Assembly (NCBI GenBank): GCA_902775555.1
Contig: CACYMQ010000001.1
Coordinates: forward strand, 1-36,325
DNA: 36,325 nt
Source of the DNA: an uncultured Lachnospiraceae bacterium
GTDB lineage: Bacteria > Bacillota > Clostridia > Lachnospirales > Lachnospiraceae
Direction: 5' to 3'
A program made the translations under genes and the position numbers. The notes below the pieces were generated by a model, which worked only from the letters and a program-made list of their open reading frames with translations, was not told the origin of the DNA and did not search any database. This document shows, piece after piece, positions 1-36,325 of the stretch (the first letter of the stretch is position 1; each line of letters opens with the position of its first letter).

Positions 1-303
1 GACATTCTGAACACCGTAGTCACCGTTCCTGACCTTCACAAGCTGCCGTTTCGCCGTCCACATACCGATAGCCATAATGACCAGCATGATGATACTGATT
101 GGGATCATAACTATACAAAAGCATCGCCCCAGTCCCATGGGAAAGAATAAACCGAGGATTCCCATCGTCAGACAAAATGCGAACAGGATCATAAGCATGA
201 TAAAACTTTTACGCTGTCTTTTATAAAACATCGCTTCATTTGCAGCGATCCACGCCTTCTCCGGATCCTCCGCATCCCGGAAAAACCCCTCCTTATCCTG
301 CAT
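1..303 (-). CDS. Partial two-helix membrane protein
   Basis: The reading frame starts at an ATG (complement of 301-303) behind a good AGGAG site and stays open to the left edge, so the C-terminus is missing. About 100 residues are visible. A charged N-terminus begins MQDKEGFFRDAEDPEKAWIA. It is followed by two hydrophobic stretches (about residues 36-57 and 64-83, rich in Ile, Leu, Met and Phe) separated by a short turn with FFPMGLGRC. A basic segment (TAKRQLVKVRNGDYG) follows, probably cytoplasmic. No family is recognised. It is the last visible gene of the leftward ParB/SSB/DUF5688 group and has its own promoter-like sequence about 95 bases upstream. A small integral membrane protein of a conjugative or phage-like element is possible, but the sequence does not show a function. 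Confidence 0.6.
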   Translation of the reverse strand, partial: MQDKEGFFRDAEDPEKAWIAANEAMFYKRQRKSFIMLMILFAFCLTMGILGLFFPMGLGRCFCIVMIPISIIMLVIMAIGMWTAKRQLVKVRNGDYGVQNV

Positions 304-395
304 GGCATTCCTTCTCCTTGTCATTCTGATCAATGATTCCCCTTTCCGGATCACTGGCGAATTCAGCTCCGGGGGATACGCCGGTGAATGATACA

Positions 396-424
396 ATTAT
401 ATCAAACAGCTGCGCTCCATACAA
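396..424 (-). promoter_or_regulatory. Sigma-A-like promoter for the membrane protein gene
   Basis: On the minus strand there is a perfect TATAAT (complement of 396-401) and a TTGTAT (complement of 419-424) separated by exactly 17 bases. It lies about 95 bases upstream of the start at 303 in a stretch without other genes. The region 304-487 holds no other convincing ORF. Confidence 0.5.
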
Positions 425-487
425 TCGAATACCCCATCAACAGGGATGTCCCGTAACTAATGCCACAGGACACCCCCACAATAACTT

Positions 488-1415
488 CTATTCCTGCACA
501 AAATGTTTTGCCAGCCCGGAACCCGCCTCATGGGTGATAAACCGCCCCTGGTCGAGCTCATATACATTGTTGGACAGGACATCCTTTGCATCCAGCACCT
601 CCGCATTTACCTCACTCACAAGATGCTGCAGATTTTCCACACTGGATTCGAAAGACTTCGGCAAAAACAGCAGCTCATGTGTGGAAGACGGGATCACGTA
701 GTACGGTGCCTTCAGGGACGCCAGTACCTTCGGAGCCCCGAGCACACTTGCCTCATCTCCCATAGCCTCCCGATCATAGGTAACCAGGAACGGAGACTCG
801 AAGCCCACCGGCATTGCATCCACATCAATCATACCGCGGAGGCGATCCTCCAAAGGCACGATTGCCATCCGGCGTTCAGTGTTTGCCTCTGCCGCCGCAT
901 GGATCTCCGCCACGGAAATATGATTCGACTCAAGCATACTGTTCGTCACAAGAACCGTTCCATGCCGGGTTCCCACATTTACCTCGCCGGGTTCCCACAT
1001 TTACCTCATATACCGGGTAAATGACAATATCTGTCATCCCAGGCACATCTCTGGTAGGTACATCCGAAAGCCGGAGCTGATTAGTATACTTATTTGCCAT
1101 ACGGAAAGTTGTATGCGCCAGCATATCGTCCCGTGTAAATGAGCCCGTATCCATGGAGTATATCTCACTCTTGGATACTTCGCTCATAATGTCAGATACC
1201 ATAGAGGACAGATCCTCTCCCCGCTGATACCTGTCATACAGGTTTTCTACATAAAGAACACATCCGCCGGAGCCGCCCTCACGGTTGATGTTGATTCCCG
1301 TCATCTTGGTATCATTCTCCTTGAACACATCCTTTACACTCAGGATGAAATCATCCGGCATCTGCTTATAAAACTCGTCCAGAAGCATGCTCTGGAACAT
1401 ATCCTTATCGACCAT
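488..1415 (-). pseudogene. DUF5688-type protein, frame broken by a 22-bp tandem duplication
   Basis: Two overlapping frames encode one protein. The 5' part (1415 down to about 1008) ends in DIVIYPVYEVNVGTR and then runs out of frame to a premature stop. The 3' part continues NVGTRHGTVLVTNSMLE and ends in LAKHFVQE at 488. A perfect 22-base direct repeat at 964-1007 lies exactly at the break. Removing one copy restores a 301-residue ORF. The content resembles the DUF5688 family common in Lachnospiraceae: an N-terminal segment, a central predicted alpha/beta region, then VTNSMLE followed by an AAAEANTERR segment and a C-terminal EVLSNNVY-like strand region. The start has a strong AAGGAGG site. 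The function of the family is not known to me. The break may be a real mutation, a reversible slippage state, or an assembly error. Confidence 0.7.
964..1007. repeat. 22-bp perfect tandem duplication
   Basis: Positions 964-985 and 986-1007 are identical (each begins GCCGGGTTCCC and ends TTTACCTC on the plus strand). Because 22 is not a multiple of three, the second copy shifts the DUF5688-type frame by one base. Confidence 0.95.
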
Positions 1416-1429
1416 TGTTCTCTTCCTCC

Positions 1430-1546
1430 TTACTCTTTCTTCAGCTTATCGCTGTAGACTTGCAGGATCTGCTTGGTTCTGCTCTTTGCAGTCTCCCGAT
1501 CCTCATCAACAAGTTTCATTCCTTTGAACATAATCTCGTACCTCAT
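1430..1546 (-). CDS. Small charged protein, 38 aa
   Basis: The ORF reads MRYEIMFKGMKLVDEDRETA and continues with a lysine-rich helix to a TAA stop. It sits between the SSB and the DUF5688-type gene in the same orientation. It has a GGGAGAGA-like site before the ATG, and the next gene's AAGGAGG follows directly after its stop. The sequence looks helical, amphipathic and cytoplasmic. No family is recognised. Its support is position, ribosome site and tight spacing in the operon; its short length limits confidence. Confidence 0.45.
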   Translation of the reverse strand: MRYEIMFKGMKLVDEDRETAKSRTKQILQVYSDKLKKE

Positions 1547-1564
1547 AACACATCTCTCCCTTCC

Positions 1565-1951
1565 TCAGTACGTGTATTCTTCTGCGGTTTCAGGCAATGC
1601 CTGCATCGCTTCAGGTTCCATGTTTACAAGTCCTTCAGCCGTAACGATGTCGATCTTATCGACCACGATATCCTGGCTGAAAACCCGTTCTCCGTCGCGA
1701 TTGGTATAGAAGCTCGCATGAACATGACCGAGTACAATCACCGCCATATCCTTCTTCAGCTTTTTCTCAACCAGTTCCGCAACCTTACGGAAAGCCACAA
1801 CATTGATATTGTCTGCGTAGTTCTTCCCGTCCTCCCGTTCTCCCTGTTCTACCCGGACAGTAAAACGAGCTACATCATATCCATCCTCACGCTCCGCGTG
1901 CCGGATGTTCGGATCTTTGGTAAGTATTCCAAATAGCCTCACCTCATTCAT
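1565..1951 (-). CDS. ssb: Single-stranded DNA-binding protein (OB fold)
   Basis: The 128-residue product begins MNEVRLFGILTKDPNIRHAE, a typical SSB opening strand (M-N-x-V-x-L-x-G-x-L-x-x-D-P). It continues with FTVRVEQ, a DNIN/VVAFRKVAE segment matching the SSB V-x-F-x-x-x-A-E motif, and a late strand resembling the SSB G-x-x-x-x-x-x-Y motif (VIVLGHVHASFYT). The protein would coat single-stranded DNA during replication or transfer of the element. It is shorter than chromosomal SSBs (about 150-170 aa) and lacks the acidic D-D-D-I-P-F tip, ending instead in ALPETAEEYTY. It may therefore not recruit host partners in the usual way. Its ATG overlaps the stop of the small upstream ORF (ATGA), so translation is probably coupled; an AGGAG site is also present. 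Confidence 0.85.
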   Translation of the reverse strand: MNEVRLFGILTKDPNIRHAEREDGYDVARFTVRVEQGEREDGKNYADNINVVAFRKVAELVEKKLKKDMAVIVLGHVHASFYTNRDGERVFSQDIVVDKIDIVTAEGLVNMEPEAMQALPETAEEYTY

Positions 1952-2112
1952 ATTGCAAATCTCCTCTTCTTATACTTCTTGGATTTCCCCTTCCTGGGAT
2001 CCCCTCTGCGTCCGCTTATCTGTGAGTACGCATGACGCGGATGCTCACGTTTCACATTGCATCGGCGGTTTTTCTGATACTTTCGTCCACGACGGACAAT
2101 TCTATCCACCAT
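1948..2112 (-). CDS. Very basic small protein, 54 aa
   Basis: The ORF begins MVDRIVRRGRKYQKNRRCNV and ends in a lysine/arginine cluster (KGKSKKYKKRRFAI). About a third of its residues are Lys or Arg. Its stop overlaps the SSB start in an ATGA arrangement, which argues that it is translated and coupled to SSB. Its start lies in the left copy of the 35-bp tandem repeat. In a single-copy arrangement, its ATG would overlap the stop of the ParB-like gene, so ParB, this ORF and SSB would form a tightly coupled string. A nucleic-acid-binding role is plausible from charge only. Confidence 0.5.
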   Translation of the reverse strand: MVDRIVRRGRKYQKNRRCNVKREHPRHAYSQISGRRGDPRKGKSKKYKKRRFAI

Positions 2113-2168
2113 ATGTATCACCACCGCCTTCCTATTCTATCCACCATATGTATCACCACCGCCTTCCT
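2099..2168. repeat. 35-bp perfect tandem duplication
   Basis: Positions 2099-2133 and 2134-2168 are identical (each begins ATTCTATCCACC and ends CCGCCTTCCT on the plus strand). The unit contains the 3' end and stop of the ParB-like gene together with the ribosome site and ATG of the following 54-residue ORF. The duplication therefore leaves both proteins intact but separates two genes that would otherwise overlap. Confidence 0.95.
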
Positions 2169-3051
2169 TGTTCTGTTTTCGTATTTCCTCGATCCTTATC
2201 CTCTGTTCTTCCTCCCGCTTTGCCCGCCATTCCTTTTCTTGCTCTTCTAATAGTTTCAAACCACGGATTATACGATCCTCTCGTTCAGAGATGGAATGGC
2301 AGTTCTTCAGGATTGCTGAGAGTACCGGCGAGTAAAATACCAGTTTGTATTCTTCAGCCTTTTTCGACCCGTCCTGCTCGGCGAGAAGCCGTCGGATCTC
2401 ATCAGCATCCAAATCTCGTTCTTCCTCAATCTCACGCATTCGTTTTATGGACATCATTTCCGGTTTTGTTCCGGTTTCCATGTATATCTGAAAAATGACG
2501 GCCTGCGTGTCAGCACTGAGATAAGACAGTTCAGATGCAGGTCTGAGCCCCAACTTACCCGAATCAACTAGTTTGAGAAGATCCGGAATCAACTCCGTAA
2601 GACGAATAAAGCGAGAAATCTGCCTTGCATCCTCACCCAGGCGCTTTGCTAACAAATCTCTGGCTGTGCCGTTTTCTCTGTTCTTATCTGCTTTCAGTGC
2701 CTTCAGCATCGCCGCATAGGTAAAACCTCTCTCAGAAGGAAGCACCTTCTGCCGGTTCATAAAATTCGAAATTCCCATCAGGAGCGTTGCTTCCGACCTG
2801 TCTACCTTCTTCATAATGACCGGCACTGTTTCCAGTCGTAATTCGCGTGCAACCCAAAGCCTCCGATGACCGGAGATCAGTTCGGGTTCACCGTCTTCAT
2901 TGGTGAAAGCCAGAAGCGGCAAAACGATTCCTTTATCCCTTATGGATTCCATCAAAGCCTTCATTGCTTCATCGTCCTTCACCTGAAATGTATGGTTACG
3001 GAACACATGCAGATCCTCCACAGGAATCTGCTCTATCGTTTCATTTTCCAT
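2137..3051 (-). CDS. ParB/Spo0J-like nuclease-domain protein
   Basis: The 304-residue protein begins MENETIEQIPVEDLHVFRNH. I place the start at 3051, after a GGGGG ribosome site, rather than 30 bases upstream. Its N-terminal domain carries the ParB signature: I-P-V-x-x-L around residues 8-13, then LISGHRRLWVARELRLETVPVI near residue 60-80 (the G-H-R-R motif that binds CTP in ParB). A helix-turn-helix region follows (DLLAKRLGEDARQISRFIRL, about 135-155). The C-terminus is a long charged, coiled-coil-like stretch ending in EEIRKQNKEGGGDTYGG. ParB-like proteins bind centromere-like sites or act as regulators on mobile elements. No ParA is in the window. A near-perfect palindrome lies 47 bases upstream and could be its binding site. 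Context suggests maintenance or transfer of the element. Confidence 0.8.
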   Translation of the reverse strand: MENETIEQIPVEDLHVFRNHTFQVKDDEAMKALMESIRDKGIVLPLLAFTNEDGEPELISGHRRLWVARELRLETVPVIMKKVDRSEATLLMGISNFMNRQKVLPSERGFTYAAMLKALKADKNRENGTARDLLAKRLGEDARQISRFIRLTELIPDLLKLVDSGKLGLRPASELSYLSADTQAVIFQIYMETGTKPEMMSIKRMREIEEERDLDADEIRRLLAEQDGSKKAEEYKLVFYSPVLSAILKNCHSISEREDRIIRGLKLLEEQEKEWRAKREEEQRIRIEEIRKQNKEGGGDTYGG

Positions 3052-3097
3052 TTGAAATACCCCCTGATATGCACATCTCATCTCACGTCATCAACGT

Positions 3098-3120
3098 ATA
3101 ATAACGCACTGCGTTATTAT
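3098..3120. promoter_or_regulatory. Perfect 11+1+11 palindrome upstream of the ParB-like gene
   Basis: The half-site ATAATAACGCA is followed by one base and its exact reverse complement. It lies between the divergently oriented ParB-like gene and the gene at 3293. It is AT-rich with a one-base centre and no flanking T-run that would suit a terminator, so an operator or ParB site is more likely. Confidence 0.6.
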
Positions 3121-3216
3121 TTTATTGATTTATCCACATTTCGGTGTTACAATGTGGGCAAAGAACAGAAATCGAAAGGCGGCCAGCTTGCACTCAGAAA
3201 TTGAATATCCATCAAA

Positions 3217-3253
3217 AAAGGGCCGTCTTTCAGTAACGAAAGATGTGCCCTTT
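3217..3253 (+). other. Leader hairpin upstream of the secreted Thr-rich protein
   Basis: AAAGGGC at 3217-3223 pairs with GCCCTTT at 3247-3253, and an inner CTTTC/GAAAG stem continues the structure. It sits 40 bases before the start at 3293 and could be a leader structure or weak attenuator. The rest of 3121-3292 shows no gene, only a second short inverted repeat (CCACATT/AATGTGG, 3134-3157). Confidence 0.4.
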
Positions 3254-3292
3254 ATTTGCACAACCCCATCTGTAGAAAGGAGATGTGAGTCT

Positions 3293-4309
3293 ATGAGTAA
3301 AAAAGCAAAAGCCCTCCTCATCATCAGTTCTATAGCCCTGACACTCATCCTTAGTGGTAGTATCACCTGGCTCATTTATGGACGAAACACCGTTGAGTCA
3401 GCTTCCCAGTCTGACAATGCCGTACTGACCAACAAAACTACCGAATCAATTTCTGAAGATCCGAACATCTGCCTTCAAACCGAAGTCGAAACGATTGCCT
3501 CCACGATTGCTGAAAATATCATTACAACCGAAGCAATTGAAGCGATTCCTGTTCAATCAGTAGAAGCTGCTGCACCAGATCATGATCCCGATGTTCTTAT
3601 CGCTGATAACAAGCCAAAGCCTGTAACAGCAAAGGCTCCGGAAAAATCTAATACTGTTGATGCCCCGCCTTCAGCCGACCCGGTTCCTGAGAAATTGACT
3701 GATCAACCAACTGAAAAAGCTGACGACGACGTTCCAAAAAAGACGGAAGGTACCCCATCAACAAATAAACCTTCCAACACTGAAAAGGCCAAGGTCTCAA
3801 CCAGCTCAGATGTTACAAAACCAGAAACATCCCATACCACAAAAACAATTGAGCCCGTAGAGGAGCAGACAACAACGAAGACAATTAAAGATTCTACTGA
3901 GTCACCGGTCACTGATCCGCCAACAGTCAAAACTACTGAAAAGACTACCGAAAATACCACGGAAGCCCCGAAATGCAGTCACAACTGGGTTTGGGCTACT
4001 CATACAGAGACGAAAACGATTCCTGAAGTATCCCACGAAGAACCGGTATACAATGATGGCTGGGACGAAGCAGTCAAAGTAAAAAAGGTCTATTGTTCCG
4101 AGTGTGAAAAGATTTACGACACCAGCGAAGACTACTATGCCTATGACAAATGCCATGGCAGCTCAGGACTAATCACTGTAATCGATCATTATATCCACCA
4201 TGAACCGGAACTACTCTTCTATGACACCATCGTTGACGAACCCGAGCATGAAGAGACTGTCACCGTGAAGGACTATCAGTATTGTTCCATCTGCGGTAAA
4301 CGGAAATAG
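3293..4309 (+). CDS. Membrane-anchored Thr/Ser/Glu-rich protein with C-terminal Cys pairs
   Basis: The 338-residue product starts MSKKAKALLIISSIALTLIL (AAAGGAG site ten bases upstream). A basic start is followed by a hydrophobic helix (residues 7-29), which is either an uncleaved anchor or a signal peptide. Residues 35-220 are a low-complexity stalk rich in Thr, Glu, Lys, Pro and Ser (for example TTEKTTENTTEAP), typical of extracellular spacers. The C-terminal 110 residues form a compact domain with CSHNWVW, CSECEKIY and YCSICGKRK. These Cys pairs and the Cys-Ser-His motif suggest zinc- or disulfide-stabilised knuckles. No enzyme motif is seen. The gene is convergent with its neighbour, only two bases separating the stop codons. 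Its position beside a second secreted protein and a giant adhesin suggests a cell-surface cargo module. Confidence 0.7.
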   Translation: MSKKAKALLIISSIALTLILSGSITWLIYGRNTVESASQSDNAVLTNKTTESISEDPNICLQTEVETIASTIAENIITTEAIEAIPVQSVEAAAPDHDPDVLIADNKPKPVTAKAPEKSNTVDAPPSADPVPEKLTDQPTEKADDDVPKKTEGTPSTNKPSNTEKAKVSTSSDVTKPETSHTTKTIEPVEEQTTTKTIKDSTESPVTDPPTVKTTEKTTENTTEAPKCSHNWVWATHTETKTIPEVSHEEPVYNDGWDEAVKVKKVYCSECEKIYDTSEDYYAYDKCHGSSGLITVIDHYIHHEPELLFYDTIVDEPEHEETVTVKDYQYCSICGKRK

Positions 4310-4311
4310 GA

Positions 4312-4941
4312 CTACCTCAGCACTGAATAGCTGTACGTCTTTACATTTCCAGTATTGCTGATCTTGCCGTTCTTTACCTCGTAGATCCTGTGGCTGACGC
4401 TCTTGCTCGTAATCTTATAGGTTCCAGGCTTAACAAGCCGGTTTTTACTGTCCACAAGATATCCTTTTGAGTTAAACTTGTATGCATTATCATTGATAAA
4501 GATCGTCACATTCTTCGGATACCAGGAACCATAGCTGAACCAGTATCCGGTTTTATCCTTCTTCCACTGACCTACAGTTCCTACTGTAATGGCGCCGCTA
4601 TCCTTATTGGTTTTCTTCACCGTTCCTGTAGAGATCTTCATACCCTCATGGAAGGAATAACCCAGAGAGGAAGTTGCACCTGTCTGCATTTTCCCATCTG
4701 CTTTAAAAAGATAATATTTCCCATCAATCTTACAAAGGCAGTTGTTGACATACTTTCCGTTTGAGAGCTGATACTTCCAACCTGCAAAGTATGATGATAT
4801 CGTTCCGTCTGGTGCTTTTGCCTTTACAGTCTGCTTTTTCCACCCAGCGGTTGCTGCCTCTGAATGAATGGCCGGCATCGTCACAACTAAAAACACCAGA
4901 ACAACTGCCAGTGCTATCAAACTTCTTACTTTTCTTTTCAT
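4312..4941 (-). CDS. Secreted protein with cell-wall-binding-like repeats
   Basis: I choose the start MKRKVRSLIALAVVLVFLVV at 4941, after a GAGG site, over an upstream in-frame ATG at 4968. Residues 1-30 form a clear signal peptide with likely cleavage near HSEAATA. The mature 180 residues are rich in aromatic residues, Gly and Lys. They contain units resembling the YYxFxxDGxMxTG choline/cell-wall-binding repeat: YYLFKADGKMQTG, YWFSYGSWY and YKFNSKGYLVDSKNRLV. The repeats are degenerate and few, so binding to a wall polymer is an inference. It lies just downstream of the adhesin gene but beyond that gene's strong terminator, so it probably needs its own promoter or readthrough. Confidence 0.65.
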   Translation of the reverse strand: MKRKVRSLIALAVVLVFLVVTMPAIHSEAATAGWKKQTVKAKAPDGTISSYFAGWKYQLSNGKYVNNCLCKIDGKYYLFKADGKMQTGATSSLGYSFHEGMKISTGTVKKTNKDSGAITVGTVGQWKKDKTGYWFSYGSWYPKNVTIFINDNAYKFNSKGYLVDSKNRLVKPGTYKITSKSVSHRIYEVKNGKISNTGNVKTYSYSVLR

Positions 4942-4957
4942 GTGAACCTCGCTTTCT

Positions 4958-4993
4958 AAAAACCCCACCCGGAATAAACCAGGTGGGGTTTTT
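4958..4993 (-). terminator. Rho-independent terminator of the giant adhesin gene
   Basis: A perfect 12-bp inverted repeat (AAAAACCCCACC at 4958-4969, GGTGGGGTTTTT at 4982-4993) with a 12-base loop lies immediately after the stop codon at 4999. The stem begins and ends in A/T runs, so it can act in both directions. Confidence 0.9.
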
Positions 4994-4998
4994 ATTTG

Positions 4999-7900
4999 TT
5001 ACATGTTCTTATTCAGCTTCCGTTTCTTCCATATGATCACTCCGATACCAGCCATGGCCAGTACAAGAATTCCAAGGAAGATAGCAATCGGTGTATCATC
5101 GCCAGTCTGCGGCTGATCATGATCCGAATAGCTTACGGTCTGGTTTGCATCTTTGAGATCCTTATGCTCTCCAATCAGAACCTGCTTTATGCTTCCGTCC
5201 TCCTGGTGAACATTCACATAAACCTCTTCGTAAACCACATACTTAATGGAATCATACTTTCCAATCGTAAACTGCGGGAAGGTCACACTGATGGAACCAT
5301 TCGGATTCTCCGGCTTGAAAGTCTTCTCAGCTTCCAGCGTCTTTCCGTTTACCTCCACCTTGTTTCCATCCTTGTCTACCAGCCAGCCCTTTGCGGTATA
5401 GCTATAGTCCGTATTCAGATTGGTCAGCATGATCTGATCCGTCACTTCAATGGTTACCGTATCTTTGCCTACATTCTTCTTTACCAGAGAAGCCTTCGTT
5501 CCCACCTTCGGGAAGTCAACTGTCTGGTCCTTATCATGAATGTTTGCGTGAGTTGCTACCGGGATCAGATCACCTTCCGGTGAACAGGTCTCAAAAGCAA
5601 CCACCGACTTACCTTCCATAAAGAGTTCCTTTGCATTGAAGGTAAATGTCAGCTCGACAATACCTTCTCCGGTTTCGGATGCCACAAAGTCCTTCGAAGC
5701 CGTTACCGGTTTCTTATTCTCATCCCTGAAGATTTCCTCAGCCTCACCATTCTTCGGCTGCTTCATGAGCGTGCCTTCCATGGTGTACTTCTTGCCCGGG
5801 ATCAGATTGGTGTATTCCACCGTATCTACCAGAGTAACGATCTGATTCGGATAAGCCACATGAGTCTTTGTTGCCTGATCCATCAGGGTTGTCTTAAGCG
5901 TAGGCACCTTGAGCTCCTGACCTGCATCATTCAGGTCCTTATGCTCTGCAGCTACACGCCAATCCTTTCCGGACTGGACATACAGGGTTTCAAAGATAAC
6001 CATATCCTTGCCGGCCAGATCTGCCTGCATATCTTCAGTAATGGTAAACTCCAGCTTGAACTCGCCCTTTACGGCACCATTCTTCTTATTTGCAGCTCCG
6101 GTTGTAAATGCCTGCTCTGCGGTTACTGTCTTACCGTTCAGAATCAGCTCTTCGCCGGTCTTCTTATCCATAGCGATACCCACCAGTCTGTACTTCTTCT
6201 CCGGCTGCAGATTGTCATAGGAAACGACATCATAAAACTTTGCGCTCTGGTGAGCCAGTTCGCTTCTGCCGTTCACATCCATAGCAGTTGTCGAAATCTC
6301 CGGATGGAATACCGTCTGACCCTTGTCGTTGATATCCGCATGTGTGAATACCTTGACTCCGGTCCTTGTATCTTCACAATCCTCAAATACTACAATAGTT
6401 TCTACTTCCTTCGTCAGCAAACTTGCTTTGAAGGTAAAGGTTACATCCACTACACCGTTTGCTTCCTTTGCGGTAAATGTTGCCGTTGCTGTTACAGGAT
6501 TTCCCTTCTCATCATGCAGTACCATCTTTGCCAGGTCTTCCGTGGTATAGTTTGCGTTCTCCGGTGCATCCTCCGGTTTCACATACAGCGTTCCTGTCAG
6601 CTGATACTCACGGCCCGGCTGCAGGTTCTTATAGCTGACATGATCTATCAGTGTGACCGTTTCAGTATAAGTAACCGTCTTGGAGCCGGAGACATCCTCT
6701 GCTTCAGTCTCACCGTTCGGTGTGTAAACCGTCTGTTCCTCATCCTTCGGATCAGCATGCTCAATTGGGAAGAGATCCTCACTCTCCGGACTTGCTTCCT
6801 GATAATTCGTCAGTGCTTCGCCTTCGACAACATCACCCAGATACAGGGTTTCGAAGATTACAAACTTCTGATCCTGCAGGCCTGTGAAATCCAGATCCTT
6901 GAACTCCATAGTTTCGGTACCGCATACACAATAGTCCGATTTGTCAGATGCTTCCCGGTCTCTCGTGGTAAAGCTCTTGGTCACAACAACTTCGGTTCCA
7001 TTCTGAAGGAACGGGGTTGCATTTCCCTGATCATCCAGCTGCATGACACGACCGACCAAAGTGTATTCCGTAGAAACCTTCAGATTGCTGAAGTTTACTG
7101 CATCCACCAAGGTCTGTCCCTTATCTGCAGGAACCATCTTCACGCCCGGATCCTCACCCATGATCACGGTTGCAATCGTGCCAAAGGTAGGCTTCGGTAC
7201 ATTGTAGAGGTTGCCATCCTCATCATTCTGGATGCTGATATAGAGCGCATCCTTCGTGATCTCCACTTCCTGAGCCGGATTCATCTGATAATCCTTATTT
7301 GCCTTACATCTCTTTTCAGTCACGGTATACTTGCCAAGAGGAAGTGCTGCTGCTCCATCCTTCGACGGAAGCACGCCATCATTGCCCTGGCCAAACCAAA
7401 CCGTACCTATCGTACCATCATAATCAGAAACCTGATCGTAATAGTTCTCATTCACATACTTCTCAGCCTTCGTGGTAGCAATACCATCAGCATTAGTGTA
7501 AATATAGTGAACCTCTCCGGTTTCCTGATTCTTCACTTCAAACTTCACACCTTCCATCGGTTTTCCCGATGAAAGATCCATCTTATGCAGCGAAAGATTG
7601 CCTCGAAGCTCGGTGTTCTGAGCTACAAGGGATACCTTCGCACCATCATTTACTGCATGTCCCTTTGTTGCCAGTTCTTCTGCCGTTTTTGCCTGATCCG
7701 GATCGTAGACAACCGGAGTAAATGTGGTATGGTCCTCATCATAAGTGCCATACAGCACAAGACTAATCGTATCTGCAATGTCAACATCACGCTTGCCGAT
7801 ATGCCATACAGAACCCTTCTTCTCGAAGCCTTCTGGGATCACGGTCTCTTTTACGGTGATATAACCGATTGGAAGTGTAGCACCAGTCTTCGCGGAATAA

Positions 7901-10900
7901 TGCTTTGCGTTTTCCTCAATCTTAAGCGTGGTCTTCTTCACATTGACAGTCAGCGCATCAGCCTTGCGGATCGTAGTGATATCATCACCGGATACCGTAA
8001 TCTCGAACTCAGCACCTGCCAGGCTGAGCCCCTTAGCTGTATTGTAGGAATCGCTCAGCTGGTTTACCTTCTCGATCAGAAGCTCAACCGGGATTTTCAC
8101 CGGTTCATCAGTTACTTCGAACTTTGCAGGATTCTCTCTGGTATTATCCTTCTTCACAACAGTCTCAGAAACTACTGCTCTCCGCAGGTAGTTCTTTGCC
8201 TCCTTGGACTCTACCACATAGAAGGCTTTCTCATCCGCACCGTTCATTGCTTCCGTTAATTCGATCACATCTGCATTACCATTCTCATCCGTGATGAATG
8301 TACCAATGGCCTTGGTATAATCCTTGCTCTTCAGGGCAGCATCAGCCTCGGCCTTGTCAGCGTAAAGCTTGTACTCCGCACCTGCCAGAGAATAGTTCGG
8401 ATTACCCTCAACGAATACAGGATCAGAAGAAGACTTGGTCAGTGTGACAAAGGTTTTGGCGATCTCTCTGGATTCGATAGTAACATCACTTGCTTTACCC
8501 TTAAGCTCGGAATCAATGGTTACAGTTCCGCTGTTGGGAGCCATCTCTACGGTATAGACATTAGGATCAATCACCCACTCTCCTGTATCCGGTACCTTTA
8601 CCTCGCGTACCGTATAAGTACCAAATGGCAGGATCAGCAGATCAGAATAACCGTCAGTCTCAGTATCCTTCTTGATTGTCAGCTGCTTTGCGAAGTCCTT
8701 GTTGTCTTCGTCTGCACCCTTTACCTCATAAACAGCACCGGTTGTATCTCCTGCAATGTTGAGCTTCTTGTGAACCTGAAGCCGTCCCATGAAGGATACG
8801 GTCTGCTTCTCATTCTTCGGATCATCATGAGCCAACGGGAAAACAACTACATCATTGTTGCTGTCCGCATAAACATCCTTATAGGAAGTGTAAGCATTCT
8901 TCTCATCTCCCAGATAGATATACTGGAAAACGACATAGCCGGATCCTGCCGATCCAGACAGATCCAGATGCTCGAAATCAAGCGTCAGATCTCCGGAGCA
9001 CTCATACATGGAGCGCACATAGGTCTTCGCTGTTTCAAAGGACTTGGAAGCTTTCGCAATCTCCTTCAAAGAACCGTCTGCCTCGATCTCCATCAGCTTG
9101 CCAACCAGCGTGTACTTTGTGTTGAACCGCAGATTGGTATAGGAAACCTGATCCCGGATGGTCATATCCTTCTCAGGAGACGCCACCTTTGCCAAAGAAC
9201 CATCCGCCAGAACGATCCACGCATCGGATACCAGTGTCGGCAGCTTCACATTAGTGATATAGGTTTTCTTATCACCACGGTTACTGTCATAGACATTTGC
9301 CACCTGTCCATCCTTCACCTGGACACGGATCACTTCTTCCTTCTGATGGCCCTGGGGATCAACTTCCTTTACCTGATACCATCCTTCCGGAAGTGCGCCC
9401 TGATCAGCCGTTACTTTCTGGGTATGATTCTTATCTCCAACCATGGCAAACCATACGCCTGCCTTACCGGAGTAAGATACCTTCTTATCATCATACTTGT
9501 TTGTGTCTGTAGCATGAGCCACATAATCCTTATGGGTAGAAACCTTGCCATCAGCGTCGGTCACCAGATAATGAACCTCGCCTGTAGCCTCGCTCTTCAC
9601 TTCAAAGCGGATATTTGCAAGAGGCTCATCACTCTCGCCGCGCTTCTCGATCTTCAGATCACCACGTTTCGGGATCTCATCAATAAAAATTGTCAGCGGA
9701 GTATTTGAAATGGAATCAATACTTGCTGCAGTGATTTTGTTCCCATCGCTTCCTGCGATATAATTACCCTTCTCATCTACCAGATATGCTTTGCCCGGCA
9801 GATAACCATCTGTTGCATTACCATTCGGAAGAAGTTTGAAACACATCTTTACAGGAACAGTCACACCCTTTGCGGTTGCTGTCGCTCCCTCCATTGCATA
9901 ACTTGCAGGTGCTGCAGTCTCCTCAATGGTTAAATATCCCAAAGGATAGTGCTCCGTATCATGCTTAATCTGAAATTCTCCATTTGCATCGGATGTATAT
10001 GTTTCTGTCAACGTAGCCTTTTTGCTCTGCAGTGATGCAAAGGTTTCCGTTCCATCTGTACTGATGGCATAATATTTCACTGTGAACTGTGCACCAGCCA
10101 CTCCGATATTCTGGGTTGTGCCATCAGCCAGCTTCTTGCTGATTTTAACACCAATCGGGTCATTCACCGGTTCATCGGTCACCTTAAGTGTTGCCGGATT
10201 CTTCTCCGTATTAGCCAATGTTACATCCAGATGATAAACTTCGGTATCCAGTTCATAGCCCTTACCGGTCAGTGATTCAACCATGTAAAATGTAGTCTTC
10301 TCAATCTTTCCGGTCTTACTGTTCTTTGTCATCCAGTTTGTGACATTCAGGACCTGGCTATTCCCCTTCTCGTCTACTGTCAGCGTCGCAATAGCCTTCG
10401 AGAAATCTCTGCTGCTTACTGCCGCAGTAGCTTCAGCATTCGTCTTGAACACCTTATAGGTTGCTCCCTTCAGGGAATAATTCGGATTCCCATCTGAACA
10501 CTTGGAATTCGCAGAACGCTTCTCCAGGTAAATATAGGTCGGATTATTCTCCCAGTCCTCATCGATCATATTCACAATCTGTGTACTTGTCAGTGTTGTC
10601 GGAACTGACAGAAGTTTTGTGATTGTTGCCGGAATCGGATCCTCTGTCGAAAGATAACCATCCGGCGCTACCAGCTCTTTATAAGCGAACTTCGTATTCG
10701 TGAGCATTTTCTTATCGGTCAGTTCATCCTTACCCATGCAGATGAAATACTGGGTATGTCCGTTAACCGTTCTGCTTACCTTCCAGCCAGCATCTTCGGT
10801 ATAGTTAAGGCGTGCCTTGCAGGTGTGACCGGCAACCGTACTGGTTGTAGGTCCTGAGAGTTCACTTGCATAACCATCCTTATCCATCTGGAAGACAGCA

Positions 10901-13569
10901 ATCAGGTGATCGTCTGTCATCTTAGATGCATCATCGGTATCATACAAACCATAATAAGCTCCGGCAAACCCATTGGATGTAATTCCCTTCGTCCCATCCT
11001 TCTTAATTGAGGCATAGTACTCATAATGTTCATTAGTCCAGGTATGTTTTGCATCCTTGGCATGTGCTTCCGCATCTGCTTCTTTTTCATAGACATTCAC
11101 GGTATAGTACCCGGTAGACTTCGGCTCATAACGTTCGTTGGTCCAGTTCTCCTGTACCTCTACCTTCGGGGCCTCGGAGAATTTGCCAACCTTATAGGTT
11201 GCAATACCATCCGCGCCTGTCTTCAAAGCCTTCTTGGTCTCTGTTCCATTGACCTTTACATCGAAGGTGACATCCTTCATAGCTTCACCATCGTCGTTCT
11301 TCTTGTAAACTGCGATGTAGTATTCCTTTTCTGTGTCGTACGGAACCTTCAGATAGGTACCACCAATGAAGTTCTGCCAGTTGGAATGTCCGGAATAGGC
11401 ATTCTGATCTACCTCATCTGAACGATACGGCACCCAGATATACGTCTTGTTATTCTCTACAGTCACCTTGTAATTAGCATATCCTCTGGTATTGGTACTC
11501 GTGATCGGCAGCATGATCAGCTGTCCGTAAGCACCACGGGGAGACATATCCTTTGACTCTGTACAGAATACAGAGAAAGAATACAGGTCACTGTCTGTAG
11601 ATGTGATAACGCGGTAACCCTTGTTATACCAGTTATCTGTCCAACCGGTATTCGTTGTGTTGTAATCAGGATTAGAACCGTAGACTACAACATCAGAAGC
11701 CCCATTCTTTGTCGCACCAGATCCGTATGCATCCTTGAACTTGCCAGCCGGAAGTCCGGAAACGGTATTATCAACATTGAAATAGGTTCCACAGCTCTTG
11801 GTAATGGATGAATATGTCATTTCCGAGTCACCACTACCTGTCGGAAGCACACCGGACGCTGCATTAAATGTCCGGGACCCCAGATATGCCGTTGCACTTG
11901 CTGCATTCCGGTATCCGGCAAAACCATAATACTTGGATGTATTCGTGGCATTCACATAGATCGGGAATGCGATATAACTCGGCACATTGAACTTATATGT
12001 TGTACCGTCGATTTCTACACTGATTGCCTTCGATGTTGCCGCACGGGATACCGTGAAATCATCATCGTCATACATCAGCACATAATCATCTTCATCCAGG
12101 TCCGTCTGATCGTAGTTCAGCAGGACATCCGGATACTCAGTCAGCTTCTTATTTTCATCCAGACTGCGCACATACAGTGCAGCGAACCGGGCTGCTGCTT
12201 CGGATGTAGATGCACTGATCACTTCGTAATCTACATTCGTACCATAATTGGAATCCGAAAGACGGTCACCCTTCTCATTGGCTGCACCAATGATGTAGGC
12301 ATCCTTTACACAACCGGGGATGAAATACTTTGCATTGGAAGAATTATTGCCGGCTGCACCGACCACAATAACTCCTTTACTGATAGCTTCTTCGATAGCC
12401 AGGACTACTGCCGAATTCTCTTCGGAACAGTTGGCAGTAAGAGACAGGCTGATCACATCTGCCTTGCACTCCAGAGCATACTGGATTGCAGCGTAGATAT
12501 CGGATGCCTGGCCTTTACCGGATGCATCCATTGCCTTGATGGAAAGCACCTTTGCGCCCGGGTACTCTTCCCTGATATAGTCGTACATTTTGGTTCCATG
12601 GCCGTTATCATCGGAATCAGAGCCTCCCAGCACAGAGACAGACCCTACAAGCCCGGATCCGTTTACACCCGTATCGATCAGGGCGATTGTTCCTGCCGGA
12701 ACGGATCGGAGAGCAGAAAGATCATTCAGGTTTGCCAGCGCATCATCGCCTTCATTAAGGTTGGAAAGATCTGCACCGTCTTGATAACTCTCCTCTTCAG
12801 ATGCCTTTAGGTCATCCTCCGAATCATCAGAATCACCGGCTTCATCCTCTCCGGTATCTGCAGCTTCACTGTTCTCCTGCACGTTCTCATTATCCGCTAC
12901 TCGGAAGGTTATATTTGCCGAAACAAATTCTGCCTTGCCATAATAATAAGTGTAAGCATTCCGTGTTTCTTCAACGGTCGAATATCTGGTAAGATAGACG
13001 CCGCGGTACTCGGACAGAACCTCAGTATCCCATGTCAGGATTGACGGATCCTCTGTTCCGATCATCAGCTCACGTGAAGAGAAATCCACTCCGGAGATAT
13101 CCACACCGGCAACCTGCTCTGTAAAAGAAGGCTGTCTTTCCTGAATCTCCGTGCTTTCTTCTGTTTCTTCATCTTCGGTGGAAGCTTCCGACTCTGTGTC
13201 CTTAGTCTCCTCCGTGAATTCCGTCTGCTCTTCAGATACCTCTTCACTTTCAGTATCCTCAGTTTCAGCAGCATTATCTGCTGTATCATCTTCTGTCACT
13301 GCTTCAGAATCCTCTTCGGTTAGTGTTTCCGTTATTTCTTCCGGATCTTCGGATACATCCTCCGATGAATCCACTATGGCTTCATCGATTGTTTCTGATC
13401 CTCCTGTATCATCTTCAACCAGATCCTCTTCGGTCTGTGAATCTGCCGCCTGCTCCTCTGCCTCTGTCACCGATTCGACATCCTGCAGAAAACCCTGCAT
13501 TGAGTCAATAGGTGTTGCAGTAATGAACATGGCACCTGCAAGTAACGTTGCGATCATTCGTTTAAACAT
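4999..13569 (-). CDS. Giant cell-wall adhesin: subtilase domain plus SpaA/Cna-B and T-Q ester domains
   Basis: The 2856-residue protein has a signal peptide (MFKRMIATLLAGAMFITATP), then a very acidic Glu/Thr/Ser stretch (about 30-150). Residues 290-470 form a subtilisin-like domain with Asp299 in IALIDTGVNG, His324 in NGHGTK, oxyanion Asn408 in GAAGNNSS and Ser456 in ASTSEAAARFA, so the triad looks complete. A region at about 540-700 (YYGFAGYR to FCTESKDMS) resembles thioester-domain proteins. SpaA/Cna-B-like modules follow. Six T-Q ester (VaFE-like) modules are visible, the first near 1440-1590 and five more running through 2120-2815. Each has V-x-Y-x-N-L, a VVFE/VIFETLY/VAFETC strand and a closing D-x-x-Q-T-V. 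The C-terminus has QPQTGDD, a hydrophobic helix and KKRKLNKNM, a sortase signal with Gln in place of Leu. No sortase is in the window. It is likely a long covalently stabilised surface stalk with a processing or host-acting protease. Confidence 0.9.
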   Translation of the reverse strand: MFKRMIATLLAGAMFITATPIDSMQGFLQDVESVTEAEEQAADSQTEEDLVEDDTGGSETIDEAIVDSSEDVSEDPEEITETLTEEDSEAVTEDDTADNAAETEDTESEEVSEEQTEFTEETKDTESEASTEDEETEESTEIQERQPSFTEQVAGVDISGVDFSSRELMIGTEDPSILTWDTEVLSEYRGVYLTRYSTVEETRNAYTYYYGKAEFVSANITFRVADNENVQENSEAADTGEDEAGDSDDSEDDLKASEEESYQDGADLSNLNEGDDALANLNDLSALRSVPAGTIALIDTGVNGSGLVGSVSVLGGSDSDDNGHGTKMYDYIREEYPGAKVLSIKAMDASGKGQASDIYAAIQYALECKADVISLSLTANCSEENSAVVLAIEEAISKGVIVVGAAGNNSSNAKYFIPGCVKDAYIIGAANEKGDRLSDSNYGTNVDYEVISASTSEAAARFAALYVRSLDENKKLTEYPDVLLNYDQTDLDEDDYVLMYDDDDFTVSRAATSKAISVEIDGTTYKFNVPSYIAFPIYVNATNTSKYYGFAGYRNAASATAYLGSRTFNAASGVLPTGSGDSEMTYSSITKSCGTYFNVDNTVSGLPAGKFKDAYGSGATKNGASDVVVYGSNPDYNTTNTGWTDNWYNKGYRVITSTDSDLYSFSVFCTESKDMSPRGAYGQLIMLPITSTNTRGYANYKVTVENNKTYIWVPYRSDEVDQNAYSGHSNWQNFIGGTYLKVPYDTEKEYYIAVYKKNDDGEAMKDVTFDVKVNGTETKKALKTGADGIATYKVGKFSEAPKVEVQENWTNERYEPKSTGYYTVNVYEKEADAEAHAKDAKHTWTNEHYEYYASIKKDGTKGITSNGFAGAYYGLYDTDDASKMTDDHLIAVFQMDKDGYASELSGPTTSTVAGHTCKARLNYTEDAGWKVSRTVNGHTQYFICMGKDELTDKKMLTNTKFAYKELVAPDGYLSTEDPIPATITKLLSVPTTLTSTQIVNMIDEDWENNPTYIYLEKRSANSKCSDGNPNYSLKGATYKVFKTNAEATAAVSSRDFSKAIATLTVDEKGNSQVLNVTNWMTKNSKTGKIEKTTFYMVESLTGKGYELDTEVYHLDVTLANTEKNPATLKVTDEPVNDPIGVKISKKLADGTTQNIGVAGAQFTVKYYAISTDGTETFASLQSKKATLTETYTSDANGEFQIKHDTEHYPLGYLTIEETAAPASYAMEGATATAKGVTVPVKMCFKLLPNGNATDGYLPGKAYLVDEKGNYIAGSDGNKITAASIDSISNTPLTIFIDEIPKRGDLKIEKRGESDEPLANIRFEVKSEATGEVHYLVTDADGKVSTHKDYVAHATDTNKYDDKKVSYSGKAGVWFAMVGDKNHTQKVTADQGALPEGWYQVKEVDPQGHQKEEVIRVQVKDGQVANVYDSNRGDKKTYITNVKLPTLVSDAWIVLADGSLAKVASPEKDMTIRDQVSYTNLRFNTKYTLVGKLMEIEADGSLKEIAKASKSFETAKTYVRSMYECSGDLTLDFEHLDLSGSAGSGYVVFQYIYLGDEKNAYTSYKDVYADSNNDVVVFPLAHDDPKNEKQTVSFMGRLQVHKKLNIAGDTTGAVYEVKGADEDNKDFAKQLTIKKDTETDGYSDLLILPFGTYTVREVKVPDTGEWVIDPNVYTVEMAPNSGTVTIDSELKGKASDVTIESREIAKTFVTLTKSSSDPVFVEGNPNYSLAGAEYKLYADKAEADAALKSKDYTKAIGTFITDENGNADVIELTEAMNGADEKAFYVVESKEAKNYLRRAVVSETVVKKDNTRENPAKFEVTDEPVKIPVELLIEKVNQLSDSYNTAKGLSLAGAEFEITVSGDDITTIRKADALTVNVKKTTLKIEENAKHYSAKTGATLPIGYITVKETVIPEGFEKKGSVWHIGKRDVDIADTISLVLYGTYDEDHTTFTPVVYDPDQAKTAEELATKGHAVNDGAKVSLVAQNTELRGNLSLHKMDLSSGKPMEGVKFEVKNQETGEVHYIYTNADGIATTKAEKYVNENYYDQVSDYDGTIGTVWFGQGNDGVLPSKDGAAALPLGKYTVTEKRCKANKDYQMNPAQEVEITKDALYISIQNDEDGNLYNVPKPTFGTIATVIMGEDPGVKMVPADKGQTLVDAVNFSNLKVSTEYTLVGRVMQLDDQGNATPFLQNGTEVVVTKSFTTRDREASDKSDYCVCGTETMEFKDLDFTGLQDQKFVIFETLYLGDVVEGEALTNYQEASPESEDLFPIEHADPKDEEQTVYTPNGETEAEDVSGSKTVTYTETVTLIDHVSYKNLQPGREYQLTGTLYVKPEDAPENANYTTEDLAKMVLHDEKGNPVTATATFTAKEANGVVDVTFTFKASLLTKEVETIVVFEDCEDTRTGVKVFTHADINDKGQTVFHPEISTTAMDVNGRSELAHQSAKFYDVVSYDNLQPEKKYRLVGIAMDKKTGEELILNGKTVTAEQAFTTGAANKKNGAVKGEFKLEFTITEDMQADLAGKDMVIFETLYVQSGKDWRVAAEHKDLNDAGQELKVPTLKTTLMDQATKTHVAYPNQIVTLVDTVEYTNLIPGKKYTMEGTLMKQPKNGEAEEIFRDENKKPVTASKDFVASETGEGIVELTFTFNAKELFMEGKSVVAFETCSPEGDLIPVATHANIHDKDQTVDFPKVGTKASLVKKNVGKDTVTIEVTDQIMLTNLNTDYSYTAKGWLVDKDGNKVEVNGKTLEAEKTFKPENPNGSISVTFPQFTIGKYDSIKYVVYEEVYVNVHQEDGSIKQVLIGEHKDLKDANQTVSYSDHDQPQTGDDTPIAIFLGILVLAMAGIGVIIWKKRKLNKNM

Positions 13570-13611
13570 AGGTGTTCTCCTTTTCTATAAATGTATGTTG
13601 TTGGTTGCATG

Positions 13612-13664
13612 AAAAAAGCAGCAGGGAACCCGTCAGATTTCTCTGAACAGGCTCCCCTGCTGCT
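13612..13664 (-). terminator. Terminator-like hairpin in the adhesin leader
   Basis: On the minus strand AGCAGCAGGG pairs with CCCTGCTGCT, extended by GCC/GGT-type pairs, followed directly by TTTTTT. It lies between the candidate adhesin promoter (13694-13723) and the adhesin start (13569). It can be either the terminator of the upstream leftward replication operon or a transcription attenuator in the adhesin leader. Confidence 0.75.
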
Positions 13665-13693
13665 TCCTCACTATTGTTATCCATCATAACCAT

Positions 13694-13744
13694 ATCATAG
13701 GTACATGGTGAAAAAAGATGCAAAATAGTGCAAAAGTATGCAAA
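13694..13744 (-). promoter_or_regulatory. Candidate adhesin promoter with three 10-bp-phased repeats
   Basis: On the plus strand TGCAAA occurs at 13719, 13729 and 13739, exactly ten bases apart, that is once per helical turn. On the minus strand the repeat nearest the gene forms a TTGCAT -35-like box (complement of 13718-13723). It is 18 bases from a TATGAT -10-like box (complement of 13694-13699). The repeats would place a regulator directly over and upstream of the -35 box. Confidence 0.5.
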
Positions 13745-13774
13745 GAATCTGTCGAGAAAACTTTTTGATATTGA

Positions 13775-14200
13775 TCAGGACGAATACTGTTCAGCCACAC
13801 TATCCAGTGCTTCCTGATGGAGATTTTGAGTATTTCGTATCCCATAACCGATCATCATTGCGATATCATGCCAATGCAGCCGGTCCAGATAACGAAGCCG
13901 CAGGATCTGCCGGTAAATCGGCTTTGATGCGGAAGAAATCATTTCCTTAATTTGATCCTTTTTCTTCTCCCATGCTTCTTTCTCATCGATCAGTTTCTGC
14001 ATCTGGGCAGTATAATCACAGATCTTCTCTTCCATCTTCGAAGTCACATGAGTCTGAGTTTTCGGCATGTCGGTATAGTGTACGGTCTCCGGAGACATCG
14101 CGCTCTCCCGCAGCTCCTGAATCTCTCTGAACTTTCTGAGAATCTCATCCTCAATCTCACCGACCTGGGATAAAATGCTCTTAACTTCTTCCCTTGTCAT
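13775..14200 (-). CDS. Phage-type regulator with a sigma-region-4-like helix-turn-helix (DUF1492-like)
   Basis: The start MTREEVKSILSQVGEIEDEI at 14200 follows an AAAGGAGG site and overlaps the preceding stop (ATGA). A longer frame from 14269 is out of keeping with this coupling. The 141-residue protein has an N-terminal coiled-coil half (about 1-90, many Glu, Lys and Gln). Its C-terminal region resembles sigma-70 region 4: PIYRQILRLRYLDRLHWHDIAMMIGYGIRNTQ (split here only for description; about residues 93-125). Such small proteins are common at the end of early operons in clostridial prophages, where they are thought to activate later genes. Here it closes the leftward replication arm. DNA binding is inferred from the helix-turn-helix only. 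Confidence 0.65.
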   Translation of the reverse strand: MTREEVKSILSQVGEIEDEILRKFREIQELRESAMSPETVHYTDMPKTQTHVTSKMEEKICDYTAQMQKLIDEKEAWEKKKDQIKEMISSASKPIYRQILRLRYLDRLHWHDIAMMIGYGIRNTQNLHQEALDSVAEQYSS

Positions 14201-14433
14201 ATGCCTGCCTCCTTTCTTAAGCGCAAATAGAGCTGTTCTCCATCCAGTTCCGTCAAACGTCCGAACCACTCTGACAGGAAGAATCGTGTCGTTTCATCCC
14301 GAAGTGCCTGAGCACATACGCTGCCCGGATATCTCTTCAATACCCTGATTGCATCCCGGTAGTCCTTCACCGCCAGGAGAATGATCGCGTTTGCCAGATT
14401 ATCAAATGGATTTCCCTCAACAAATCTTTTCAT
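14197..14433 (-). CDS. Small hypothetical phage protein, 78 aa
   Basis: The product begins MKRFVEGNPFDNLANAIILL and ends YLRLRKEAGI. Its start overlaps the helicase stop (ATGA) and its stop overlaps the next start, so it is translationally coupled on both sides. It has a predicted helical body with AVKDYRDAIRVLKRY and a second helix containing ETTRFFLSEWFGRLTEL. No catalytic motif and no membrane segment is seen. I do not recognise the family. Conserved position next to the helicase and the region-4-like regulator suggests a phage replication or regulation accessory. Confidence 0.6.
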   Translation of the reverse strand: MKRFVEGNPFDNLANAIILLAVKDYRDAIRVLKRYPGSVCAQALRDETTRFFLSEWFGRLTELDGEQLYLRLRKEAGI

Positions 14434-15800
14434 CGCAATACCTCCGCTTTTACTGCATCTATCAATGCCTGCTGTGTTTTATCTTTTTCTTTCAGTGCCA
14501 GAACGATCCGTTCATCGATGGTTCCGGCGGTTACAATATGCTCTACAACTACGGTTCCGGCCTTCTGTCCCTGCCTCCACAGGCGGGCCACGGTCTGCTG
14601 ATACAGTTCCAGGCTCCAGTTAAGCCCGAACCAAACCAGCGTATTTCCGCCGCTCTGCAGGTTCAGTCCATGTCCGGCAGATGCCGGGTGGATCAGGCCG
14701 ACCTGTAATGCCCCTGCATTCCATTTATCAAAACTCTCATCGGAATCCAGCTTCTGGTACATGACCTTCAGCTTATCCAGCCGTTCTGTGATCCGTGTCA
14801 GGTCATGTCGGAACCAGTAGGCTACAAGAATCGGTTTCCCATTTGCAGCTTCGATCAGATCCTCCAGTGCATCCAGTTTCCGATTATGGAAGGCGTTGAT
14901 CTCTCCATCATCGGAATAGACTGCGCCATTGGCCATCTGTGTCAGCTTGTTGGAAAGGGATGCCGCATTGGATGCAGTCACTTCCCCACCGGGGAGCTGA
15001 AGGATGAGCTGTTCCTTCATTTCTTCGTACTTTTTCTGCTCATCCTCATCCAGATATACCTTGTACTCATTGCTGAGCAGCTCGGGCATATCCAGAAACT
15101 CCGTTGCTTTCATGGAGATCGTGATATCTGAGATCCGGTCATAAATTGCCTGCTCTGCCCAGGGAAGGGGCTTATAGGTGTATACCACCGGTCCGTTCAT
15201 CCGATCCGGCTTAAAGTAGTTGATCCGGTACTGGCTGATGAAACGTCCCAGCCGTTTACCCAGATCCAAAACCTTGAACTCTGCGAAGAGATCCATCAGC
15301 CCATTGGAAGATGGGGTTCCGGTAAGGCCTACAATCCGTTTTACTTTCGGCCGGACCTTCATCAGCGCCCGGAAGCGTTTGGACTCCCAGTTCTTGAAAG
15401 ACGAAAGCTCGTCAATGACGATCATGTCAAAGTCAAATGGCTCTCCACTCTTCTCAACCAGCCAGGGAAGATTCTCCCTGTTGATGATGTAAATGTCTGC
15501 TTTCCTCTCCAGCGCTTTCTTACGTTCATTCGCTGAACCGGTTACTATGGAATAGGTAAGGCCGTTGACCTCTTCAAATTTCACAATCTCGTTCGGCCAT
15601 GTGTTCTTCGCAACCCGAAGCGGTGCAATGACCAGAACCTTTGTAACCTCGAAGCGGTCATACATCAGGATCATGATCACCCAGAGTGTAATTATGGTCT
15701 TGCCTCAGCCGAGGCCCATATCGAGCAAAAGCGCGGCAACCGGATGATCCATCAGGAAATCGATTGCGTACTGCTGATATGCGTGCGGTATGAACTTCAT
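14430..15800 (-). pseudogene. SNF2-type DEAD/DEAH helicase with an in-frame TGA inside Walker A
   Basis: From an ATG at 15800 (AGGGGGTG site upstream) the frame reads MKFIPHAYQQYAIDFLMDH and reaches LLLDMGLG, then TGA at 15705-15707, then GKTIITLW. SNF2-family phage helicases read DMGLGKT here, so a TGA-plus-Gly pair of codons is inserted in the nucleotide-binding loop. The remaining 416 residues keep motif II (MIVIDELSSFKN), motif III (VGLTGTPSSNG) and the C-terminal lobe with ASAGHGLNLQ and the QTVARLWRQGQ arginine-finger motif. An intact form would be about 454 residues and would unwind or remodel DNA in element replication. Restart at an internal ATG at 15680 would make a protein without Walker A, probably without ATPase activity. 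The insertion sits in a small inverted repeat (GCCTC/GAGGC, 15702-15715). Confidence 0.75.
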
Positions 15801-15819
15801 CGGGCAACACCCCCTCTCT

Positions 15820-16098
15820 TCATTTCTGTATTTCATCTAAAATTCCTCCGATCTGCTGAACATCATCCAGGACAAATACCTGATAGCCCAGCCTTCTCAA
15901 TAACCGGTGTCTTGCCTTCTGGATAGGTCTTGGTTTCTTCCCTGGAGCCTTAACCTCCACAAGGCCGAAATGGCCTCCCGGAAGAAAGACCAGCCGGTCC
16001 GGAACCCCGTCATAGCCCGGGGATATCCACTTGGGACAGAGGCCGCCTTTTTCTTTCACCTTTCGGACAAGACACTGTTCAATCTCTCTTTCTCTCAT
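15820..16098 (-). CDS. VRR-NUC domain nuclease
   Basis: The 92-residue product begins MREREIEQCLVRKVKEKGGL. It shows the VRR-NUC core: GVPDRLVFLPGGHFGLVEVK (Asp in PDR, Glu-Val-Lys as the PD-(D/E)XK E-x-K), then PGKKPRPIQKARHRLLRRLGY, whose Gln-x-x-x-x-x-x-L-x-x-x-G-Y pattern is typical. Standalone VRR-NUC proteins of this size are frequent in Gram-positive phage replication modules beside an SNF2 helicase and a VapE/primase, exactly this order. They are thought to cleave branched DNA. The start follows a GGAG site. The gene lies 20 bases upstream of the helicase in the same direction. Confidence 0.85.
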   Translation of the reverse strand: MREREIEQCLVRKVKEKGGLCPKWISPGYDGVPDRLVFLPGGHFGLVEVKAPGKKPRPIQKARHRLLRRLGYQVFVLDDVQQIGGILDEIQK

Positions 16099-16404
16099 TC
16101 TTCTTCTCCAATGCAGTGACAGTCACCCTTCACACCCTTTGTCACACCCGCTTGTCAACCCCCGGAAGCCTTTATTTACAATGGATTTAGGGGAATCCTG
16201 GTGTGACGATTGATGAAGAATTTCTATTACGCGCAAAATACGCGTATTACGTGTTATGTGCCTGTTATTACTGCTATTTCTTTTATTCATTCATCATTTC
16301 TATAAGTATTAGTTGTCACCTGTCACAGGCTTGCCACGAAAGCCTTTAGTTTTCATGCATTTCACGGTGTGATGACTTCCGTGACAAATACTGTGATGTG
16401 ATGA
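16099..16404. other. Non-coding stretch with clustered GTGAC/GTCAC motifs; candidate origin or operator
   Basis: No ORF is convincing in these 306 bases. The pentamer GTGAC or its complement occurs seven times, at 16116, 16122, 16141, 16203, 16315, 16322 and 16381. The first two form a perfect GTGACAGTCAC palindrome. An AT-rich central part (about 16220-16315) contains ACGCGCAAAATACGCGT. Iteron-like sites around an AT-rich core next to the VapE-like helicase fit a replication origin; a repressor site array is the alternative. Confidence 0.45.
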
Positions 16405-18747
16405 TCAAATCTTTCCATGCTTCCGCCGATAGATCCTCTGCTGACCATATATTTTCAGCCTTGGACGTTCATTGGTTCTTTCCCAATGAGACATGTGCAT
16501 CATAAGTGCCGTAATCGCATAGGAATCTGATGGTCTGAGTTCTTCCTTCTGCCTGCCAAAGCATTCGCACCATATCTCCATATTGGAAACAGTCTCACGA
16601 AGAACCGTCCCTTCCGGAGTGGTGGGATCATCCTTATCACGGATATAGTTTCTCCGGTCAAAGGCATCCATCGAATCCCAATTCTCAGGCAGCAAGGTAT
16701 CAAGATACTCAGCCACCAGGCCCTCACGTTCATCTATCTCCATTGCCGAGTTTTGTTCCTGCTTTGCGTACTTTTCGAGTTCCGGCGGCAGATAGAGATT
16801 CTCTTTTTCAGAGACCATCTTCACCTCAGCCCAGATCTGATCAACAAGGTCCTGTGTCATTTCCCATGGATGCCGGTTACTGATGCCGGTTACCTTTATG
16901 TTCCAGAACCGACGGTTCCCGGTGATATCCCGCAGATAACCGTTCTCAGAATTCGTTGTTCCAATGAAGATGCACTGTCTGGGATGCGGTGTGACCCGTC
17001 GTCCGAAAGAGGCACGGTACTTATCGTCCTGCCTGGAAATAAAGGCTTTCACCTTATCGATATCCGCCTTCTTCATCCCGGCGAGCTCACCGATTTCAAG
17101 GATCCAGAACCCCTGCAGCTTCTCCGCGGCAGTCTTGTCATTCATATCCGATAAGGAAAGGCTGTCCGAATACCACTGCATGCCAAGCTTTGCGATAACG
17201 GTGGATTTTCCGATACCCTGCGGTCCGTTTAATACCGGACAGAAATCAAACTTAATCCCCGGTTCCAGAACCCGTTTGTATGCGGCGCATAAGGTCTTTC
17301 TCGTGGCCGCCTTCACGTAGTCGTTGTCCTGGGCTCCGAGATAGTCAATGAATATGGACTCCGCCCGGACTACCCCGTCCCACTCCGGCAGGGAAGCAAA
17401 GTATTCCCGTATCGGATGGTATGACCGGTCATCAGACACTTTGGTCACTCCTATCTGGTAGTTCCTCTGCGAAAAGGTTCCATACCTGTCATCGATATAG
17501 CTGATCAGCTGCGCGTCATCCGCGTCACGCCAGAATCTGGCCGGATGTTTCCAGGGAACCTCTTCCTTGATCTCCATACCGTCCGCCAGCTCATTGAACA
17601 CAATGCCTTTCAGTTCCGGATCATTTTCCATGATGAGACGGATGTTATGGAGACTGTTAACCAGCACTCCGCTCTTGTCATATGCAAGCTGTGAAAGCCA
17701 TGCATCCTCACCATCATCGAAATCCTCAATAGCCTTAGCCATTCGTTCCTTTGCCGCAAGGATCTTTATTTCCGGCAGGTTCATGACAAAGTCAGCCATA
17801 TTCTTAAAGGACTGTTTCGGATCCACATCCGGAAACTTATGAATACGGACCAGGTCAAAAGCGTTTACCAGCTTTCCGAACGCCGGATCCGTCGCATGGT
17901 GGGAATAAGCGAAGGTTCCGTTCTCATATAAGACAAGCCCCGCCGTACTCTCACCGGCGATATAGGTATATCTGCCGGACATATTGGCGACTGGCTCATA
18001 CACATCGGCAAGGAAAGCATCAATCGCGTCAGCAACCGTATAAAGCCTGCAGAAAAGACCGACCGCGCCTTCCTTTGTCAGAGGATCCTTCTGTTTTGTC
18101 CCTTCCGGTTTCTTTGCTGTGCTCTCTTTCGGTGTAGTGGGAAGCAAAGAACAATCCGTCCAGTTCGGGTGTGCCGAAAGCACCTTGTCCGGATCCACAG
18201 TGTCACCGTCAAGCTCCACATACAGGTATTCCCCGTCTGACGGGCAGGAGGGCCAGTACATCAGCTGATGTGGTTCAAACGAACATGCATCGACCATATC
18301 GAGGATTCCCAGCTCCTGCGCCATGAACCTTGCTACGGCGTTATGCTCATCCGGCGACATATCTCTCCCTGCAGGAAGGATCACCCTGACTCGCGGCTTA
18401 TCCGGCATATGGCTGTGAGTTGAATAAACGCAGCCCTTGTATTTGATCTTGTTTTTGATGTCCTTTACGAACTCAGGTGTGGCAAAGTCCAGGTCATAAA
18501 CCACCATGGACCGGCAGTCCACATGGTCTACCTTCCTGCGGTTATCCTTCAGATGCCCTGCCACAAAACCGCCTTTATCCTTAATGACATCTCTCTTTGC
18601 TTTCGGAAATGTCTGGTACTCCACCGATGACTCTGAAGTCCGGATCGGTGTTTTGAGCCGCTCACACAACTTCTCAAAGGTTATGGTCTTGTTTGACCAG
18701 AACTTCGATTTACGGGAATCTCCATAAGCAATTTTCAGGTCACGCAT
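16405..18747 (-). CDS. VapE-like phage primase/helicase
   Basis: I take the start MRDLKIAYGDSRKSKFWSNK at 18747 (GGGAGG site), giving 780 residues; a TTG start 33 bases upstream lacks a better site. The N-terminal third has a primase-polymerase-like SMVVYDLDFATPEF segment with acidic residues, followed by YSTHSHMPDKPRVRVILPAG. The C-terminal half is the virulence-associated E / superfamily 3-like ATPase. It has Walker A GPQGIGKST (about residues 505-513), an acidic strand WILEIGELAGM, a conserved FISRQDDKYRASFGRR segment, the sensor-like CIFIGTTNSENGYLRD and GNRRFWNIKV. The protein would prime and unwind DNA for element replication. Its start overlaps the preceding gene by eight bases. A candidate origin lies just downstream of its stop. 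Confidence 0.85.
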   Translation of the reverse strand: MRDLKIAYGDSRKSKFWSNKTITFEKLCERLKTPIRTSESSVEYQTFPKAKRDVIKDKGGFVAGHLKDNRRKVDHVDCRSMVVYDLDFATPEFVKDIKNKIKYKGCVYSTHSHMPDKPRVRVILPAGRDMSPDEHNAVARFMAQELGILDMVDACSFEPHQLMYWPSCPSDGEYLYVELDGDTVDPDKVLSAHPNWTDCSLLPTTPKESTAKKPEGTKQKDPLTKEGAVGLFCRLYTVADAIDAFLADVYEPVANMSGRYTYIAGESTAGLVLYENGTFAYSHHATDPAFGKLVNAFDLVRIHKFPDVDPKQSFKNMADFVMNLPEIKILAAKERMAKAIEDFDDGEDAWLSQLAYDKSGVLVNSLHNIRLIMENDPELKGIVFNELADGMEIKEEVPWKHPARFWRDADDAQLISYIDDRYGTFSQRNYQIGVTKVSDDRSYHPIREYFASLPEWDGVVRAESIFIDYLGAQDNDYVKAATRKTLCAAYKRVLEPGIKFDFCPVLNGPQGIGKSTVIAKLGMQWYSDSLSLSDMNDKTAAEKLQGFWILEIGELAGMKKADIDKVKAFISRQDDKYRASFGRRVTPHPRQCIFIGTTNSENGYLRDITGNRRFWNIKVTGISNRHPWEMTQDLVDQIWAEVKMVSEKENLYLPPELEKYAKQEQNSAMEIDEREGLVAEYLDTLLPENWDSMDAFDRRNYIRDKDDPTTPEGTVLRETVSNMEIWCECFGRQKEELRPSDSYAITALMMHMSHWERTNERPRLKIYGQQRIYRRKHGKI

Positions 18748-19324
18748 TCGCTGGTCCTCCCTTCTGATAAAGTTGCTCAACCCTTTCCTTCTCCGCTCTG
18801 CTCATATTCGACGGAGGGATATAGTCGAAATCAAACCCGTAGCGTTCCAGCATGTCGATCATGATGACCTCATTGCCTTTCCGGATATCCGCCTCATTTA
18901 CAAATACTTCTACCCAGGACAGAATGCGGTCCCGCAGCATCTCATCCGGCAAAGGATTGATCCTGAGGACCGGGATACCGAATCGTGCTGCAATCGCATT
19001 CTTCTTCGCATCCGCGATAGCCGCCTTTACAACGTGGGCCTTGCAGCGTTCCGGACGAACGCCGGTTCTTAAGTAAAAATCGCTTTCGTAATGATCCTCT
19101 CCGTCATATTCAATGAAAAGTTTCGGTTGTCCATCTTTAAGAACCGCGATATCGAACGGACTGCGCCGGCATCCGTCAGCATCGATCCGGTATTCTTCCT
19201 CATAAGGAATGCCGCACTCGTCCAGGATGGCAGTGATCCTTCTTGCGCCGACGCTTCCTGTCTGAGGAGGAAGGAACACTTCTTTACCGTATTTATTTAT
19301 GGTTGTGATACTTTCCGCTCTCAT
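18740..19324 (-). CDS. PD-(D/E)XK nuclease-like protein
   Basis: The start MRAESITTINKYGKEVFLPP at 19324 has a GGAGG site and overlaps the stop of a tiny upstream ORF; the 31-residue longer frame lacks this support. The 194-residue protein contains a restriction-endonuclease-like core: FDIAVLKDGQPKLFIEYDGE (Asp, then Glu-Tyr-Asp-Gly), DHYE, and a following helix KKNAIAARFGIPVLRINP. This E-x-D-G-x-x-H-Y pattern is shared by Vsr/DUF2726-like nucleases, where the Lys of E-x-K can be replaced. The C-terminal 60 residues are helical and acidic. It is the first large gene of the leftward replication arm and may process recombination or replication intermediates. The assignment rests on motif resemblance. 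Confidence 0.55.
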   Translation of the reverse strand: MRAESITTINKYGKEVFLPPQTGSVGARRITAILDECGIPYEEEYRIDADGCRRSPFDIAVLKDGQPKLFIEYDGEDHYESDFYLRTGVRPERCKAHVVKAAIADAKKNAIAARFGIPVLRINPLPDEMLRDRILSWVEVFVNEADIRKGNEVIMIDMLERYGFDFDYIPPSNMSRAEKERVEQLYQKGGPANA

Positions 19325-19434
19325 CCCGCACCTCCTGTCGCTTTCTCTGATTCGTCCGTGTTCACCGGCCCGTGCCTGCCCGCATATCTGCGATCTGATT
19401 TCTTCAAACCAGTCCAATTGATGTAGATATTCAC
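19321..19434 (-). CDS. Possible small leader ORF, 37 aa, GTG start
   Basis: The frame reads (V/M)NIYINWTGLKKSDRRYAGR and ends at a TGA that overlaps the ATG of the nuclease-like gene. A GAGG site lies eight bases before the GTG. It would be the first translated ORF after the leftward copy of the bipartite motif. Translational coupling is the main support; the product itself is not recognised. Confidence 0.4.
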   Translation of the reverse strand: MNIYINWTGLKKSDRRYAGRHGPVNTDESEKATGGAG

Positions 19435-19482
19435 ATCAACCACCTCGTTTCTTTGGATTAGTAAAGCCCATCACTGGTCTTT

Positions 19483-19518
19483 CCAAAGGTCTAGGTATCA
19501 GTTCGCTCATTTTTCCGG
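19483..19518 (-). promoter_or_regulatory. Bipartite motif copy A, facing the leftward replication arm
   Basis: On the minus strand CCGGAAAAA (19510-19518), eight bases, then CTGATACCTAGACCT (19487-19501) and TTGGA. It ends about 50 bases upstream of the first leftward ORF. No good sigma-A -10 box is seen nearby, which makes the motif itself the best promoter or activator-site candidate. Confidence 0.7.
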
Positions 19519-19583
19519 TCTTTGCATAAACTTTTTTCTATTTTTTTGCCCGAGACAGAATCGCTTTCTTAATAAAGAAAAAG

Positions 19584-19613
19584 CCGGTCACCTCAGACCG
19601 GAAAATTTTTTTT
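19584..19613 (+). terminator. Hairpin with T-run in the divergent control region
   Basis: CCGGTC at 19584-19589 pairs with GACCGG at 19596-19601, followed by AAAA and eight T. It lies between copy A and copies B/C and could insulate the two divergent arms. A weaker TTTCTT/AAGAAA hairpin lies just before it. Confidence 0.5.
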
Positions 19614-19621
19614 CATAAAAA

Positions 19622-19658
19622 CCGGAAAAACCTGCCAGCTGATACCTAGACCTGTGAA
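19622..19658 (+). promoter_or_regulatory. Bipartite motif copy B, facing the rightward replication arm
   Basis: CCGGAAAAA (19622-19630), eight bases, then CTGATACCTAGACCT (19639-19653) and GTGAA. It shares 24 fixed positions and exact spacing with copies A and C and lies about 105 bases upstream of the first rightward start. Confidence 0.7.
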
Positions 19659-19704
19659 ACGACAGGAAAAGGAATCAGCTCCAAAAAAAAAATTCCGGAA
19701 AAAA

Positions 19705-19740
19705 CCGGAAAAATCCCTGAACTGATACCTAGACCTGTGA
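19705..19740 (+). promoter_or_regulatory. Bipartite motif copy C, closest to the rightward arm
   Basis: CCGGAAAAA (19705-19713), eight bases, then CTGATACCTAGACCT (19722-19736) and GTGAG. The next ribosome site (AAAGGAGG) begins about ten bases later, so transcription starting just past the motif would give a very short leader. An additional CCGGAAAA precedes it at 19695. Confidence 0.7.
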
Positions 19741-19763
19741 GAACAGCGAAAGGAGGAATGACG

Positions 19764-19835
19764 ATGAACGACAGAACAGTTTCAGACGCCGCCCCGGGCC
19801 ATACCGCGGCGGCAGTTCAGAAGAATGATCATTGA
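19764..19835 (+). CDS. Possible leader peptide, 23 aa
   Basis: A strong AAAGGAGG lies seven bases before an ATG that opens a 23-codon frame (MNDRTVSDAAPGHTAAAVQK...). It ends 30 bases before the next gene. It is the first ORF after motif copy C. It may be a leader peptide or a true microprotein; only the ribosome site supports it. Confidence 0.35.
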   Translation: MNDRTVSDAAPGHTAAAVQKNDH

Positions 19836-19864
19836 AAGAAAAATATGTAAAGGAGAATGACAAG

Positions 19865-20224
19865 ATGAGTAAAATGAGTGAATTGTCGCAGGTACTGGAT
19901 GAATTGATCTCCTGCGGCGAAAAGCTGATCAAACTGGCAAAAGCAATAAGGGAATGCTTTACACCCGATACTGCTATTGAAGAAACCAGACCGGTTGTCG
20001 AAGCAAAGCCTGTAGCCAAGGCAGAGATCCCCGCTCCTCCTTCCTATTCAAAAGAAGATATCCGCGGGATGCTCGCTGCAAAAGCCAGTGAAGAAAACGG
20101 TCGTTACAAGTCCGATGTAAAAGCCATCGTAAAGAAGTACGGCAACGGAGGAACGCTGACAGACATTCCGGCAGAATCTTATCCGGAACTGGTGAAAGAA
20201 CTGGAGGGACTGAGCGATGGCTGA
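19865..20224 (+). CDS. Small phage protein often labelled rrp5-like
   Basis: The start MSKMSELSQVLDELISCGEK at 19865 follows AAAGGAG. The 119-residue product has an N-terminal helix, a Pro/Ala/Val-rich linker (residues 40-60) and a C-terminal domain. That domain contains YSKEDIRGMLAAKASEENGR, VKAIVKKYGNGGTLTDIP and a final LVKELEGL helix. This pattern matches small proteins at the start of clostridial phage DNA modules that databases often call rRNA biogenesis protein rrp5. That name is almost certainly a misnomer. Its stop overlaps the DUF2800 start by eight bases. Its role is unknown; its consistent place before DUF2800/DUF2815/polymerase suggests DNA metabolism. Confidence 0.6.
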   Translation: MSKMSELSQVLDELISCGEKLIKLAKAIRECFTPDTAIEETRPVVEAKPVAKAEIPAPPSYSKEDIRGMLAAKASEENGRYKSDVKAIVKKYGNGGTLTDIPAESYPELVKELEGLSDG

Positions 20225-21335
20225 TCATGCATTACTCTCCGCGTCATCCTCGCATCGGTGGCTCTCATGCCCGCCGTCAGCGAAGCTTTGTGCGGAGATC
20301 AAAGACGAAACCTCTCCCTTTGCCATGCAGGGAACGGATGCTCACAGCCTCTGTGAATATAAGGTACTTCACGCACTTGGAGAAGATGTCCAGGATCCTA
20401 CTGAAAACCTGGACTACTACGATTCCGAGATGAATGAGTGCACTGATGAGTACTGCGCTTATGTTATGGAACAGTATGAGGACGCAAAGACGCTCTGCAA
20501 GGATCCGAAGGTTCTCGTGGAACAGCGGCTGGACTTTTCAAAATGGGTACCGGATGGTTTCGGTACCGGAGACTGCCTCATCATCGCGGATAAGCAGCTT
20601 CATATCATTGATTTCAAGTATGGACTTGGAGTCCTGGTAGAAGCCGAAAACAACCCGCAGATGATGTGCTACGCTCTCGGAGCTCTGGATACCTATGATG
20701 GGATCTACGATATCGAATCGGTAAAGATGACCATCTTCCAGCCCCGCAGAGGAAATGTCAGCAGCTTCACGATCAGTAAGGCTGATCTTCTGAACTGGGC
20801 GGAGAACACTCTCGCGCCTGTTGCTAAACTGGCTTACAACGGAGAAGGCGAATTCAGCGCCGGGGACCACTGCCAGTTCTGCAAGATGAAAGCCACCTGC
20901 CGGAAACGTGCGGAGTACAATCTGGAACTTGCCAGATATGATTTCCCGCCACCGGCAACACTGGATGATCTGGAAATTGCCGCTATCCTGCCCCGGTTAG
21001 ATGATCTGACCAACTGGGCGAACGACATTCGGGAATATGCCCTGCAGAAAGCACTGAATGGAACTGAGTTCCCCGGATTCAAAGTGGTGGAAGGCAGATC
21101 TGTACGGAAATTCATCGATGAAGCGACTGTCGCAGCTATTGTTTCGGATGCTGGTTTTGATCCTTATGAGAAGAAGGTTCTCGGGATCACGGCGATGACT
21201 ACCCTGCTGGGTAAAAAGAAATTTGAAGAACTGTTGAGCGGCATGATCACAAAGCCGCCCGGCAAACCGACACTGGTGCCCGAGTCCGACAAACGGCCGG
21301 CACTGGACACAGCAATAAATGATTTCAAAGAATAA
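20217..21335 (+). CDS. DUF2800 family Cas4-like nuclease
   Basis: The 372-residue product begins MADHALLSASSSHRWLSCPP, with the DUF2800 N-terminal S-x-x-x-R-W-L-x-C-P. A GTE/GTD-like AMQGTDAHSLCE follows. The PD-(D/E)XK core reads FGTGDCLIIADKQLHIIDFK, with Gly-Thr-Gly-Asp and Asp-Phe-Lys. A C-terminal cluster CQFCKMKATCRKRAEY, together with the N-terminal Cys, resembles the four-Cys Fe-S arrangement of Cas4/AddB-type exonucleases. It is likely a recombination-associated exonuclease working with the neighbouring DUF2815 single-strand binding protein, a pair common in phages. The start overlaps the previous gene and has GGAGG nine bases upstream. Confidence 0.85.
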   Translation: MADHALLSASSSHRWLSCPPSAKLCAEIKDETSPFAMQGTDAHSLCEYKVLHALGEDVQDPTENLDYYDSEMNECTDEYCAYVMEQYEDAKTLCKDPKVLVEQRLDFSKWVPDGFGTGDCLIIADKQLHIIDFKYGLGVLVEAENNPQMMCYALGALDTYDGIYDIESVKMTIFQPRRGNVSSFTISKADLLNWAENTLAPVAKLAYNGEGEFSAGDHCQFCKMKATCRKRAEYNLELARYDFPPPATLDDLEIAAILPRLDDLTNWANDIREYALQKALNGTEFPGFKVVEGRSVRKFIDEATVAAIVSDAGFDPYEKKVLGITAMTTLLGKKKFEELLSGMITKPPGKPTLVPESDKRPALDTAINDFKE

Positions 21336-21350
21336 CAGGAGGACAATATT

Positions 21351-21914
21351 ATGCCTAAGATTTTGAATGCTACAAAGGTAATCACAGGAAAGAACACAAG
21401 ATGGAGCTATGCCAATGTATGGGATCCCAAGTCAATCAACGGCGGAGCGCCGAAGTACAGCGTGTCCCTCATCATTCCGAAGTCGGATACGGCAACCATC
21501 GAGAAAATCAAGGCCGCGATTAAGGCTGCCTACGAGGAAGGCGAAAGCAAACTGAAGGGAAATGGAAAAACGGTTCCGCCCTTGGAATCACTGAAGACTC
21601 CTCTTCGTGATGGTGATCTGGAACGTCCGGATGATGAAGCGTATCATGACAGCTACTTCATCAACGCAAACAGCTCTTCTGCCCCCGGGATCGTAGACGC
21701 AAACTGTCAGCCGATCCTGGATCGTTCCGAGGTCTACTCAGGTGTTTACGGCCGCGCTTCCATTAACCTGTATGCATTTAACAGCAATGGAAACAAAGGA
21801 ATCGCGTGCGGTCTGAACAATCTTCAGAAGATCCGTGACGGGGAACCCCTGGGCGGTAAGTCCAGCGCTGAAGATGACTTTGCTACCGAAGATGAGGATG
21901 ATTTCCTCGACTAA
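21351..21914 (+). CDS. DUF2815 family single-stranded-DNA-binding-like protein
   Basis: The 187-residue product starts MPKILNATKVITGKNTRWSY behind AGGAGG. It has a basic N-terminal strand, YSVSLIIPKSDTATIEKIK, a helix AAIKAAYEEGESKLKG, a central RDGDLERPDDEAYHDSYFIN segment and SGVYGRASINLYAFNSNGNK. The tail is strongly acidic (DDFATEDEDDFLD), as in SSB-type proteins that recruit partners by an acidic tip. DUF2815 proteins are phage-encoded OB-fold-like single-strand binders adjacent to DUF2800. In this element it would serve polymerase and nuclease in the same operon. The short gap of 15 bases to DUF2800 supports co-expression. Confidence 0.85.
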   Translation: MPKILNATKVITGKNTRWSYANVWDPKSINGGAPKYSVSLIIPKSDTATIEKIKAAIKAAYEEGESKLKGNGKTVPPLESLKTPLRDGDLERPDDEAYHDSYFINANSSSAPGIVDANCQPILDRSEVYSGVYGRASINLYAFNSNGNKGIACGLNNLQKIRDGEPLGGKSSAEDDFATEDEDDFLD

Positions 21915-21934
21915 TAGTCAGCTGACCAAATAAC

Positions 21935-21963
21935 GGGCGGCGGTATTCCAGAAATCGCCGCCC
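21935..21963 (+). other. GC-rich intergenic hairpin
   Basis: GGGCGGCG (21935-21942) pairs perfectly with CGCCGCCC (21956-21963); the loop contains ATTCCAGAA. It follows the DUF2815 stop, has no T-run, and lies within an operon. RNA stabilisation or processing between cistrons is more likely than termination. Confidence 0.6.
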
Positions 21964-21990
21964 CATCTAAGAAATAAGGAGAAAAACAAG

Positions 21991-22596
21991 ATGAAAGATA
22001 TAACCCTTTTTAAGCCGATCGTGCTTCGCAGATCGTTGGATGACATGACGCTTTCTCAGAAAGAGATTGCCCTCGACCTTCTGACCAATAGTAAGGTACT
22101 CGTTCCTGGAAAAGATGGGCTGAAATATGTATCCATAGAAGATCCAAAGCAGGTGCGCCCCAGGTACTTCATTTACGGATCTGAAGCTGTATGCTATTAC
22201 CGCCAGTCCTTAGGACTTCCGGATGTATCCATCACAACCATCTGCGTTGATGAAATACTCACAGCGCCGGATGATTATGATACCCTCTACGATATACTCT
22301 ATCTCCTAAACCGGGTTCATATGCGCAATGAGCGTATTGCCAAAGTCACTGAGCTCGGATGCCCGTTGGTCATCCTTTGGAACGAATACCGGATGCTGCA
22401 AGGGTATGTGGAGACACTTCAGGATAACAACTGGTGCGGACATCCGATAATTAACAGCTTTGACGCGCCCGATTTGGATAAGGATGCTGAACCAGGCAAA
22501 TACAAGCATTATGAGAAAATCCGCAAATCACTCGTGGATATCGGATACAGCCTTTTGGACTACCAGCGGCTTGATGATGAAGCATACGATGAATAG
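21991..22596 (+). CDS. Hypothetical phage protein, 201 aa
   Basis: The product begins MKDITLFKPIVLRRSLDDMT behind AAGGAG. It lies between DUF2815 and the DNA polymerase with hairpins on both sides. It contains an aromatic-rich middle (RPRYFIYGSEAVCYYRQSLG) and a helical part with YDILYLLNRVHMRNERIAK. Its C-terminal half is acidic, ending LDDEAYDE. No catalytic motif, membrane helix or known domain is recognised. Position suggests a replication accessory, but nothing in the sequence proves it. Confidence 0.6.
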   Translation: MKDITLFKPIVLRRSLDDMTLSQKEIALDLLTNSKVLVPGKDGLKYVSIEDPKQVRPRYFIYGSEAVCYYRQSLGLPDVSITTICVDEILTAPDDYDTLYDILYLLNRVHMRNERIAKVTELGCPLVILWNEYRMLQGYVETLQDNNWCGHPIINSFDAPDLDKDAEPGKYKHYEKIRKSLVDIGYSLLDYQRLDDEAYDE

Positions 22597-22601
22597 AAAT
22601 G

Positions 22602-22630
22602 AGGGCAGCCGGAACTATACCTGCTGCCCT
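22602..22630 (+). other. Intergenic hairpin before the polymerase gene
   Basis: AGGGCAGC (22602-22609) pairs perfectly with GCTGCCCT (22623-22630), 13-base loop, no T-run. It lies just after the stop at 22596 and 20 bases before the polymerase start, so it may modulate the processing or translation of the polymerase mRNA. Confidence 0.6.
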
Positions 22631-22650
22631 TAAGAAGCGAGGAACAAACC

Positions 22651-25560
22651 ATGAATGAAATGTCAATCGATCTGGAGACCTACAGCGACGTGGACATCTC
22701 CAAATGCGGAGTATACAAATATGCCGAATCAGATCAGTTTGAGATACTGCTCTTCGGTGTCTCCGTGGACGGCGGCCCTGTCAGGGTATATGACCTTGCC
22801 TGTGGGGAAAGCCTTCCGGAGGAGATCCTGGCGGCATTATCGGATGTAACTGTAACCAAATGGGCATTCAACGCCACCTTCGAGCGTATCTGTCTTTCTA
22901 ACTGGCTCCGTAAGCATCATCCGGGTTATTTCCGATCCTATGGATCTCCGGATGATTCCGTACAGAACTATCTGGATCCATCTTCTTGGAAATGTACTAT
23001 GATCTGGTCTGCCTATATGGGTCTCCCGCTCTCTTTGGAAGGTGTCGGAGCTGTCCTGAAGCTACAGGAACAGAAACTGAAGGAAGGCAAAGATTTGATC
23101 CGTTATTTCTGTACGCCCTGCTCTCCTACGAAAAGTAACGGTGGACGCACACGAAACCTTCCGGAGCATGCTCCCGAAAAATGGGAACTCTTCAAGAAGT
23201 ATAACCAGCGCGATGTAGAAGTGGAAATGCAGATTCATAAACGCCTTGCGAACTACCCTGTCCCGGACTCCATATGGACGGAATACCACCTGGATCAGGA
23301 GATCAACGATCGGGGGATCATGATTGACCGTACTTTCGTTGAACAGGCGATCCGGATTGACGAACGAGTCAGAAATGACCTGATGATCCAGATGCAGAGC
23401 CTGACCGGGCTGGAGAATCCCAACTCCGTTCAGCAGCTGAAAGAGTATTTTTTCCAAAACGGTCTTGAAATTGACAGTCTTGGAAAAAAAGAAGTTGCAG
23501 AAATGATAAAGACTGCCCCAGCTGACATTGCCAGAGTGCTTTCCCTCCGGCTTCAGCTTGCCAAAAGCAGTGTAAAGAAGTACCAGGCAATGATGAATGC
23601 GGTATGTGCCGATAACCGGTGTCACGGCATGTTCCAGTTCTATGGAGCTAACCGTTCCGGACGTTGGGCCGGTAGACTGATACAATTGCAGAACCTTCCC
23701 CAGAACCATATGTCTGATCTGGCAGAGGCCCGGGAACTGGTCCGTTCCGGTGATTACGATACTCTCTCACTCCTCTATGACGACATCCCGGATACGCTCT
23801 CGCAGCTGATCCGGACAGCCTTTATCGCCCGTCCCGGTTATAAGTTTATTGTATCAGACTACTCTGCCATTGAGGCCCGTGTCCTTGCTCATCTGGCGGG
23901 TGAAACCTGGCGGTCCAAAGTATTTGCTGAAGGTGGTGACATCTACTGTGCTTCCGCCAGCCAGATGTTCCATGTGCCGGTGGAAAAACACGGTGTAAAT
24001 GGTCATCTTCGGCAGAAAGGGAAACAGGCAGAGCTCGCATGTATTGCTGAAGGCGAACTTGTTCTGACTAATCATGGGCTTATCCCGATTGAAGATGTGA
24101 AGCTCAAAGATCTTCTGTGGGATGGAGAGTCCTGGGTGAAACATGAAGGTGTTATTTACAAAGGAAATGGTGAGGTGATTACCTATGAAGGACTTACAGC
24201 AACCAGAGACCACCTCGTCTGGGTTAAGGGGAAACCGCAGCCGATACAGTTTGGAATCGCCGCCTCCTGCGGCGCACATCTCCTACAAACCGGAGATGGT
24301 CGGAGAACGATTCGGATGGGTGGAAATCATCAGTCCGGAAAAACGCTGGAATCGGAACTGGAACCACTGTTATGTACTGACCAGATGTACCGGATGCGGT
24401 GCCATTCAGTGGCAGCTAAGAACCGCTTTAACATCTGGAAAGTCGAATGGATGCCAGAGTTGTTCACAGCCAAGGCTGATTCCAAAATGGCTGTCAAAGA
24501 GACTTACTGCTGCGAAACAGCGGTGCGAGAATCCGAGCGACAGGGACTACCACAATTACGGAGCAAGAGGAATTCAATTCATTTTTCCCAGTGTCCTGGA
24601 TGCAGGCTTGTATCTGATCAGGGAATTTGGTCTTCCGGATCGGAGGATGGAAATCGACCGGATCGACAGCAATGGAAATTATGCACCGGGAAATCTTCGT
24701 TTTGTTCCTCATCTGGTGAACTGTATAAACCAGCGGAGAAATGTACTGAGTCAGTTCAGACAGGTGTATTGGCCATATGCAAGAAGTGTTGTTATAAGAA
24801 AATTGTCATCCGGTCTGACACGGGAAGAAATCATCCAAAATGCGGAAACTGCAGTTATGGAAAAACGAAAAAACTGGAGAATCATCAGCGCACGTCTCGA
24901 CTTTATGATATACGAAATGCCGGAAGATATCATCGTTTTACGGTATCGGGAAAGCTTGTCCACAACTGCGGATATGGTGGCTCCGTAGGCGCACTGAAGT
25001 CCATGGGCGCAATCGAAATGGGTATCCCTGAAGAGGAACTCCAGGGACTTGTTAACTCCTGGCGGGACGCCAATCCGCGCATTGTCCAGTTCTGGTGGGA
25101 TGTTGACCGTGCTGTAAAGACCGCCGTCAAAGAACGCATCCAAACCGAAGTACGAGGGATCAGGTTCTTTTGCAAAAGCGGAATGCTTTTTATCCGGCTC
25201 CCCTCCGGCCGCTGCCTTTCCTATGTGAAACCACGCATCGGTGAGAACCAGTTTGGCGGAGAATCTGTTACCTACGAAGGTATTGGAACCACCAAGAAAT
25301 GGGAACGCATAGAAAGCTATGGTCCAAAATTCGTGGAGAACATCGTGCAGGCAGTCAGCAGGGATCTACTCTGTTATGCCATGCAGAATCTGAATGATTA
25401 CAGAATTGTTGGTCATGTCCACGATGAGGTGATCATAGAATGTCCCCAGGATGTTGATGTAGCATCGATTTGTAGTCAGATGGGCAGATCCCCGGAATGG
25501 ATGAAGGAAATCCTAATTCGCGGGGATGGATATGCTACCCCATGGTACAAGAAAGATTGA
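22651..25560 (+). CDS. polA-like: Phage family A DNA polymerase interrupted by an intein
   Basis: The start MNEMSIDLETYSDVDISKCG follows GAGG. The N-terminus holds a 3'-5' exonuclease motif (Asp-x-Glu in SIDLETYS) and later exonuclease strands. The polymerase domain shows motif A (FIVSDYSAIEARVLAHLAG), motif B beginning LRQKGKQAELA, and motif C (IVGHVHDEVIIE). Between ELA and CGYGGSVGAL, residues 464-772 form an intein (see its entry). The spliced product would be 463 plus 197, about 660 residues, normal for this phage polymerase family. The insertion is within motif B, the dNTP-binding helix, so unspliced protein should be inactive and replication should depend on splicing. The gene ends the rightward arm, convergent with the defence operon. 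Confidence 0.92.
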   Translation: MNEMSIDLETYSDVDISKCGVYKYAESDQFEILLFGVSVDGGPVRVYDLACGESLPEEILAALSDVTVTKWAFNATFERICLSNWLRKHHPGYFRSYGSPDDSVQNYLDPSSWKCTMIWSAYMGLPLSLEGVGAVLKLQEQKLKEGKDLIRYFCTPCSPTKSNGGRTRNLPEHAPEKWELFKKYNQRDVEVEMQIHKRLANYPVPDSIWTEYHLDQEINDRGIMIDRTFVEQAIRIDERVRNDLMIQMQSLTGLENPNSVQQLKEYFFQNGLEIDSLGKKEVAEMIKTAPADIARVLSLRLQLAKSSVKKYQAMMNAVCADNRCHGMFQFYGANRSGRWAGRLIQLQNLPQNHMSDLAEARELVRSGDYDTLSLLYDDIPDTLSQLIRTAFIARPGYKFIVSDYSAIEARVLAHLAGETWRSKVFAEGGDIYCASASQMFHVPVEKHGVNGHLRQKGKQAELACIAEGELVLTNHGLIPIEDVKLKDLLWDGESWVKHEGVIYKGNGEVITYEGLTATRDHLVWVKGKPQPIQFGIAASCGAHLLQTGDGRRTIRMGGNHQSGKTLESELEPLLCTDQMYRMRCHSVAAKNRFNIWKVEWMPELFTAKADSKMAVKETYCCETAVRESERQGLPQLRSKRNSIHFSQCPGCRLVSDQGIWSSGSEDGNRPDRQQWKLCTGKSSFCSSSGELYKPAEKCTESVQTGVLAICKKCCYKKIVIRSDTGRNHPKCGNCSYGKTKKLENHQRTSRLYDIRNAGRYHRFTVSGKLVHNCGYGGSVGALKSMGAIEMGIPEEELQGLVNSWRDANPRIVQFWWDVDRAVKTAVKERIQTEVRGIRFFCKSGMLFIRLPSGRCLSYVKPRIGENQFGGESVTYEGIGTTKKWERIESYGPKFVENIVQAVSRDLLCYAMQNLNDYRIVGHVHDEVIIECPQDVDVASICSQMGRSPEWMKEILIRGDGYATPWYKKD
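24040..24966 (+). mobile_element. Intein in DNA polymerase motif B (309 aa)
   Basis: The first residue is Cys464 (TGT at 24040). Block A reads CIAEGELVLTNHGLIPIEDV; block B reads GLTATRDHLVWV with the Thr-x-x-His pattern. The C-terminal blocks read YDIRNAGRYHRFTVSGKLVH, then Asn772 and +1 Cys773 (TGC at 24967). All residues required for standard splicing are present: Cys1, block B His, His-Asn at the end, Cys+1. Blocks A/B and F/G are in the same frame. The roughly 200 residues between them (about 549-752) resemble no endonuclease in this frame and are Ser/Arg/Cys-rich, because the endonuclease is encoded here in another frame. Confidence 0.92.
24185..24988 (+). CDS. HNH-type homing endonuclease nested out of frame inside the intein
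   Basis: The frame is shifted relative to the polymerase frame. From the ATG at 24185 (GAGG site nine bases upstream) it gives 267 residues. Family similarity begins at an internal ATG at 24296, MVGERFGWVEIISPEKRWNR, the usual opening of phage HNH endonucleases of this group. Cys pairs follow (CTGC and CQSC, a zinc-ribbon-like DNA-binding part). Then come RCENPSDRDYHNYGARGIQF and the core MEIDRIDSNGNYAPGNLRFV (from residue 155), ending NQRRN. Such enzymes make a break at a target allele so that their host intervening sequence is copied. The C-terminal tail overlaps intein blocks F/G and ends at a TAG just inside the C-extein. Expression would need internal initiation on the polymerase mRNA. 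It is well conserved in motifs, so probably active. Confidence 0.85.
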   Translation: MKDLQQPETTSSGLRGNRSRYSLESPPPAAHISYKPEMVGERFGWVEIISPEKRWNRNWNHCYVLTRCTGCGAIQWQLRTALTSGKSNGCQSCSQPRLIPKWLSKRLTAAKQRCENPSDRDYHNYGARGIQFIFPSVLDAGLYLIREFGLPDRRMEIDRIDSNGNYAPGNLRFVPHLVNCINQRRNVLSQFRQVYWPYARSVVIRKLSSGLTREEIIQNAETAVMEKRKNWRIISARLDFMIYEMPEDIIVLRYRESLSTTADMVAP

Positions 25561-25561
25561 G

Positions 25562-25591
25562 AAAAAAGGCGGCTCCGCTGTGGAGTCGCCT
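25562..25591 (-). terminator. Terminator of the defence operon
   Basis: On the minus strand AGGCGACTCC pairs with GGAGCCGCCT (one mismatch, five-base loop) and is followed by six T. It lies just after the Res stop at 25597, between two convergent genes. Confidence 0.8.
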
Positions 25592-25596
25592 CTCGC

Positions 25597-28110
25597 TTAA
25601 TCTTCTCTCTGTTCAAATTCCTCAAATATCCTGTCAAGCTCAGGATTTGACGTGATCCCTCGCACCCTGTTTCTTACCTCAATATCATTCATATCAAGTC
25701 TGTAGAAATGATCCTTCATGTCCTCACCTTTATGCTTACGGATAAGTTGGATCCTTCCGAACTGATCATGATGTTTATCAGCGAACTTTGCCAAACCTAC
25801 TGCCTTTGGATAATTGTCTTTCCTGCTGGAATCATGCGGTTCCAAAATATCAAAAACATATCCTAAAGCATCCGCTCTTACAACAATCATATCAGGAAAC
25901 ATTGGTGTACTCACCCCATTCACTTCGTAAGGTATCTCCAACGACCAACTCTTTCTGTCAAGATTTCTGAGCCAGCATACAGCACCATTAGCCAGTTCTT
26001 CCTTGATCAATGGTGCCTCCCAATCATTCAGATCAGCACGGAAATTACCATCTTTATCAACGAATAAGTGCTTATCATAACTCTCAGCATCTTCAGACAC
26101 GGTAAAATCAATCACTTTAGGCAAACTCCATGCAGTTTCAACCGGAATTGCCGATCCCTGAATCATTCTGTTATAATCGGATTTTCTTGCATCCGGCAAT
26201 GTTCTTAATGCAGGCTTATTGTCCTTATACAAGCTCAGGAACATCTTTTCAGCGTACTTTGAAAGCCGTTCCATAGCATCCGCATTATTGGCAATCGAGA
26301 TGACTTCAATCTTTACATCAATGTGATCCTCGTCCCCGTGTTTTGCCCAGTAATCAACATTCAAGCCTTCACCAAGTATCTTTCCTGCCTGATCAAAATG
26401 CCTTGATATATCATATTCAGATGTCTGTATCGTCTGAGCATTCTCATCATACACATAGGTCGTATCACCATAATCGAACGTTAGGGTATCAATCGACAGA
26501 CCTGTAAGATTCTCTTTTATCTCATCAAATTTACCCTCAGATTTGATCCGCTCCACCTCATCATCCATCTTTGCAATGATGGAATTTTTTGCCGTTCTTT
26601 GCGCTGCAGCATCAATGCCGTCACGTGTAAGCGCACGTGCCAGCTGCATATACAGCTTGATATATGGCTGCTTCCTGTTCGTGTCAATCTTATATGTCGC
26701 AAGATCATCCATCGTCATAAACACATCAGCGAATGCCGGATTTCTTTCGAGAGTTATAAGATTCCTGTTTGTACCAACCTCACCAGGATATACAGCTTCA
26801 TCATCCCTGAGTTTTTTTATAATTCCTTCAGCCGTCTTTTTATCATAATGTGGCAGGAACAAGCTAACATCATTAAGCGAAGCATATGCTAATATACGCC
26901 TTGCCAAGGGTGTTCTGATCATTCGTCCCAAAAGCTGAGCAATATAGGTTCCATCCTGAGCCCCGCGGAATGACATCATAGTTTCCGCACGTGGACAATC
27001 CCATCCGGTAGACAGATTCATTTTGAAGAAAACAACCTTTATTTCTTTATTTTCTTCTATCCTTGAAGCCTCCACCTGGCGGATAACCAGATCTCCGATT
27101 GTAATTGCCCCATAATCGTTAAAAGTATGAACAACCTCTCCCGTATTAAGGCTTCTACCCAATTCTTTTTCAATCAGATCTACGCATTCCGAAAGATTAG
27201 TATGCGTAGCTTCTCTTTCGTTTCCATCTTCCACCTGAATAACGAGAATCGGATTGATATATTCCTCATGCTCTGGATCACTGTCACTATATTCCTTCCA
27301 GTATGCACACTTGTCGATCCAGTTTCTGACAGCACTCTGAAATGTGGTCATATCCGCAGAAATAGCTGTGTCGGGTATGTTCAAAATAATACGGTCTTTC
27401 AATAATCCAGACTCTCTCACGTCATCCGGCGATACCGTTACCTTCTGTACTGTTGATGTAGTGCCTTCGACCAGCTTGTTAAACTTCTCCGGCGTTGCCG
27501 TCACACCTATCACAAGCGGCATAGGGCATAACCCATCAGCTTCGCTGCCTTTGATAAATTTCTGCATGATCGATTGTGCCTGGCTTTCCGCATTGGCTGT
27601 TGTAGCAGTTCCCCTATGGGCTTCGTCGATCACCACATAAAGCTGTTTTGGCATCTGTTTCGCCGTATTTGTAATTGTCTCCCAAATCGTATATTGCCTC
27701 TTATCAGACTTTGCAATAAGCAGCTTATCGGATCCCAGCTTCTGAGTGTTAAGGAAATATATATGCCCCTTTTGGAGATATTCCGCATTGAATGTAGAGC
27801 CTATCGTTACAAGATCATGCACATGAATCTTATCAGATTTGCTCTCAATCTTAAGCCTTGTCTGTTCATTCAGTTCCGGCGAATCTGACAGCCATATAAA
27901 AATAGAATCCGGATCCGCCGTAACTTCAGCCGTACCATAAAGTATATTTTCAAAAAGCGTAGTCATTATGATGGTCTTCCCTGCACCAGTTGGTGCGGAA
28001 AAAGAAATGACCTGAGGCTTATTCTCTCTCCACAAAAGATGTGCATCGTTGATTGCAAGCTGCAACTCACTCAGGGCATTCTCCTGAAACGTAAACAACC
28101 GATCTCTCAT
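25597..28110 (-). CDS. res: Type III restriction enzyme Res subunit
   Basis: The 837-residue product begins MRDRLFTFQENALSELQLAI. It is a superfamily 2 helicase with Walker A SAPTGAGKT (residues 38-46), motif II VVIDEAHRGT (near 158-165), motif III VIGVTATPEKF, and a late LLGRMIRTPLARR motif VI. The C-terminal region contains PDMIVVRADALGYVFDILEP near residue 740-757, the place of the nuclease domain in type III Res proteins. The usual Glu-x-Lys reads Ile-Leu-Glu-Pro-His, a form I associate with one Res subgroup. With Mod it would cut DNA carrying two unmodified, oppositely oriented sites after ATP-driven movement. Its start overlaps the mod stop by four bases. It is the last gene of the defence operon. 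Confidence 0.88.
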   Translation of the reverse strand: MRDRLFTFQENALSELQLAINDAHLLWRENKPQVISFSAPTGAGKTIIMTTLFENILYGTAEVTADPDSIFIWLSDSPELNEQTRLKIESKSDKIHVHDLVTIGSTFNAEYLQKGHIYFLNTQKLGSDKLLIAKSDKRQYTIWETITNTAKQMPKQLYVVIDEAHRGTATTANAESQAQSIMQKFIKGSEADGLCPMPLVIGVTATPEKFNKLVEGTTSTVQKVTVSPDDVRESGLLKDRIILNIPDTAISADMTTFQSAVRNWIDKCAYWKEYSDSDPEHEEYINPILVIQVEDGNEREATHTNLSECVDLIEKELGRSLNTGEVVHTFNDYGAITIGDLVIRQVEASRIEENKEIKVVFFKMNLSTGWDCPRAETMMSFRGAQDGTYIAQLLGRMIRTPLARRILAYASLNDVSLFLPHYDKKTAEGIIKKLRDDEAVYPGEVGTNRNLITLERNPAFADVFMTMDDLATYKIDTNRKQPYIKLYMQLARALTRDGIDAAAQRTAKNSIIAKMDDEVERIKSEGKFDEIKENLTGLSIDTLTFDYGDTTYVYDENAQTIQTSEYDISRHFDQAGKILGEGLNVDYWAKHGDEDHIDVKIEVISIANNADAMERLSKYAEKMFLSLYKDNKPALRTLPDARKSDYNRMIQGSAIPVETAWSLPKVIDFTVSEDAESYDKHLFVDKDGNFRADLNDWEAPLIKEELANGAVCWLRNLDRKSWSLEIPYEVNGVSTPMFPDMIVVRADALGYVFDILEPHDSSRKDNYPKAVGLAKFADKHHDQFGRIQLIRKHKGEDMKDHFYRLDMNDIEVRNRVRGITSNPELDRIFEEFEQRED

Positions 28111-30224
28111 CCTAAGTTCCTCCTGCCACCGATACTAAAATTATCTACATAATCCCTGTAAAGCTGATACGTACAATCAGCCTTGATACTTTCGTTCATT
28201 TCCCTGAAGGCTTCATCAGAATTTGTAACCAGATATACGGTTTTTATTCTTTCATCGCGGTTCACTTGATTCGAAAACTCGCCAAATTTAGTTTCATCAA
28301 CCAAAACTGCAAGTTCATTCTCCGGGCGGATTAGCATATCAGGATCTCCTGCATCATCTTCTATCTCAGGTCTTACTCCTTTCGCTCCCGATTTTAACCA
28401 CAGTAAAGGAAGTATCTGCTTAAACTGTCTTCCAAGCGATACACTGTTCTTATCGACAAAACCAAGTCTGAAGTATTCAACATTTGCTTCAAAACCGTCA
28501 CTCAACCGCCTGTTCTCATCATCAGAGAAGAATCCATATTCACCCTCCAATTCTTCTCCATCCTCACGTTTTCCAATGATGGTATATTTTGTTCTCGGCC
28601 AGGTGACAGCACGGCAGATACCGTTCGACTCCCACTTTTCACTTCCGGGTGTTTCACCAGCTTTAAGCAAAGCCTTTGTCTGCTTCTTTGAAAGTTCATT
28701 ATTGGTCACGATGATACATCTTCTATTATATCCATCCTGTTCATTAAGCAGGTTGACAGCATTGAGAGTGGTTCCACTTCCGGCAAAGAAATCAAGCACA
28801 ATAGAATCCTCTTTTGTCGCTATCTTTATAACTTCCGCAATTAAGTCAATCGGTTTCGGATACGGAAACGCCTTTTCCCCAAAAACATCATCAATCTGTG
28901 ATGTTCCTTTTGATGTATAAAAAGCCTTTTCGTTCCATATAGTTGGAACATCAAGCCCAACAGTAGTGTTTTCCCCAAAAATGAGAGTCGGCTTGTTTTC
29001 TTCCGTTCCCAAAACTTCAAGTTTACCGCTCTTGATCTTTTTTATAACACCATCAGGAAGATACTGAATGCTATACTCATTGGGATTCTTCTTAGACTTG
29101 TTTACACTTACTTTTATATAGCCTTTTTCCCAGTCTCCCAATAGCCGATCAGAAACGAGCCTCCAAACACATTTGTCACCCTTGCTGGTAACAGGCCATA
29201 CCGCCGCACACCCCTCCGGTGCTTCCTTGTAATCATATTGAAATTCATCCAGTTCCCCAGAATAGATCCCACTATCAACACGTTCTGTAAGTGATCTCCC
29301 ACAGCCAACGATGCACATAGTATCCTTGTCCACGAATATCGGGTATGTCTGATTCGGACGTTGTGTTTGATCAAATGTCGCCAATGTCAGCCCCTCAAAA
29401 GGCGTTCTGCTTTTTCCACCTGCAAATTGAATTGATGTAGCCTTAAAATCCATAGGAACAACAAATACAAGGTATTCCTGTAAATAATTAAATCCGCCCG
29501 AAGGCTTTCCCCCGGATGTCTGTACTGTTACTGCCACAACCTGTTTTCCGGGAAAAAGCTCTTCACAAAGCAACACCAGTCTGTGTACTTCCTGATATCC
29601 TATACTTATTATCAAGGCTCCCTGATCACTCAGTATCTTTCCTGCAAGCTGTAATCTCTTCTTCATCATAGATAGCCACTTGCTATGAGACCAGTGATCA
29701 GATGAATCTACAAAAGCATCATTATATTTCCAGTCATCGGTTCCGGTATTATAAGGCGGATCGATATAAATGCAATCCACCTTTTTCGGATACAAGTATT
29801 CCAAAAGCTGCAAAGCATGATAATTATCCGCTTCTATAAGTGTATGCCACAATGGAGAATCCTCTGCATTCTGAACCTTATCTATCGGTCTGAGGACAGG
29901 GAATATAGCCTCTCCAAACAACGCCACTGCTACAAGGTCCTTCACAGGTATTTCCGCCACATCCCCAGAAGCCCTATTCTTACATACCGCAATATCCTTT
30001 TTGATGTTTACAACAGTATAAACATCGCCGATGTTGCCTTTTCTCTTCGCAACATTCACGCCTCTCTTGATCGAATGACCATATAATGCGGTACATTCCG
30101 GTATATGTTCTTCAAAGACCAGTCCAAATTTTTTGTCTTTCGTAACATTCTTCACTTCCTGCTCTAATCTTTCCCTTAAAGCAGGATCCGATACCTGTTT
30201 TATAAGCTCATGTATCGCAGCCAT
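28107..30224 (-). CDS. mod: Type III DNA methyltransferase Mod subunit
   Basis: The 705-residue product begins MAAIHELIKQVSDPALRERL behind AAGGAGG. Motif IV DPPYNTGTDDW (about residue 152) precedes motif I LDFFAGSGTT (about 475), the beta-class order of N6-adenine methyltransferases such as type III Mod. The region between the two motifs is the likely target-recognition segment. It starts only nine bases after the stop of the ABC-type ATPase gene, so the two systems are on one transcript. It would methylate the element's and host's sites and specify the recognition sequence for Res. No repeat tract suggesting phase variation is seen in it. Confidence 0.9.
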   Translation of the reverse strand: MAAIHELIKQVSDPALRERLEQEVKNVTKDKKFGLVFEEHIPECTALYGHSIKRGVNVAKRKGNIGDVYTVVNIKKDIAVCKNRASGDVAEIPVKDLVAVALFGEAIFPVLRPIDKVQNAEDSPLWHTLIEADNYHALQLLEYLYPKKVDCIYIDPPYNTGTDDWKYNDAFVDSSDHWSHSKWLSMMKKRLQLAGKILSDQGALIISIGYQEVHRLVLLCEELFPGKQVVAVTVQTSGGKPSGGFNYLQEYLVFVVPMDFKATSIQFAGGKSRTPFEGLTLATFDQTQRPNQTYPIFVDKDTMCIVGCGRSLTERVDSGIYSGELDEFQYDYKEAPEGCAAVWPVTSKGDKCVWRLVSDRLLGDWEKGYIKVSVNKSKKNPNEYSIQYLPDGVIKKIKSGKLEVLGTEENKPTLIFGENTTVGLDVPTIWNEKAFYTSKGTSQIDDVFGEKAFPYPKPIDLIAEVIKIATKEDSIVLDFFAGSGTTLNAVNLLNEQDGYNRRCIIVTNNELSKKQTKALLKAGETPGSEKWESNGICRAVTWPRTKYTIIGKREDGEELEGEYGFFSDDENRRLSDGFEANVEYFRLGFVDKNSVSLGRQFKQILPLLWLKSGAKGVRPEIEDDAGDPDMLIRPENELAVLVDETKFGEFSNQVNRDERIKTVYLVTNSDEAFREMNESIKADCTYQLYRDYVDNFSIGGRRNLG

Positions 30225-30233
30225 AATTCCTCC

Positions 30234-31880
30234 TTACGCTTGTGTTGCCACCTTCAGATTGCTCCAATCTATTCCGAATAGTGGCTGATCCTTTGACAAC
30301 TGGATTCTCGTGGTACCGTTTAATATTTTGTTTGCATTTGTTGTAGTCGAATCCGGCTTATCAAATGCGATGAAAATCTGCTTGCTGCTTTCCCCGTATA
30401 ATTCAAGGATATGCTCTAATTGCAAATCTCCCAAACTCTTCAAGATGTTTGAATCATGTATCAAGGCTGGAAGCGGACACAACTGTAAAAGACTTAAATC
30501 ATACAATATCATGCTCTTAAAAGCAGCACCCTCACTTGTATTTCCCGGTGTTTGAAAATCAATATTTTTATCCTCAGAAATTTTCAAAACAGGATCTGTT
30601 TCACCCTCTTCGGTAACAAACGCATTCAAATCATGCATCCTATCGTTAATATCCTTAACAATCAGAGCAAGATCCTTTGACTGCTCATTAAACAACTGAT
30701 TCAGCCTTCTTACAGCTTGCTCTCTGTTTTTCTGCAATTCCCTCTGTCGAATCAACTCGTCATTTAGCGCTCTCAATCGGTCAATGCTCTTCGATATTTG
30801 AACACACTGAGACAAGACATTTTCCGACATTCTTTTTGCCATACCCGAATCCAGAATTTTTTCCTTAAGCCGCTCTATCTCTTTCTCACAGTGTTCAATG
30901 GTGGGCTCCAGTCTGTCTATCTCCGCAGTCAATTCAGAATTGAGAATTTTTCGGATATTTTTATGAAATTCTCCTATTTCTGAAAATGCCCGCATATCAA
31001 TTCCAGGAAAAAATTCCTGTAATGATCTGAACTCTTCCTGAGAATCGTATCCATTCAGATTCATTCTATCCTTCAAAGCATTGACCTGTAACCTGAGCTT
31101 ATTTCTTCGATTCACCAATCCCTGCAATTCCTTACGCATCTGATTTGCGCGGTCATATGCCTTTTCATCAAACCCCATCACGCCCATTTGCGCATTATCG
31201 CTATCCTGCATCAATTCAGTCAGCCTCTGTTCAAGACTTTCGATAGATTTCTGATTACTCTCAATTTTTGATGTATCAACAGGCTGCTTCTTTTGGCCTC
31301 TAAGCTGTGAAGCCTTCACACCAAGCTCTTCTTCCATAGCCTTCAGAGATACCAATATTTTGTTATAGCCAAATAGTGCCAGCAGAAAATCAACCGCTTT
31401 CTCATCCTGCTCCCTAGGCTGAATCAGCAACGGATATCTTTCTAGTGTATTTTCTCTCCCATAATATCTGAAGAAACGGCTGCATATCTCGCCGAATTTA
31501 ATCCCCGGACGGTCAACTTTATACTGTTCCTGTAGAAACAATCTGTATTCATCAAGAGGCATTTTCTTGATCAGATGCCCGTCCTTATCACAGCGGCAAA
31601 CTTCCTTCGTATCTGTCGGATCTCTGAAGAAATAATTCATAACGCCGTCAAATTCAAATGTGAAATATATGCTATGTTCACCGACATACCTTTTCAGTTC
31701 TCTCACATACGTTTTGTGATAATCGTCGCCTCCAAAAGCATAGTCAATTATCTGAAGCAGTGTCGTTTTCCCAATAGCATTGCTTCCGCCCGAACTCCCA
31801 AGAACTGTGTTCAGTCCTGGTTCAAAAGTTATTCTCTTGCACCGCTCCGTAAACTTATCACAGTATATCTCTTTCAACAT
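30234..31880 (-). CDS. ABC/SMC-like ATPase (DUF2326-type) of an ABC-3C-like system
   Basis: The 548-residue product begins MLKEIYCDKFTERCKRITFE. Walker A is GSSGGSNAIGKTTLL (about residues 28-42), as in DUF2326 ATPases. Residues about 185-410 form a long coiled coil with many Glu, Leu, Lys and Gln. The C-terminal head contains TSEGAAFKSMILYDLSLLQL (signature-like Ser region), LPALIHDSNIL (Asp as Walker B-like) and a final KPDSTTTNANKIL segment. The start overlaps the small middle component by 23 bases. Such ATPases belong to proposed three-component conflict systems, in which an ABC sensor controls partner proteins. The exact trigger and effector are not known to me. Confidence 0.75.
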   Translation of the reverse strand: MLKEIYCDKFTERCKRITFEPGLNTVLGSSGGSNAIGKTTLLQIIDYAFGGDDYHKTYVRELKRYVGEHSIYFTFEFDGVMNYFFRDPTDTKEVCRCDKDGHLIKKMPLDEYRLFLQEQYKVDRPGIKFGEICSRFFRYYGRENTLERYPLLIQPREQDEKAVDFLLALFGYNKILVSLKAMEEELGVKASQLRGQKKQPVDTSKIESNQKSIESLEQRLTELMQDSDNAQMGVMGFDEKAYDRANQMRKELQGLVNRRNKLRLQVNALKDRMNLNGYDSQEEFRSLQEFFPGIDMRAFSEIGEFHKNIRKILNSELTAEIDRLEPTIEHCEKEIERLKEKILDSGMAKRMSENVLSQCVQISKSIDRLRALNDELIRQRELQKNREQAVRRLNQLFNEQSKDLALIVKDINDRMHDLNAFVTEEGETDPVLKISEDKNIDFQTPGNTSEGAAFKSMILYDLSLLQLCPLPALIHDSNILKSLGDLQLEHILELYGESSKQIFIAFDKPDSTTTNANKILNGTTRIQLSKDQPLFGIDWSNLKVATQA

Positions 31881-32097
31881 AGTGCAGAAGGCTCCCTTCC
31901 TGAATCAGATCTATTTTTCTCAGCGCATATAAACAGTCAAGTGCATCCAACACCTCACTCATATTGTCCTTTCTGTCCGCCATTGATTCCAACAACTCAT
32001 TAGGAGTCATATCCTTCTCCCTTAGGATTGTAAGAATCTCTGGAAATCGGGCTATCACGCTTTTTGAATATGGCGTAACTTTATTTGGTAATCTCAT
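31858..32097 (-). CDS. Small middle component of the ABC-3C-like system
   Basis: I choose MRLPNKVTPYSKSVIARFPE at 32097, which has a GAGGTG site within the upstream gene, over 32121. The 79-residue product is a winged-helix-like small protein with helices LLESMADRKDNMSEVLDAL and a closing strand pair (KIDLIQEGSLLHYV). It overlaps the ATPase start by 23 bases and the stop of the upstream gene by 17, a tight coupling typical of subunits made in fixed ratio. Size, order and coupling match the middle component described for ABC three-component systems; sequence identity is not claimed. Confidence 0.65.
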   Translation of the reverse strand: MRLPNKVTPYSKSVIARFPEILTILREKDMTPNELLESMADRKDNMSEVLDALDCLYALRKIDLIQEGSLLHYVERDIL

Positions 32098-33319
32098 TGA
32101 ACACCTCACACCTCTGGACAAAGTAGGAAATGATTATACGGCAGGCTCTCTTATACTTATGCCCTGTTTTGTTATAAAGAGTATCTACCAGCATATTAAA
32201 TAGCTCTTCCTGCTCCATTCTTCCTTCAGCATCCTCAAACATACGGTGGACTCTTTTTGCAAATACATCTACATTTATACTGCTCTCACCTGCAAGGCGA
32301 TCCAAAATATCATTTACGCCCTCATACAAAGGTCTGACATCGTTCAGGATATCCTTCTTTAATCCGGGATCCATGATTTTATTCTCAACAGGTGTTGCTG
32401 ATTTCTTTAATTTTGTATCATCACTTTCTTCCAGCACACTTACCTCTCTGAGGATTTCTTCTATCTCGCGTTCTATTTCATTTCGCGCCATATCATCACG
32501 AACCATTGCGGCATCTCTTAACGCTTTCATTTCCTCAAACAAAGATGCTCTTTCATCATCTGAAGCTGCAAGGATCACACTCTCACAATCACCGCATACA
32601 ATAAATTCCTGATCTTTCATCTTTAATATGCGCGCATAATTGACATCTGTTCCTTTTCTATGAACCGCTAACGGTCTTCCGCACTTAACACAGGCACCAC
32701 CGGTATCCGTGTATAATGCCAATATATGAGCATCAGCAACTACTTCATCCGCTACAGTCCCATCCAGAACGAATCTGTCATTTACAACATTTACATCCCC
32801 GGCGTTAGCATCAAAAGACAAAATATAATCCTGAGTTATTTCAGCAATAGCACTTCCCAAACCACTCGCAGTATTGGAAGGATAGTTTATAGCATACAAA
32901 AACACGCCTGCCAGGAACTCCCCAAACACAAAGTAATTTCCTGCAACAATCTCTTCCTTTTTCTTACCGCTCACCAAATTAACCACGGTATCATTAAGAA
33001 TCGTCTCATCATTGTCAATAATATCCCTTATCGCTAGGACAATATTGGCTTTCTTGTTATTATCAAGGATCTTCAACAAATGCTCCTTAAAATACGTTGC
33101 AACATCGGCAGGGTTAGTGGTCGGTAATTTTGTCATCACGTTTCTTGGCGGATTGGCTTTGCCCTTAATAATACCGGAAGCCAAATTGTCGTCATCTCGA
33201 CGGTCATCATCAGGATCAATGGAAAGCAGCATGGTACCGTTAATCTCTTTCTGACTGGAGCTATTCGCTTTGCAATGTACTAAAACGGCTAACAATGAGC
33301 CTAAACACAGTCTTTTCAC
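32081..33319 (-). CDS. ABC-3C-like third component with central Cys pairs
   Basis: The 412-residue product starts at a GTG (MKRLCLGSLLAVLVHCKANS) with GGGAGG upstream. Residues about 40-200 are an alpha/beta domain without a clear catalytic motif. A central CVKCGRPL ... CGDCE arrangement (about residues 228-260) looks like a zinc-binding HNH-like or treble-clef module. A long acidic helical region follows (IEREIEEILREVSVLEESDD), and a helical C-terminal domain ends SYFVQRCEVFNEITK. Its place as first large gene, before a tiny protein and a DUF2326-type ATPase, fits the C-terminal-domain component of ABC-3C systems. It could be the effector. Function is inferred from context. Confidence 0.6.
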   Translation of the reverse strand: MKRLCLGSLLAVLVHCKANSSSQKEINGTMLLSIDPDDDRRDDDNLASGIIKGKANPPRNVMTKLPTTNPADVATYFKEHLLKILDNNKKANIVLAIRDIIDNDETILNDTVVNLVSGKKKEEIVAGNYFVFGEFLAGVFLYAINYPSNTASGLGSAIAEITQDYILSFDANAGDVNVVNDRFVLDGTVADEVVADAHILALYTDTGGACVKCGRPLAVHRKGTDVNYARILKMKDQEFIVCGDCESVILAASDDERASLFEEMKALRDAAMVRDDMARNEIEREIEEILREVSVLEESDDTKLKKSATPVENKIMDPGLKKDILNDVRPLYEGVNDILDRLAGESSINVDVFAKRVHRMFEDAEGRMEQEELFNMLVDTLYNKTGHKYKRACRIIISYFVQRCEVFNEITK

Positions 33320-33343
33320 ACCACGTGCCTCCCAAACTAAAAA

Positions 33344-33565
33344 TCAGTCTTTCTTCTCAGAACTCTCTCCAACATAGTCAACTATATCGCCGACGTTAAC
33401 ATCTAACGCCTTACAGATTCTTCCAAGAACTTCCATGCTTACTGGCAAACCTTTACTCATTTTTGCCATTGTTGTTGATGTGATGGATGTTTTCGCCATC
33501 AAATCCTTCTTCATCATTTGTCTGTCTATTAAAAGCTTCCATAACTTATTGTAACTAAAAATCAT
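33344..33565 (-). CDS. XRE-family regulator of the defence operon
   Basis: The start MIFSYNKLWKLLIDRQMMKK at 33565 has GGGAGG six bases upstream. The 73-residue protein is a single Cro/CI-type helix-turn-helix: DLMAKTSITSTTMAKMSKGL, then VSMEVLGRICKALDVNVGDI, with the canonical order of helices and a V-G-D-I ending. Such proteins repress their own operons on mobile elements. It is 24 bases upstream of the ABC-3C-like genes, and a TTGACA promoter with flanking repeats lies upstream. It most likely controls all six genes and limits toxicity of the defence functions. Confidence 0.85.
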   Translation of the reverse strand: MIFSYNKLWKLLIDRQMMKKDLMAKTSITSTTMAKMSKGLPVSMEVLGRICKALDVNVGDIVDYVGESSEKKD

Positions 33566-33631
33566 ATCGTGCCTCCCACGACTTAAACGCGTCAATATAA
33601 CCGACCTCAAATTACAACTATCCAAATATAC

Positions 33632-33660
33632 AGTTTAATTACAAACTTCGCTTTTGTCAA
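33632..33660 (-). promoter_or_regulatory. Consensus-like promoter of the defence operon
   Basis: On the minus strand a perfect TTGACA (complement of 33655-33660) is 17 bases from TAAACT (complement of 33632-33637). Two TTGTAATT direct repeats flank the -10 region and are a plausible operator for the XRE protein. The start is about 67 bases downstream. Confidence 0.75.
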
Positions 33661-33873
33661 GTTGAAGTAAGCATTATTCGATTCAGAATCAGCAAAATCA
33701 TATTTGCTATGAGCGCTACAAAAACACGAGTCAAACCAGAGTGGATACAGAGTCAAAATCGAGGACTATGGTTTTTCTTTTTTATAGAATACGTATAACA
33801 AAGGTAAAAAACAGGTTCACTTTATTGCTTTTGACATGATGGAAATGATTTTTCAAAAAAGTTTCATTAAAAA

Positions 33874-33910
33874 TCGGAAAACCATCAGAAATGATACCTA
33901 GACCTATGAA
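33874..33910 (+). promoter_or_regulatory. Bipartite motif copy D, facing the sigma-like gene
   Basis: TCGGAAAAC (33874-33882), eight bases, then ATGATACCTAGACCT (33891-33905) and ATGAA. It differs from A-C at three of 24 fixed positions and keeps the exact spacing, 14 kb away from the others. It lies about 165-245 bases upstream of the rightward ORFs. Confidence 0.65.
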
Positions 33911-33985
33911 GGTCGAAAGTAGACGCTCAATCGTCCAGGCGTAAGACATTAAACTGCACCCTCACTCATAAACTTCCGGACGCGG

Positions 33986-34039
33986 GCTGAAAAGGTTTGT
34001 GGGATGAGACAACTAAATACAGTGTCAGTACCTTTCAGC
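33986..34039 (+). other. Structured leader between motif D and the sigma-like gene
   Basis: GCTGAAAAGGT (33986-33996) pairs with ACCTTTCAGC (34030-34039) with one bulged A, and an inner TTGT/ACAA stem adds to it. The 33911-34073 interval has no convincing ORF. It may be a regulatory leader or small RNA; no known riboswitch class is recognised. Confidence 0.4.
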
Positions 34040-34073
34040 AGCTGACCAGAAACCGATAACAGGAGGATATGTT

Positions 34074-34274
34074 ATGGGCTGGTCAAACACTGCCAAAAGA
34101 GAGGCTGTCAACCCAGGCTTTCCTCCAGGAGAAAACCCAAGGAGGCAAAGATCATGGGAAAAACAGCAGATTACAGCAATACCAAGAAGTACAGCGACAA
34201 GAAATCATTCGATGGTACACCAGTTGAAGACGGCAAGGTTCTGGTTCCTTTTCTCAGGGACAAGTTCCATCTGA
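34074..34274 (+). CDS. Possible small ORF overlapping the sigma-like gene
   Basis: A good AGGAGG lies seven bases before an ATG opening MGWSNTAKREAVNPGFPPGE; the frame runs 66 codons and overlaps the next gene by 121 bases out of frame. Basic and low in hydrophobic residues in its first half. It may act as a leader whose translation couples to the next gene. The overlap makes the full length doubtful. Confidence 0.3.
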   Translation: MGWSNTAKREAVNPGFPPGENPRRQRSWEKQQITAIPRSTATRNHSMVHQLKTARFWFLFSGTSSI

Positions 34275-34876
34275 GATCCGGTGAGTATATTGATGACAAT
34301 TTCACCACCATGCATCTCGGAGAGTTTAAGTATCCGATCGGCTTTATGGCGATCAGAGAAGACAAATATGCCGAATATATGCGTGATTTCTGGGATGAAG
34401 TAAATAAGGATATGGAGTGCAGACGCGAAGGTAGATGCATCATTGATACAAACCCCGATGGCACAGAAATACTTTGTCCCAACACACATAGATGTAAGGG
34501 ATGCCCATATAAAGGTCTTTTAGTTCGCCGTAACAAAAAGCGTATAGAGATTATGTCTCTGGACTATGCATTTGAGAACGAAGGCTTCGATATTGAGGAC
34601 GACAGATACCCCTCAGTTGAAGAACAGGTGATTAATGAAATGTGTCCTGAACCATCATACGAAGAAGTCAGAGATAGAGCTATTGCCCACCTCGAAAGTC
34701 GTAATCCTCGCCATGCTCAAATCATCAGACTCGAACTTGAAGGCAAGACCGTAGACGAAATCTGCATCGAGATTAAGCTAAGATCCAGTCGTGGCAGAGA
34801 GGTTATAAACGAAGCGAATGACGCTCTTTGTGATTACCTTAAAATGCCCCACATGAAAAACTCACACCGCAAATAA
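34154..34876 (+). CDS. Sigma-factor-like DNA-binding protein with Cys cluster
   Basis: The start MGKTADYSNTKKYSDKKSFD follows AAGGAGG. The 240-residue protein has a basic N-terminus. A middle domain with CRREGRC and CPNTHRCKGCPYKG follows (about residues 92-125), probably zinc-binding. The C-terminal acidic and helical part has YEEVRDRAIAHLESRNPRHA, IIRLELEGKTVDEICIEIKL and SSRGREVINEANDALCDYL. This last stretch resembles sigma-70 region 4: an I-I-x-L-x-x-x-G-K-T-x-x-E-I turn followed by a recognition helix. It is alone behind motif copy D and a structured leader. I infer a transcription factor of the element, possibly for the bipartite motif. No regular region 2 is visible, so it is not a complete sigma factor. 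Confidence 0.55.
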   Translation: MGKTADYSNTKKYSDKKSFDGTPVEDGKVLVPFLRDKFHLRSGEYIDDNFTTMHLGEFKYPIGFMAIREDKYAEYMRDFWDEVNKDMECRREGRCIIDTNPDGTEILCPNTHRCKGCPYKGLLVRRNKKRIEIMSLDYAFENEGFDIEDDRYPSVEEQVINEMCPEPSYEEVRDRAIAHLESRNPRHAQIIRLELEGKTVDEICIEIKLRSSRGREVINEANDALCDYLKMPHMKNSHRK

Positions 34877-34886
34877 TCCTGCGAAA

Positions 34887-34923
34887 AGAGCGGTGGATTC
34901 CAGAATATGGATTCTACCGTTCT
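34887..34923 (+). other. Long hairpin after the sigma-like gene
   Basis: AGAGCGGTGGATTCC (34887-34901) pairs with GGATTCTACCGTTCT (34909-34923) over 15 positions with two G-U pairs and one mismatch. It begins ten bases after the stop; T-run poor, so a weak terminator or a 3'-protecting stem. It shares ATTCCAGAA with the loop of the hairpin at 21935. Confidence 0.55.
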
Positions 34924-35104
34924 CCTTTGAATAACAGATTAAATTTCACTTGAATGCGGAATTAACTTCCGCATACGTGTGGATCCAATAAATGTGCGAT
35001 ACTAACGTCTGCTTTTGCATTTGTTTTTCTTGATTTTTCTGTTATAATTGTTCCTACAGAGCGGTTTTTTCCGGATTTTGAGTATGCTAAAAGGATATCC
35101 GGGC
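34924..35104. other. Non-coding stretch before the IS30-family gene
   Basis: No ORF is supported. It holds a perfect inverted repeat TGCGGAA/TTCCGCA (34955-34973) and an isolated plus-strand TATAAT at about 35041. One end of the insertion element probably lies here, but the other end is outside the window, so the terminal repeats cannot be identified. Confidence 0.4.
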
Positions 35105-36325
35105 TTAGAGTGCGACAATGAGCTTATATCTCATGACCGATAACAGCTTATTATCCAGAAGCAACTGAGACAGTTCGAATGGGCTATGACCGTTCAGGCT
35201 GTCTCTTTTTGTGCTATTAATATGATTGGCCAGAATAGTCATTTTCTTCTGATCCAGGTCATCAAACGTTGATCCCTTTTTACGAACATATCTGATATAC
35301 TCATGGTTCTTTTCGCAGCATCCTTTCTGCCAAAAGGAATACGGATCACAGTAAAATACTATTGTCCTCTGTTTTTTTCCATCTTGTGAAGTTTCCATTC
35401 CTTCACGGTCAGAGAATTCACTGCCTCCATCAGTAAGGATAACTTCAAAAAGACTTTTAAATCGATCTGTACCAAGCTTTTCTTCAAGCCAGCTAAATAC
35501 TTTCAGTACCTCTTCCTGCGTTTGATTCTCCAAAAGAAATATCAGCATCAGGTTAGTCTTGCGAAATGTCAGAGTCAGCAGAACTTTATGGCCGTCTTTA
35601 TTTCCTTCAACGCAATCCATTTCTACGATGCTTACATCGGTTTTCTTTTCAATATATTTTTGAAAATCTTCATAGTTATGGTTGATACGGTATGCACGGC
35701 TTTTAGCGCTTGTACTCGTTGATTTCTTGCGTTTCTTATATTTTACTTTTCGCCTTAGATCAATGTTCCTGACATCAAACACACCGGAATCAATATACGT
35801 ATAGGTTGTTCTTTTAGAGCATCCAAGTTCCTCTGCATGCGTTGCGTATATATGTGATATTGATTGCCCTTTTTTAATAAGTGGAGTAAGAATATCATTC
35901 ATCTTCTGTATGCTTTCAGGTGTCTGATTGATGCCCTCGCGACTTGAACTTAATGTTTCGCGATAACAGTCCTCTGCATACTTCGAAGAATAAATCTTCT
36001 TTTCCATCATACAATTCACACGTTTGCCGCATCCATTACATACATAAGGGGCTTTCTTTAGCTTCGGGCATTGCTGTGGCTGATAGGCCTTACATACATC
36101 ACTACATCTGTATTTCTTACACATTCGACAAGTGCGGTTACATTCTATATCTCCACATACATGTTTTATACCACAGGGCGAGTGTATGTCTTTGTTGGCT
36201 TCACATGGCGTATTGGCAAAGCCTTTATACTCCTTGACTTTAGAATGCTTTCTCACTTCTTTTGAAATAGTAGTAGCATCCTTATTCACCACTCTTGCTA
36301 TAGTTGCAAAGGAGTCTCCATTATT
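35105..36325 (-). CDS. IS30-family transposase, 5' end outside the window
   Basis: The frame stays open to the right edge. The visible upstream residues NNGDSFATIARVVNKDATTI followed by SKEVRKH match the IS30 N-terminal helix-turn-helix, so the apparent start at 36292 is internal. A Cys-rich segment (CGIKHVCGDIECNRTCRMCK and following pairs) is a zinc-finger-like insertion found in some Clostridia IS30 members. A second helix-turn-helix (GCSKRTTYTYIDSGVF) follows. The DDE core shows Asp in IVEMDCVEG, Asp in VILTDGGSEF and Glu in CCEKNHEYIRYV. The triad is complete, so the enzyme is probably functional in what is visible. It is oriented toward the sigma-like gene and marks the right boundary of the visible cargo. 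Confidence 0.85.
   Translation of the reverse strand, partial: NNGDSFATIARVVNKDATTISKEVRKHSKVKEYKGFANTPCEANKDIHSPCGIKHVCGDIECNRTCRMCKKYRCSDVCKAYQPQQCPKLKKAPYVCNGCGKRVNCMMEKKIYSSKYAEDCYRETLSSSREGINQTPESIQKMNDILTPLIKKGQSISHIYATHAEELGCSKRTTYTYIDSGVFDVRNIDLRRKVKYKKRKKSTSTSAKSRAYRINHNYEDFQKYIEKKTDVSIVEMDCVEGNKDGHKVLLTLTFRKTNLMLIFLLENQTQEEVLKVFSWLEEKLGTDRFKSLFEVILTDGGSEFSDREGMETSQDGKKQRTIVFYCDPYSFWQKGCCEKNHEYIRYVRKKGSTFDDLDQKKMTILANHINSTKRDSLNGHSPFELSQLLLDNKLLSVMRYKLIVAL

Follow-up and report, generated by a model that had tools for sequence, protein, structure and literature searches.

A second gene nested in a polymerase intein

The window, by which we mean the whole stretch of 36,325 nucleotides that was analyzed, contains a phage-type family A DNA polymerase gene whose reading frame runs without a stop across positions 22651 to 25560 and includes an intein. 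Nested within the intein, and read in the +1 frame relative to the polymerase, lies a 267-codon open reading frame of HNH type, which ends at a TAG (24986-24988) within the C-extein. This layout agrees with an earlier note made from the DNA letters, which had placed the splicing blocks in the polymerase frame and the endonuclease in another, and had pointed to the TGA at 24378-24380 that closes the third forward frame. The features are as follows:

22651..25560, plus strand: phage-type family A DNA polymerase (PolA) precursor gene with intein, 969 aa (PF00476, 2.6e-22; phrog_17, 4.1e-143; phrog_10285, 3.1e-119)
22651..24039, plus strand: N-extein, with last residues ...RQKGKQAELA directly before the intein
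24040..24966, plus strand: intein, 309 aa (Cys1, TxxH 55-58, YD 289-290, His308-Asn309, followed by Cys+1; HINT fold by prediction)
24040..24297, plus strand: N-terminal splicing half, aa 1-86 (pLDDT; codon-position divergence)
24172..24179, plus strand: Shine-Dalgarno-like GAGGTGAT, 5 nt upstream of the HNH ATG and within the intein coding sequence
24185..24988, plus strand: overprinted HNH-type homing-endonuclease-like gene, 267 aa, in the +1 frame
24298..24873, plus strand: intein-frame "linker", aa 87-278, the HNH gene read out of frame and stop-free (pLDDT; stop counts)
24386..24463, plus strand: CxxC ... CxxC, HNH-frame C68, C71, C90, and C93
24656..24730, plus strand: HNH-like core, D158-R159 ... 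N170 ... N179 ... N182 (conservation)
24874..24966, plus strand: C-terminal splicing half, aa 279-309 (pLDDT; codon-position divergence)
24967..25557, plus strand: C-extein, with first residues CGYGG

For comparison, we assembled 76 distinct inteins from 106 loci, the window included, which were retrieved mostly via HNH homology; 37 diverse representatives were used for the counts of stops, codons, and residues.

Splicing motifs and predicted fold of the intein

Class 1 inteins of the HINT fold are recognized by a Cys, Ser, or Ala as first residue, a TxxH in block B, a C-terminal His-Asn, and a Cys, Ser, or Thr at the +1 position. The corresponding residues C1, T55, H58, H308, and N309, as well as Cys+1, are each present in 37/37 representatives. 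The precursor would be expected to excise the intein by self-splicing. In the AlphaFold model, only residues 1-86 and 279-309 of the intein are ordered: pLDDT is 89-94 up to residue 80, drops to a mean of 62 in the block 81-90, stays below 50 throughout the linker (87-278), and recovers to block means of 84-90 from residue 281 on. Together, the two halves are predicted to form a HINT fold, and the sole PDB match of the model at E<=0.001 is the gp41-1 intein (6qaz, E=8.1e-4). The fold matches that rank below it are inteins too.

Family and conserved residues of the HNH-type gene

The product of the nested frame is homologous to phage HNH endonucleases, with PHROG matches to phrog_374 ("HNH endonuclease", E=2.1e-25) and phrog_3377 (2.7e-15) and, among viral fold matches (TM-scores near 0.3), a best named HNH endonuclease at 5.1e-10. 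Pfam and NCBIfam do not recognize the frame: Pfam gives a single insignificant match (E=0.12) and NCBIfam none. The predicted structure has no match to PDB folds at E<=0.001, and profile searches of PDB sequences with both profiles give best E values of 0.16 and 0.098. Relatives of the HNH frame are 56-78% identical over most of their length; a piece at a contig end (L033) is 94% identical to the frame in the window.

Four cysteines (C68, C71, C90, and C93), which probably form a zinc ribbon, are all present in 37/37 representatives, and the four CxxC cysteines are invariant among 43 sequences of two HNH groups. D158, R159, N170, and N182 are likewise found in 37/37 and N179 in 36/37. A conserved His is absent from the HNH-like core of the 37 representatives, such that the catalytic first His is not evident there; His31, present in 36/37, lies far upstream of it.

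Two frames held open by selection

The intein frame is stop-free and in frame in 75 of the 76 distinct inteins, 63 of these at exactly 927 nt. Over the segment shared with the HNH gene, the 37 representatives have 0 intein-frame stops vs 365 expected from synonymous shuffling, and 0 of 2204 sites at which a third-position T is forbidden carry it, vs 345 expected. Third-frame stops, at 444 vs 422 expected, show no such depletion. For the window alone, 0 stops are seen over 194 HNH codons vs 10.5 expected, and 0/1000 shuffles are stop-free. The open frame is thus far from chance. Along the intein, the fastest-varying sites switch from one frame to the other: they are intein third positions at aa 1-60 and 301-309 and HNH third positions in between, and, over the greater part of the overlap, HNH codon positions 1 and 2 are less divergent than position 3. 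Across many related phages, selection therefore holds the two frames open and acts differently on each.

Selection on the amino acids of the linker beyond the avoidance of stops finds little support. Compared with stop-free synonymous shuffles, linker identity to the window is 0.350 vs 0.324 expected (mean z 1.14), hydropathy has a mean z of 0.63, and the cysteine count one of 1.23, all values that shared ancestry could yield. The ending of the HNH gene inside the C-extein, which the earlier note reported, is correct for the window but not general, because the HNH stop lies past the end of the intein in only 17/37 representatives.

Probable internal start of the HNH gene

The Shine-Dalgarno site and ATG of the HNH gene sit within intein block B, where codon choice preserves them. 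The Glu codon is GAG in 31/35 cases vs 15.2 expected from the exteins of the same genes, and the Tyr codon is TAT, which creates the ATG, in 36/37 vs 19.6 expected on the same basis. A Shine-Dalgarno match of at least 6 nt precedes the start in 24/37 representatives, compared with 6/461 control ATGs; in the other 13/37, it is shorter than 6 nt. Since codon choice keeps both elements, internal initiation is indicated as the probable start of the HNH protein.

If ribosomes instead underwent a programmed +1 shift in the N-terminal half of the intein, the HNH protein would be made as a fusion without internal initiation. This is geometrically possible, as the frames overlap for tens of codons, and 6 of the 43 HNH-bearing inteins listed (L035, L066, L091, L114, L116, and L117) have ACG in place of ATG at the conserved start. 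A frameshift would need neither the Shine-Dalgarno site nor the ATG that codon choice preserves, and we consider it unlikely. Among the other HNH groups (see below), group A2 has no strong Shine-Dalgarno sites (0-5 nt in the 20 loci examined out of 79), and in group A3 the match is 4-6 nt in 21 loci (best among several starts).

Mini-inteins, decay, and signatures of homing

Natural mini-inteins also occur: in 6/76 inteins the HNH gene is missing entirely or for the most part, the L120 and L122 types being 120-124 residues long, and in a further 2/76 the HNH frame is interrupted by a stop. Decay is asymmetric, with the intein frame intact in all eight. In L036, the loss of a single nucleotide breaks the intein frame; L078, identical at 2899/2900 positions, does not show this deletion.

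Homing predicts near-identical inteins in divergent polymerases, together with intein-free relatives, and the occurrence of both fits homing. Intein DNA is 100% identical between L110 and L111 with C-exteins at 75%, 96% identical between L107 and L110 with N-exteins at 71%, and 99.6% identical between L003 and L018 with C-exteins at 81%. At the insertion point, the sequence of intein-free relatives is ELALGYGG or ELACGYGG, a pattern seen in 5/10 loci examined. These are signatures of recent transfers of the intein between polymerases, in which the HNH enzyme presumably cuts the intein-free allele and so drives its own copying. Dual coding by itself slows divergence, and accounts for part of the difference between intein and extein though not for 100% vs 75%.

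Alternatively, the endonuclease could be a relic, an open reading frame that persists for other reasons in an intein that homes no longer, as the interrupted or deleted HNH copies and the lack of an evident catalytic His might suggest. Both the low divergence at HNH codon positions 1 and 2 and the apparent recent transfers speak against this, and we regard it as highly unlikely.

Recurrence in other HNH groups

The arrangement is not confined to this family, a point that the earlier note missed. In two further HNH groups, out-of-frame nesting is seen in 79/80 loci (+2) and 21/80 loci (+1). Pfam detects no endonuclease family in groups A2 and A3. The single in-frame case among these 160 loci (L276) matches HNH-type and unknown families only. 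Inteins with an in-frame HNH domain, which the earlier note held would count against its reading, were found neither among the 76 distinct relatives nor among the 160 loci; 422 phage records were partly inspected for them. The other outcome that it named as refuting, a lack of HNH homology for the 24185 frame, did not appear either. In 50 free-standing homologues, 481 stops fall in the phase that nested copies keep open.

Bacterial isolates, phage records, and metagenome contigs all show this architecture. A sequencing or assembly artifact, in which paired indels displaced an in-frame HNH domain into another frame, is refuted by this recurrence and by the agreement of 75/76 inteins from all three sources, the one-nucleotide difference between L036 and L078 notwithstanding; its probability is negligible.

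Discussion

Taken together, the frame-specific divergence, stop avoidance, retained Shine-Dalgarno site and ATG, disordered linker, mini-inteins, and homing signatures support the two-layer element proposed in the earlier note, a mini-intein plus a separately expressed HNH gene with both frames open. We infer that a mini-intein was invaded by a free-standing endonuclease gene. The locus very probably represents a mobile intein with a homing endonuclease that is written over it in another frame instead of being fused to it. Some ribosomes would translate the polymerase frame into a precursor in which two splicing halves flank a disordered linker of ~190 residues. This linker corresponds to the HNH gene in the wrong frame and would be tolerated provided that stops are absent. 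The intein would fold around it and excise itself from the polymerase. Other ribosomes would begin at the Shine-Dalgarno site and ATG in block B and produce a separate HNH protein, which would cut intein-free polymerase genes, leading to the whole unit being copied in.

HNH genes are common in phage introns. If the insertion were an intron, of group I or another type, that encodes the HNH gene, with the polymerase frame open only incidentally, it would recall Sodalis phage SO-1, where gp38/gp39 is annotated as "type I self-splicing intron". This reading is very improbable given the complete splicing motifs and HINT fold, the 0 intein-frame stops where 365 are expected, and the lack of a group I intron core RNA, as Rfam at E<=5 over 23500-25600 returns one unrelated weak match (U3, E=0.92).

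Canonical large inteins such as PI-SceI carry the endonuclease as a domain of their own polypeptide, and it confers mobility by cutting the empty allele. The overprinted intein resembles these in that splicing blocks flank the endonuclease, but the latter is not continuous with the intein frame and forms a separate overlapping gene. The fractured genes of Dassa et al. (2009) reportedly comprise split inteins flanking a free-standing endonuclease; they likewise place such a gene between two intein halves, but the intein there is split and trans-splicing, whereas the present one is unbroken, its frame running through the endonuclease gene. Nested genes are also annotated inside the polymerases of APSE-1 (P45/P46) and SO-1 (gp38/gp39), in which we read the same overprinted architecture. 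APSE-1 P46 is annotated without comment and differs in insertion site from the window intein; the SO-1 gene, annotated as an intron, is in the +2 frame.

The closest published likeness is the ShiLan methylase insertion, in which an alternative-frame HNH endonuclease lies in an insertion that is stop-free in the host frame, with a disjunct distribution suggesting homing. The host-frame sequence is there described as free of splicing motifs and thought to be retained in the protein, whereas the corresponding frame in the present case encodes an intein with complete motifs and a predicted HINT fold, in a DNA polymerase (in a related group, a helicase). A phrase in the accessible part of a brucellaphage paper describes the same architecture, there as a brief comment on a single gene, with no comparison of relatives and no analysis of selection. 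The accessible parts of PMC8425127, PMC3229294, and PMC6293099 hold nothing nearer, and the literature matches listed, from a search with bioRxiv preprints outside its scope, include no further intein with an out-of-frame endonuclease. A preprint, "Actinobacteriophage Inteins ... Non-Canonical Architecture" (10.1101/2025.01.02.630785; reference 7 of PMC11855218), may describe similar cases.

Beyond this locus, phage polymerase and helicase inteins likely resort to overprinting in general. In these hosts, endonucleases of HNH type would as a rule be separate genes laid over a mini-intein in another frame, with the linker needing mainly freedom from stops. A selfish gene would thus place a constraint against stops on itself, as the price of a home within an essential gene. 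The arrangement would have arisen repeatedly, in three HNH groups, in the two alternative frames, and in both hosts.

The endonuclease is conventionally seen as one domain of the intein protein. At this locus, splicing and mobility look like the work of two genes that share their DNA; such an arrangement would account for the gain or loss of mobility by a mini-intein that need not refold as a fusion. The system is also a natural case of overlapping genes in which selection on each is separable by codon position. Annotation can miss such endonucleases or mislabel them as a nested gene, an intron, or a hypothetical protein. Should splicing be confirmed, these inteins would also be natural examples in which splicing spans a long insert that lacks structure.

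An HNH-type gene is read out of frame from a polymerase intein

The window holds a phage-type polymerase gene interrupted by an intein, part of which is also open in a second frame.

Features of the window (coordinates, strand, description)
22651-25560, plus: phage-type family A DNA polymerase gene, 969 codons
24040-24966, plus: intein, polymerase residues 464-772 (CIAEGELVLT...TATRDH...YDIRNAG...LVHN, then C at +1)
24185-24988, plus: HNH-type ORF, 267 codons, +1 frame
25597-33319, minus: defence-like block (ResIII restriction subunit, N6/N4 DNA methylase, AAA_23/DUF2326 protein, protein with the CTD11 domain of ABC-three-component systems)
4999-13569, minus: surface-protein-like 2856-aa protein with T-Q ester-bond and SpaA prealbumin-like domains

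The earlier note had read 24185-24988 as an HNH endonuclease in another frame of the intein, and on re-reading of the window its coordinates are correct, as is its TGA in the third forward frame. The intein is inserted between ...LRQKGKQAELA and CGYGG..., which we take to be the O-helix region of family A polymerases. The HNH gene starts inside intein block B and stops 20-22 nt into the C-extein. Its product matches PHROG HNH families (phrog_374 at 2.1e-25), with no significant family in Pfam and none in NCBIfam. Separately, the defence-like block lies beside the polymerase on the opposite strand, and the surface-protein-like gene shares the window with phage replication genes.

Both reading frames are maintained across divergent relatives

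Relatives were sought by tblastn and pattern searches in phage records, IMG/VR contigs, and GTDB species genomes; loci were retrieved through homology, openness of the intein frame being no criterion. The same element occurs in Streptococcus and Gardnerella phages, in loci of Lachnospiraceae, Ruminococcus, Peptoniphilus, Anaerococcus, Centipeda, Acidaminococcus, and Allobaculum, and in spirochaete and synergistete bins. With the window copy (L001), three cut or partial inteins (L033, L071, and L081), and 13 loci of other HNH groups left out, 106 loci including the window were kept, with many duplicates of a single contig or strain, giving 76 distinct intein sequences. All but one (75 of 76) are a whole number of codons long and free of stops in their own frame, and 63 are exactly 927 nt long. 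The sole exception, L036, has one base fewer than L078, to which it is otherwise identical (2899/2900 positions).

From the 63 inteins of 927 nt, we chose 37 representatives at <90% nucleotide identity (median pairwise 66%). The position that diverges fastest among them is the intein third position in intein residues 1-60 (0.49-0.65), the HNH third position in residues 61 to 300 (0.32-0.66), and the intein third position once more in residues 301-309 (0.47). In the stretch of 194 HNH codons that separates the splicing halves, none of the 37 has an intein-frame stop, compared with 365 expected from synonymous codon shuffling; in the third frame, which serves as an internal control, there are 444 stops (422 expected). 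An intein-frame stop requires an HNH codon ending in T followed by one starting with AA, AG, or GA, and T-ending HNH codons occupy 0 of 2204 stop-making sites (345 expected). The linker peptide itself shows hardly any conservation beyond this absence of stops. Judged from these sequence comparisons, both frames are under selection, of different kinds.

Predicted structures of the two products

The AlphaFold model of the intein frame (33 sequences) is ordered at residues 1-86 and 279-309, with pLDDT <50 for the overprinted residues 87-278. Its Foldseek matches are inteins, the best being gp41-1 (8.1e-4, the only one at E<=0.001), with Npu DnaE among the others (2.3e-3). The HNH-frame model (38 sequences; mean pLDDT 79) has no PDB match at E<=0.001 and 80 viral fold matches at that threshold, whose TM-scores lie near 0.3; an uncharacterised protein of Salmonella phage LPSE1 ranks first (1.1e-10), and the best that is named an HNH endonuclease scores 5.1e-10. 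Residues C68, C71, C90, C93, D158, R159, N170, and N182 are present in 37/37 representatives. Because the HNH-like core has no conserved His among these 37, the nuclease assignment rests on the family profiles and viral fold matches. We also observed that phrog_93, called "endonuclease" in PHROG, matches the intein frame including the linker, not the HNH frame, in four polymerase ORFs (L134, L153, L171, and L211), and its name may therefore mislead annotation.

Possible route to the HNH protein

The sequence GAGGTGAT lies 5 nt upstream of the ATG at 24185. Shine-Dalgarno matches of at least 6 nt at proper spacing occur in 24 of the 37 representatives, compared with 6 of 461 control ATGs (same-phase ATGs in the N-exteins of the same loci). 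The Glu codon within this motif is GAG in 31/35 and the Tyr codon creating the ATG is TAT in 36/37, against 15.2 and 19.6 expected from exteins of the same genes. These matches and codon preferences favour internal initiation, rather than frameshifting, as the route to the HNH protein. Against internal initiation stand the weaker Shine-Dalgarno matches in 13/37 representatives and an ACG at the start position in 6 of 43 HNH-bearing inteins, where translation would have to begin at another codon, if it begins at all.

Signs of intein mobility and decay of the HNH gene

Phage NatCom_43819 has an intein-free polymerase, 71% identical over the matched parts, in which the site is uninterrupted, as it also is in two genomes of the same genus (L125 and L128); the intein-free site pattern was matched in 5 of 10 loci examined. 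One intein-free relative, L133 (Javan639), reads ELACGYGG, with the Cys needed by the intein at +1, compared with ELALGYGG in four others, which may be a trace left by intein loss or co-conversion. Certain polymerases that have diverged carry almost the same intein. Among 260 intein/extein pairs (10 of which, those with L069, are unusable, the C-extein being masked), only extreme contrasts count because dual coding slows intein divergence: L110/L111 (intein 100%, C-extein 75%), L003/L018 (99.6%, C-extein 81%), and L107/L110 (96%, N-extein 71%).

An essential splicing layer joined to a dispensable selfish one predicts decay of the HNH gene with the intein frame intact. The HNH gene is wholly or mostly absent from six distinct mini-inteins (L021, L022, L023, L074, L120, and L122), which are 120-168 residues long, and two further inteins (L018 and L046) have an HNH-frame stop; all eight retain an intact intein frame. 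Three more inteins (L116-L118; 783-789 nt) have a shortened HNH ORF. The natural mini-inteins of L120 and L122 are just 124 and 120 residues long and retain Cys1, TxxH, and His-Asn.

In contrast to the overprinted inteins, a second intein-like insert in the polymerase N-extein of L120 (L120:2570-3485), labelled from motifs by eye, is open in the polymerase frame only, the other two frames being full of stops. Another such insertion interrupts the polymerase N-extein at L045:1980-3500; it has many stops in its frame and seems to have decayed or to have been interrupted in turn. In L104 and L106, which are different metagenome contigs, the polymerase N-extein shifts frame at the same place, near 3515 (about aa 350), either a real frameshift that they share or a programmed one.

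Out-of-frame nesting in two other HNH groups

Nesting recurs in two separate HNH groups. In A2 (EBPR siphovirus 2, Pseudomonas MR14, Salmonella EnJE1, Sodalis SO-1, and relatives), 79 of the best 80 of 232 viral loci are nested at +2, all in PolA ORFs; the one remaining locus, L157, is at the end of a contig. In A3 (APSE-1 P46 and Caulobacter phage GB2A), 21 of the best 80 of at least 581 loci are nested at +1 (10 in PolA ORFs, 11 in helicase ORFs) and 57 are free-standing; of the other two, L276 is an in-frame HNH-type protein, and in L280 the second frame is open for a short stretch only.

In the middle HNH segment, host-frame stops number 0 against 156 expected in A2 (56 representatives; third frame, 576 against 608) and 0 against 69 in A3 (14 representatives; third frame, 103 against 93), zeros that are partly circular, since an open host frame was what qualified a locus as "nested." The effect is of little consequence for A2, in which 79/80 qualify, but it counts for A3. 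Chance alone can leave an individual A2 locus without stops (highest probability 0.34). A better control for A3 is given by 50 free-standing homologues, which have 481 stops in that phase, none being stop-free. The earlier note had named homologous inteins with the HNH domain in frame as a refuting outcome; none was seen among the 76 distinct inteins and 160 A2 and A3 loci, with 422 phage records covered in part.

Discussion

The literature searched, a scope outside which the preprint 10.1101/2025.01.02.630785 falls, offers nothing nearer than three cases. The ShiLan insertion resembles the intein described here in carrying an out-of-frame HNH, there in a methylase, but differs in having no splicing domain at all (PMC11855218); a putative intein-encoded, out-of-frame HNH is mentioned for a brucellaphage terminase (PMC4422536); and an announcement describes an out-of-frame HNH in a methylase (PMC12613952). 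The SO-1 and APSE-1 annotations contain the nested genes, without the out-of-frame intein reading. Mobile inteins are already known, and the out-of-frame idea has already been hinted at in print. The out-of-frame HNH gene in the polymerase intein is real and has strong support, and the arrangement is more general than the earlier note had supposed.
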